From positions 35,205,351 to 35,269,350 of the forward strand of contig NC_088644.1 in the NCBI RefSeq assembly GCF_964019385.1: a stretch of 64,000 nucleotides of DNA, written 5' to 3'. This document shows, piece after piece, positions 1 to 64,000 of this stretch; position 1 is the first letter of the stretch; every line of letters begins with the position of its first letter. Below the pieces are notes generated by a model. The model worked only from the letters and a program-made list of their open reading frames with translations. It was not told the DNA's origin and searched no databases. The position numbers and the translations under genes were made by a program. The DNA comes from Sycon ciliatum (lineage: Eukaryota; Porifera; Calcarea; Leucosolenida; Sycettidae).

Positions 1-222
1 ACCGACCAGTGGCAACAGTATGTGGCTTCGGTGAACGGTTCGGAGGCGGTGATTGCCTTTGAAATGCTCGTGCCGCTCTACTCGCTCGTGGACAACATCA
101 ACACCATTGATGACCCGCGTGACCAGGTCACATTCGGACAAACATACAAGACAGCTACTCTTCTACACATGGAGAACGCAGTTGTGCAAGATCCGCCACC
201 AGTCGACTGCAACCAAATCTAG
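1..222 (+). CDS. 3' terminal exon of an unidentified gene (partial)
   Basis: An open frame runs from the first base of the window to a TAG stop at 220-222 and gives 73 residues, starting TDQWQQYVASVNG and ending PPPVDCNQI. Composition is balanced and protein-like, with no low-complexity runs, and no in-frame stop occurs before the end. I do not recognise the family. The 5' part lies outside the window, so the frame is inferred only from being open to the edge. No neighbouring exon is visible on this side. It could also be a chance open frame, since 73 codons is short. Confidence 0.4.
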   Translation, partial: TDQWQQYVASVNGSEAVIAFEMLVPLYSLVDNINTIDDPRDQVTFGQTYKTATLLHMENAVVQDPPPVDCNQI

Positions 223-403
223 GCGTGAACAGTGGTTACAAAACCCACCACCACCTTGAAGATTCGAACCGTCGCTCTGTCCCACAATCATACTAGTAGG
301 TTATGGACATACTACACCGTTACTTGTTCAGTTTTTTTATGTCTTTTGAAATTGAGGTTGACAAATACGAGTAATAGCCCATACAATGTATACATGTGCG
401 TAC

Positions 404-582
404 ACTATTGGTACTAGCTCTCAATACTACAATGTACATGGTATAATTATCGTTTCCCTAGATTATAATAATATCAAAATCAGATCTTGCCTGTTGAACC
501 ATTATCAGTTGTATGATGATTGCCTATTTAGGCGTGAAGCTATTGTAACAACGGTGATGCGTGCTGCCCTGTGACTAGTGGT
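404..582. repeat. Diverged duplicate of the sequence at the array's left boundary
   Basis: Positions 404-479 match 1728-1803, and 480-582 match 6968-7070, the start of unit 1, with a few substitutions. Here the two halves are continuous. In the other copy they are separated by about 5.2 kb (1803-6967), so this copy looks like the uninterrupted version. After 582 similarity to the array stops. Confidence 0.7.
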
Positions 583-1727
583 TTTCGCCCAAATGAATAA
601 GCATGCCATGTTGAACTACCGGTATGGGTAGCGTGTAGCAGCACTGGATTACTACCTACATCGTAGCTGGGATTGCCTGGGAATACTACAATAGATGGGG
701 ACAATGATTCAGATGACGCTGGAGACACCACGTCTCAATCACAGCCGCCTGCAGACTGCGCGTGTGACCAGTTTTCGCTCGTCTGCTAGTTCAGGAATTG
801 GCATCAAAAGCACCCATATCGCCAGTTTGCTGCAGATATGCCACTTTAATGCTCGGCAGTGCTAGTTTGCTAAAACAAGCATCATAATGCTACACTTATA
901 CTGCTAGCATTAGCCGCCGATGCCTAGCCATGTGGAGTTGGAAAGTTCATCGCGTGACAATTCTCAAACAATTTTACATGCATAATTATGCCGTTCACGA
1001 TCGTCGACCGTTGCCGCTGCTACCCAACAACGCAATAGCCTGTTACACGTGACGGTACACATGGTACAGTGAGTGCAATGATGGAGACATTATTTTATTA
1101 CTACATGTAGACAGTCCCGACCCCGGCGGGGCGACGCAGTGCAAAGGAGACTTGCACGTCTGTTCGCGTGAGCGACAGCTGTCGACAGGTATGAGCGCTT
1201 ACTCATACTAGCAGTGATGGGGATTCCCGGCGACAGGACACGCCTGCTTCCAGCTAGCTGTAAAAGACCCGAGGTCCAAGGACTTGACACGCGAGATGTC
1301 ATTGTCGATGTTTTCGCTGCTGAACGCGCCGAGTGAGAGTCTTTCTCTTACTACAATCTTAGGGAACACAGTGACATCAGTTGCGAGGGAGATACACATA
1401 ATTGCAAGCAAGATAATATTTTAGCTGAAAAAGACATTTTCCGAAGTGCTGACCATACTGTAGTTTCCATGGTTTCGTAGGCAAACGAAAATTATTAATT
1501 CTTTCAAGACTCTAACATGTCTCTGACCGAGTCAGTCAATCATGACCTTGATAGAAGCAAGCCCAGTACATGTACATGACACATGACACATGACACATGA
1601 CATTGTAATTACGGTAAAATCCTGCCAGAGCGCCCCTACCTCCTCGACGCTTCAGGTGGGAGTGGCGGATGGGCGAGTTCTACTTGCCGCATTCAGTGCT
1701 ACATGAAAAAGTACTCACCCTACGAAA
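583..1727. other. Intergenic, no supported gene
   Basis: I see no convincing coding exon or RNA gene in this stretch. A short tandem repeat of the ACATGAC type lies at about 1571-1603. A minus-strand open frame at 1208-1411 has a hydrophobic start but no supporting splice context, so it is not called. Confidence 0.5.
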
Positions 1728-1804
1728 ACTATTGGTACTAGCTCTCAATACTACAATGTACATGGTATAATAATCATTTCCCTAGATTATAATAATATCA
1801 AAAA
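1728..1804. repeat. Second copy of 404-479, interrupted at its right end
   Basis: This matches 404-479 and stops exactly where the inverted-repeat element at 1803 begins. The continuation of the duplicate is found at 6968, which implies that 1803-6967 was inserted here. Confidence 0.7.
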
Positions 1805-2112
1805 TTTCCCATTTCACAAGCAATGGAAAATTGTGTAGTGAAGTGGGAATTGTATAAGGAGTTGGAGGTGAGATATAACTATGTCTAGCCCTCGCGATTT
1901 ACGCGATTTCATGCTCGAACACAGCATTTTTTTAAAGTTCAATATTCTAATGAAGCTGTACTTGATGCAGCTCATCCAAGGCCCTTCAGGCCTATTTTCA
2001 TGGAGAACAAACCCAAACAGGGTGGGTGGGACATAGTTATATCTCACCTCCAACTCCTTATACAATTCCCACTTCACTACACAATTTTCCATTGCTTGTG
2101 AAATGGGAAATT
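1803..2112. mobile_element. MITE / foldback element with perfect 83-bp arms
   Basis: The arm at 1803-1885 and the arm at 2030-2112 are perfect reverse complements over 83 bp, separated by a 144-bp loop. The inner end of each arm is GGTGAGATATAACTATGTC. A related arm variant with the same 19-bp core follows at once at 2113-2147, and an inverted copy of loop plus variant arm lies at 6811-6967. It is a non-autonomous DNA element; no coding capacity is seen and the superfamily is not clear. Confidence 0.75.
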
Positions 2113-2585
2113 GCATGTCGGAGTTTCCGGTGAGATATAACTATGTCTTGTTTAAAGTCGGTTCCGCACCCTGAGCGGAAACAAGAAACTATCCCACTGT
2201 CCACACAAGGACTTAGTGAAAGTTCTAGTAAAAGGTGCGTGGCATGATAAACAAGCATAATCAGCCCACACTATGCCAGGCACAGACCACCGAATGACCA
2301 TCACTGAGTACAGATGGAATTATCATAAAACTTACGCACGGAACGGCGAGTGGAGTAGATCATACCAAAATGGAATACAACTTAGCATTGTCAACTATGC
2401 AGAATTAACGGACAATGCAAACTCCAGAGTGGGAACACCTGGGAAAACTGGTGCACCAGGTATATACAGGACCTTTGGAAAGGAAAAGGTCTGAGAAAAA
2501 CCCAAATGTGTAGGAGAAAAGAACACGGCGGACTGAAGCCGTGGACCCTATCGGCCGCAATCATGAGCGGCGGAATAACAGACTG
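2113..2585. other. Arm variant of the 1803 element followed by unassigned sequence
   Basis: 2113-2147 shares the core GGTGAGATATAACTATGTC with the neighbouring element, and its full sequence is mirrored at 6931-6967. The rest, up to the DIRS-like relic, has no recognisable gene. The 73-codon plus-strand frame at 2273-2494 resembles nothing I know. Confidence 0.4.
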
Positions 2586-5043
2586 TCAGCCAAGGACAGT
2601 CGCACCTAAGGTGGTGCCATCAGAAAAACGATGGTGTCCACACCAGCATCCGACATGGAAGTGAGGAACCACCTCAGCGGCAACGGTGCTCGGTGAGACC
2701 GGCCTGTGAGGCCGTCGGAGCGACAGCAGCAGAGGGTTGGCAGACGCGGCGGCAACGGGCGGGAAACTCTCTCTCTCTGTGCGAGCAGAATACTGCCTTA
2801 GAGCATCCACACACAACGGAGGGTGCTGAGGGCAAGCAGGGAAGACAAACTGCTTGGCTGGATCACCGACGCGCTGATTCTGGGTAAAAGTGGGGATCCC
2901 AAATAAAGCAGCGTTGACAATAATGTCCATAAAACGAACATCGAGCTTCTGCAGCTCAGAGCAACGCTGGGCACCCGTCAGAGCCAGCAGCATAGTCAAC
3001 CTGAGAGTCAGTTCTTTGAGAGACTCATGCGTGAAGGACATGTTCCGGAACCAATCCAGGACTGCCTGTACATTCCACATCCTGCCATAGCACGGCTGAG
3101 AAGGACGGGAGTGGGATGCACCGGGGAGCATATGAGACACCAGAGGATGCGGGCCAACCACAACGCCATCGATGGGAGGAAGCGTCATTGACATGGCTGA
3201 CCGGTACAACCCTAGCGTATGATACAGTCGAGCCAGACGGAATTGGGAGGTCAGAAAATCGAGGACCTCTGAGAGAACACCCAGGGAAGCAATTTGCTGT
3301 GTGGCACACCAATCACACCATTTGTTCCATGCCGACTGATACACACGGTCGGTGAGGGAACGCCATGATGCCAAGAGTAGGTTGGCAGTGTCGCCCGAAA
3401 CTCCACTGCGGCTGTTGCTAGCCCGGAGAGTTTCCATGCGACCAGGGTGAAGTGAGCTGACTGTACTGACGGGTGAACTTTGTGATCTGGACCAGCGAAC
3501 AAGACCGGAGAGGCTGACAGCACGCGCGGAATGTCCACCACTAGTGCCAAGAGAGCTGGAAACCAAGCCTGGCCGGGCCGAAGCGGAGTGACCATGACTA
3601 TGGATGGGATCTCCTGTAGAACAACCCTGGCCGGGCATTTGCCAATCAGATAGATTGGAGGGAAGGCATAGACTTGCAGGCAGGACCAGTGGAGACGGAA
3701 GGCATGGGGGCTGTGTGCATATGGGCGCCAACTGACGTACGTGTGCAGTTGAAATTTAGTGCGAGATGCAAACAGGTCGCAGGCACTCGGTCGCATGATC
3801 TGGTGATCCTGGAAAACTGACCGGTCGAGCATCCAGGCGCTGGTATCCGTGTGATGGCGAGAGTGATAATCGGCAACTGTATTCACTGCATCAGGTAGAT
3901 ATTGGGAAGCAAAGTGATATCTCTGAGCAGACTGACACCACTCCCACAGCGTGGCAGCTATCCTGTCTAATGTCGGTGATGAACGGCTGCCAGTGCGGGG
4001 CAAACAGGGAACAGCCACACGTTAGTCGAGCTGCAGGAGAATACTGCCCTGGTATAGAGAAGGCGCTAGCGACTGGACAGCATACTGGGCTGTGAGCGGT
4101 TCCGGGACATTCATGTGAAGCTGCTTCTCGGCAGATGTCCATCAGCCGCCTGTGGTGACATTGGCACAATATGCACCGGGCCCCAACCCGAATGACCTGC
4201 ACGGGATGCATCGGACTGGATGGCGAGGTTCGGTTCGGAAAGGCGTACAGGTCGCCCACTTCACAGCTGGAGATGCCGAATCCACTAATGAATCTCGGCA
4301 TGGCACTCATGACTGAGAGTAAGCCGGTAAGTGTAAAAGGGACCCTGCCGTAGGAACGTAGTCTTCAAACACTGCAAGCGACGATAGTTAAGTGATGCAG
4401 GAACCACGGCAACCATGGTGGACACCATCATGCCCACAATTGACGCAATACCCCGAAGACATACGGTGTGAGCAGCCAGCAGACGCGCACATTGTTGTTG
4501 AAGCGTGGATGCTTTCGAGTCTGGCAATGAGAACGCCATGGTGACGGAGTTGACCTGAATACCCAGGTATTGTATCTGCCTGGTTGGAATCAGATACGAC
4601 TGCATCCAGTTGATATCGAGCCCAAGACCAATCAGCAGATGAAGAATGGTAGCAACAGGGAGAAACAGGTCGGACGTTGTCCGTGCCATGATAAATACGT
4701 CGGCGAGGTAAATCACCAGGTGTAGGCCGAGCGAACGTACCATCTTCACTACAGGGTGCAGGAGCTAGTCTTGGTGGAGACTCTGGCCTCTGGGACCACT
4801 GCGCAAGCCAAACGGTAGACAGTTAAACTGGGAAATCTGTTGATACCACTGAAAACTAGAGAAACTGACGATCGAGCCGCTGGACTGGAGAAATAAGCAT
4901 CTCTTAAGTCTATCCCGATCATCACATCCCCTAGCTGCAGGTGATCCGGCACTGTCTTCAATGACTCCAGCGCGAAGTGGTGATACTACAGATAATTGTT
5001 CAGCGCTCGGAGGTTGATAATTGTGGGGGCCGGGGTTTGCCAT
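2586..5043 (-). pseudogene. DIRS-like retrotransposon relic (RT, RNase H, tyrosine recombinase)
   Basis: Read on the minus strand, pieces appear in DIRS order. At 4749-5043 is the RT palm start (GDVMIGIDLRDAYFS, then NCLPFGLRS in a shifted frame). At 4285-4749 is the RT active-site region VIYLADVFIMA and a connection region (IQYLGIQVNS). At 3400-4018 is an RNase H end and linker (NTVADYHSRHHTDTSAWML, DLFASRTKFQLHTYVSWRP). At 2586-3400 is a tyrosine recombinase (SAWNKWCDWC, LRLTMLLALTGAQRCSELQ). It is broken: RT and recombinase parts lie in several frames, the usual YLDD reads YLAD (loss of a catalytic Asp), and the last recombinase box (SDAGVDT) is in another frame from box I. No intact terminal repeats were identified, so limits are those of recognisable coding sequence. 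It is a dead copy. Confidence 0.8.
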
Positions 5044-5374
5044 TATTAAAATTATTTCTTTTCTTTTTGTTTTGTCTTCTCACATTCGTCACTCTGTGAA
5101 ATGTCACGAATGATTGCAAATTGCCATGTACCACAAAGAGCCATTGGCAAAACAAACCAATGCATGGCTCGTAATTATTATCGCCTTACTCAGGACCGCC
5201 GGATGCAGCGTTTGAGTGGTCCGGTAGTATCATGGCCGTTATACTTTCTGTAGGGTATGACGGGTACACCTGCCCTCCACAGTAGGAAACACGTGTTCGT
5301 GGCTGAAAAATTAGTCCGGTAATAACCTGACCAGCTCCGGCGGCCTGTTATTAATCGCACATCACGGCAGTATG
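5044..5374. other. Unassigned sequence between DIRS relic and minisatellite
   Basis: No gene or clear repeat seen. It may include the 5' end of the DIRS-like element, but I cannot show its boundary. Confidence 0.35.
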
Positions 5375-6105
5375 CTACAAGCACAATTGACAAACATGTC
5401 ACCCGGCAACAGCAAACGGGTGCGCGTTACAGGATTGGCCTGGCAACTTCAAACAGGCGCAATTGACAAACATGTTGCTCCGCTGGGCAACGTCAGCGGG
5501 AATGCACCAAAACAAACACAGCCCCGGCATCAGCAAACGGGAACGCCGTTACAAATATGGTGCCCCGGTAAACTCAACGGGAGCGCACTAATACAAGCTG
5601 GCCTGGTAGCTTCAAACAGGCACAACTGACAAACGTGGTGCTCCGCTCGGCAACTTCAGCGTGAGTGCACCAATACAAACACGGCCCCGGCAACAGCGAA
5701 CGGGAAAGCCGTTATAAACATGGTGCCCGGAAAACTCAACGGGAACGCACCAATGCAAGCTGGCCTGGCAACTGTAAAGCGGCACAACAGACAAATGTGG
5801 TGCCCCGCTGGGCAACTTCAACGGGAAAGCACCAATACAAACACGGCCCCGGCAACAGCAGACGGGAACGCCGTTTCAAACATGGTGCCCCGGCAAACTC
5901 AACGGGAACGCACCAATACAAGCTGGCCTGGCAACTTCAAACAGGCACAACTGACAAACGTGGTGCCCGGCTGGGCAACTCAGTCAACGGGAATGCACCA
6001 ATCATGTGACAAACACGGCCACGGCAACAGCAAACGGAATCGCCGTTACAAATATGGTGCCCTGGCAAACTCCACGGGAACGCACCAAGCTGGCCTAGCA
6101 AATGG
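5375..6105. repeat. Minisatellite, ~163-bp period made of four ~40-bp subunits
   Basis: The phrase CACGGCCCCGGCAACAGC recurs, with variants, near 5515, 5679, 5840 and 6012, spacing about 161-172 bp. Inside each period four related subunits follow in fixed order, recognisable by GCAACAGCAAACGGGAACG, AAACTCAACGGGAACGCACC, GCAACTTCAAACAGGCAC and GGGCAACTTCAACGGGAA. So a ~40-bp ancestral repeat was first amplified to a tetramer and then the tetramer was amplified. Open frames across it exist only because the repeat lacks stops. Confidence 0.8.
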
Positions 6106-6810
6106 GTACACTGTTACAACATCAGACCATCACATCAAGATGCCGCTGCGGCAACAATGTATATGTAGCAGCAATACAGCAGACATGTGAGGTGGATGTG
6201 ATTGGGACCGTTTGGCCCGCGTGCTACGCCCGAGGTGGTGGCAAGTAACACTGTCCTGATGTGAGGACTCCGAGTCGGCACTAGCATCTGAGCTCTGACT
6301 AGAACTAGACTAGTCTAGAGACTTAGAGTAGTGCTCACCCTCATCTGAGTCGGAGTATGCCGGTCTTTGACTGAGAACAGTCAGACTCACACTTGGAGGC
6401 ACTGGCAACAGTGTCCGCCGGACTCGTAGGCACTTAGGCCAAGCAGGTCGTGAGACCGTTCAGGCCGTTTAGGCCGTTAGTGCTCGTCACATTTAAGGAC
6501 GCACTATGGTGCCGACAAGGTGCCGGGCTGGAGCCACTAGCCACTCGTGTCCTGGCTTCGCCAGAAACATCACACGACCCAAAGTCACGGCGTGACTCGC
6601 GTGGACGCAAAACACTCAAAGCACCCGGCCCATCTTGGGGTGTCATCACACGCCCGCATCCACGGCTCAGGGGGTTTCGACCGCATCGGCCGGCACTTGG
6701 GCAAGGCGGCGAGCCGCCTGATCATCGTCACGCAAAGACTCTAAAAGCTTCTCCCTCGCCGAGAGTCTAAGACGGTGAGAGGAAAATATCCAAGGCACTT
6801 CTTGTTCGAG
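6106..6810. other. Unassigned sequence left of the array
   Basis: No gene is supported. A 106-codon plus-strand frame at 6450-6770 is Arg/Pro-rich and overlaps equally long frames in other phases, so it is probably not coding. A small hairpin (AGACTCT / AGAGTCT) lies at 6736-6768. Confidence 0.35.
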
Positions 6811-6967
6811 CATGAAAAAAGGCCTGAAGGGCCTTGGATGAGCTGCATCAAGTACAGCTTCATTAGAATATTGAACTTTAAAAAAATGCTGTGTTCGAGC
6901 ATGAAATCGCGTAAATCGCGAGGGCTAGACATTGTTATATCTCACCGGAAACTCCGACATGCAATCT
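6811..6967 (-). mobile_element. Inverted relic of the 1803-type MITE
   Basis: 6811-6930 is an inverted copy of the loop at about 1886-2004. 6931-6967 is an inverted copy of the arm variant at 2111-2147. The sequence between these two inverted ends (2148-6930) contains the DIRS relic and the minisatellite. Confidence 0.65.
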
Positions 6968-7095
6968 GATCTTGCCCGTTGTATTGAACCATTATCAGTT
7001 GTATGATGATTGCCTATTTAGGCGTGAAGCTATTGTAACAACGGTGATGCGTGCTGCTCTGTGACTAGTGTGCACTGGGTGATGCGTCGAATGCT

Positions 7096-7603
7096 TAGGC
7101 CTTGACCATCTTGTTGACGGATTATGCTAATATTTTCGTGAAATTATGCTTTTCGCATTGCTGAAAAAATTGCAGAATTATGCTGTTTTTATGGTAAAAG
7201 TTACCATATTATGCCGCATTATGCTCACATACGCTGCTAATGCAAAATGGTTCTGTGCAAAATAACAAGGGAATTTTTTTGTAGAGTAGGTTGTACTGTA
7301 GTACTAGTAGCAAAAGTTCAACGGGGTCAATGCATCGTCCGACCTGGCTACGACCATCACTGATTGTAGTGGACTGGACATATCATCAAGGCCAAGGGAG
7401 TCGTAAACCTACTTCCTACTATCCTAGTGCATCTACTTGTACTTGTACTTGTAGAACATGTTCAACTGTATGGAATTTGATGCGAACAGGCGGATTATTA
7501 CAATTTTATGCGATTCGTATGCAATTTGCCTCGAATTATGCGATTATTCGATTCTGGAAGGAATTATGCGAAAAATTATGCTAGCATAATCCGTCAAGGC
7601 CTA
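7096..7603. mobile_element. hAT-like MITE (unit 1)
   Basis: 508 bp, AT-rich, many ATTATGC motifs. The ends begin TAGGCCTTGAC, and both carry GACGGATTATGCTA, interrupted on the left by a 9-bp insert. An 8-bp target duplication CGAATGCT lies at 7088-7095 and 7604-7611, which is the hAT signature. No transposase. Confidence 0.8.
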
Positions 7604-7611
7604 CGAATGCT

Positions 7612-8641
7612 ACATCCATAGTTACATTATCCTCAACTAACTATTTTATTTATAATTACTTCAAAGAAGTATTTTTATTTAAAGGATCTCCCAGAGGCGA
7701 TGGCCTGTCGAGGGGATCTCCTGATGCAAATCATGCAATAGAAATAAACAGTGAGGAAAACTACACGTGTTACAGTATATGCTACATAATGAGCAATAAA
7801 CTACTTAGTGTGTGCGGATTTTGGCTAGCCCACTTCGATGCCCTAACGCCTTGTGCATGCCCTATACAACAGGTATACTTGTACTGTGATCACTTTCTGT
7901 AAAAAAAATCTATTTTCCGCTTTGCCATGATTGCTGTGTTTGCTTTCTTTCTATATAAAATAACATGGCGAGCACGGAGACACATTTATATTTTCATGTC
8001 ATGGTATGCATGCATGGTGAACGTATTAGAACTCAACTGGCACTTGGAACATTATTGTAAGTGAGATGTCTGGCTTAATCTGCATGTATCTACATAGAAG
8101 GAAACCAAACATTGGCTGAAGATGATGATACAGTGAAACTTGTCTAGTCGACTGCTCAAGGGACTTTCAAAGTGGGGTCTCTGTAGCAAGGTGGTCTCTT
8201 TATCCCAGTGGCATTTGACTGGAAATAGCATCCCTTGGTCCTGGCTGCAGTGATCTCCTGGGACAGGTGGTCGCCTTATCCGAGTGGTCGCCTTGACAGG
8301 TTTAATAACTGTACATGCGTCCAGGTGAAGACAAACAGAGAGCCAACATGTAACATGTGTAGCACGGGGACGACAACCCTTGACCTTGGCCTTGGCAGCA
8401 GTGATCAGTCGTCTACCTACCCACATACACATTCTCGTCTATGACACATGCAAGGCTGCATACTGGCGGCAAGACTCATTCGTCAAGGCAAACACAGTAA
8501 ACCCAGTCGGTCACCTCAGCTATGCTGCAACTACACGACCAACGGTGTACTAGGAAAATCTCCACAGCGCTGGACAGCACTCTTGGTCTACTGTCAACAA
8601 AAGATCTGGAAAAATCTTTTTGAATATACCTATTTCAAGTA
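7612..8641. other. 3' flank of the metalloprotease gene
   Basis: Non-coding sequence between the hAT-like MITE and the protease stop codon. AAATAAA-type strings on the minus strand near 7645-7680 could serve as polyadenylation signals for the gene, about 1 kb past its stop; this is only a possibility. Apart from a short transposon remnant (8133-8305) nothing else is recognised. The same holds for units 2-4. Confidence 0.4.
8133..8305. mobile_element. Possible short TIR element remnant
   Basis: Left end GTGAAACTTGTCTAG and right end GACAGGTTTAA are imperfect inverted repeats. The interior has repeated GTGGTCTC/GTGGTCGCC phrases ending in TTATCC, similar to MITEs with AAACCTGTC termini. No certain target duplication. 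Copies lie at 25780-25952, 41000-41172 and 58294-58466. Confidence 0.3.
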
Positions 8642-11600
8642 CTAGAATAACCTTTGACTCAGATTTGAGCCATAAAATAAATAATACAATATTTGATGAA
8701 GTTGATTGTTCCAACTAGAAACACACGCTTCTTGCCGAACTTGACACTTGACTGACTTGACTGACTTCATGTTGATAGCCGCCGAAGTCGCAACGTCTAA
8801 GTTCGTACAATCTTTGATATTTAGAAAAACCGTCGATATCCTCAGCGCAAACGCTCCGCCTTTGGCAAAGGCCCTGATCACAATATAGTAGGTCTTGGCG
8901 GGGAGAAGAGGGTGCACAACACGCGGGTTACCATCCTCACCACCATCAGTGGCTGCAGCGATGAAACGTGTTTCAATGTCAGGACCATACAGGGTGAGTG
9001 CCAGGTCAGCTTCATCGCCAGTCGTCTAAGCAGTTAAAACAACAAACACCGGAAAATCGTCCAGAACACACCTTTAACGCCCCCCCCCCCCCCCCCCCCC
9101 CAACGGTTGCACATGCAATGCTCATTTCTCACCCGCATGAGACCCGGAAAGCGAGCTATTCCGCCTCCATCTGGGGTCGCGGGCATTCCTAGTGTGTTTA
9201 CATACATCCAAGAAACTGACTGGGACCCTGAGTGAAGGCAGTCGAGAAACCTCCTGGCCGGGCCAGCCTGTTTGACACGTGAACGCACCACAACTTTCCG
9301 CCTTGGCAGCGTACATATCCCACATGCGCATTCATGACGATATTCCGCCTTGGCAGCGTACATTTCCGCAGTCCCAAATGCATGCTGCATCCCGTCATTC
9401 AATGAGGTTGTTAAACTGTCCGGGCAGGAGTGACTGTAGGTGCAGGTCGGGCTGAACTTCTCCATATAACCATGGTTTTATCCACCCATAACCTAGTTTT
9501 CAAAGCTGACGGGACTCTTTTATCGGAATTAACTTGTACTACCTCCGCGTCATTAAAATTGTCGCTTCGCACATCGCAATGTTTGTGAGTTTCTCGTCTT
9601 AGTCAGACAGTCAGAATCGCTGTTTTCTGTGTTCGAACATTAATGCGACCCTTCCTGCGCAATGTCTACGTTTTACTGAAGCCGTGGTGGTCTCAGACTT
9701 TGTCGGAGCTCTCTTCTGCACCAAACAAATCCATTGCTCTCCTCACTATTCCGCCCCAGAGCGCGTATCGTTTTTTTCTGGTTTTAGTGCCGTCCCACAT
9801 TTTTCCCGTGTGCATATATCAAGACTGCAAGCTTGGGTATAATAATCCTGGTATCTCTCCTGAATTCTAAATTCTGAAGTTGACGATGGCAAGGACAAAG
9901 TGTTCTCAAATTCCTAAAATGCGCTACGTGTGGCGCATGTTGCTGGGAATGTAGTAGGTCTGAAAACACCAACAACATCAGTAAAGCGTTTGCCAAGGAC
10001 AGAAGTTGCGAAACTGCTTACCCTATCTCGCTGGAAGGTCGTTGCAGTGTACTTGAAAAATTGCTACTTTGCCCTAATCGCCTGCCACCTGGAGGCATGG
10101 ATCGCATGAAAACGAAGTTTCTAGACCTGAATTTGAACGCCCGTGCTGAAGGGTCTGCCTCAAACTCTGATGAAGACGTCAACCTTAGCTGCAAGTGCAG
10201 CGAAGCGGGAGGTCACAAACTAAAGCTTGGTCCGTCGACAATGCTCTGCCTCAATTTCTAGCTGATTTCTTTGCCCTTCGAGTGGACAAATTAAATTCGA
10301 AAAATCGCTCTGGGTAGGGACAATTTTAATGACGCGGAGGAAGTACCCAGAACGTCTAGAAGCACATCTCTCTCTCTTTCTCTCCCTCCCTTCCTCCCTA
10401 CCTCTCTCTCTCTCTCTCCCCCTCCCCCCCCCCCCCCCATGAAAACACACATCTATCACACACATACCTCGATTGTGTACTTTCTTTTTTCTTTTGGATC
10501 ACTTGTGAACGTGAATTTCATTTCCTCTCCAGGGCTGATGTGATCTAGAGGAAACAGCAAAGTGCAAAATAATAGGAAGTTGGGCCTTATGGCATCTCTC
10601 CGAGACTGGTGCGAATCACTCGCAAAGCTCCAGTCCTGGTTCGATGCAGTCAATCAGCATGTTGATATCGTACGTACGGAATTGAGCAAGCAGCTGATAT
10701 ACTCTATCAAGCCGCGGTGATGCAGCCAGCTGTTTTGTTCTACCATGTGCACAGGGACTGTGTGACATCATAGACTCATGAATATCAGGCACGTAGGAGC
10801 AAATTCACAAACACATTACAAAATTGTATATATAGGGACACTTCCCCCATCAATGCCTTTGTAAGATGTTCAGTTCATAGGCCAGCGAAACAAAAACTTC
10901 TTGGGACGATTTACGGCCATTGCAACGGAAAGTGCTTCTACTGCAAATATCAATGATTCACAGCTCAGCGCACTAAACCAGCATTGAGCGATGCGCAGCT
11001 AGTGCGTAAGATCTCATTCATGCTAAGCAAGGGATTTTGAAGACAGTGCCTATTGTCAAAGTTTCAAAAAATAGCAGTGCTGCTGCTGCTGCTGCTCAAT
11101 GGCTGAACCTGACCATCCTGTAGTGCTATAAACTGCAAAACAGAGAGTGCCAGAATTCTGTCTGGTTTGCCTCAAAGTCATCTGCCTTTGTGGAAAGCCC
11201 CCGTCTCGCAGTTAAAAGACGCTGCCTTGGATGCTTTGTGCCGATATAGACATGCCTTGTTGTTGACTTGACCGCATAGGGATCAGTTCAGCCAATCAAT
11301 CTGAGCTCTGGGTTAACTGGGTTATTCTTAGTGCCAGCAGTCGCCAGCAGTTGTCTCAGGAATGGAGATGAATGTTTTATTAAAAGGGAGGGTAATCTTA
11401 CTCTTTGACTTGTCAGCATCTTCAGGCAGAGTCTGCGGTTCTTCCTTTGGTGGTGCTGGCTTTGTGCCAGGAGGACCGTAGAGTTTCCTCACAACGAGTT
11501 TGTCCGTCGGTGAAAGCTCTGATATCACGGGAAAATCAGAATCCTGTGTCGGCCTCCCATCAATGCTCAATATCAACCCTTTAGGAAATCTGTGCACGAC

Positions 11601-13339
11601 AACCAACAGTTTACGTACAGAACACGGACAGAAGTCAAGAAATCAAACTACTAATAAGTTAAACAAACAATAAGAGAACTGAAAAAGTGTTTTTTTAAAC
11701 TCTTGGACAGCCTGAAACCTCTCTGTTTTACTAATATGTTATAAATATAATAATATGTTCATCCTTGCATCGAGTCAAGAACTTGGTTTTAGCACTGAAC
11801 TCCCACTACGATGCCTTTAGCCGATTGGCAAATGCTTTCACTTACTAATACTTGACTTCACCGCAATCTGTTCAACCAGACACTAAGAGCCCTGCTGATA
11901 ATAAAGAACACGATTGAAACAGCTAGTTGTTCGAAGATTCAGTACCAATATATTTAGTATGATTTCACCTCGAAGCATGAACTTAATCCAGCCTATATGG
12001 TGCTTGGTCCTGCCGCTGATCCCGAGACCCATGGTCGGGGGAGGTAGGCCCAAATCACCACCCATGGTCGGAGGAGGTAGGCCCAATTCACCAACACGCT
12101 GCGCCGGTTTCCCGCTCTATAGTCATGTCTCCCCATTGGTTCAGTCTTCCCATTCCGTTCCCCGCTGGACTGTGTATTTCAGAAAGAAAAATAAAATAAA
12201 AAAATAAATAAAGAATGGACTCGGATGGAGAGCCAAGGATAAATATATATTAAATAAAAAATGGACCAAGGAACTACATGTAAAAGTTACGCTATAATGT
12301 CCACTAACACCACCAGTTACTAAACGGCTAGTTAGTTGTAGGACGTCAGTACCGTCGGTCAGTGTCGTGAGCTGATTGTTTCGTACCTGGTGGTGTTAGT
12401 GGACATTATAATTATAGCGTAACTCGTAGTTACTTGGTCCATTTTATATTTAATATAAATTTATCCTTGGCTCTCCATCCAAGTCCATTCTTTATTTTAT
12501 TTTTTATACTGAAATACACAGTGCAGCACTTCATTTTTTTATTTACAGGTGGAATCCTGATAATTCGAATATGGCTTAATTCGAACATACCGCTTAATTA
12601 GAAGTGTTTCCAGGATTGATTTCTGTCAATTCGATTCCCACATAAAGTTTTCTGATAATTCGAACCTCGAACCGGACATGTCCGGTTAATTCGAAGTTCC
12701 ACGGATTTCACTTTCATAGAAAATGTGTGGGATTTGTGCTGATAATTCGAAGTAAGCAAAGTGTAATTCGAAGTTCACTATACACTGTAATGATCAGTTC
12801 AGTTTGCATGAGCAGGCTGTGCTGGTCAGTTCAGTATCCGTGAAATCTGTATCTAAGGTCCATAGCGCAACTCTACGTGAACATGGGAGCATTTTGACAT
12901 ACATATTGTGTTGTGGGTTCATGTTTGGATAATTAGAATGTCCGGATAATCAGAAGATTTTTCCTGGCATTTGGAGATTCGAATTATCAGGATTACACCT
13001 GAAATATAAAAAGTAAAGCATTGAGTTACATGGAGACACTTACCTATAGTGCATGATGGACTGCATGTCGTATGTAGAGCCTGTAACATCATCCGCCTTG
13101 AACGGTTCCAGGATTTGTCTCTGGATCTGCTCCTCATCCCAGTAGTTTGGTGACCCCGTGAACTCTGCCATCACCTTGGGCACGTTCCAGAGCACAATGC
13201 CCTTGATGGGTGACTGGTGTTCGTGCAGTAGACCAAGCACGTGACCAAATTCGTGGAGTACAGTTGACTTGTCAATCACAGCAAGGTTCATCGTGCACTC
13301 ATCTTTAGGAATCTGAAAACGCGCATGCCGGGGAAGGTG

Positions 13340-13388
<49 letters not shown>

Positions 13389-15635
13389 GTGTCACAGTGT
13401 GCGTAATGCATGCATCTACGTGACTGGCGCTCGACCTACTGTTGTGGACATGGAAATCCGGTCGCACGTCTAGCGGCCCCAGGGTGCTGGCCATGCAGCC
13501 GTGGATAAGCGGTACACACATGCAATTTATGCGCTGCAGCGTGATAGTCGCATCGAATCAACATGTGCCCTTCACGCAGCGTTCTGTACGCGCTGAGGGC
13601 GCCGGCCCCGGTCAATCGACCGGATTTCCATGTCCATGACAGTACGTAGCTAACTGAGCTATACGTAACGTTGCGTTCAGGCACAGCCACTAGTCTACGG
13701 TACCGGCGCTAGTGACATGTCCACTCACGCGCGATGAAAATACAGTATTTTTTGCTGGACTCGACTACGCTGTACAGACTGTCAGTGTACTGTGCTTGTG
13801 CAAGGACATCAAAGACAAAGCGTGGACAGTAGGCATGTCGCATACATGTACATCAGGGGCGTGCTCGGCCCCCCAACTAGGGGGGTGCACGGGAGCCGAG
13901 GGGAGCCCCCCCCCCCCTCGGCAATTTTCTGCAATTTGTTTGCAACCTTTCTTGAATTTTAGAGCATATTTGCATACATTACAATTGCAATTACCCAGAT
14001 TGAAAATGTTTGGGGGGTGCACGTGCCCCCCCCGTGCCCATCGCCGAGCACGCGCCTGTACATGTATGTATGTCCAAAGTGGAAACCAGTGTTTTCATCT
14101 TGGTCTTGAAGTGGGTGCTTTGGTCTTGGACTGGAGTACGAGCGGCTGTTTGTGTTGTTAGTAAAATTACTGTTCAGGTTTGTGGTTTTGAGGACAAAGG
14201 CAATGAGTTTTCAGCAGAAGACTTTGTCGGCTCTCTGGGAAAAAAACAGCGTGAAATTTCTGACGGAGAGTCGGATTCTTCCGCCACCGGCACTGCTGAA
14301 GGCAGCAGCCAAGTTGAAGTTCAAGACTGTGACGAGCCAAGTTTCACAATAGAGGACGAAACTGATGACGAGCCCGCTGCAAAAAGATTGACTTTTGGTG
14401 AAGATTATGACTTTTCCGACGTTGGCACACTCTATGATGACGAGAATTGTCGGTGGAAACTCTGTCCACGCACTGCCCCTTTATAAAACAAAGGTGGCGA
14501 TCGCCAATCAACACTGGACACCCACCAAGTCCTTCCCTTATCCAGTCAGTAGCTTATTGCAAAATGGGGGTCGGAACTTTTTGGAAACCACCTTTTTTTG
14601 ACCCGGTGCACGCGCCTGATGAAGAGTTCAAAGAGCACAAGCAAAGAAGACATCTGAGGGTGATAGCGTCCCTCATTGGGCACAACTCTACATGACTGCA
14701 GTGTTACCACTGCCCGTATTTGTCCGTATTTTTACGGAAAAAAGATGTTTTGTCCGCAGTACGGATTTCAATCGAATTATGCCGGAAAAAGCGTTTTTGT
14801 TTTCCACTCGGCGAAGTGTTTTGGTAGTCATAGAATGCTTTGGAGTTTGGACTGAAGTGTAAAAATGCAACGAAGTTTTGCTTAGCGGAGGAAGTATACA
14901 GGTGAGAAATTACAGGAAATTCAGCAAGTGCAGCCGGTGTGACAATGGACATGCATGTGCAAGTCTGTGTGTATTGTTTTTTTTCCAAATTACACTAATA
15001 ATCAGTGAGAATATTGACCTGAAAAAACGAGTACGGAAAACGCTGAAAAATTCCGCAAAATGGCACTGGGCAATACGGATGGGGGTAGAGGGCACTTGGT
15101 AACACTGTGACTGTACCTGCTTGTATGTATGCATACATGATCACGTATCATTATTGCACACGGGAACTGTGGCATGACTTACCCTCAGTGCATCCGTCCC
15201 CACACGGGAGTACGAGCCCTCCTTTTCCTTGAAAGACACTCGCACTTCCGAGTCGCTTCGATCTGTCACTTCAACGAATGAAATACTACAATGTTGGCTC
15301 CATTCGCTGGCAATGGGTAGCACTCGATCACGTTTCGGATGATCTTCAGTAAAGTACACTTTTATAGCCTCGGACTTCTTTTTCGCCCAGAGGTTCTTTG
15401 TATCCTTGTTGGCCAATGCAAACTGGGGTTTCACCACATTCGTACTGTCCTGACTCGGTCGCCTTTCAGCTTGGGGCTCAGTCCCACCCGATGCGGCCAC
15501 TTCGTCCTGTTCGTCCGACTCTTGCTTTGAAGAGTTAGCGGCACATTCAGCTTTGCGCTGTTCAACATCTTGTAGCTGATCGCGTTCATCGCCAACCTCG
15601 TCGCTAGGTAGAAACACTGGATTGCGGCACCACAT
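8642..15635 (-). CDS. M12A-like zinc metalloprotease with C-terminal PPC-like domain (unit 1)
   Basis: Spliced minus-strand gene. Exons: A 15183-15635 (open frame extends to a possible acceptor at 15710), B 13044-13312, C 11402-11589, D 10468-10544, E 8642-9025. All junctions are GT-AG (donors GTAAGT, GTAAGT, GTAAGA, GTATGT) and phases agree. From the first ATG in exon A the protein is 456 residues. Exon A gives an acidic Q/E/S-rich N-terminal part then KVYFTED and GSYSRVGTDAL. Exon B holds the zinc site HEFGHVLGLLHEHQSP and the Met-turn SIMHY. Exon C opens RFPKGLILSIDG. Exons D-E (SPGEEMKFTFTSD, ALTLYGPDIETRFIAAATDG, AKTYYIVIRAFAKGG) resemble a bacterial pre-peptidase C-terminal (PPC) domain. 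Likely secreted and peptide-cleaving by family, but I see no clear signal peptide, so an upstream exon may be missing. The LINE lies upstream on the same strand. Confidence 0.85.
9080..9101. repeat. Poly-C tract in intron D-E
   Basis: 22 C here; 16 C in unit 2 (26727-26742), 20 in unit 3 (41947-41966), 19 in unit 4 (59241-59259). Length calls of such runs are prone to sequencing error. Confidence 0.8.
9539..10343. mobile_element. Tc1/mariner-like non-autonomous element with TA duplication (unit 1)
   Basis: 805 bp. Inverted ends CTTCCTCCGCGTCATTAAAA (one mismatch on the left here, perfect in unit 2) run about 24 bp and are flanked by TA at 9537-9538 and 10344-10345. The ends resemble Stowaway-type Tc1/mariner MITEs. 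It fills most of intron D-E. A plus-strand frame inside (to 10261) has some protein-like composition but no recognised transposase motif. Confidence 0.7.
10371..10438. repeat. CT microsatellite followed by poly-C
   Basis: Lies about 30 bp downstream of the exon D donor on the minus strand. The pure CT run is short in units 1, 3 (43236-43303) and 4 (61101-61169) and greatly expanded in unit 2 (28013-28109). Confidence 0.8.
12165..12526. mobile_element. Foldback element with ~150-bp arms (unit 1, intron B-C)
   Basis: Arms 12165-12316 and 12387-12526 are imperfect reverse complements (for example GGATGGAGAGCCAAGGATAA and its complement, and TGTCCACTAACACCACC). A ~70-bp loop separates them. No coding sequence. 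It would form a long hairpin in the protease pre-mRNA. Confidence 0.75.
12546..13001. mobile_element. Tigger/pogo-like MITE (unit 1, intron B-C)
   Basis: 456 bp, with ends CAGGTGGAATCCTGATAATT and its near-perfect complement, and several internal TAATTCGAA motifs as in pogo-type elements. A clean TA duplication is not visible. It ends 42 bp from the exon B donor. Confidence 0.65.
13343..13380. repeat. GA microsatellite upstream of the exon B acceptor
   Basis: (GA)19 here, about (GA)31 in unit 2 and (GA)30 in unit 3. On the gene strand it is a CT tract starting about 31 nt upstream of the acceptor of the catalytic exon. Confidence 0.9.
13437..13644. mobile_element. Short MITE with GGACATGGAAATCCGGTCG ends (unit 1)
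   Basis: 208 bp. Perfect 19-bp inverted repeats GGACATGGAAATCCGGTCG lie near both ends, extended outward to TACTGT with two mismatches. No target duplication established; superfamily unknown. Confidence 0.55.
13854..14058. mobile_element. hAT-like MITE, CAGGGGCGTGCTCGGC ends (unit 1)
   Basis: 205 bp. CAGGGGCGTGCTCGGC at the left and its complement with one mismatch at the right; the CAGGGGCGTG start is common in hAT elements. Flanks are TACATGTA-rich, so the 8-bp duplication cannot be fixed. Confidence 0.6.
14163..14486 (+). CDS. Acidic open frame inside intron A-B, function unknown (unit 1)
   Basis: A plus-strand frame, opposite to the protease, encodes an acidic segment (GFEDKGNEFSAEDFVGSLGK, EISDGESDSSATGT, EPSFTIEDETDDEPAAKR) ending at a TAA at 14484. 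Composition is protein-like and resembles the acidic N-terminal region of some transposases, but I recognise no family. No start is evident: the frame opens upstream inside the hAT-like MITE. Unit 3 keeps the frame; unit 2 breaks it with 2 extra bases. It is probably a fragment of a mobile-element gene or an exon of one. Confidence 0.3.
   Translation, partial: KITVQVCGFEDKGNEFSAEDFVGSLGKKQREISDGESDSSATGTAEGSSQVEVQDCDEPSFTIEDETDDEPAAKRLTFGEDYDFSDVGTLYDDENCRWKLCPRTAPL
14699..15107. mobile_element. 409-bp MITE with CAGTGTTACCA ends (unit 1)
   Basis: Inverted ends CAGTGTTACCA / TGGTAACACTG. Flanked by TGACTG on both sides; unit 2 has the single unoccupied TGACTG at 32384-32389. That makes a 6-bp target duplication with a preserved empty site. 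Interior is rich in TACGGA-type motifs and non-coding. Confidence 0.85.
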
Positions 15636-15710
15636 GACCGCTTTCTTCACAGCACTCAACACGACTGACGTTGTATCCGTGCTATCGAAATGGAGCAGCA
15701 GTAAACTTAT

Positions 15711-16294
15711 CTAGGTCGCTAATACTATGGGTAAAATGAATACTTGCTTTTACTATCAGTATCTGAAAGAGAAAAAAACTGTCTCTACAGTGATCATGTA
15801 CATGACTAATTGAACTACATTATTTTTACAAACGCCAAAGGGCCAAAGGCAGGGCCGGGAGAGATTGAAGAAAATCCGAAAATGAGTCACCTTGTCACCA
15901 CAAGGCGCTAATTCTAGTCTGTACTGACTGTAGACTACTAGTACTACTACCAAGAGTCCATAACGGCAAGAGTATGCAACTGTGATTATGGGTGCATGCG
16001 TACGCGTGGCGCGCTGCCTAGGCGCCTTCATTACCATGATTACGTAACTAAGTTACTTGCCTTCATCACGCTCTGAAAGCATGCATTCAAACTCTCAATT
16101 TCTCGCACGAGCCCATCCGTTTTTGCTCGATTCGTTCCAGTACCTACACAATCTCTGAATTCTGATGCGTCTAGCACATCTCAATTCTAAAATCCACCGG
16201 GAATCCACAGGAAAACTACACAGACTACCCTGTTATTATTCATTGCAAAAGAACACCGAAAGGCCAGACCGCATGGTGAAGACAAATGTCTAGA
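15711..16294. other. Spacer between protease exon A and the LINE 3' end
   Basis: No exon is recognised. The minus-strand frame at 15756-16037 is conserved between units only because the units are duplicates. Any 5' protease exon or promoter, and the LINE 3' untranslated tail, would have to lie here or further upstream, but I cannot place them. Confidence 0.4.
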
Positions 16295-19200
16295 CTACTG
16301 AAGGATTCTCTGAATCCTTGTGCCATTAACAAGAGGCAGGATGAGCGCGTTACGGGTTGAGTTTGTCGAAAACCAATTGTACTTCATCATGTGTGAAGGG
16401 GTTTTATGAAGAAATATTTTATGAACCAGTGTACAGAGATGGTGCTTATGACGAACGGAGAGAGGAGAAGTGTGTGCAAGTCGATAAAGGGCATCCGAAG
16501 GAAAACATCGATCCTTGTTGTAAAGAATTTTAAGTGTAAATCTATGGTGGACTTCTAATTGGTTCAGAGTTGTGTCAGAAAGGCCACACCAAGCGGTATC
16601 GCAATAGTCGAATATAGGGAGAATATAGCACTGATAAAATAATAGTTTACGCTGGATGGGCAAATGAGTGCAATGTGGTTGTAGTACCCCTTATGCTGAA
16701 CTGGTTCGCTTGCATACACAGTTGACATGTGCAGCCCAAGAGAGTTTGCAGTCAAACATCACACCTAGATGTTTGTGCTGAGTAACAACACGGATAGGCA
16801 TAGTCGAGTCAGGGAAGTATAATGGTTGATCAGGAGGGGATGAAGAAATATACATGGCTTCTGTCTTGTCTATATTGGGCTGGAGTTTCCACGTTTGCAT
16901 CCACATGACAGTGCTGTTGATGCGATGCTGCATGGTAAAGAGTAATTGTGCAGGGGAGGAATCAGAACAGATAAGGCCAGTGTCATCCGCATACAAACTA
17001 ACATCGGGGACAACTGAAGGTAGGTCATTAACGTAAAGCAAGAATAACAAAGGACCCAGAATGGAACCTTGGGGCACTCCAGACGTTACAGGGAGGGGAT
17101 CAGACAAGAAATAGGACAAGCGAACAGCCTGAGAACGAGCAGACAGATACGAGGATATCCAACGCAAGGCAGCATCCTCCACCCGGAAGGTGACCTCCAA
17201 CTTGGCAAGTAAGCCACGATGCCAAACGGTGTCGAATGCCTTAGCCAAGTCGAAAAACACCATTCCCACGTGCTCCCCACAGTTCCTCTTTGTCGCTATG
17301 TCTTGGACAAGTCGAGTCACCTGGTATTGAGTTGAGTCACCACGGCAGAATCCCGACTGAGCTGGTGAGAGAGCCGGAGCGATGTGCAGGTAGAGGGAAT
17401 CGAATACAATACGCTCACAAAGTTTGGAAACTGTGCGCAGCAGAGAGATGGGGCGGTAGTTTGCCGGGCAAGCACGGGAGCCTTTATTCTTGTAAAGCGG
17501 TGTCACGATGGCGGATTTCCAATCCTGTGGGAATGTACCAGTTCGAAATGACATATTTAAAAAAAATAATGGCGAGAGGATAGGCTATTGATGGTGCAAG
17601 AGACTGCAGCACTTCATTCGGGATCCCATCTGAGCCGGGAGACTTTCCACATTTCAGGCGCTTCAGATATTTCCGAACTTGAAACGTAGTGACATGTCAC
17701 GGCTGTTAGCTGCACTTGGATCGCGGCAACTTAGTTTTCTGCACGTGAACCCTGAAAAATCAATGCATGCTCATGCATGTTCATGCATAACCAGTCAGCT
17801 GGCCTGCTCGCCCACGCATTTGACAGGTAACAATTCCATCAAATTTGAGATATCGCTTCGTTCTAAGTCTCAAAACAGTTCTAAAGTCACCAAACCACGC
17901 TGGTAATCGATGGCTATTCAATGTTAACATCTTCAGGAAGACTTCAGCCGTTTCCCGAGAGTTTGGGCATCGTTGCCGTTATTTTTCACGGTGTTCTTCT
18001 TCGTCCTGTCTGGAGCTGCAATTGCATCCTGGAATTATTTGAAAGGTATTTCGTGCGGGCTGTGGGGGGTTCCAACAGGCATAAACTGACATCGCTATAG
18101 GATAACTGGTAACTTTCACCCTTCAAGGAGGTAGAGCAATGAGAATTTTTTTGTGGCGGTCGTCCAATTTTTGTGGCGGTCATGGCTGTATTTGTGCACT
18201 TCCAAGGCTTTCATTCTGCCTGATACTACTTCGGACTGTATGGGAATCGTTGTTTAGGCACATGTAGCTGTCTTATTTGGTAGATCTGCTGTTTTCAATC
18301 ACTTGGGACACTTTGTCTAGCCTATTTGTCTTTCGTTCGTGCCATCTATCAGTTTTGTGGGGTGCCTTGACCTGTATTTGTGAAGTTCTCGAGTAAAGAC
18401 CCTAATTCTTGACTGGAGTCACGTCTTGAATTGAATTTGCTTGGTGAGCCCTCGTTCACGCAGTTGTACTTATCGTAATAGTCAATATCTGCTTGCTGGA
18501 CGGACTAGCGGCTAGAATAGGGATGACCAAATGGTCCAAGTGTGTACTAGTACACGATTATTGTTTCCATCATCGTGAAATGCTCGTTGTGGAATTGCAG
18601 CCGTCTGCCTTTGGCACTGAGGACATGAGGAGAGTTGATTGTTACTTCTGCTCAGCAATGAAGCGATCATCAGCTCTCTTTGTTCTAATTATTGAGAGGA
18701 CATACCGGCATCGCAATCAAGTAAAGATTAGGCAAACCTCGCCAACCTCCAAAGAGAGTCGAAGATATTTTCTCCAAATGCAAAGACGATCTTTGTGAGT
18801 TTGTGACTTGCATTTGCGTGCATACATGAGCAAGTCATGGACCACGGCACGTGCGCGGTTACCATGCCATCTCGAACCGACGCCATCTTTCTAAGTTGCC
18901 GCTTCTTGACAGCCGTGGACAGTGATTGTACGGAACGGAACAGATATGAAAGGCGACTGGGGCAAAAGGGGGAATGCGCCACGAAGGATCATCAGCCAGC
19001 CCAAATGAGGTGAACTGAGTGTTCAGAATATCAGCTATGCTCTTGGGGGACGTGGCGACCGTACCGTCGGATGCTATCATCGTTTGGGGCATGACACGGC
19101 CGGAAGTGTGCCGCTGTGCTCGCACAAACTGAAAGAGTGTAGGTCGATTCGGTGACGTTAGTGATGCTTGGATGGAGCGTATATATTGACGATGTGCTTG

Positions 19201-20424
19201 CCGAGACAGGTGCTTTACAGCATTCCTTTGTCGGTTATAAGCTGCATGATTTACTGCTGTCGGATATTTTTTGTACACACTATATAGATCACGCTTGCGT
19301 TTTACAGCAGACCTGAGCCCAGCAGTAACCCATGGTGGAGATTGCATGCGGGGTCGTGGAGATGTCACAGTGTGGGTGGCTCCGAATGAGGTGAGGTGAC
19401 GACGGAAGGCGGACTGGAGCTCACAATCAAAGTGATGAAGTGCGTCATTAACATCAGTGTACGAGTTCAGAGAGGACCAGTTGTAGCCAGCTAAATCAGC
19501 GTTGATTAATTGCCAAAGGTGCGAAGGTACTTGTTTGAAGCGATACAGTGAAGAGGGAGGACCAGTGGAAGAGTTGGGGAAGTAGTTCGAAATAGGGGCG
19601 TAACATAAAGTGCAAACAATCTGTATATGGTCAGACATACCCAAGGGAGGTGCTTGATCAATTGAGCGCATGAGGCGTGGTCGGTTGGTGATCACCAAGT
19701 CCAGACACGAAACAGAGCCATTAGGCGAGGAATGAGTGGGGAAGTCAACCATCTGGTGGAGCCCAAGAGCAGCAAATACTGTGCTAAGGAGATCACCAGC
19801 CTTCGAGGTAGACTCGGTGGGACACCAGCTTGAGTTGTGGGCGTTGAAATCGCCAGTCACTAACAGATCATAAGAATCTAAACAGACTGACTGTAATGCC
19901 TCAACAAACATGTCACAAAAGTACGACAATTGCATTGTGCTCTGTGAGGGTGGTCGATACATGCAGCATAGTAAGATGTGATTCTGAGATTGAGTAGAGG
20001 GGGAGCCAAGTTCAAGCCACACAGACTCGCAGCCAGGGCGTTGAAGGTCGGCACGAGGGGAGACGTAAGGAAAGGAGTCCGAACGGACAAGTACGGCAAC
20101 ACCCCCATACCCACGGCTACAATGTGCTTACCGATTGTCTTCCGGAGGTCGATCTCTGCGGATGCAGATATAGCCTGACAGTGAGAGCGGGTTCGAGGGA
20201 CAGAGCCACGTCTCTGTTAGGCAGATTATGTCAGGCTTAGCACATTCGGCAATAACGCAGAGCTCAGACAACTTGTTGACAACAGAGCGACAATTCAGAG
20301 ATACTAGGGTTAAATCACGCTGGGATTTAGGGAAAAAAGGGAACGCTGATGGATTTAGCGCAAGACCATTCGACTTAGCACCCCGAAGACTACAACTGGT
20401 GAAAAGTAGCAAAAGCCATGGCAA
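16295..20424 (-). mobile_element. CR1/L2-group LINE, interrupted (unit 1)
   Basis: Minus-strand endonuclease plus reverse transcriptase. AP-endonuclease signatures: SLNCRSVVNK, LTETWL, YRPPS, TGDFNAHN and MSDHIQI. RT signatures: SPGSDGIPNE, VFFDLAKAFDTVWH, SGVPQGSILGPLLF, SLYADDTGLI, HKHLGVMFDCKLSW. A C-terminal part (YILPIFDYCDTAWCGLSD) follows. Defects: a TAA in the endonuclease near 20125, a TAA after the RT near 16688 with the frame continuing, and a 1.22-kb insertion (17698-18917) between endonuclease and RT. The two TAA codons occur in every copy here, so the element was already damaged before the array formed. The 5' end is not defined: an in-frame stop sits directly upstream of 20424. 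The spacing of CR1, L2 and Jockey motifs is similar, so the clade is approximate. Confidence 0.85.
17698..18917. mobile_element. 1.22-kb insertion in the LINE, CACGGCTGT ends (unit 1)
   Basis: Ends CACGGCTGT / ACAGCCGTG, and a second shared block GCGGCAACTTAG inside each end, form an interrupted inverted repeat. Unit 2 shows the uninterrupted LINE (GACATGTCGACAGTG at about 34958-34972), so this is an insertion. No target duplication is visible (at most one base). Interior carries only short frames with no recognised domain. Confidence 0.75.
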
Positions 20425-20558
20425 CTAACGCACCATTCAACAGCTTGGAATCCTGACCGCCACTAGTGACTAGGCACTATTCAGCCTGGTCTACACCACA
20501 CTGTGGCACACAGCTATGAAGTGACATTTTCTGTCCCAGGGGAAACTCGCGGAAAAAA

Positions 20559-20713
20559 AGGGCACATTTTCGGCCATAACTCTTGAACGGCTGGTCAGAT
20601 AGGGACACAGTTTTCAGAGAATTTGCAGCTATTCATGCTCTTTCAACTGACGTAGCACTCAATATGAATTTACAAATTCGATTTTTCAGCGAATTTTTGG
20701 GTGATGTGCCCCC
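20559..20713. mobile_element. Solo right-end copy of the TTAA element (unit 1)
   Basis: 155 bp matching the right end of the neighbouring element (21520-21684), from AGGGCACATTTTCGGCC to GGGTGATGTGCCCCC, and ending at the TTAA shared with it. It is a truncated earlier insertion or a duplicated end. Copies: 36604-36758 and 53447-53601. Confidence 0.75.
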
Positions 20714-20717
20714 TTAA

Positions 20718-21684
20718 GGGGGCACATCACCCAAAAATTTCATATGGCATTCAATTGACCGTAACTTTGGTGTTTCTCAGTGGATTTGAGTGAAATTTTG
20801 ACCACACACTCCTGCCACTATGCTGGCCCTCAGGACATGATTTACAAGTTCTTGCGCCTCACTGACAGGCTTTCCAGGCCGGAAAAACTCAAATTTCCGG
20901 CATAGTGCTACGGTGTGCGAGCCACCCAGGAGCCAAACAAATGCATTTACATTTTTTTCACATTTTCGTGCCCATTCTGTCCGTGCGCGGGACCCAAACC
21001 TAAAACAAGTCCAGAAGCAGCCATGGGTGGTGGGGTACGGCCCCTCAACGTGGCCCTGGAATCTGTCACAACGGAACGAGTGGGCGTTCTTTCACGGACT
21101 CCCACAGACCCAAGTCAATTTTTGAATTTTTTTAGGTTTGGCACGTGCTACGAGGTCGTACCTTTGATACAACATCCAGTGCTGGGACCTCCACAGCAAG
21201 CCATTTCCACAGCGCTGCACACCAAATCCAGGATGCCCTCAGAAACCGGCAAAGACTGCCACTAACGTTTCACTACTGCCTAGTACTGAATCCTACCTGA
21301 CTTCTTGACACGACTCAAACTTGCCAAAGTCACTAAATCAACGTCAACTACAATAATCAAGCCACATATCTGGAACGTCACGAGGGTGCTGGCAAAAGTC
21401 CTGCTGCACGGCGGCGGGCTTCGCCCGCCGCCGTGCAGCCCAATACGTGGTTTTTTAACGTGATTTTTTGGACTTTTTTGGACAAATGACAGCATGCGAC
21501 AAAAAAATCTTTCCTTGCAAGGGCACATTTTCGGCCATAACTCTTGAACGGCTGGTCAGATATCAGATAGGGACACAGTTTTCAGAGAATTTGCAGCTAT
21601 TCATGCTCTTTCAACTGACGTAGCACTCAATATGAATAATTTACAAATTCGATTTTTCAGCGAATTTTTGGGTGATGTGCCCCC
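20718..21684. mobile_element. Non-autonomous TTAA element, GGGGGCACATCACCC ends (unit 1)
   Basis: 967 bp with 22-bp perfect inverted ends beginning GGGGGCACATCACCC, flanked by TTAA at 20714-20717 and 21685-21688. TTAA duplication fits piggyBac or Kolobok families; with no transposase inside it cannot be assigned. It contains a perfect 16-bp-stem hairpin at 21404-21438. The right TTAA is shared with the Kolobok-type element. Confidence 0.8.
21404..21438. repeat. Perfect GC-rich hairpin, 16-bp stem, 3-nt loop
   Basis: CTGCACGGCGGCGGGC, then TTC, then its exact complement. Identical at 37449-37483 (unit 2) and 54292-54326 (unit 3). Confidence 0.9.
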
Positions 21685-21688
21685 TTAA

Positions 21689-24612
21689 GGTGGCAGTCTG
21701 GGTTCAGAGGGTCAAAAAACAAAGTTTCGATTTTCTGTATTTTTTCACTGGCAGCGTCTTGTGTATAGTCCAAAGGGTTTATCCTGAAAATTTGAGCGTA
21801 ATCGGGTGCTTCCTTCCGGAGATATAGCCGCGCAAAGTCTGCACAATTGTTTTTGAAATACTGAAATATCAGCAAATTTCTACAAAATTTAGGTTTGCAC
21901 ACTATTCCGATTTTTACCGTCAATCTTTGAGCGATTTCATTAAAATTTTCTGGAGCGACTCCTGGTACTCCTCTGCTGTCTGCGCTGCAGACTGACAGCC
22001 GCGCACGATCTTTGTCACCATGGCAACCAAGATAACTTTTGCGCATGCGCAAATTCAAAAAAATTCAAATTTCGACTCTCATGATCTCAGCTGATCGCTC
22101 TGCTGTTGAAACTAGTTACTTTTGGAGTAATTGTTTTGGAGTAATTGTTTCTTGGAGCTAACCCCTTCGTTGGCTACTATGGGGAAGTCTAGAGCCAAGG
22201 GAAAGCCCGGACGATCTAAGAAAAGGAAAAGAACGTTCTATGGAGTGTCTCAGGCGCCGAAGGCTCCCTCTGGTGAAATTTCGCCTGCAAAACAAATTCC
22301 TGACTTGCCACTGTCTGATGACGACCTTGAAGTGTCAGCTGAAGCCACGTCTTCAAACAGCGATAGTGATGGAAGTGGCGGTGAAGTCGACAGCAGTTCC
22401 TCCGACAGTGACTTGGATGAAGAGTGTGAGGAAGGGGCGCATGGATTTCGCCTGATTGATCTCGAGTGCCTTCAGCAGCTTTTGTCAGCTGCAGTTTGTT
22501 GCAGTGGCTGTAATGGCGCAGTCACGATCAGCGAATCGCAACGGGGAGGCCTTGCATCATGCCTGGAGCTTTCCTGTGTTAACTGCGGCGACATAGCAAG
22601 CGAATTTATGTCCAAGAAGTTCAATCGGGTCTGGGAGGTGAACAGACGAGCAGTATTCGGAATGCGACTGATTGGCCGTGGACGTCAATCAATGGTAAAG
22701 CTGGCGGGTGCACTGAATATGCCATCACCTATGAGTCGGTCGACATTTTACAGCCATGCTAAAGGCCTGCATTCCGCGTCCAAGAGCGTCGCTGAGCGTA
22801 GCATGACTGAGGCAGCTGAGAAAGCAGTGTCCGCAGCAGATGGGGGTAGCGATATCGCTGCTTCCTATGACGGTACCTGGATGCGCCGAGGATTCGCATC
22901 GCTCTTCGGAGCCTTCACTATAATTGCATATGATGTCGGCAAAGTGGTGGACTGCGAAGTGCTTTCAAAGTTTTGCCACAAGTGCACGCACTTGGCGTCT
23001 AGAAAAGAGAAGGGAGAGCTAACCAAAGATGACTATGATCGACAGATTGCCGAACACGATTGCTCAGTCAACACCACTGTATCAGCTCCTGCCATGGAGA
23101 GTGCAGCCGCCAAGACTCTGTGGGCCAGGTCCTTTGAGAGCCGCAAGCTGAGGTACACCACCTACATTGGTGATGGAGATACCAAGAGTTTTAAGGCTGT
23201 GCGTGACGCTTGTCCGTATGGGCCCGAGGTGCCTGTAGTCAAGGAGGAATGTGTCGGCCACGTTCAAAAACGCATCGGTACCAGCCTAAGAAAGCTGAAG
23301 AAAAACCTTGCGGGCAAGAAGCTTGCTGATGGGCGCACTATAGGCGGACGTGGTCGCCTCACGGATGCCATGATCGACAAGCTGCAAGCCTACTATGGCA
23401 TGGCTGTGCGGAACAACAGCGGAGACTTGCAAGCCATGGCCAGGGCCATATGGGCATCCCTCATGCATCGTGCATCCAGCGACAGTAAACCTCAGCACCA
23501 GTATTGTCCGCCTGGAATTAACAGCTGGTGTAGATGGCAGCAGCAACAGGCAGGTGGTGATGTCTACGCCCACCACAATATCCTGCCAGAGGCAGTATGG
23601 AAGGAACTGAAGCCGGTCTACATTCGGTTGTCCGACCGGAGTTTGCTCGAGCGCTGCCAGAAGGGTGCTACGCAGAATCGCAACGAAGCGTTCAATGGAC
23701 TCGTGTGGCAGTTGTGTCCAAAGACAGGCTTTGCATCCGCTCCCACTGTCCAGATGTGCGTCTACCTGGCCGTGGCCTGGTTCAATGATGGAGGTGTGGC
23801 AGTGAAACGCGTTCTGGACGAGATGGGCCTCCCTACTGGACACCATACGACACGTCTCATCAAGCTGCTAGACCGTGAGAGACAGGCACATGCTGCCAGA
23901 AAGAAGTCAGAAGAAGGGAAGAGGTCACGAAAGAAGCGAAGGAGGATCAGGAAAGGCATCCAGGATGAGCAGCAAGAGGAAGAAGGTTTGACATATGAAG
24001 CTGGTGGCTTCGACTAAGTTCTAGTAAGTTCTAGTTGGACAGACATACCTCCATCTGTACTTGCACAGAGCACTTTTTTTCTCCATTTTCCACTGAGTCC
24101 CGTACCTCTTAGACAGCGTAGCGAAGAACCTGTAAGTCACAGACCCCATAAACCATACATTTTTGGAAACTGTGAGCATTTATCAAGGTGCTAAGTGTCA
24201 TGGATTTTTATATTTGTCTAGTAGCTTTGAGTAAAGTGCTACTGATCGAGGACCTAAATTTTGCGCGATTGCATGATTTTTGTTTGACAGCTTGAGTACT
24301 TTGTTCTGAATATGATTTCAAAATTCCGCTCCACTTAGCACCTAGGTATATGTGAAGGAAATCCTGTGGAGCACTCAGTTTCTACCCAGCTTCTTTCTGC
24401 GTTTGCATATTGCGTCTAAGGTATTGGTGGTACGGCATAATCGCAGATTTGACTATTGTGTCTGCGGATTCCCATGTGTGAGCTTGATTTATACTTCATT
24501 GGACTTAGTGAAATACACTGGGTATGTGGTCAAGATTTGAGCAAAATTCATCAATTATTATGGAAGTTACGGCTGTGTTCATGCGGTCGGGCCGCGAACC
24601 CAGACTGCCACC
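21689..24612 (+). mobile_element. Kolobok-type autonomous DNA transposon (unit 1)
   Basis: 2924 bp with perfect 17-bp inverted ends GGTGGCAGTCTGGGTTC, flanked by TTAA at 21685-21688 and 24613-24616. It contains one long intact transposase frame (22179-24017). TTAA duplication plus this transposase type fits the Kolobok superfamily; protein databases may label the same domain 'Mutator-like transposase'. About 490 bp before and 595 bp after the gene are subterminal non-coding sequence. It is the only one of the three junction elements that looks complete. Confidence 0.85.
22179..24017 (+). CDS. Kolobok-type transposase, intact (unit 1)
   Basis: 612 residues from the ATG at 22179, which begins MGKSRAKGKPGRSKKRKR, a basic DNA-binding or nuclear-import type start. 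The frame opens 48 nt upstream only with a TTG codon. An acidic Ser/Asp stretch follows, then a zinc-ribbon-like pair CSGC (108-111) and CVNC (133-136). Next come DGTWMRRGFASLFGAF (Asp at 231), CHKCTH, YIGDGDTKSF (Asp 332/334), EECVGHVQKR, a CPPGINSWCRW segment, GATQNRNEAFNG (Glu near 503) and a basic C-terminus KRSRKKRRRIRKG. Asp231, Asp332 or 334 and Glu503 are the likely DDE metal-binding triad; this assignment is inference from conserved-looking motifs. No frameshift or stop is seen, and the gene lacks introns. Relatives in units 2 and 3 are broken. Confidence 0.85.
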   Translation: MGKSRAKGKPGRSKKRKRTFYGVSQAPKAPSGEISPAKQIPDLPLSDDDLEVSAEATSSNSDSDGSGGEVDSSSSDSDLDEECEEGAHGFRLIDLECLQQLLSAAVCCSGCNGAVTISESQRGGLASCLELSCVNCGDIASEFMSKKFNRVWEVNRRAVFGMRLIGRGRQSMVKLAGALNMPSPMSRSTFYSHAKGLHSASKSVAERSMTEAAEKAVSAADGGSDIAASYDGTWMRRGFASLFGAFTIIAYDVGKVVDCEVLSKFCHKCTHLASRKEKGELTKDDYDRQIAEHDCSVNTTVSAPAMESAAAKTLWARSFESRKLRYTTYIGDGDTKSFKAVRDACPYGPEVPVVKEECVGHVQKRIGTSLRKLKKNLAGKKLADGRTIGGRGRLTDAMIDKLQAYYGMAVRNNSGDLQAMARAIWASLMHRASSDSKPQHQYCPPGINSWCRWQQQQAGGDVYAHHNILPEAVWKELKPVYIRLSDRSLLERCQKGATQNRNEAFNGLVWQLCPKTGFASAPTVQMCVYLAVAWFNDGGVAVKRVLDEMGLPTGHHTTRLIKLLDRERQAHAARKKSEEGKRSRKKRRRIRKGIQDEQQEEEGLTYEAGGFD

Positions 24613-24742
24613 TTAAGGACGCGAGCACTATTGAACCATTATCAGTTGTATGATGATTGCCTATTTAGGCGTGAAGCTATTGTAACAACGGTGATGCGTG
24701 CTGCTCTGTGACTAGTGTGCACTGGGTGATGCGTCGAATGCT

Positions 24743-25250
24743 TAGGCCTTGACCATCTTGTTGACGGATTATGCTAATATTTTCGTGAAATTATGCTTTT
24801 CGCATTGCTGAAAAAATTGCAGAATTATGCTGTTTTTATGGTAAAAGTTACCATATTATGCCGCATTATGCTCACATACGCTGCTAATGCAAAATGGTTC
24901 TGTGCAAAATAACAAGGGAATTTTTTTGTAGAGTAGGTTGTACTGTAGTACTAGTAGCAAAAGTTCAACGGGGTCAATGCATCGTCCGACCTGGCTACGA
25001 CCATCACTGATTGTAGTGGACTGGACATATCATCAAGGCCAAGGGAGTCGTAAACCTACTTCCTACTATCCTAGTGCATCTACTTGTACTTGTACTTGTA
25101 GAACATGTTCAACTGTATGGAATTTGATGCGAACAGGCGGATTATTACAATTTTATGCGATTCGTATGCAATTTGCCTCGAATTATGCGATTATTCGATT
25201 CTGGAAGGAATTATGCGAAAAATTATGCTAGCATAATCCGTCAAGGCCTA
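24743..25250. mobile_element. hAT-like MITE (unit 2)
   Basis: Copy of 7096-7603 with the same CGAATGCT duplication on both sides. Confidence 0.8.
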
Positions 25251-26288
25251 CGAATGCTACATCCATAGTTACATTATCATCAACTAACTATTTTATTTAT
25301 AATTACTTCAAAGAAGTATTTTTATTTAAAGGATCTCCCAGAGGCGATGGCCTGTCGAGGGGATCTCCTGATGCAAATCATGCAATAGAAATAAACAGTG
25401 AGGAAAACTACACGTGTTACAGTATATGCTACATAATGAGCAATAAACTACTTAGTGTGTGCGGATTTTGGCTAGCCCACTTCGATGCCCTAACGCCTTG
25501 TGCATGCCCTATACAACAGGTATACTTGTACTGTGATCACTTTCTGTAAAAAAAATCTATTTTCCGCTTTGCCATGATTGCTGTGTTTGCTTTCTTTCTA
25601 TATAAAATAACATGGCGAGCACGGAGACACATTTATATTTTCATGTCATGGTATGCATGCATGGTGAACGTATTAGAACTCAACTGGCACTTGGAACATT
25701 ATTGTAAGTGAGATGTCTGGCTTAATCTGCATGTATCTACATAGAAGGAAACCAAACATTGGCTGAAGATGATGATACAGTGAAACTTGTCTAGTCGACT
25801 GCTCAAGGGACTTTCAAAGTGGGGTCTCTGTAGCAAGGTGGTCTCTTTATCCCAGTGGCATTTGACTGGAAATAGCATCCCTTGGTCCTGGCTGCAGTGA
25901 TCTCCTGGGACAGGTGGTCGCCTTATCCGAGTGGTCGCCTTGACAGGTTTAATAACTGTACATGCGTCCAGGTGAAGACAAACAGAGAGCCAACATGTAA
26001 CATGTGTAGCACGGGGACGACAACCCTTGACCTTGGCCTTGGCAGCAGTGATCAGTCGTCTACCTACCCACATACACATTCTCGTCTATGACACATGCAA
26101 GGCTGCATACTGGCGGCAAGACTCATTCGTCAAGGCAAACACAGTAAACCCAGTCGGTCACCTCAGCTATGCTGCAACTACACGACCAACGGTGTACTAG
26201 GAAAATCTCCACAGCGCTGGACAGCACTCTTGGTCTACTGTCAACAAAAGATCTGGAAAAATCTTTTTGAATATACCTATTTCAAGTA

Positions 26289-28042
26289 CTAGAATAACCT
26301 TTGACTCAGATTTGAGCCATAAAATAAATAATACAATATTTGATGAAGTTGATTGTTCCAACTAGAAACACACGCTTCTTGCCGAACTTGACACTTGACT
26401 GACTTGACTGACTTCATGACGATAACCGCCGAAGTCGCAACTTCTAAGTTCGTACAATCTTTGATATTTAGACAAACCGGCGATATCCTCAGCGCAAACG
26501 CTCCGCCTTTGGCAAAGGCCCTGATCACAATATAGTAGGTCTTGGCGGGTTGAAGATGGTCCACAACACGCGGGTTACCATCCTCACCACCATCAGTGGC
26601 TGCAGCGATGAAACGTGTTTCAATGTCAGGACCAGACAGGGTGAGTGCCAGGTCAGGTTCATCGCCAGTCGTCTAAGCAGTTAAAACAACAAACACCGGA
26701 AAATCGTCCAGAACACACATTTAACGCCCCCCCCCCCCCCCCAACGGTTGCACATGCAATGCTCATTTCTCACCCGCATGAGACCCGGAAAGCGAGCTAT
26801 TCCGCCTCCATCTGGGGTCGCGGGCATTCCTAGTGTGTTAACATACATCCAAGAAGCTGACTGGGACCCTGAGTGAAGGCAGTCGAGAAACCTCCTGGCC
26901 GGGCCAGCCTGTTTGACACGTGAACGCACCACAACTTTCCGCCTTGGCAGCGTACATATCCCACATGCGCATTCATGACGATATTCCGCCTTGGCAGCGT
27001 ACATTTCCGCAGTCCCAAATGCATGCTGCATCCCGTCATTCAATGAGGTTGTTAAACTGCCCGGGCAGGAGTGACTGTAGGTGCAGGTCGGGCTGAACTT
27101 CTCCATATAACCATGGTTTTATCCACCCATAACCTAGTTTTCAAAGCTGACGGGACTCTTTTATCGGAATTAACTTGTACTTCCTCCGCGTCATTAAAAT
27201 TGTCGCTTCGCACATCGCAATTTTTGTGAGTTTCTCGTCTTAGTCAGACAGTCAGAATCGCTGTTTTCTGTGTTCGAACATTAATGCGACCCTTCCTGCG
27301 CAATGTCTACGTCGTTTTACTGAAGCCGTGGTGGTCTCAGACTTTGTCGGAGCTCTCTTCTGCACCAAACAAATCCATTGCTCTCCTCACTATTCCGCCC
27401 CAGAGCGCGTATCGTTTTTTTCTGGTTTTAGTGCCGTCCCACATTTTTCCCGTGTGCATATATCAAGACTGCAAGCTTGGGTATAATAATCCTGGTATCT
27501 CTCCTGAATTCTAAATTCTGAAGTTGACGATGGCAAGGACAAAGTGTTCTCAAATTCCTAAAATGCGCTACGTGTGGCGCATGTTGCTGGGAATGTAGTA
27601 GGTCTGAAAACACCAACAACATCAGTAAAGCGTTTGCCAAGGACAGAAGTTGCGAAACTGCTTACCCTATCTCGCTGGAAGGTCGTTGCAGTGTACTTGA
27701 AAAATTGCTACTTTGCCCTAATCGCCTGCCACCTGGAGGCATGGATCGCATGAAAACGAAGTTTCTAGACCTGAATTTGAACGCCCGTGCTGAAGGGTCT
27801 GCCTCAAACTCTGATGAAGACGTCAACCTTAGCTGCAAGTGCAGCGAAGCGGGAGGTCACAAACTAAAGCTTGGTCCGTCGACAATGCTCTGCCTCAATT
27901 TCTAGCTGATTTCTTTGCCCTTCGAGTGGACAAATTAAATTCGAAAAATCGCTCTGGGTAGGGACAATTTTAATGACGCGGAGGAAGTACCCAGAACGTC
28001 TAGAAGCACATCTCTCTCTCTTTCTCTCCCTCCCTTCCTCCC

Positions 28043-28095
<53 letters not shown>

Positions 28096-31005
28096 CCCCC
28101 CCCCCCCCATGAAAACACACATCTATCACACACATACCTCGATTGTGTACTTTCTTTTTTCTTTTGGATCACTTGTGAACGTGAATTTCATTTCCTCTCC
28201 AGGGCTGATGTGATCTAGAGGAAACAGCAAAGTGCAAAATAATAGGAAGTTGGGCCTTATGGCATCTCTCCGAGACTGGTGCGAATCACTCGCAAAGCTC
28301 CAGTCCTGGTTCGATGCAGTCAATCAGCATGTTGATATCGTACGTACGGAATTGAGCAAGCAGCTGATATACTCTATCAAGCCGCGGTGATGCAGCCAGC
28401 TGTTTTGTTCTACCATGTGCACAGGGACTGTGTGACATCATAGACTCATGAATATCAGGCACGTAGGAGCAAATTCACAAACACATTACAAAATTGTATA
28501 TATAGGGACACTTCCCCCATCAATGCCTTTGTAAGATGTTCAGTTCATAGGCCAGCGAAACAAAAACTTCTTGGGACGATTTACGGCCATTGCAACGGAA
28601 AGTGCTTCTACTGCAAATATCAATGATTCACAGCTCAGCGCACTAAACCAGCATTGAGCGATGCGCAGCTAGTGCGTAAGATCTCATTCATGCTAAGCAA
28701 GGGATTTTGAAGACAGTGCCTATTGTCAAAGTTTCAAAAAATAGCAGTGCTGCTGCTGCTGCTCAATGGCTGAACCTGACCATCCTGTAGTGCTATAAAC
28801 TGCAAAACAGAGAGTGCCAGAATTCTGTCTGGTTTGCCTCAAAGTCATCTGCCTTTGTGGAAAGCCCCCGTCTCGCAGTTAAAAGACGCTGCCTTGGATG
28901 CTTTGTGCCGATATAGACATGCCTTGTTGTTGACTTGACCGCATAGGGATCAGTTCAGCCAATCAATCTGAGCTCTGGGTTAACTGGGTTATTCTTAGTG
29001 CCAGCAGTCGCCAGCAGTTGTCTCAGGAATGGAGATGAATGTTTTATTAAAGGGGAGGGTAATCTTACTCTTTGACTTGTCAGCATCTTCAGGCAGAGTC
29101 TGCGGTTCTTCCTTTGGTGGTGCTGGCTTTGTGCCAGGAGGACCGTAGAGTTTCCCAACAACGAGTTTGTCCGTCGGTGAAAGCTCTGATATCACGGGAA
29201 AATCAGAATCCAGTGTCGGCCTCCCATCAATGCTCAATATCAACCCTTTAGCAAAGCTGTGCACGACAACCAACAGTTTACGTACAGAACACGGACAGAA
29301 GTCAAGAAATCAAACTACTAATAAGTTAAACAAACAATAAGAGAACTGAAAAAGTGTTTTTTTAAACTCTTGGACAGCCTGAAACCTCTCTGTTTTACTA
29401 ATATGTTATAAATATAATAATATGTTCATCCTTGCATCGAGTCAAGAACTTGGTTTTAGCACTGGACTCCCACTACGATGCCTTTAGCCGATTGGCAAAT
29501 GCTTTCACTTACTAATACTTGACTTCACCGCAATCTGTTCAACCAGACACTAAGAGCCCTGCTGATAATAAAGAACACGATTGAAACAGCTAGTTGTTCG
29601 AAGATTCAGTACCAATATATTTAGTATGATTTCACCTCGAAGCATGAACTTAATCCAGCCTATATGGTGCTTGGTCCTGCCGCTGATCCCGAGACCCATG
29701 GTCGGGGGAGGTAGGCCCAAATCACCACCCATGGTCGGAGGAGGTAGGCCCAATTCACCAACACGCTGCGCCGGTTTCCCGCTCTATAGTCATGTCTCCC
29801 CATTGGTTCAGTCTTCCCATTCCGTTCCCCGCTGGACTGTGTATTTCAGAAAGAAAAATAAAAAAATAAATAAATAAAGAATGGACTCGGATGGAGAGCC
29901 AAGGATAAATATATATTAAATATAAAATGGACCAAGGAACTACATGTAAAAGTTACGCTATAATGTCCACTAACACCACCAGTTACTAAACGGCTAGTTA
30001 GTTGTAGGACGTCAGTACCGTCGGTCAGTGTCGTGAGCTGATTGTTTCGTACCTGGTGGTGTTAGTGGACATTATAATTATAGCGTAACTCGTAGTTACT
30101 TGGTCCATTTTATATTTAATATAAATTTATCCTTGGCTCTCCATCCAAGTCCATTCTTTATTTTATTTTTTATACTGAAATACACAGTGCAGCACTTCAT
30201 TTTTTTATTTACAGGTGGAATCCTGATAATTCGAATATGGCTTAATTCGAACATACCGCTTAATTAGAAGTGTTTCCAGGATTGATTTCTGTCAATTCGA
30301 TTCCCACATAAAGTTTTCTGATAATTCGAACCTCGAACCGGACATGTCCGGTTAATTCGAAGTTCCACGGATTTCACTTTCATAGAAAATGTGTGGGATT
30401 TGTGCTGATAATTCGAAGTAAGCAAAGTGTAATTCGAAGTTCACTATACACTGTAATGATCAGTTCAGTTTGCATGAGCAGGCTGTGCTGGTCAGTTCAG
30501 TATCCGTGAAATCTGTATCTAAGGTCCATAGCGCAACTCTACGTGAACATGGGAGCATTTTGACATACATATTGTGTTGTGGGTTCATGTTTGGATAATT
30601 AGAATGTCCGGATAATCAGAAGATTTTTCCTGGCATTTGGAGATTCGAATTATCAGGATTACACCTGAAATATAAAAAGTAAAGCATTGAGTTACATGGA
30701 GACACTTACCTATAGTGCATGATGGACTGCATGTCGTATGTAGAGCCTGTAACATCATCCGCCTTGAACGGTTCCAGGATTTGTCTCTGGATCTGCTCCT
30801 CATCCCAGTAGTTTGGTGACCCCGTGAACTCTGCCATCACCTTGGGCACGTTCCAGAGCACAATGCCCTTGATGGGTGACTGGTGTTCGTGCAGTAGACC
30901 AAGCACGTGACCAAATTCGTGGAGTACAGTTGACTTGTCAATCACAGCAAGGTTCATCGTGCACTCATCTTTAGGAATCTGAAAACGCGCATGCCGGGGA
31001 AGGTG

Positions 31006-31078
<73 letters not shown>

Positions 31079-32918
31079 GTGTCACAGTGTGCGTAATGCA
31101 TGCATCTACGTGACTGGCGCTCGACCTACTGTTGTGGACATGGAAATCCGGTCGCACGTCTAGCGGCCCCAGGGTGCTGGCCATGCAGCCGTGGATAAGC
31201 GGTACACACATGCAATTTATGCGCTGCAGCGTGATAGTCGCATCGAATCAACATGTGCCCTTCACGCAGCGTTCTGTACGCGCTGAGGGCGCCGGCCCCG
31301 GTCAATCGACCGGATTTCCATGTCCATGACAGTACGTAGCTAACTGAGCTATACGTAACGTTGCGTTCAGGCACAGCCACTAGTCTACGGTACCGGCGCT
31401 AGTGACATGTCCACTCACGCGCGATGAAAATACAGTATTTTTTGCTGGACTCGACTACGCTGTACAGACTGTCAGTGTACTGTGCTTGTGCAAGGACATC
31501 AAAGACAAAGCGTGGACAGTAGGCATGTCGCATACATGTACATCAGGGGCGTGCTCGGCCCCCCAACTAGGGGGGTGCACGGGAGCCGAGGGGAGCCCCC
31601 CCCCCCCCTCGGCAATTTTCTGCAATTTGTTTGCAACCTTTCTTGAATTTTAGAGCATATTTGCATACATTACAATTGCAATTACCCAGATTGAAAATGT
31701 TTGGGGGGTGCACGTGCCCCCCCGTGCCCATCGCCGAGCACGCGCCTGTACATGTATGTATGTCCAAAGTGGAAACCAGTGTTTTCATCTTGGTCTTGAA
31801 GTGGGTGCTTTGGTCTTGGACTGGAGTACGAGCGGCTGTTTGTGTTGTTAGTAAAATTACTGTTCAGGTTTGTGGTTTTGAGGACAAAGGCAATGAGTTT
31901 TCAGCAGAAGACTTTGTCCGCTCTCTGGGGAAAAAAAACAGCGTGAAATTTCTGACGGAGAGTCGGATTCTTCCGCCACCGGCACTGCTGAAGGCAGCAG
32001 CCAAGTTGAAGTTCAAGACTGTGACGAGCCAAGTTTCACAATAGAGGACGAAACTGATGACGAGCCCGCTGCAAAAAGATTGACTTTTGGTGAAGATTAT
32101 GACTTTTCCGACGTTGGCACACTCTATGATGACGAGAATTGTCGGTGGAAACTCTGTCCACGCACTGCCCCTTTATAAAACAAAGGTGGCGATCGCCAAT
32201 CAACACTGGACACCCACCAAGTCCTTCCCTTATCCAGTCAGTAGCTTATTGCAAAATGGGGGTCGGAACCTTTTGGAAACCACCTTTTTTTGACTCGGTG
32301 CACGCGCCTGATGAAGAGTTCAAAGAGCACAAGCAAAGAAGACATCTGAGGGTGATAGCGTCCCTCATTGGGCACAACTCTACATGACTGTACCTACTTG
32401 TATGTATGCATACATGATCACGTATCATTATTGCACACGGGAACTGTGGCATGACTTACCGGCAGTGCATCCGTCCCCACATGGGAGTACGAGCCCTCCT
32501 TTTCCTTGAAAGACACTCGCACTTCCGAGTCGCTTCGATCTGTCACTTCAACGAATGAAATACTACAATGTTGGCTCCATTCGCTGGCAATGGGTAGCAC
32601 TTGATCACGTTTCGGATGATCTTCAGTAAAGTACACTTTTATAGCCTCGGACTTCTTTTTCTCCCAGAGCTTCTTTCTATCCTTGTTGGTCAATGCAAAC
32701 TGGGGTTTCACCACATTTGTACTGTCCTGACTCGGTCGCCTTTCAGCTTGGGGCTCAGTCCCACCCGATGCGGCCACTTCGTCCTGTTCGTCCGACTCTT
32801 GCTTTGAAGAGTTAGCGGCACATTCAGCTTTGCGCTGTTCAACATCTTGTAGCTGATCGCAGGCGCGTTCATCGCCAACCTCGTCGCCAGGTAGAAACAC
32901 TTGATTGCGGCACCACAT
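26289..32918 (-). CDS. M12A-like zinc metalloprotease, diverged paralogue (unit 2)
   Basis: Same five-exon structure: A 32460-32918 (open to 32993), B 30710-30978, C 29069-29256, D 28138-28214, E 26289-26672, all splice sites and phases intact. The predicted protein is 458 residues because exon A has an in-frame 6-bp insertion (DERACDQ versus DERDQ). Exon B with HEFGHVLGLLHEHQSP and SIMHY is identical to unit 1, and so is exon D. Exons A, C and E carry many replacements, for example RFPKGL to SFAKGL, VVRKLYG to VVGKLYG, NLWAKKK to KLWEKKK, and changes around HPLLPAKTYY. No stop or frameshift is seen, so this looks like a functional, differentiated copy and not a decaying one. Confidence 0.85.
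27180..27987. mobile_element. Tc1/mariner-like non-autonomous element (unit 2)
   Basis: Copy of 9539-10343 with perfect inverted ends and flanking TA; it has 3 extra bases inside. Confidence 0.7.
28013..28109. repeat. Expanded CT microsatellite plus poly-C (unit 2)
   Basis: The CT run is about 40 bases longer than in units 1, 3 and 4, just downstream of exon D on the gene strand. Confidence 0.85.
29832..30192. mobile_element. Foldback element (unit 2)
   Basis: Copy of 12165-12526, with a small indel in the A/T-rich arm. Confidence 0.75.
30212..30667. mobile_element. Tigger/pogo-like MITE (unit 2)
   Basis: Copy of 12546-13001, same length. Confidence 0.65.
31009..31070. repeat. GA microsatellite, about 31 units (unit 2)
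   Basis: Expanded relative to unit 1; same position upstream of the exon B acceptor. Confidence 0.9.
31127..31334. mobile_element. Short MITE, GGACATGGAAATCCGGTCG ends (unit 2)
   Basis: Copy of 13437-13644. Confidence 0.55.
31544..31748. mobile_element. hAT-like MITE, CAGGGGCGTGCTCGGC ends (unit 2)
   Basis: Copy of 13854-14058. Confidence 0.6.
31853..32178 (+). pseudogene. Acidic intronic open frame, frameshifted (unit 2)
   Basis: Copy of 14163-14486. The run GGGAAAAAAA has one more G and one more A here, which shifts the frame before the acidic part, so the long frame seen in units 1 and 3 is lost. Confidence 0.35.
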
Positions 32919-33561
32919 GACCGCTTTCTTCACAGCACTCAACACGACTGACGTTGTATCCGTGCTATCGAAATGGAGCAGCAGTAAACTTATCTAGTAA
33001 AAATGATTACTTGCTTTTACTATCAGTATCTGAAAGAGAAAAAAACTGTTTCTACAGTGATCATGTACATGACTAATTGAACTACATTATTTTTACAAAC
33101 GCCAAAGGGCCAAAGGCAGGGCCGGGAGAGATTGAAGAAAATCCGAAAATGAGTCACCTTGTCACCACAAGGCGCTAATTCTAGTCTGTACTGACTGTAG
33201 ACTACTAGTACTACTACCAAGAGTCCATAACGGCAAGAGTATGCAACTGTGATTATGGGTGCATGCGTACGCGTGGCGCGCTGCCTAGGCGCCTTCATTA
33301 CCATGATTACGTAACTAAGTTACTTGCCTTCATCACGCTCTGAAAGCATGCATTCAAACTCTCAATTTCTCGCACGAGCCCATCCGTTTTTGCTCGATTC
33401 GTTCCAGTACCTACACAATCTCTGAATTCTGATGCGTCTAGCACATCTCAATTCTAAAATCCACCGGGAATCCACAGGAAAACTACACAGACTACCCTGT
33501 TATTATTCATTGCAAAAGAACACCGAAAGGCCAGACCGCATGGTGAAGACAAATGTCTAGA

Positions 33562-36470
33562 CTACTGAAGGATTCTCTGAATCCTTGTGCCATTAACAAG
33601 AGGCAGGATGAGCGCGTTACGGGTTGAGTTTGTCGAAAACCAATTGTACTTCATCATGTGTGAAGGGGTTTTATGAAGAAATATTTTATGAACCAGTGTA
33701 CAGAGATGGTGCTTATGACGAACGGAGAGAGGAGAAGTGTGTGCAAGTCGATAAAGGGCATCCGAAGGAAAACATCGATCCTTGTTGTAAAGAATTTTAA
33801 GTGTAAATCTATGGTGGACTTCTAATTGGTTCAGAGTTGTGTCAGAAAGGCCACACCAAGCGGTATCGCAATAGTCGAATATAGGGAGAATATAGCACTG
33901 ATAAAATAATAGTTTACGCTGGATGGGCAAATGAGTGCAATGTGGTTGTAGTACCCCTTATGCTGAACTGGTTCGCTTGCATACACAGTTGACATGTGCA
34001 GCCCAAGAGAGTTTGCAGTCAAACATCACACCTAGATGTTTGTGCTGAGTAACAACACGGATAGGCATAGTCGAGTCAGGGAAGTATAATGGTTGATCAG
34101 GAGGGGATGAAGAAATATACATGGCTTCTGTCTTGTCTATATTGGGCTGGAGTTTCCACGTTTGCATCCACATGACAGTGCTGTTGATGCGATGCTGCAT
34201 GGTAAAGAGTAATTGTGCAGGGGAGGAATCAGAACAGATAAGGCCAGTGTCATCCGCATACAAACTAACATCGGGGACAACTGAAGGTAGGTCATTAACG
34301 TAAAGCAAGAATAACAAAGGACCCAGAATGGAACCTTGGGGCACTCCAGACGTTACAGGGAGGGGATCAGACAAGAAATAGGACAAGCGAACAGCCTGAG
34401 AACGAGCAGACAGATACGAGGATATCCAACGCAAGGCAGCATCCTCCACCCGGAAGGTGACCTCCAACTTGGCAAGTAAGCCACGATGCCAAACGGTGTC
34501 GAATGCCTTAGCCAAGTCGAAAAACACCATTCCCACGTGCTCCCCACAGTTCCTCTTTGTCGCTATGTCTTGGACAAGTCGAGTCACCTGGTATTGAGTT
34601 GAGTCACCACGGCAGAATCCCGACTGAGCTGGTGAGAGAGCCGGAGCGATGTGCAGGTAGAGGGAATCGAATACAATACGCTCACAAAGTTTGGAAACTG
34701 TGCGCAGCAGAGAGATGGGGCGGTAGTTTGCCGGGCAAGCACGGGAGCCTTTATTCTTGTAAAGCGGTGTCACGATGGCGGATTTCCAATCCTGTGGGAA
34801 TGTACCAGTTCGAAATGACATATTTAAAAAAATAATGGCGAGAGGATAGGCTATTGATGGTGCAAGAGACTGCAGCACTTCATTCGGGATCCCATCTGAG
34901 CCGGGAGACTTTCCACATTTCAGGCGCTTCGGATATTTCCGAACTTGAAACGTAGTGACATGTCGACAGTGATTGTACGGAACGGAACAGATATGAAAGG
35001 CGACTGGGGCAAAGGGGGAATGCGCCACGAAGGATCATCAGCCAGCCCAAATGAGGTGAACTGAGTGTTCAGAATATCAGCTATGCTCTTGGGGGACGTG
35101 GCGACCGTACCGTCGGATGCTATCATCGTTTGGGGCATGACACGGCCGGAAGTGTGCCGCTGTGCTCGCACAAACTGAAAGAGTGTAGGTCGATTCGGTG
35201 ACGTTAGTGATGCTTGGATGGAGCGTATATATTGACGATGTGCTTGCCGAGACAGGTGCTTTACAGCATTCCTTTGTCGGTTATAAGCTGCATGATTTAC
35301 TGCTGTCGGATATTTTTTGTACACACTATATAGATCACGCTTGCGTTTTACAGCAGACCTGAGCCCAGCAGTAACCCATGGTGGAGATTGCATGCGGGGT
35401 CGTGGAGATGTCACAGTGTGGGTGGCTCCGAATGAGGTGAGGTGACGACGGAAGGCGGACTGGAGCTCACAATCAAAGTGATGAAGTGCGTCATTAACAT
35501 CAGTGTACGAGTTCAGAGAGGACCAGTTGTAGCCAGCTAAATCAGCGTTGATTAATTGCCAAAGGTGCGAAGGTACTTGTTTGAAGCGATACAGTGAAGA
35601 GGGAGGACCAGTGGAAGAGTTGGGGAAGTAGTTCGAAATAGGGGCGTAACATAAAGTGCAAACAATCTGTATATGGTCAGACATACCCAAGGGAGGTGCT
35701 TGATCAATTGAGCGCATGAGGCGTGGTCGGTTGGTGATCACCAAGTCCAGACACGAAACAGAGCCATTAGGCGAGGAATGAGTGGGGAAGTCAACCATCT
35801 GGTGGAGCCCAAGAGCAGCAAATACTGTGCTAAGGAGATCACCAGCCTTCGAGGTAGACTCGGTGGGACACCAGCTTGAGTTGTGGGCGTTGAAATCGCC
35901 AGTCACTAACAGATCATAAGAATCTAAACAGACTGACTGTAATGCCTCAACAAACATGTCACAAAAGTACGACAATTGCATTGTGCTCTGTGAGGGTGGT
36001 CGATACATGCAGCATAGTAAGATGTGATTCTGAGATTGAGTAGAGGGGGAGCCAAGTTCAAGCCACACAGACTCGCAGCCAGGGCGTTGAAGGTCGGCAC
36101 GAGGGGAGACGTAAGGAAAGGAGTCCGAACGGACAAGTACGGCAACACCCCCATACCCACGGCTACAATGTGCTTACCGATTGTCTTCCGGAGGTCGATC
36201 TCTGCGGATGCAGATATAGCCTGACAGTGAGAGCGGGTTCGAGGGACAGAGCCACGTCTCTGTTAGGCAGATTATGTCAGGCTTAGCACATTCGGCAATA
36301 ACGCAGAGCTCAGACAACTTGTTGACAACAGAGCGACAATTCAGAGATACTAGGGTTAAATCACGCTGGGATTTAGGGAAAAAAGGGAACGCTGATGGAT
36401 TTAGCGCAAGACCATTCGACTTAGCACCCCGAAGACTACAACTGGTGAAAAGTAGCAAAAGCCATGGCAA
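33562..36470 (-). mobile_element. CR1/L2-group LINE without insertion, frameshifted (unit 2)
   Basis: Same element as in unit 1 but without the 1.22-kb insertion, so the endonuclease (36470 to about 34990) and RT (to 33562) are adjacent. A run has lost one base near 35012 (CAAAGGGGGA versus CAAAAGGGGGA in unit 1), which puts endonuclease and RT in different frames. The two in-frame TAA codons of unit 1 are also present. YADD, GVPQGSILGP and GDFNAHN motifs are intact. Confidence 0.85.
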
Positions 36471-36762
36471 CTAACGCACCATTCAACAGCTTGGAATCCT
36501 GACCGCCACTAGTGACTAGGCACTATTCAGCCTGGTCTACACCACACTGTGGCACACAGCTATGAAGTGACATTTTCTGTCCCAGGGGAAACTCGCGGAA
36601 AAAAGGGCACATTTTCGGCCATAACTCTTGAACGGCTGGTCAGATAGGGACACAGTTTTCAGAGAATTTGCAGCTATTCATGCTCTTTCAACTGACGTAG
36701 CACTCAATATGAATTTACAAATTCGATTTTTCAGCGAATTTTTGGGTGATGTGCCCCCTTAA

Positions 36763-37719
36763 GGGGGCACATCACCCAAAAATTTCATATGGCATTCAAT
36801 TGACCGTAACTTTGGTGTTTCTCAGTGGATTTGAGTGAAATTTTGACCACACACTCCTGCCACTATGCTGGCCCTCAGGACATGATTTACAAGTTCTTGC
36901 GCCTCACTGACAGGCTTTCCAGGCCGGAAAAACTCAAATTTCCGGCATAGTGCTACGGTGTGCGAGCCACCCAGGAGCCAAACAAATGCATTTACATTTT
37001 TTTCACATTTTCGTGCCCATTCTGTCCGTGCGCGGGACCCAAACCTAAAACAAGTCCAGAAGCAGCCATGGGTGGTGGGGTACGGCCCCTCAACGTGGCC
37101 CTGGAATCTGTCACAACGGAACGAGTGGGCGTTCTTTCACGGACTCCCACAGACCCAAGTCAATTTTTGAATTTTTTTAGGTTTGGCACGTGCTACGAGG
37201 TCGTACCTTTGATACAACATCCAGTGCTGGGACCTCCACAGCAAGCCATTTCCACAGCGCTGCACACCAAATCCAGGATGCCCTCAGAAACCGGCAAAGA
37301 CTGCCACTAACGTTTCACTACTGCCTAGTACTGAATCCTACCTGACTTCTTGACACGACTCAAACTTGCCAAAGTCACTAAATCAACGTCAACTACAATA
37401 ATCAAGCCACATATCTGGAACGTCACGAGGGTGCTGGCAAAAGTCCTGCTGCACGGCGGCGGGCTTCGCCCGCCGCCGTGCAGCCCAATACGTGGTTTTT
37501 TAACGTGATTTTTTGGACTTTTTTGGACAAATGACAGCATGCGACAAAAAAATCTTTCCTTGCAAGGGCACATTTTCGGCCATAACTCTTGAACGGCTGG
37601 TCAGATAGGGACACAGTTTTCAGAGAATTTGCAGCTATTCATGCTCTTTCAACTGACGTAGCACTCAATATGAATTTACAAATTCGATTTTTCAGCGAAT
37701 TTTTGGGTGATGTGCCCCC
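36763..37719. mobile_element. Non-autonomous TTAA element (unit 2)
   Basis: Copy of 20718-21684, flanked by TTAA at 36759-36762 and 37720-37723; a solo right end precedes it at 36604-36758. Confidence 0.8.
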
Positions 37720-38110
37720 TTAAGGTGGCGATCTACCTTCAGGGGTCAAAATTTTGTGAAATTTTCAACTTGCTCTAATTTCGTCCAATTCGGTGTCAAA
37801 TTGCTCGTATAGATCCCAGACATCATCTCTGAAAATTTGAGTGAGATTGCTTTATCCATATGGCTGCTATGAGCTTGCAAAGACCGAATGTAACATATCT
37901 TTGACACGCACAATTGCAACTTTTTGGGGGAAAACGTAGAAATCAGTCTTTTCACGGTAAATCCTTGTGGATTTTGTTCAAATTTTCTGTGCTCGTCAGA
38001 AATACCACTGCTGACTCATGCCATACCAATACGCACATATTACGTCATCATGGACACAGTGCGCATGCGCAAATCAATAATTCGATAATTTGTGAAGAAT
38101 TCAAACAATT

Positions 38111-38692
38111 GTGTTTGGAAAGTCTATTGGAGACGTCTCACGTCGTCGCCTGTCACCAAGATCGGGTGGAATGAGTACTGTCCGTCGTCTTGGATGCCCG
38201 AAGCAGCCTATATTACTGCCAGAAGCTCTCGATATCCATCTATCCGCTGAAAATATCCCTGACGTTGACGACGCTGTTCAAATTTATTGGCAAAAAAATT
38301 GCCAAGCGAAGACGTATTTCAACTTCATCTCCAACTCTGACTACTCTGACGATGACGATGTCAACAACAGTTCTAGCCATTGTGGTGATTAGTTTTTCTC
38401 TCTCTTTCGGCGTCAGGCAGTGAGTGCAAAATATAGCCTACTGGAGTTAGTCTGTGAAATATTGAGTGATTTCTGCTATTTCTGGTCAAATCAGTATGCT
38501 GTCAGCTGTACCAGTCCACATCCCATCGTAGATCTACTAAGCGAGCAGGCAAACCCAGATATTTGCCTTGGGATTTCATTGACGATTGTGTGTGGTGAGA
38601 AGAGAAGTCCATTCAGTTCTGAGAAATTCAATTTCAAATTGGAAGTCCACAGGCCTGCATTTAGTATGCGCCGAATTCATCACCGCCAGTGA
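38111..38692 (+). pseudogene. Transposase N-terminal remnants (unit 2 element)
   Basis: Two separate open pieces are left. One has an acidic segment SNSDYSDDDDVNNSSS like the Ser/Asp stretch of the intact protein. The second contains SEKFNFKLEVHRPAFSMRRI, which aligns with KKFNRVWEVNRRAVFGMRLI of the unit 1 transposase. The catalytic DGTW and GDGD regions are not found, so the protein is not functional. Confidence 0.6.
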
Positions 38693-39832
38693 CGCTTTGC
38701 ATAGTTTTCAATATTCTACTGCCCATATATACTAAGACCTGTGGCGGCAACGCGATCCTATTCAATCTGTGGTCATGTTCTCCGAGATGAGTTCAGAAGC
38801 AGACATGTGATCTGCTACGCTGGATCTGAGGCAATTTACCAAAGTGGCAGTGCTGCAACCGCATGCGATCGCCGTGATGTGTGACGGAAACGGCATGGCT
38901 GCACCCTGGATATGCCTCATTCATCAGCACCTATATTGCCATACGCATGGAGAGAGGCCACCAGTGAAGGCTGGGTTTCCGACTTGATTTTGCCTGCAAT
39001 GATCCTGATTGAACAAGCCCTTAGAGAAGAAAAGAAGACTCTAGCTGAACACTGAAACCAGATAGCATCGCGTTTCTGCTCGGCACCGCACTAAGTAACA
39101 CCATTGTGATACAACCAGGAAGAGCTGGGAACTTGTGGGAAGTGACAAAGAAGTCAAGGAAGAAGTAAAGAAGACTGAAGAAGAGCATTACTAATCATCA
39201 AGGAGACCAAAATGAGGTCACCTACGAGCCAGATGGCTTCTGATGTGAAGATTTGTAGGCAGGTAGGCTGGAATTGGATAGACCTTTTTTGTGTGTTTTT
39301 GGTAACTTTTTAGCCTATCCCGCATTTTTCTACCACGATTGCGGCAAAGTGGTAGGTGCTATACCCCTAAACCTATACATTTCTGAGCTCTGTGATGCAT
39401 CAGCTAGTTCGTGAATGTCTTCGTTTAGCCATTTATCATTGCTTGTTCTCACATTGGTTGTGGACCCGATCATGACTTTTTTTGCGGATGCGCGCGTCAA
39501 AACGCTTTGTTGTGACATTGTGATCTAAAGGACTTTGCAACTGTTTCTTGATATTCAGTACCTAGAAATATATGTTAGGAACACTGTAGCAATTGGTTAT
39601 TTTCTACTTGATGGATGCATATTTCAATTTTGCGGTTAAGAGGTGCGGGTGCGGCCAATTATCGCGATTCGGCGATAACAATGGACATGAGCGGAGTCTG
39701 TCCTCTATTTGTGCTGCTCCTTGTCCTTTGGTACATAATGAATGTCTCCAGAAAATTTGACCTAATTCCAAAGAGAATTGGCTGAGATGTTTGTATTTTA
39801 CGGTGGACTATCCGCGAAGGTAGATCGCCACC
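38693..39832. other. Rest of unit 2 Kolobok-type element, no readable gene
   Basis: Sequence between the transposase remnant and the right inverted end. I see no continuing transposase frame; Lys/Glu-rich phrases near 39150-39200 may be a decayed C-terminus. Confidence 0.4.
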
Positions 39833-39962
39833 TTAAGGACGCGAGCACTATTGAACCATTATCAGTTGTATGATGATTGCCTATTTAGGCGTGAAGCTAT
39901 TGTAACAACGGTGATGCGTGCTGCTCTGTGACTAGTGTGCACTGGGTGATGCGTCGAATGCT

Positions 39963-40470
39963 TAGGCCTTGACCATCTTGTTGACGGATTATGCTAATAT
40001 TTTCGTGAAATTATGCTTTTCGCATTGCTGAAAAAATTGCAGAATTATGCTGTTTTTATGGTAAAAGTTACCATATTATGCCGCATTATGCTCACATACG
40101 CTGCTAATGCAAAATGGTTCTGTGCAAAATAACAAGGGAATTTTTTTGTAGAGTAGGTTGTACTGTAGTACTAGTAGCAAAAGTTCAACGGGGTCAATGC
40201 ATCGTCCGACCTGGCTACGACCATCACTGATTGTAGTGGACTGGACATATCATCAAGGCCAAGGGAGTCGTAAACCTACTTCCTACTATCCTAGTGCATC
40301 TACTTGTACTTGTACTTGTAGAACATGTTCAACTGTATGGAATTTGATGCGAACAGGCGGATTATTACAATTTTATGCGATTCGTATGCAATTTGCCTCG
40401 AATTATGCGATTATTCGATTCTGGAAGGAATTATGCGAAAAATTATGCTAGCATAATCCGTCAAGGCCTA
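39963..40470. mobile_element. hAT-like MITE (unit 3)
   Basis: Copy of 7096-7603. Confidence 0.8.
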
Positions 40471-41508
40471 CGAATGCTACATCCATAGTTACATTATCAT
40501 CAACTAACTATTTTATTTATAATTACTTCAAAGAAGTATTTTTATTTAAAGGATCTCCCAGAGGCGATGGCCTGTCGAGGGGATCTCCTGATGCAAATCA
40601 TGCAATAGAAATAAACAGTGAGGAAAACTACACGTGTTACAGTATATGCTACATAATGAGCAATAAACTACTTAGTGTGTGCGGATTTTGGCTAGCCCAC
40701 TTCGATGCCCTAACGCCTTGTGCATGCCCTATACAACAGGTATACTTGTACTGTGATCACTTTCTGTAAAAAAAATCTATTTTCCGCTTTGCCATGATTG
40801 CTGTGTTTGCTTTCTTTCTATATAAAATAACATGGCGAGCACGGAGACACATTTATATTTTCATGTCATGGTATGCATGCATGGTGAACGTATTAGAACT
40901 CAACTGGCACTTGGAACATTATTGTAAGTGAGATGTCTGGCTTAATCTGCATGTATCTACATAGAAGGAAACCAAACATTGGCTGAAGATGATGATACAG
41001 TGAAACTTGTCTAGTCGACTGCTCAAGGGACTTTCAAAGTGGGGTCTCTGTAGCAAGGTGGTCTCTTTATCCCAGTGGCATTTGACTGGAAATAGCATCC
41101 CTTGGTCCTGGCTGCAGTGATCTCCTGGGACAGGTGGTCGCCTTATCCGAGTGGTCGCCTTGACAGGTTTAATAACTGTACATGCGTCCAGGTGAAGACA
41201 AACAGAGAGCCAACATGTAACATGTGTAGCACGGGGACGACAACCCTTGACCTTGGCCTTGGCAGCAGTGATCAGTCGTCTACCTACCCACATACACATT
41301 CTCGTCTATGACACATGCAAGGCTGCATACTGGCGGCAAGACTCATTCGTCAAGGCAAACACAGTAAACCCAGTCGGTCACCTCAGCTATGCTGCAACTA
41401 CACGACCAACGGTGTACTAGGAAAATCTCCACAGCGCTGGACAGCACTCTTGGTCTACTGTCAACAAAAGATCTGGAAAAATCTTTTTGAATATACCTAT
41501 TTCAAGTA

Positions 41509-44500
41509 CTAGAATAACCTTTGACTCAGATTTGAGCCATAAAATAAATAATACAATATTTGATGAAGTTGATTGTTCCAACTAGAAACACACGCTTCTT
41601 GCCGAACTTGACACTTGACTGACTTGACTGACTTCATGTTGATAGCCGCCGAAGTCGCAACGTCTAAGTTCGTACAATCTTTGATATTTAGAAAAACCGT
41701 CGATATCCTCAGCGCAAACGCTCCGCCTTTGGCAAAGGCCCTGATCACAATATAGTAGGTCTTGGCGGGGAGAAGAGGGTGCACAACACGCGGGTTACCA
41801 TCCTCACCACCATCAGTGGCTGCAGCGATGAAACGTGTTTCAATGTCAGGACCATACAGGGTGAGTGCCAGGTCAGCTTCATCGCCAGTCGTCTAAGCAG
41901 TTAAAACAACAAACACCGGAAAATCGTCCAGAACACACCTTTAACGCCCCCCCCCCCCCCCCCCCCAACGGTTGCACATGCAATGCTCATTTCTCACCCG
42001 CATGAGACCCGGAAAGCGAGCTATTCCGCCTCCATCTGGGGTCGCGGGCATTCCTAGTGTGTTTACATACATCCAAGAAACTGACTGGGACCCTGAGTGA
42101 AGGCAGTCGAGAAACCTCCTGGCCGGGCCAGCCTGTTTGACACGTGAACGCACCACAACTTTCCGCCTTGGCAGCGTACATATCCCACATGCGCATTCAT
42201 GACGATATTCCGCCTTGGCAGCGTACATTTCCGCAGTCCCAAATGCATGCTGCATCCCGTCATTCAATGAGGTTGTTAAACTGTCCGGGCAGGAGTGACT
42301 GTAGGTGCAGGTCGGGCTGAACTTCTCCATATAACCATGGTTTTATCCACCCATAACCTAGTTTTCAAAGCTGACGGGACTCTTTTATCGGAATTAACTT
42401 GTACTACCTCCGCGTCATTAAAATTGTCGCTTCGCACATCGCAATGTTTGTGAGTTTCTCGTCTTAGTCAGACAGTCAGAATCGCTGTTTTCTGTGTTCG
42501 AACATTAATGCGACCCTTCCTGCGCAATGTCTACGTTTTACTGAAGCCGTGGTGGTCTCAGACTTTGTCGGAGCTCTCTTCTGCACCAAACAAATCCATT
42601 GCTCTCCTCACTATTCCGCCCCAGAGCGCGTATCGTTTTTTTCTGGTTTTAGTGCCGTCCCACATTTTTCCCGTGTGCATATATCAAGACTGCAAGCTTG
42701 GGTATAATAATCCTGGTATCTCTCCTGAATTCTAAATTCTGAAGTTGACGATGGCAAGGACAAAGTGTTCTCAAATTCCTAAAATGCGCTACGTGTGGCG
42801 CATGTTGCTGGGAATGTAGTAGGTCTGAAAACACCAACAACATCAGTAAAGCGTTTGCCAAGGACAGAAGTTGCGAAACTGCTTACCCTATCTCGCTGGA
42901 AGGTCGTTGCAGTGTACTTGAAAAATTGCTACTTTGCCCTAATCGCCTGCCACCTGGAGGCATGGATCGCATGAAAACGAAGTTTCTAGACCTGAATTTG
43001 AACGCCCGTGCTGAAGGGTCTGCCTCAAACTCTGATGAAGACGTCAACCTTAGCTGCAAGTGCAGCGAAGCGGGAGGTCACAAACTAAAGCTTGGTCCGT
43101 CGACAATGCTCTGCCTCAATTTCTAGCTGATTTCTTTGCCCTTCGAGTGGACAAATTAAATTCGAAAAATCGCTCTGGGTAGGGACAATTTTAATGACGC
43201 GGAGGAAGTACCCAGAACGTCTAGAAGCACATCTCTCTCTCTTTCTCTCCCTCCCTTCCTCCCTACCTCTCTCTCTCTCTCTCCCCCTCCCCCCCCCCCC
43301 CCCATGAAAACACACATCTATCACACACATACCTCGATTGTGTACTTTCTTTTTTCTTTTGGATCACTTGTGAACGTGAATTTCATTTCCTCTCCAGGGC
43401 TGATGTGATCTAGAGGAAACAGCAAAGTGCAAAATAATAGGAAGTTGGGCCTTATGGCATCTCTCCGAGACTGGTGCGAATCACTCGCAAAGCTCCAGTC
43501 CTGGTTCGATGCAGTCAATCAGCATGTTGATATCGTACGTACGGAATTGAGCAAGCAGCTGATATACTCTATCAAGCCGCGGTGATGCAGCCAGCTGTTT
43601 TGTTCTACCATGTGCACAGGGACTGTGTGACATCATAGACTCATGAATATCAGGCACGTAGGAGCAAATTCACAAACACATTACAAAATTGTATATATAG
43701 GGACACTTCCCCCATCAATGCCTTTGTAAGATGTTCAGTTCATAGGCCAGCGAAACAAAAACTTCTTGGGACGATTTACGGCCATTGCAACGGAAAGTGC
43801 TTCTACTGCAAATATCAATGATTCACAGCTCAGCGCACTAAACCAGCATTGAGCGATGCGCAGCTAGTGCGTAAGATCTCATTCATGCTAAGCAAGGGAT
43901 TTTGAAGACAGTGCCTATTGTCAAAGTTTCAAAAAATAGCAGTGCTGCTGCTGCTGCTGCTCAATGGCTGAACCTGACCATCCTGTAGTGCTATAAACTG
44001 CAAAACAGAGAGTGCCAGAATTCTGTCTGGTTTGCCTCAAAGTCATCTGCCTTTGTGGAAAGCCCCCGTCTCGCAGTTAAAAGACGCTGCCTTGGATGCT
44101 TTGTGCCGATATAGACATGCCTTGTTGTTGACTTGACCGCATAGGGATCAGTTCAGCCAATCAATCTGAGCTCTGGGTTAACTGGGTTATTCTTAGTGCC
44201 AGCAGTCGCCAGCAGTTGTCTCAGGAATGGAGATGAATGTTTTATTAAAAGGGAGGGTAATCTTACTCTTTGACTTGTCAGCATCTTCAGGCAGAGTCTG
44301 CGGTTCTTCCTTTGGTGGTGCTGGCTTTGTGCCAGGAGGACCGTAGAGTTTCCTCACAACGAGTTTGTCCGTCGGTGAAAGCTCTGATATCACGGGAAAA
44401 TCAGAATCCTGTGTCGGCCTCCCATCAATGCTCAATATCAACCCTTTAGGAAATCTGTGCACGACAACCAACAGTTTACGTACAGAACACGGACAGAAGT

Positions 44501-46204
44501 CAAGAAATCAAACTACTAATAAGTTAAACAAACAATAAGAGAACTGAAAAAGTGTTTTTTTAAACTCTTGGACAGCCTGAAACCTCTCTGTTTTACTAAT
44601 ATGTTATAAATATAATAATATGTTCATCCTTGCATCGAGTCAAGAACTTGGTTTTAGCACTGAACTCCCACTACGATGCCTTTAGCCGATTGGCAAATGC
44701 TTTCACTTACTAATACTTGACTTCACCGCAATCTGTTCAACCAGACACTAAGAGCCCTGCTGATAATAAAGAACACGATTGAAACAGCTAGTTGTTCGAA
44801 GATTCAGTACCAATATATTTAGTATGATTTCACCTCGAAGCATGAACTTAATCCAGCCTATATGGTGCTTGGTCCTGCCGCTGATCCCGAGACCCATGGT
44901 CGGGGGAGGTAGGCCCAAATCACCACCCATGGTCGGAGGAGGTAGGCCCAATTCACCAACACGCTGCGCCGGTTTCCCGCTCTATAGTCATGTCTCCCCA
45001 TTGGTTCAGTCTTCCCATTCCGTTCCCCGCTGGACTGTGTATTTCAGAAAGAAAAATAAAATAAAAAAATAAATAAAGAATGGACTCGGATGGAGAGCCA
45101 AGGATAAATATATATTAAATAAAAAATGGACCAAGGAACTACATGTAAAAGTTACGCTATAATGTCCACTAACACCACCAGTTACTAAACGGCTAGTTAG
45201 TTGTAGGACGTCAGTACCGTCGGTCAGTGTCGTGAGCTGATTGTTTCGTACCTGGTGGTGTTAGTGGACATTATAATTATAGCGTAACTCGTAGTTACTT
45301 GGTCCATTTTATATTTAATATAAATTTATCCTTGGCTCTCCATCCAAGTCCATTCTTTATTTTATTTTTTATACTGAAATACACAGTGCAGCACTTCATT
45401 TTTTTATTTACAGGTGGAATCCTGATAATTCGAATATGGCTTAATTCGAACATACCGCTTAATTAGAAGTGTTTCCAGGATTGATTTCTGTCAATTCGAT
45501 TCCCACATAAAGTTTTCTGATAATTCGAACCTCGAACCGGACATGTCCGGTTAATTCGAAGTTCCACGGATTTCACTTTCATAGAAAATGTGTGGGATTT
45601 GTGCTGATAATTCGAAGTAAGCAAAGTGTAATTCGAAGTTCACTATACACTGTAATGATCAGTTCAGTTTGCATGAGCAGGCTGTGCTGGTCAGTTCAGT
45701 ATCCGTGAAATCTGTATCTAAGGTCCATAGCGCAACTCTACGTGAACATGGGAGCATTTTGACATACATATTGTGTTGTGGGTTCATGTTTGGATAATTA
45801 GAATGTCCGGATAATCAGAAGATTTTTCCTGGCATTTGGAGATTCGAATTATCAGGATTACACCTGAAATATAAAAAGTAAAGCATTGAGTTACATGGAG
45901 ACACTTACCTATAGTGCATGATGGACTGCATGTCGTATGTAGAGCCTGTAACATCATCCGCCTTGAACGGTTCCAGGATTTGTCTCTGGATCTGCTCCTC
46001 ATCCCAGTAGTTTGGTGACCCCGTGAACTCTGCCATCACCTTGGGCACGTTCCAGAGCACAATGCCCTTGATGGGTGACTGGTGTTCGTGCAGTAGACCA
46101 AGCACGTGACCAAATTCGTGGAGTACAGTTGACTTGTCAATCACAGCAAGGTTCATCGTGCACTCATCTTTAGGAATCTGAAAACGCGCATGCCGGGGAA
46201 GGTG

Positions 46205-46275
<71 letters not shown>

Positions 46276-48523
46276 GTGTCACAGTGTGCGTAATGCATGC
46301 ATCTACGTGACTGGCGCTCGACCTACTGTTGTGGACATGGAAATCCGGTCGCACGTCTAGCGGCCCCAGGGTGCTGGCCATGCAGCCGTGGATAAGCGGT
46401 ACACACATGCAATTTATGCGCTGCAGCGTGATAGTCGCATCGAATCAACATGTGCCCTTCACGCAGCGTTCTGTACGCGCTGAGGGCGCCGGCCCCGGTC
46501 AATCGACCGGATTTCCATGTCCATGACAGTACGTAGCTAACTGAGCTATACGTAACGTTGCGTTCAGGCACAGCCACTAGTCTACGGTACCGGCGCTAGT
46601 GACATGTCCACTCACGCGCGATGAAAATACAGTATTTTTTGCTGGACTCGACTACGCTGTACAGACTGTCAGTGTACTGTGCTTGTGCAAGGACATCAAA
46701 GACAAAGCGTGGACAGTAGGCATGTCGCATACATGTACATCAGGGGCGTGCTCGGCCCCCCAACTAGGGGGGTGCACGGGAGCCGAGGGGAGCCCCCCCC
46801 CCCCCTCGGCAATTTTCTGCAATTTGTTTGCAACCTTTCTTGAATTTTAGAGCATATTTGCATACATTACAATTGCAATTACCCAGATTGAAAATGTTTG
46901 GGGGGTGCACGTGCCCCCCCCGTGCCCATCGCCGAGCACGCGCCTGTACATGTATGTATGTCCAAAGTGGAAACCAGTGTTTTCATCTTGGTCTTGAAGT
47001 GGGTGCTTTGGTCTTGGACTGGAGTACGAGCGGCTGTTTGTGTTGTTAGTAAAATTACTGTTCAGGTTTGTGGTTTTGAGGACAAAGGCAATGAGTTTTC
47101 AGCAGAAGACTTTGTCGGCTCTCTGGGAAAAAAACAGCGTGAAATTTCTGACGGAGAGTCGGATTCTTCCGCCACCGGCACTGCTGAAGGCAGCAGCCAA
47201 GTTGAAGTTCAAGACTGTGACGAGCCAAGTTTCACAATAGAGGACGAAACTGATGACGAGCCCGCTGCAAAAAGATTGACTTTTGGTGAAGATTATGACT
47301 TTTCCGACGTTGGCACACTCTATGATGACGAGAATTGTCGGTGGAAACTCTGTCCACGCACTGCCCCTTTATAAAACAAAGGTGGCGATCGCCAATCAAC
47401 ACTGGACACCCACCAAGTCCTTCCCTTATCCAGTCAGTGGCTTATTGCAAAATGGGGGTCGGAACTTTTTGGAAACCACCTTTTTTTGACCCGGTGCACG
47501 CGCCTGATGAAGAGTTCAAAGAGCACAAGCAAAGAAGACATCTGAGGGTGATAGCGTCCCTCATTGGGCACAACTCTACATGACTGCAGTGTTACCACTG
47601 CCCGTATTTGTCCGTATTTTTACGGAAAAAAGATGTTTTGTCCGCAGTACGGATTTCAATCGAATTATGCCGGAAAAAGCGTTTTTGTTTTCCACTCGGC
47701 GAAGTGTTTTGGTAGTCATAGAATGCTTTGGAGTTTGGACTGAAGTGTAAAAATGCAACGAAGTTTTGCTTAGCGGAGGAAGTATACAGGTGAGAAATTA
47801 CAGGAAATTCAGCAAGTGCAGCCGGTGTGACAATGGACATGCATGTGCAAGTCTGTGTGTATTGTTTTTTTTCCAAATTACACTAATAATCAGTGAGAAT
47901 ATTGACCTGAAAAAACGAGTACGGAAAACGCTGAAAAATTCCGCAAAATGGCACTGGGCAATACGGATGGGGGTAGAGGGCACTTGGTAACACTGTGACT
48001 GTACCTGCTTGTATGTATGCATACATGATCACGTATCATTATTGCACACGGGAACTGTGGCATGACTTACCCTCAGTGCATCCGTCCCCACACGGGAGTA
48101 CGAGCCCTCCTTTTCCTTGAAAGACACTCGCACTTCCGAGTCGCTTCGATCTGTCACTTCAACGAATGAAATACTACAATGTTGGCTCCATTCGCTGGCA
48201 ATGGGTAGCACTCGATCACGTTTCGGATGATCTTCAGTAAAGTACACTTTTATAGCCTCGGACTTCTTTTTCGCCCAGAGGTTCTTTGTATCCTTGTTGG
48301 CCAATGCAAACTGGGGTTTCACCACATTCGTACTGTCCTGACTCGGTCGCCTTTCAGCTTGGGGCTCAGTCCCACCCGATGCGGCCACTTCGTCCTGTTC
48401 GTCCGACTCTTGCTTTGAAGAGTTAGCGGCACATTCAGCTTTGCGCTGTTCAACATCTTGTAGCTGATCGCGTTCATCGCCAACCTCGTCGCTAGGTAGA
48501 AACACTGGATTGCGGCACCACAT
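41509..48523 (-). CDS. M12A-like zinc metalloprotease (unit 3)
   Basis: Exons A 48071-48523 (open to 48598), B 45909-46177, C 44267-44454, D 43333-43409, E 41509-41892. The predicted protein matches the unit 1 protein wherever I compared it, with all splice sites, HEFGHVLGLLHEHQSP and SIMHY kept. Same intron content as unit 1, including the 409-bp MITE in intron A-B and a longer GA tract before exon B. Confidence 0.85.
42404..43208. mobile_element. Tc1/mariner-like non-autonomous element (unit 3)
   Basis: Copy of 9539-10343, same length. Confidence 0.7.
45030..45391. mobile_element. Foldback element (unit 3)
   Basis: Copy of 12165-12526. Confidence 0.75.
45411..45866. mobile_element. Tigger/pogo-like MITE (unit 3)
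   Basis: Copy of 12546-13001. Confidence 0.65.
46208..46267. repeat. GA microsatellite, about 30 units (unit 3)
   Basis: Upstream of the exon B acceptor, close in length to unit 2 and longer than unit 1. Confidence 0.9.
46324..46531. mobile_element. Short MITE, GGACATGGAAATCCGGTCG ends (unit 3)
   Basis: Copy of 13437-13644. Confidence 0.55.
46741..46946. mobile_element. hAT-like MITE, CAGGGGCGTGCTCGGC ends (unit 3)
   Basis: Copy of 13854-14058. Confidence 0.6.
47051..47374 (+). CDS. Acidic open frame in intron A-B (unit 3)
   Basis: Same frame and stop as 14163-14486; no recognised family and no certain start. Confidence 0.3.
   Translation, partial: KITVQVCGFEDKGNEFSAEDFVGSLGKKQREISDGESDSSATGTAEGSSQVEVQDCDEPSFTIEDETDDEPAAKRLTFGEDYDFSDVGTLYDDENCRWKLCPRTAPL
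47587..47995. mobile_element. 409-bp MITE with CAGTGTTACCA ends (unit 3)
   Basis: Copy of 14699-15107, same TGACTG flanks. Confidence 0.85.
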
Positions 48524-49182
48524 GACCGCTTTCTTCACAGCACTCAACACGACTGACGTTGTATCCGTGCTATCGAAATGGAGCAGCAGTAAACTTATCT
48601 AGGTCGCTAATACTATGGGTAAAATGAATACTTGCTTTTACTATCAGTATCTGAAAGAGAAAAAAACTGTTTCTACAGTGATCATGTACATGACTAATTG
48701 AACTACATTATTTTTACAAACGCCAAAGGGCCAAAGGCAGGGCCGGGAGAGATTGAAGAAAATCCGAAAATGAGTCACCTTGTCACCACAAGGCGCTAAT
48801 TCTAGTCTGTACTGACTGTAGACTACTAGTACTACTACCAAGAGTCCATAACGGCAAGAGTATGCAACTGTGATTATGGGTGCATGCGTACGCGTGGCGC
48901 GCTGCCTAGGCGCCTTCATTACCATGATTACGTAACTAAGTTACTTGCCTTCATCACGCTCTGAAAGCATGCATTCAAACTCTCAATTTCTCGCACGAGC
49001 CCATCCGTTTTTGCTCGATTCGTTCCAGTACCTACACAATCTCTGAATTCTGATGCGTCTAGCACATCTCAATTCTAAAATCCACCGGGAATCCACAGGA
49101 AAACTACACAGACTACCCTGTTATTATTCATTGCAAAAGAACACCGAAAGGCCAGACCGCATGGTGAAGACAAATGTCTAGA

Positions 49183-52100
49183 CTACTGAAGGATTCTCTG
49201 AATCCTTGTGCCATTAACAAGAGGCAGGATGAGCGCGTTACGGGTTGAGTTTGTCGAAAACCAATTGTACTTCATCATGTGTGAAGGGGTTTTATGAAGA
49301 AATATTTTATGAACCAGTGTACAGAGATGGTGCTTATGACGAACGGAGAGAGGAGAAGTGTGTGCAAGTCGATAAAGGGCATCCGAAGGAAAACATCGAT
49401 CCTTGTTGTAAAGAATTTTAAGTGTAAATCTATGGTGGACTTCTAATTGGTTCAGAGTTGTGTCAGAAAGGCCACACCAAGCGGTATCGCAATAGTCGAA
49501 TATAGGGAGAATATAGCACTGATAAAATAATAGTTTACGCTGGATGGGCAAATGAGTGCAATGTGGTTGTAGTACCCCTTATGCTGAACTGGTTCGCTTG
49601 CATACACAGTTGACATGTGCAGCCCAAGAGAGTTTGCAGTCAAACATCACACCTAGATGTTTGTGCTGAGTAACAACACGGATAGGCATAGTCGAGTCAG
49701 GGAAGTATAATGGTTGATCAGGAGGGGATGAAGAAATATACATGGCTTCTGTCTTGTCTATATTGGGCTGGAGTTTCCACGTTTGCATCCACATGACAGT
49801 GCTGTTGATGCGATGCTGCATGGTAAAGAGTAATTGTGCAGGGGAGGAATCAGAACAGATAAGGCCAGTGTCATCCGCATACAAACTAACATCGGGGACA
49901 ACTGAAGGTAGGTCATTAACGTAAAGCAAGAATAACAAAGGACCCAGAATGGAACCTTGGGGCACTCCAGACGTTACAGGGAGGGGATCAGACAAGAAAT
50001 AGGACAAGCGAACAGCCTGAGAACGAGCAGACAGATACGAGGATATCCAACGCAAGGCAGCATCCTCCACCCGGAAGGTGACCTCCAACTTGGCAAGTAA
50101 GCCACGATGCCAAACGGTGTCGAATGCCTTAGCCAAGTCGAAAAACACCATTCCCACGTGCTCCCCACAGTTCCTCTTTGTCGCTATGTCTTGGACAAGT
50201 CGAGTCACCTGGTATTGAGTTGAGTCACCACGGCAGAATCCCGACTGAGCTGGTGAGAGAGCCGGAGCGATGTGCAGGTAGAGGGAATCGAATACAATAC
50301 GCTCACAAAGTTTGGAAACTGTGCGCAGCAGAGAGATGGGGCGGTAGTTTGCCGGGCAAGCACGGGAGCCTTTATTCTTGTAAAGCGGTGTCACGATGGC
50401 GGATTTCCAATCCTGTGGGAATGTACCAGTTCGAAATGACATATTTAAAAAAAATAATGGCGAGAGGATAGGCTATTGATGGTGCAAGAGACTGCAGCAC
50501 TTCATTCGGGATCCCATCTGAGCCGGGAGACTTTCCACATTTCAGGCGCTTCAGATATTTCCGAACTTGAAACGTAGTGACATGTCACGGCTGTTAGCTG
50601 CACTTGGATCGCGGCAACTTAGTTTTCTGCACGTGAACCCTGAAAAATCAATGCATGCTCATGCATGTTCATGCATAACCAGTCAGCTGGCCTGCTCGCC
50701 CACGCATTTGACAGGTAACAATTCCATCAAATTTGAGATATCGCTTCGTTCTAAGTCTCAAAACAGTTCTAAAGTCACCAAACCACGCTGGTAATCGATG
50801 GCTATTCAATGTTAACATCTTCAGGAAGACTTCAGCCGTTTCCCGAGAGTTTGGGCATCGTTGCCGTTATTTTTCACGGTGTTCTTCTTCGTCCTGTCTG
50901 GAGCTGCAATTGCATCCTGGAATTATTTGAAAGGTATTTCGTGCGGGCTGTGGGGGGTTCCAACAGGCATAAACTGACATCGCTATAGGATAACTGGTAA
51001 CTTTCACCCTTCAAGGAGGTAGAGCAATGAGAATTTTTTTGTGGCGGTCGTCCAATTTTTGTGGCGGTCATGGCTGTATTTGTGCACTTCCAAGGCTTTC
51101 ATTCTGCCTGATACTACTTCGGACTGTATGGGAATCGTTGTTTAGGCACATGTAGCTGTCTTATTTGGTAGATCTGCTGTTTTCAATCACTTGGGACACT
51201 TTGTCTAGCCTATTTGTCTTTCGTTCGTGCCATCTATCAGTTTTGTGGGGTGCCTTGACCTGTATTTGTGAAGTTCTCGAGTAAAGACCCTAATTCTTGA
51301 CTGGAGTCACGTCTTGAATTGAATTTGCTTGGTGAGCCCTCGTTCACGCAGTTGTACTTATCGTAATAGTCAATATCTGCTTGCTGGACGGACTAGCGGC
51401 TAGAATAGGGATGACCAAATGGTCCAAGTGTGTACTAGTACACGATTATTGTTTCCATCATCGTGAAATGCTCGTTGTGGAATTGCAGCCGTCTGCCTTT
51501 GGCACTGAGGACATGAGGAGAGTTGATTGTTACTTCTGCTCAGCAATGAAGCGATCATCAGCTCTCTTTGTTCTAATTATTGAGAGGACATACCGGCATC
51601 GCAATCAAGTAAAGATTAGGCAAACCTCGCCAACCTCCAAAGAGAGTCGAAGATATTTTCTCCAAATGCAAAGACGATCTTTGTGAGTTTGTGACTTGCA
51701 TTTGCGTGCATACATGAGCAAGTCATGGACCACGGCACGTGCGCGGTTACCATGCCATCTCGAACCGACGCCATCTTTCTAAGTTGCCGCTTCTTGACAG
51801 CCGTGGACAGTGATTGTACGGAACGGAACAGATATGAAAGGCGACTGGGGCAAAAGGGGGAATGCGCCACGAAGGATCATCAGCCAGCCCAAATGAGGTG
51901 AACTGAGTGTTCAGAATATCAGCTATGCTCTTGGGGGACGTGGCGACCGTACCGTCGGATGCTATCATCGTTTGGGGCATGACACGGCCGGAAGTGTGCC
52001 GCTGTGCTCGCACAAACTGAAAGAGTGTAGGTCGATTCGGTGACGTTAGTGATGCTTGGATGGAGCGTATATATTGACGATGTGCTTGCCGAGACAGGTG

Positions 52101-53312
52101 CTTTACAGCATTCCTTTGTCGGTTATAAGCTGCATGATTTACTGCTGTCGGATATTTTTTGTACACACTATATAGATCACGCTTGCGTTTTACAGCAGAC
52201 CTGAGCCCAGCAGTAACCCATGGTGGAGATTGCATGCGGGGTCGTGGAGATGTCACAGTGTGGGTGGCTCCGAATGAGGTGAGGTGACGACGGAAGGCGG
52301 ACTGGAGCTCACAATCAAAGTGATGAAGTGCGTCATTAACATCAGTGTACGAGTTCAGAGAGGACCAGTTGTAGCCAGCTAAATCAGCGTTGATTAATTG
52401 CCAAAGGTGCGAAGGTACTTGTTTGAAGCGATACAGTGAAGAGGGAGGACCAGTGGAAGAGTTGGGGAAGTAGTTCGAAATAGGGGCGTAACATAAAGTG
52501 CAAACAATCTGTATATGGTCAGACATACCCAAGGGAGGTGCTTGATCAATTGAGCGCATGAGGCGTGGTCGGTTGGTGATCACCAAGTCCAGACACGAAA
52601 CAGAGCCATTAGGCGAGGAATGAGTGGGGAAGTCAACCATCTGGTGGAGCCCAAGAGCAGCAAATACTGTGCTAAGGAGATCACCAGCCTTCGAGGTAGA
52701 CTCGGTGGGACACCAGCTTGAGTTGTGGGCGTTGAAATCGCCAGTCACTAACAGATCATAAGAATCTAAACAGACTGACTGTAATGCCTCAACAAACATG
52801 TCACAAAAGTACGACAATTGCATTGTGCTCTGTGAGGGTGGTCGATACATGCAGCATAGTAAGATGTGATTCTGAGATTGAGTAGAGGGGGAGCCAAGTT
52901 CAAGCCACACAGACTCGCAGCCAGGGCGTTGAAGGTCGGCACGAGGGGAGACGTAAGGAAAGGAGTCCGAACGGACAAGTACGGCAACACCCCCATACCC
53001 ACGGCTACAATGTGCTTACCGATTGTCTTCCGGAGGTCGATCTCTGCGGATGCAGATATAGCCTGACAGTGAGAGCGGGTTCGAGGGACAGAGCCACGTC
53101 TCTGTTAGGCAGATTATGTCAGGCTTAGCACATTCGGCAATAACGCAGAGCTCAGACAACTTGTTGACAACAGAGCGACAATTCAGAGATACTAGGGTTA
53201 AATCACGCTGGGATTTAGGGAAAAAAGGGAACGCTGATGGATTTAGCGCAAGACCATTCGACTTAGCACCCCGAAGACTACAACTGGTGAAAAGTAGCAA
53301 AAGCCATGGCAA
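49183..53312 (-). mobile_element. CR1/L2-group LINE, interrupted (unit 3)
   Basis: Copy of the unit 1 LINE with the same two TAA codons and the same 1.22-kb insertion; YADD and GDFNAHN motifs present. Confidence 0.85.
50586..51805. mobile_element. 1.22-kb insertion in the LINE (unit 3)
   Basis: Copy of 17698-18917, same boundaries. Confidence 0.75.
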
Positions 53313-53605
53313 CTAACGCACCATTCAACAGCTTGGAATCCTGACCGCCACTAGTGACTAGGCACTATTCAGCCTGGTCTACACCACACTGTGGCACACA
53401 GCTATGAAGTGACATTTTCTGTCCCAGGGGAAACTCGCGGAAAAAAAGGGCACATTTTCGGCCATAACTCTTGAACGGCTGGTCAGATAGGGACACAGTT
53501 TTCAGAGAATTTGCAGCTATTCATGCTCTTTCAACTGACGTAGCACTCAATATGAATTTACAAATTCGATTTTTCAGCGAATTTTTGGGTGATGTGCCCC
53601 CTTAA

Positions 53606-54565
53606 GGGGGCACATCACCCAAAAATTTCATATGGCATTCAATTGACCGTAACTTTGGTGTTTCTCAGTGGATTTGAGTGAAATTTTGACCACACACTCC
53701 TGCCACTATGCTGGCCCTCAGGACATGATTTACAAGTTCTTGCGCCTCACTGACAGGCTTTCCAGGCCGGAAAAACTCAAATTTCCGGCATAGTGCTACG
53801 GTGTGCGAGCCACCCAGGAGCCAAACAAATGCATTTACATTTTTTTCACATTTTCGTGCCCATTCTGTCCGTGCGCGGGACCCAAACCTAAAACAAGTCC
53901 AGAAGCAGCCATGGGTGGTGGGGTACGGCCCCTCAACGTGGCCCTGGAATCTGTCACAAAGGAACGAGTGGGCGTTCTTTCACGGACTCCCACAGACCCA
54001 AGTCAATTTTTGAATTTTTTTAGGTTTGGCACGTGCTACGAGGTCGTACCTTTGATACAACATCCAGTGCTGGGACCTCCACAGCAAGCCATTTCCACAG
54101 CGCTGCACACCAAATCCAGGATGCCCTCAGAAACCGGCAAAGACTGCCACTAACGTTTCACTACTGCCTAGTACTGAATCCTACCTGACTTCTTGACACG
54201 ACTCAAACTTGCCAAAGTCACTAAATCAACGTCAACTACAATAATCAAGCCACATATCTGGAACGTCACGAGGGTGCTGGCAAAAGTCCTGCTGCACGGC
54301 GGCGGGCTTCGCCCGCCGCCGTGCAGCCCAATACGTGGTTTTTTAACGTGATTTTTTGGACTTTTTTGGACAAATGACAGCATGCGACAAAAAAATCTTT
54401 CCTTGCAAGGGCACATTTTCGGCCATAACTCTTGAACGGCTGGTCAGATAGGGACACAGTTTTCAGAGAATTTGCAGCTATTCATGCTCTTTCAACTGAC
54501 GTAGCACTCAATATGAATAATTTACAAATTCGATTTTTCAGCGAATTTTTGGGTGATGTGCCCCC
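53606..54565. mobile_element. Non-autonomous TTAA element (unit 3)
   Basis: Copy of 20718-21684, flanked by TTAA at 53602-53605 and 54566-54569; solo right end at 53447-53601. Confidence 0.8.
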
Positions 54566-54569
54566 TTAA

Positions 54570-57126
54570 GGTGGCAGATCCCCTTTTGGGTCCAAAAAAA
54601 GGACCAAAAAATGAAAGTTGTCAGAATGAGGCCATATCCGGCTCATTTTCCTCCTAAAGTGATGAACTTTCCGCTGGTGTAATTTTTTATGCGGTAAACA
54701 ACACGACGGTTGGGAAATTTTGAAAATTCAAACCAACTCCCACTGCGAATTTGTAAAAAATCAGCTGATCTCCACTTTGAATGCAGTTCGCAAGCGCAAT
54801 CAATCTTCGTTCCGGTTCACCGCGTGGATCGCGGAGGGTGCCAAGACCGCCAGCTATTTGTGTGTGTGTGCCGTGTTGGCTTTTAGTTGTACCCCGTACC
54901 GACCCGTACATCTACTCAGCTCTGCAGTACAGTCAGCTCAGCACTGGTACGGTGTCACTGTCAGCACGAACAAAAAAAATGCAAATCCGCGTCAAAGGAA
55001 GTACAGAAAAATTTGGAAATTGGCGTGGCCGCTGTTCTCTGTAGCTTTTGTCTTCTGGTCATTGGCAATTAGAGGAGATAGTCCGCTAACTACAGAGCCA
55101 AGAAGCGTGTTTTCTACGGGAACCAGTTCCAGAGCCCCAAGCGCAGAGATCTGGAGAAAGAAAACGAGTCTGCATCTCGTGCTCAAACTGAATGTGACTC
55201 TGAGCAATTGGGAGTACCTGACACGTCTCGTAGCTGTGAACCCTTGGCTGGCGATCTGAACTTACTTGCAGATGAGGATACCGAGAGCGCTGGTGACTCC
55301 AATGAAGACTCGAGTGAGGAGAGTGGTGAAGTCCTGGATTCTGACAAGCGGAATTTTAGTTTGCAGAAATTAAATTTAATTGCAGAATTTATTGTCCACA
55401 TCAGCAGTTTGCAGAAAATGTAAGAGCTGGCCTAGTCTCCATAATTGAAGTTGCATGCAACTACTGCACTGCTGTTGCTTCACCGCCCGCAGTGGGAAAG
55501 ACATCCAGTTATTTTGAATTGAATAGAAAGAGCGTACTGGCTATGCGCCTGCTTGAACGAGGCCGCGAGGATTTCCGGAAATTGTATGCATTCCTCGATT
55601 TGCCAACGCCGGTTGCAAAGAAGAACTACCAGCGCCACGTGAAGAATCTTCACCAAGCTGCTAAAGCTACTGCAAGTTTGAGCATGAATAATGCTGCTGA
55701 AGTTGGGTTCACACAACGAGTTGCAGCCGGGGAGGAATCGCCAGCCGAAATCGCCGTCACAGCGGACGGAACATGGATGCGACGAGGATACAGCTCCTTA
55801 TATGGCATGCAGACTGTGATTGCTTGGGAGACACACACATTTTGTGGACGTGGAAGTGTTGACCCGCTATTGTACTTTCTGCACAAGGAAGGAGACTCCC
55901 TACGGAACTATTTTGGAAATGCTATCTGCAGGATTGCAGGCTTCGTCACAGCGATGGCCCGTGTTATTTGGGCATCTGTTTGCCACAACGTACAGTCCAA
56001 GGATGCCGAGAAATGCAATCAGTTCTGCCCAGAAGGACTCAGGGTGCAGGTGGCAGCAATAGAAGTGTGGATATGGCAATGTTTCTGTGGCAGTTTCTTC
56101 ATCGTCAAACAACACTATCCCTGTTGCAGTCTTTGAAGAAATTAAACCTGTATATGTCCATCTTGCCGACAAATCCCTCCTACAGGGCTGTGTTCGCCGT
56201 GCCACACAGAATGCCAATGAAGCACTCAATGGCACTATTTGACATCTCTGTCCAAAGGAATCGTTCTGTAGCTCCATAACTGTTGAGACTGCTGTGTTCC
56301 TGGCAGTGATCGTGTTCAATGAAGACCACAGTGAGCTTGCCGAAGTAGTACAGCGTATGGGGTGCACTGTTAGTCCGTCGTTGGAGAGAAATCTAGGTGT
56401 CTTTCAAGAGGAAAACTGTACCACAAGCGTAGAAAGTCGTCAGAAGAGGAGCAAAAGGCAAGGAAGCATTGCAGAGCAATGAAGAAAGGGTTTCTGGATC
56501 AAGCACAGCACAAGGAAGAAGAAACATATGCTGCTGGTGGCTTTTGAAAGGTGAAACTGGAGTGTACTTTTTCCTGAATTTGACCCTCTTTTTCATGGAC
56601 TCCGACAAGCTTGAGCCAACATATCTCAGGGCTTACTTGTCATGGAATCATAATCTTGGGCATTATTCACATCTACGTGAAATTTGCTAGGTGCTAAACT
56701 AAACAGAACTGTCAATATCCCAGCGAGGTTCTTCCAACTGGCATGCCTCTGAATTATCTGTAAACATCGCGTTTCTGATCTGTAAAATTGAAAATCACAA
56801 TGCTCCACTGTACATATGTTTGCAAGGTTTAGTCTAGTTTAGCACCTCGAGCTGTCAGTCTGCATGAGTTCTGAGCAAATTAATACTGCTGGGTACCATT
56901 AGCCTCTGTTCTCTTTTGGCTCAATCCTTGCCCTCTACGTGCGATATGAACGCATTTTGGCTGAGAGCAAGTTCGGCACTTCAAGATATGTGAGATGTGT
57001 GAAAAATGATTCTGAACCTAGGTATGAACACCCTCAACATCACTGCCAAGTTTGGTTTGGATATTCCTAGCTGTTCATGACTTCTGGTCCAAAGAGTGTA
57101 GTATACGGAAAAGGGGAACTGCCACC
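54570..57126 (+). mobile_element. Kolobok-type element, decayed (unit 3)
   Basis: 2557 bp with ~18-bp inverted ends GGTGGCAGATCCCCTTTT (one mismatch between ends), flanked by TTAA at 54566-54569 and 57127-57130. It is a third distinct family member in the same backbone TTAA and orientation. Its coding region is broken. Confidence 0.85.
55095..56530 (+). pseudogene. Kolobok-type transposase pseudogene (unit 3 element)
   Basis: Pieces align in order with the intact unit 1 protein: RAKKRVFYGNQFQSPKRR and an acidic stretch (to about 55423, then a stop), LNRKSVLAMRLLERGREDF, VTADGTWMRRGYSSLYGMQT, then a jump to MARVIWASVCHNV. The centre of the catalytic domain, including the GDGD and ECVGHVQKR region, is deleted. 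After a frameshift the C-terminal part continues as LADKSLLQGCVRRATQNANE, with a TGA just after NGTI near 56241. So the relic keeps the first Asp and the last Glu but not the middle of the active site. Confidence 0.8.
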
Positions 57127-57256
57127 TTAAGGACGCGAGCACTATTGAACCATTATCAGTTGTATGATGATTGCCTATTTAGGCGTGAAGCTATTGTAAC
57201 AACGGTGATGCGTGCTGCTCTGTGACTAGTGTGCACTGGGTGATGCGTCGAATGCT

Positions 57257-57764
57257 TAGGCCTTGACCATCTTGTTGACGGATTATGCTAATATTTTCGT
57301 GAAATTATGCTTTTCGCATTGCTGAAAAAATTGCAGAATTATGCTGTTTTTATGGTAAAAGTTACCATATTATGCCGCATTATGCTCACATACGCTGCTA
57401 ATGCAAAATGGTTCTGTGCAAAATAACAAGGGAATTTTTTTGTAGAGTAGGTTGTACTGTAGTACTAGTAGCAAAAGTTCAACGGGGTCAATGCATCGTC
57501 CGACCTGGCTACGACCATCACTGATTGTAGTGGACTGGACATATCATCAAGGCCAAGGGAGTCGTAAACCTACTTCCTACTATCCTAGTGCATCTACTTG
57601 TACTTGTACTTGTAGAACATGTTCAACTGTATGGAATTTGATGCGAACAGGCGGATTATTACAATTTTATGCGATTCGTATGCAATTTGCCTCGAATTAT
57701 GCGATTATTCGATTCTGGAAGGAATTATGCGAAAAATTATGCTAGCATAATCCGTCAAGGCCTA
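57257..57764. mobile_element. hAT-like MITE (unit 4)
   Basis: Copy of 7096-7603. Confidence 0.8.
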
Positions 57765-58802
57765 CGAATGCTACATCCATAGTTACATTATCATCAACTA
57801 ACTATTTTATTTATAATTACTTCAAAGAAGTATTTTTATTTAAAGGATCTCCCAGAGGCGATGGCCTGTCGAGGGGATCTCCTGATGCAAATCATGCAAT
57901 AGAAATAAACAGTGAGGAAAACTACACGTGTTACAGTATATGCTACATAATGAGCAATAAACTACTTAGTGTGTGCGGATTTTGGCTAGCCCACTTCGAT
58001 GCCCTAACGCCTTGTGCATGCCCTATACAACAGGTATACTTGTACTGTGATCACTTTCTGTAAAAAAAATCTATTTTCCGCTTTGCCATGATTGCTGTGT
58101 TTGCTTTCTTTCTATATAAAATAACATGGCGAGCACGGAGACACATTTATATTTTCATGTCATGGTATGCATGCATGGTGAACGTATTAGAACTCAACTG
58201 GCACTTGGAACATTATTGTAAGTGAGATGTCTGGCTTAATCTGCATGTATCTACATAGAAGGAAACCAAACATTGGCTGAAGATGATGATACAGTGAAAC
58301 TTGTCTAGTCGACTGCTCAAGGGACTTTCAAAGTGGGGTCTCTGTAGCAAGGTGGTCTCTTTATCCCAGTGGCATTTGACTGGAAATAGCATCCCTTGGT
58401 CCTGGCTGCAGTGATCTCCTGGGACAGGTGGTCGCCTTATCCGAGTGGTCGCCTTGACAGGTTTAATAACTGTACATGCGTCCAGGTGAAGACAAACAGA
58501 GAGCCAACATGTAACATGTGTAGCACGGGGACGACAACCCTTGACCTTGGCCTTGGCAGCAGTGATCAGTCGTCTACCTACCCACATACACATTCTCGTC
58601 TATGACACATGCAAGGCTGCATACTGGCGGCAAGACTCATTCGTCAAGGCAAACACAGTAAACCCAGTCGGTCACCTCAGCTATGCTGCAACTACACGAC
58701 CAACGGTGTACTAGGAAAATCTCCACAGCGCTGGACAGCACTCTTGGTCTACTGTCAACAAAAGATCTGGAAAAATCTTTTTGAATATACCTATTTCAAG
58801 TA

Positions 58803-61800
58803 CTAGAATAACCTTTGACTCAGATTTGAGCCATAAAATAAATAATACAATATTTGATGAAGTTGATTGTTCCAACTAGAAACACACGCTTCTTGCCGAA
58901 CTTGACACTTGACTGACTTGACTGACTTCATGTTGATAGCCGCCGAAGTCGCAACGTCTAAGTTCGTACAATCTTTGATATTTAGAAAAACCGTCGATAT
59001 CCTCAGCGCAAACGCTCCGCCTTTGGCAAAGGCCCTGATCACAATATAGTAGGTCTTGGCGGGGAGAAGAGGGTGCACAACACGCGGGTTACCATCCTCA
59101 CCACCATCAGTGGCTGCAGCGATGAAACGTGTTTCAATGTCAGGACCATACAGGGTGAGTGCCAGGTCAGCTTCATCGCCAGTCGTCTAAGCAGTTAAAA
59201 CAACAAACACCGGAAAATCGTCCAGAACACACCTTTAACGCCCCCCCCCCCCCCCCCCCAACGGTTGCACATGCAATGCTCATTTCTCACCCGCATGAGA
59301 CCCGGAAAGCGAGCTATTCCGCCTCCATCTGGGGTCGCGGGCATTCCTAGTGTGTTTACATACATCCAAGAAACTGACTGGGACCCTGAGTGAAGGCAGT
59401 CGAGAAACCTCCTGGCCGGGCCAGCCTGTTTGACACGTGAACGCACCACAACTTTCCGCCTTGGCAGCGTACATATCCCACATGCGCATTCATGACGATA
59501 TTCCGCCTTGGCAGCGTACATTTCCGCAGTCCCAAATGCATGCTGCATCCCGTCATTCAATGAGGTTGTTAAACTGTCCGGGCAGGAGTGACTGTAGGTG
59601 CAGGTCGGGCTGAACTTCTCCATATAACCATGGTTTTATCCACCCATAACCTAGTTTTCAAAGCTGACGGGACTCTTTTATCGGAATTAACTTGTACTAC
59701 CTCCGCGTCATTAAAATTGTCGCTTCGCACATCGCAATGTTTGTGAGTTTCTCGTCTTAGTCAGACAGTCAGAATCGCTGTTTTCTGTGTTCGAACATTA
59801 ATGCGACCCTTCCTGCGCAATGTCTACGTTTTACTGAAGCCGTGGTGGTCTCAGACTTTGTCGGAGCTCTCTTCTGCACCAAACAAATCCATTGCTCTCC
59901 TCACTATTCCGCCCCAGAGCGCGTATCGTTTTTTTCTGGTTTTAGTGCCGTCCCACATTTTTCCCGTGTGCATATATCAAGACTGCAAGCTTGGGTATAA
60001 TAATCCTGGTATCTCTCCTGAATTCTAAATTCTGAAGTTGACGATGGCAAGGACAAAGTGTTCTCAAATTCCTAAAATGCGCTACGTGTGGCGCATGTTG
60101 CTGGGAATGTAGTACAGTCAAACCTCGTTAGGACGAACTTCAAGGGACTGAACACATTTGTTTGTCTTATCGGGAGTTCTTCTTATCCAGATCTGACAAA
60201 AAATCGATATGCATATCATATGGATTGTATTTACATGTACGTGAAGGTGCATGCTGGTGTACATGGGAAGCATGTTATTCTTAGCATAAGCCAGAAACAG
60301 GTAAGTACAATGACAAAGTGCAATGAATCACGACTGTGTCGAAAGTTCGTACAACGCACTGATTATTTTGTTAAAAACACGCTTGAAAACAATTTGCACT
60401 GTACGTACAATATGACCTCGACTATTGAAAACAAAGAAGAAAAAAGGCAGCCAGCGCACGCGCACGCTCGTGGACCGAAAGTTTGTACTACATGTACATG
60501 ACCACACTGATTTTGTTCAAATCACACTTGAAAATAGTTCGTCTTCGCGAAAGTTCGCTGTACAGAAGTTCGTCGTAAACGAATAATTTTGACTTGAATT
60601 GATGCCTGGCCAACCATAGGATTGGCCTTAGTTCGTACTAATGGAAAGTTCGCCTTATCAGTGTTCGTCCTAACGAGGTTTGACTGTAGGTCTGAAAACA
60701 CCAACAACATCAGTAAAGCGTTTGCCAAGGACAGAAGTTGCGAAACTGCTTACCCTATCTCGCTGGAAGGTCGTTGCAGTGTACTTGAAAAATTGCTACT
60801 TTGCCCTAATCGCCTGCCACCTGGAGGCATGGATCGCATGAAAACGAAGTTTCTAGACCTGAATTTGAACGCCCGTGCTGAAGGGTCTGCCTCAAACTCT
60901 GATGAAGACGTCAACCTTAGCTGCAAGTGCAGCGAAGCGGGAGGTCACAAACTAAAGCTTGGTCCGTCGACAATGCTCTGCCTCAATTTCTAGCTGATTT
61001 CTTTGCCCTTCGAGTGGACAAATTAAATTCGAAAAATCGCTCTGGGTAGGGACAATTTTAATGACGCGGAGGAAGTACCCAGAACGTCTAGAAGCACATC
61101 TCTCTCTCTTTCTCTCCCTCCCTTCCTCCCTACCTCTCTCTCTCTCTCTCCCCCTCCCCCCCCCCCCCCATGAAAACACACATCTATCACACACATACCT
61201 CGATTGTGTACTTTCTTTTTTCTTTTGGATCACTTGTGAACGTGAATTTCATTTCCTCTCCAGGGCTGATGTGATCTAGAGGAAACAGCAAAGTGCAAAA
61301 TAATAGGAAGTTGGGCCTTATGGCATCTCTCCGAGACTGGTGCGAATCACTCGCAAAGCTCCAGTCCTGGTTCGATGCAGTCAATCAGCATGTTGATATC
61401 GTACGTACGGAATTGAGCAAGCAGCTGATATACTCTATCAAGCCGCGGTGATGCAGCCAGCTGTTTTGTTCTACCATGTGCACAGGGACTGTGTGACATC
61501 ATAGACTCATGAATATCAGGCACGTAGGAGCAAATTCACAAACACATTACAAAATTGTATATATAGGGACACTTCCCCCATCAATGCCTTTGTAAGATGT
61601 TCAGTTCATAGGCCAGCGAAACAAAAACTTCTTGGGACGATTTACGGCCATTGCAACGGAAAGTGCTTCTACTGCAAATATCAATGATTCACAGCTCAGC
61701 GCACTAAACCAGCATTGAGCGATGCGCAGCTAGTGCGTAAGATCTCATTCATGCTAAGCAAGGGATTTTGAAGACAGTGCCTATTGTCAAAGTTTCAAAA

Positions 61801-64000
61801 AATAGCAGTGCTGCTGCTGCTGCTGCTCAATGGCTGAACCTGACCATCCTGTAGTGCTATAAACTGCAAAACAGAGAGTGCCAGAATTCTGTCTGGTTTG
61901 CCTCAAAGTCATCTGCCTTTGTGGAAAGCCCCCGTCTCGCAGTTAAAAGACGCTGCCTTGGATGCTTTGTGCCGATATAGACATGCCTTGTTGTTGACTT
62001 GACCGCATAGGGATCAGTTCAGCCAATCAATCTGAGCTCTGGGTTAACTGGGTTATTCTTAGTGCCAGCAGTCGCCAGCAGTTGTCTCAGGAATGGAGAT
62101 GAATGTTTTATTAAAAGGGAGGGTAATCTTACTCTTTGACTTGTCAGCATCTTCAGGCAGAGTCTGCGGTTCTTCCTTTGGTGGTGCTGGCTTTGTGCCA
62201 GGAGGACCGTAGAGTTTCCTCACAACGAGTTTGTCCGTCGGTGAAAGCTCTGATATCACGGGAAAATCAGAATCCTGTGTCGGCCTCCCATCAATGCTCA
62301 ATATCAACCCTTTAGGAAATCTGTGCACGACAACCAACAGTTTACGTACAGAACACGGACAGAAGTCAAGAAATCAAACTACTAATAAGTTAAACAAACA
62401 ATAAGAGAACTGAAAAAGTGTTTTTTTAAACTCTTGGACAGCCTGAAACCTCTCTGTTTTACTAATATGTTATAAATATAATAATATGTTCATCCTTGCA
62501 TCGAGTCAAGAACTTGGTTTTAGCACTGAACTCCCACTACGATGCCTTTAGCCGATTGGCAAATGCTTTCACTTACTAATACTTGACTTCACCGCAATCT
62601 GTTCAACCAGACACTAAGAGCCCTGCTGATAATAAAGAACACGATTGAAACAGCTAGTTGTTCGAAGATTCAGTACCAATATATTTAGTATGATTTCACC
62701 TCGAAGCATGAACTTAATCCAGCCTATATGGTGCTTGGTCCTGCCGCTGATCCCGAGACCCATGGTCGGGGGAGGTAGGCCCAAATCACCACCCATGGTC
62801 GGAGGAGGTAGGCCCAATTCACCAACACGCTGCGCCGGTTTCCCGCTCTATAGTCATGTCTCCCCATTGGTTCAGTCTTCCCATTCCGTTCCCCGCTGGA
62901 CTGTGTATTTCAGAAAGAAAAATAAAATAAAAAAATAAATAAAGAATGGACTCGGATGGAGAGCCAAGGATAAATATATATTAAATAAAAAATGGACCAA
63001 GGAACTACATGTAAAAGTTACGCTATAATGTCCACTAACACCACCAGTTACTAAACGGCTAGTTAGTTGTAGGACGTCAGTACCGTCGGTCAGTGTCGTG
63101 AGCTGATTGTTTCGTACCTGGTGGTGTTAGTGGACATTATAATTATAGCGTAACTCGTAGTTACTTGGTCCATTTTATATTTAATATAAATTTATCCTTG
63201 GCTCTCCATCCAAGTCCATTCTTTATTTTATTTTTTATACTGAAATACACAGTGCAGCACTTCATTTTTTTATTTACAGGTGGAATCCTGATAATTCGAA
63301 TATGGCTTAATTCGAACATACCGCTTAATTAGAAGTGTTTCCAGGATTGATTTCTGTCAATTCGATTCCCACATAAAGTTTTCTGATAATTCGAACCTCG
63401 AACCGGACATGTCCGGTTAATTCGAAGTTCCACGGATTTCACTTTCATAGAAAATGTGTGGGATTTGTGCTGATAATTCGAAGTAAGCAAAGTGTAATTC
63501 GAAGTTCACTATACACTGTAATGATCAGTTCAGTTTGCATGAGCAGGCTGTGCTGGTCAGTTCAGTATCCGTGAAATCTGTATCTAAGGTCCATAGCGCA
63601 ACTCTACGTGAACATGGGAGCATTTTGACATACATATTGTGTTGTGGGTTCATGTTTGGATAATTAGAATGTCCGGATAATCAGAAGATTTTTCCTGGCA
63701 TTTGGAGATTCGAATTATCAGGATTACACCTGAAATATAAAAAGTAAAGCATTGAGTTACATGGAGACACTTACCTATAGTGCATGATGGACTGCATGTC
63801 GTATGTAGAGCCTGTAACATCATCCGCCTTGAACGGTTCCAGGATTTGTCTCTGGATCTGCTCCTCATCCCAGTAGTTTGGTGACCCCGTGAACTCTGCC
63901 ATCACCTTGGGCACGTTCCAGAGCACAATGCCCTTGATGGGTGACTGGTGTTCGTGCAGTAGACCAAGCACGTGACCAAATTCGTGGAGTACAGTTGACT
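58803..64000 (-). CDS. M12A-like zinc metalloprotease, 5' part outside window (unit 4)
   Basis: Exons E 58803-59186, D 61199-61275, C 62133-62320 and most of B (63775 to the window edge, with SIMHY and GLLHEHQSP inside) are present and match the unit 1 type (RFPKGL, HPLLPAKTYY). Intron D-E is longer by 574 bp because of the pogo-like insertion. Exon A lies beyond the window. Confidence 0.85.
59697..61075. mobile_element. Tc1/mariner-like element carrying a nested insertion (unit 4)
   Basis: Copy of 9539-10343, enlarged by the element at 60115-60686. Confidence 0.7.
60115..60686. mobile_element. pogo/Tigger-like MITE, unique to unit 4
   Basis: 572 bp, ends CAGTCAAACCTCGTTAGGAC and its complement, TA duplication at 60113-60114 and 60687-60688. 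The other units have a single TA (GTAGTAGGTC) at this site, so the insertion is recent. Ends of this type are typical of pogo-group elements. No transposase. Confidence 0.9.
62896..63257. mobile_element. Foldback element (unit 4)
   Basis: Copy of 12165-12526. Confidence 0.75.
63277..63732. mobile_element. Tigger/pogo-like MITE (unit 4)
   Basis: Copy of 12546-13001. Confidence 0.65.

Follow-up and report, generated by a model that had tools for sequence, protein, structure and literature searches.

Exon-centred divergence peaks, possibly maintained by selection under gene conversion, in a tandem array of astacin-family protease genes of the sponge Sycon ciliatum

Accelerated exon evolution is said to have been described by Nakashima, in 1993 and 1995, in snake venom phospholipase A2. 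It is also documented for the snake venom three-finger toxin multigene family (PMC2474615). In other duplicated genes under gene conversion, such as human red/green opsin exon 5 and RHCE/RHD, divergence peaks are maintained by selection, as presented in a review (PMC3924837) covering Innan 2003 and Teshima and Innan 2008. Here, we describe a protease gene array in a sponge, Sycon ciliatum, that is very young and may show selection and gene conversion opposing one another at the level of single exons. Querying PubMed Central for “Sycon ciliatum” with “astacin” gave no paper; the terms Sycon ciliatum, genome, and metalloprotease gave five, in whose titles and opening abstract lines the family is not mentioned.

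A genome search identified 12 copies of the protease gene in tandem: eight of type 1, three of type 2, and one older copy at the edge (L024). Units 1 to 4 lie on the minus strand of the window, which is the whole stretch of 64,000 nucleotides that was analysed. Unit 1 (type 1, 8642..15710) has a spliced frame open over 481 codons with GT-AG introns, its exons being A (15183-15710), B (13044-13312), C (11402-11589), D (10468-10544), and E (8642-9025), and its likely start codon is at 15635, corresponding to the Met at which both P0001, a model from the database, and P0002, a protein of S. ciliatum, begin. Unit 2 (type 2, 26289..32993) is set apart from it by a 6-bp insertion and by 28 substitutions in coding sequence, and consists of exons A (32460-32993), B (30710-30978), C (29069-29256), D (28138-28214), and E (26289-26672). 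Unit 3 (type 1, 41509..48598; A 48071-48598, B 45909-46177, C 44267-44454, D 43333-43409, E 41509-41892) is identical to unit 1 in all five exons in the MAFFT alignment of units 1-3. Unit 4 (type 1, 58803..64000) is cut within exon B by the window end and equals unit 1 in exons E, D, C, and its portion of B; the whole copy with complete exons is L016. Across the array, exon B is matched exactly at 11 of the 12 copies, and the reading frame is open in all 12 as far as the tail of exon E (six were translated, and the other six share the exons of translated copies), where a 4-bp deletion is found in L021 and L024 only. The coding differences of unit 2 recur in all three type-2 copies: L018 carries the same coding states, and L021 does likewise except in the exon E tail. 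Sequencing error is a very improbable source of the type differences, given that several copies carry each type. The sequence-only reading of this locus had proposed to seek more units in the genome, and this search yielded the 12-copy array with its recurrent type differences.

The protein belongs to the astacin family M12A (PF01400, 45.8 bits against a curated cut-off of 22.5). Astacins of this family are marked by an HEXXHXXGXXH zinc motif and a Met-turn, and the spliced protein carries HEFGHVLGLLH and SIMHY; in unit 2, the zinc site HEFGHVLGLLHEH is in the PF01400-matching exon B (30710..30978, minus strand). The catalytic domain matches myroilysin (PDB 5zjk), a bacterial M12A astacin, both in sequence (E = 4e-30) and in fold (Foldseek TM 0.83, target-normalised), and the gene product is a myroilysin-like protease, that is, a bacterial-type M12A astacin with a PPC-like C-terminal domain. 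Family members are typically secreted, with a signal peptide and propeptide. By eye, no hydrophobic leader is seen in P0001 and P0002, which start MWCR/MRCH, and an upstream exon is possible. In the structure model (mean pLDDT 74.5, with low confidence in the C-terminal tail), helices and strands exclude 14 of the 23 replaced residues, compared with 245 of 456 residues overall, which is no clear enrichment; with no evident leader either, the earlier analogy with secreted toxins that diversify on their surface gains no support. A homologue search with the exon E tail found none beyond the tail’s own cluster. The gene’s 3′ end is provisional, as six-frame translations of the window and of L001-L024 lack the C-terminus of P0002 (searched as RFATYRP and three strings like it). 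Designed repeat and binder proteins matched to exons D and E in the PDB (best E 0.0019) were judged spurious, and the best NCBIfam model, NF050131 “beta-glucuronidase AbsR1”, was rejected as a name, as it lies far under its cut-off (182 of 650 bits).

Between units 1 and 2, MAFFT alignment gives 11 substitutions in the 528 bp of exon A, 0 in 269 in B, 5 in 188 in C, 0 in 77 in D, and 12 in 384 in E, with an in-frame 6-bp indel in exon A; two further mismatches, located at a ragged indel of 15 bp immediately upstream of this exon, are excluded. These are exactly the counts previously made by eye, including the unchanged catalytic exon. With even placement, the absence of all 28 changes from exons B and D has a probability of 4.7e-4. 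Twenty-five codons differ, and 23 of these change the amino acid (the silent ones being T90T and V299V); by NG86, Nd is 25 and Sd 3, with dN/dS 2.4. The excess of replacements in the sequence-only reading therefore stands, while its 26 nonsynonymous to 2 synonymous changes become 25 to 3; similarly, intron divergence is low as it had stated, at 16/5197 rather than roughly 13 in about 5.6 kb. Exons exceed introns in divergence (28/1446 vs. 16/5197, Fisher p = 2.4e-9), as do nonsynonymous sites (25/1125, p = 8e-10).

The exon-centred divergence noted earlier stands. The noncoding differences also gather near exons A, C, and E, an uneven spread that the sequence-only reading had not noted. Four of the 16 intron substitutions are at the edges of microsatellites or A/T runs. 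Among the remaining 12, ten lie within 600 bp of A, C, or E (1991 of 5214 intron bases, p = 0.0018) and none within 600 bp of B or D (2400 of 5214, p = 7e-4); with all 16, the counts are ten (p = 0.068) and two (p = 0.0096), and across the whole unit, 12 of 20 noncoding differences are near A, C, or E (p = 0.0039). The stretches around exons B and D are, like the flanks, nearly identical between the units. This defines three divergence islands on the minus strand of unit 2: island E (26419..27222; unit 1 8772-9581) with 12 coding and six intron 4 substitutions, island C (29052..29465; unit 1 11385-11798) with five coding and two intron substitutions, and island A (32396..33050; unit 1 15119-15783) with 11 coding and three noncoding substitutions and the 6-bp indel, the noncoding count leaving out the two ragged-edge mismatches. 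Island borders were drawn with the data already seen and lie at the last difference on each side; this placement raises the silent rate and makes comparisons within islands conservative.

We lean, with modest confidence, towards an explanation in which divergence peaks between the two types are maintained by selection under gene conversion in the 12-copy array. Recent block duplication and gene conversion would hold the units nearly identical, and the two protein types would stay distinct in exons A, C, and E, where selection would prefer amino acids that differ between them. Any conversion wiping out these differences would be selected against, and divergence would survive there as peaks, with homogenisation acting on the flanks, the introns farther away, exon D, and the zinc exon B. 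That the peaks are held by selection is what we infer, and the two types may differ in substrate or partner binding.

Within the islands, nonsynonymous changes (25/743) exceed silent ones (14/1146) by a ratio of 2.75 (CI 1.43-5.30, p = 0.0024), or 3.08 (1.54-6.17) without three sites not fixed between types, in a type-1/type-2 divergence that is a single independent event multiplied by the array. The amino-acid excess claimed earlier thus holds in the islands when the exon E tail is counted as coding; with the tail, which follows codon 420, taken as noncoding, the ratio is 1.79 (0.95-3.35, p = 0.067). The signal comes mainly from exon E, where nonsynonymous against silent sites including the adjoining intron gives p = 9e-5, and exons A and C are individually not significant. 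It had also been said that exons evolve some ten times faster than introns: an exon excess is real, but since the bulk of the intron sequence looks homogenised, the tenfold figure does not measure selection. The further claim that relaxed constraint cannot produce the pattern is too strict: relaxed constraint plus intron homogenisation keeps some probability, as dN/dS against L024 is not significantly above 1 (1.25 and 1.33 over exons A-D, p 0.44 and 0.29; 0.8-1.6 by single exon, with exon B at 0.86 and 0.80). A pooled L024 ratio of 3.02 was set aside as confounded by position along the gene. An account of this kind, with weak constraint outside the zinc exon, old patches left by chance, and no positive selection, is the strongest of the alternatives, though we consider it doubtful. 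It draws on these L024 values, on the tail-dropped ratio, and on the weak contrast between nonsynonymous and synonymous sites in coding sequence alone (p = 0.02-0.10 by model and transition bias). Against it, the frame is open up to the tail in every copy, the three patches coincide with exons A, C, and E, and exon E is far above its adjoining intron. Recent differences within type 1 fall at 15400 in exon A and at 15783, 14551, 11866, and 11798 outside exons, with no clear exon bias found in these small numbers (a 57-mismatch block of L023 upstream of exon A being excluded).

Strong positive selection on young duplicates alone, the introns reflecting only short time and no gene conversion, would suit a nonsynonymous rate about seven times that of introns, but we regard it as improbable. 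Introns are approximately five times more diverged than the unit’s flanks (16/5214 vs. 4/6418, the latter 0.06%; p = 0.0024), intron differences gather near A, C, and E, and exchange among copies has occurred in the family. L024 is identical to type 2 over 1436 bases of intron 4 and 420 bases downstream and differs at 3/380 in exon E, whereas upstream the divergence rises to 2.7% in exon C, 7.4% in B, and 12.5% in A, with intron 1 unalignable. L024 and type 2 have exchanged sequence, by unequal crossing-over or conversion, both of which fit. At u1 11798, moreover, two states of the site cross the division between types; with the 3′ patch of L024, for which unequal crossing-over is also adequate, this bears out the gene conversion suggested earlier.

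Such exchange could also have brought in exon changes from a diverged paralogue or allele, gene conversion passing on what the donor had accumulated at an ordinary dN/dS. The 3′ end common to L024 and type 2 is in line with this, and L024 nearly equals P0002, being identical in exons A, C, and D and different in exon E, as if exon E variants circulate. However, a search of the whole assembly with P0002 gave at least 61 matches to exons, of which 60 belong to the array and the other is a fragment of exon C on contig 4; among the matches listed, none could have donated the exon C states of type 1. All five exon C changes are on the type-1 branch, both outgroups (L024, and L037 from another contig) carrying the type-2 states; the surrounding introns show one difference in 605 bases, and against L024, exon C of type 2 is no more diverged than these introns (5/188 vs. 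17/605). Exon A changes are divided between the two branches with L024 as outgroup, the polarity of sites 15400 and 15413 hinging on the alignment next to an L024 indel. Searches of GTDB genome contigs and IMG/VR gave 24 and 5 pattern matches, with no relative confirmed. As the island replacement rate also exceeds the silent rate, import from a distant paralogue, which the sequence-only reading had named among its refuting cases, appears unlikely. An artefact of assembly or sequencing is barely credible, and so is an exchange of exons templated by RNA (cDNA): some coding differences do reach exon edges (the second and third last bases of A and the first base of C), but the type-2 states recur in three copies and those of type 1 in eight, and cDNA-mediated conversion is ruled out because a spliced template could not bring the linked differences in adjoining introns (six in 556 bp beside exon E).

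If selection-maintained peaks are indeed the explanation, the sites resisting homogenisation would mark residues that matter. More speculatively, and with little confidence, the array might be a diversification device for a leaderless bacterial-type protease with at least two coexisting types, in which an antagonist (a microbe, symbiont, prey protein, or self/non-self partner) would drive substrate-facing exons apart and conversion would spread and re-mix variants, with exon E of P0002 as another circulating variant.

Compared with known systems, the sponge protease has its catalytic domain in common with myroilysin (PDB 5zjk), but has five exons, a eukaryotic array, an added PPC-like domain, and no evident leader. 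In the GOT1 paralogues of the copepod Tigriopus (PMC3728101), islands lie inside an exon and Ka/Ks is low, whereas in the sponge, replacement exceeds silent change. With the venom families (PMC2474615), the array shares introns more alike than exons, an amino-acid excess, and a kept catalytic core; unlike them, it has no evident signal peptide or sign of a toxin role, its excess shrinks with islands as the reference, and there is no segment switching. Opsin exon 5 (PMC3924837) differs in that the sponge array has three separate peak exons, 11 near-identical copies, and two types without a known functional difference. Even so, the array shares with opsin and RHCE/RHD (PMC3924837) low divergence in introns and flanks, a peak over particular exons, and demonstrated exchange among the copies of a family.

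The window holds four tandem units, unit 1 at 6982-21717, unit 2 at 24592-37751, unit 3 at 39812-54580 and unit 4 from 57118 to the window end, each with one five-exon gene (exons A-E) on the minus strand, that of unit 4 being cut by the window end. In unit 1 the spliced frame has 481 codons, with GT-AG introns of consistent phase, and encodes an astacin (M12A) protease (PF01400, 45.8 bits against a cut-off of 22.5) whose nearest likeness is bacterial myroilysin. Many homologues have a PPC domain annotated behind the catalytic domain, and in the array protein the Pfam PPC model is below cut-off (13.3 vs. 25.9 bits). The tail of exon E after codon 420 is modelled with low confidence, and a homology search gave no known homologues for it outside its own cluster. 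The predicted splicing and start methionine are supported by P0002, a database protein (EukProt) that is identical in exons A, C, and D to L024, the diverged edge copy of the array, and differs by one residue in exon B; its 'scpid' prefix is the one given to Sycon ciliatum in PMC6526912, and the match marks the sponge as S. ciliatum or a very near relative. At the start of exon E, P0002 departs from L024 at five residues out of 66 (Y/S, H/D, L/Q, N/K, T/P) although it matches L024 elsewhere, and the comparison suggests that exon E variants segregate in S. ciliatum.

Transposon insertions at 14699-15107 and about 17699-18914 in unit 1 are common to units 1 and 3 and absent from unit 2, and because of this sharing units 1 and 3 are closer to each other than to unit 2; among the window's four units, only unit 4 has an element at 60115-60685. 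All three elements have inverted-repeat ends, with near-clean empty sites in units without them. Between units 1 and 2 lies an open Mutator-like transposase frame of 628 codons (22131-24017, plus strand; PF20700, E 2e-67; 22 members in its 90% cluster), and broken frames at 54666-56403, which share its TWMRRG motif, resemble a second one. We take the overlapping broken frames at 2586-4822 (minus strand) to resemble a tyrosine-recombinase retroelement, and tandem repeat units of ~163 bp, 85-86% alike, occupy 5436-6088. A stop-free frame of 147 codons (9034-9477, minus strand) lies in the last part of intron 4, ending before exon E in unit 1, and is found at slightly different lengths in all four window units; an acidic open frame within intron 1 (14004-14486, plus strand), interrupted in unit 2, may be a transposase N-terminus, which it resembles.

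Between units 1 and 2, the exons differ at 28 of 1446 sites, every one in A, C, or E, and the introns at 16 of 5197 (p = 2.4e-9), which bears out the exon excess counted by eye in the sequence-only reading. By NG86, 25 differences are nonsynonymous and three synonymous (dN 0.0226, dS 0.0094), and there are four adjacent substitution pairs, where scatter across exons A, C, and E would give 0.69 (P = 0.005). Noncoding differences are unevenly spread: the flanks, including the LINE, differ at 4 of 6418 sites compared with 16 of 5214 in introns (p = 0.0024). With four sites at microsatellite or A/T-run edges dropped, 12 intron differences remain, 10 of them no more than 600 bp from A, C, or E and none that close to D or B, the zinc-site exon; with all 16 kept, the counts are 10 and 2. 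The differences cluster in three islands (unit 1 coordinates 8772-9581, 11385-11798, and 15119-15783), and three in intron 1 fall outside the islands as drawn (14578 and 14603, ~600 bp from exon A, and 14229). Within the islands, replacement changes (25/743) exceed silent plus noncoding ones (14/1146; ratio 2.75, CI 1.43-5.30, p = 0.0024); the ratio is 2.61 (p = 0.005) with adjacent doublets counted once and 1.79 (p = 0.067) with the exon E tail taken as noncoding. Taken by itself, the exon E island shows the excess (11.5/189 vs. 6.5/621, p = 9e-5); in the exon A and exon C islands, each alone, it is without significance.

An exon B search of the 538-Mb assembly gave an array of 12 copies between 35,218,394 and 35,403,008 on the 50.55-Mb contig to which the window belongs (C2), and all 12 genes were retrieved for typing. 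Unit 1-like (type 1) and unit 2-like (type 2) proteins run in the order 1, 2, 1, 1, 1, 2, 1, 1, 2, 1, 1, followed by L024; type 1 comprises L013, L015, L016 (unit 4), L017, L019, L020, L022, and L023, and type 2 L014 (unit 2), L018, and L021. All copies but one share an identical exon B (11 of 12). In the aligned region L014 and L018 are separated by two small indels and no substitution, and L021 differs from them by three substitutions and small indels, one of which removes 4 bp from the exon E tail. L022 and L023 depart from the unit 1 exons at a single site, 15400 in exon A; a 57-mismatch block in L023 upstream of exon A (unit 1 15861-16009), perhaps an insertion or alignment effect, was excluded from counts.

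At exon C the types differ at 5 of 188 bases in the exon and at 1 of 605 in the introns beside it (p = 0.0035). Both L024 and L037, a broken gene fragment on contig C4 (L037 ~4400-5212; exon C with an in-frame stop, and part of intron 3), have the base of type 2 at 11385 and at each of the five sites that differ in exon C, which makes these changes of the type-1 branch. Of the exon A changes, six map to the type-1 branch and four to the type-2 branch, the last being ambiguous, with sites 15400 and 15413 adjoining an L024 indel; 15400, which is among the six, is unfixed in type 1, the older base being retained by L022 and L023. L024 is a poor outgroup for exon E because its 3' end was exchanged; since the residues of P0002 agree with type 1 at codons 360, 367, 392, 395, and 419 and with type 2 at codon 393, exon E changes seem to lie mostly on the type-2 branch. 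As polarities in A, C, and E fall on either side, both branches have changed.

Gene conversion in the family, also proposed earlier, gains support from L024. Compared with type 2, it has no differences in 1436 aligned intron 4 bases or in 420 downstream, and exon E has three substitutions among 380 bases, while upstream the divergence climbs from 2.1% (intron 3) and 2.7% (exon C) through 3.9% (D), 4.9% (intron 2), and 7.4% (B) to 12.5% (A), and intron 1 cannot be aligned. Because the 3' end matches while upstream parts diverge, L024 and a unit of type 2 must have exchanged this stretch, through conversion or unequal crossing-over. Two of the three exon E substitutions and the 4-bp tail deletion are common to L021, a further trace of exchange between type-2 and edge copies. 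At unit 1 11798, states cross types: L023 (type 1) has the L014/L018 state and L021 (type 2) the other.

Our main ground for caution is long-term relaxed constraint, which the sequence-only reading held could not explain the pattern and which we would keep as a live alternative, because dN/dS against L024 over exons A-D (1.25 for type 1, 1.33 for type 2) exceeds 1 without significance. For types 1 and 2, respectively, it is 1.50 and 1.64 in exon A and 0.86 and 0.80 in exon B, and with sites matched for position, exon A has a nonsynonymous versus silent ratio of 1.63 (0.93-2.84), and C and D together one of 1.42 (0.62-3.29). Nor does every comparison show the exon-over-intron contrast: exon C of L024 is no more diverged from type 2 than its introns (5/188 vs. 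17/605). Between type 2 and L037, a broken copy whose exon end aligns poorly, exon C is the more diverged (24/188 vs. 31/604 in introns, p = 8e-4). Sequencing error, one of the refutations named in the sequence-only reading, is very unlikely because each type recurs in several copies; the differences between exons are genuine and date back far enough to have been copied, yet represent one divergence event, not several.

The arrangement matches a model in which copies would homogenise one another and selection would shield particular exons. Any functional reading of the array is one that we infer. In the structure model, replaced residues show no clear enrichment outside helices and strands (14/23 vs. 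245/456). The likeness to snake venom families holds for exons more diverged than introns (PMC2474615), but nothing in these data points to secretion or toxicity. Divergence islands under conversion are described in PMC3728101, and opsin exon 5 (PMC3924837) is a case of homogenised copies with a selection-shielded exon, which the array resembles.
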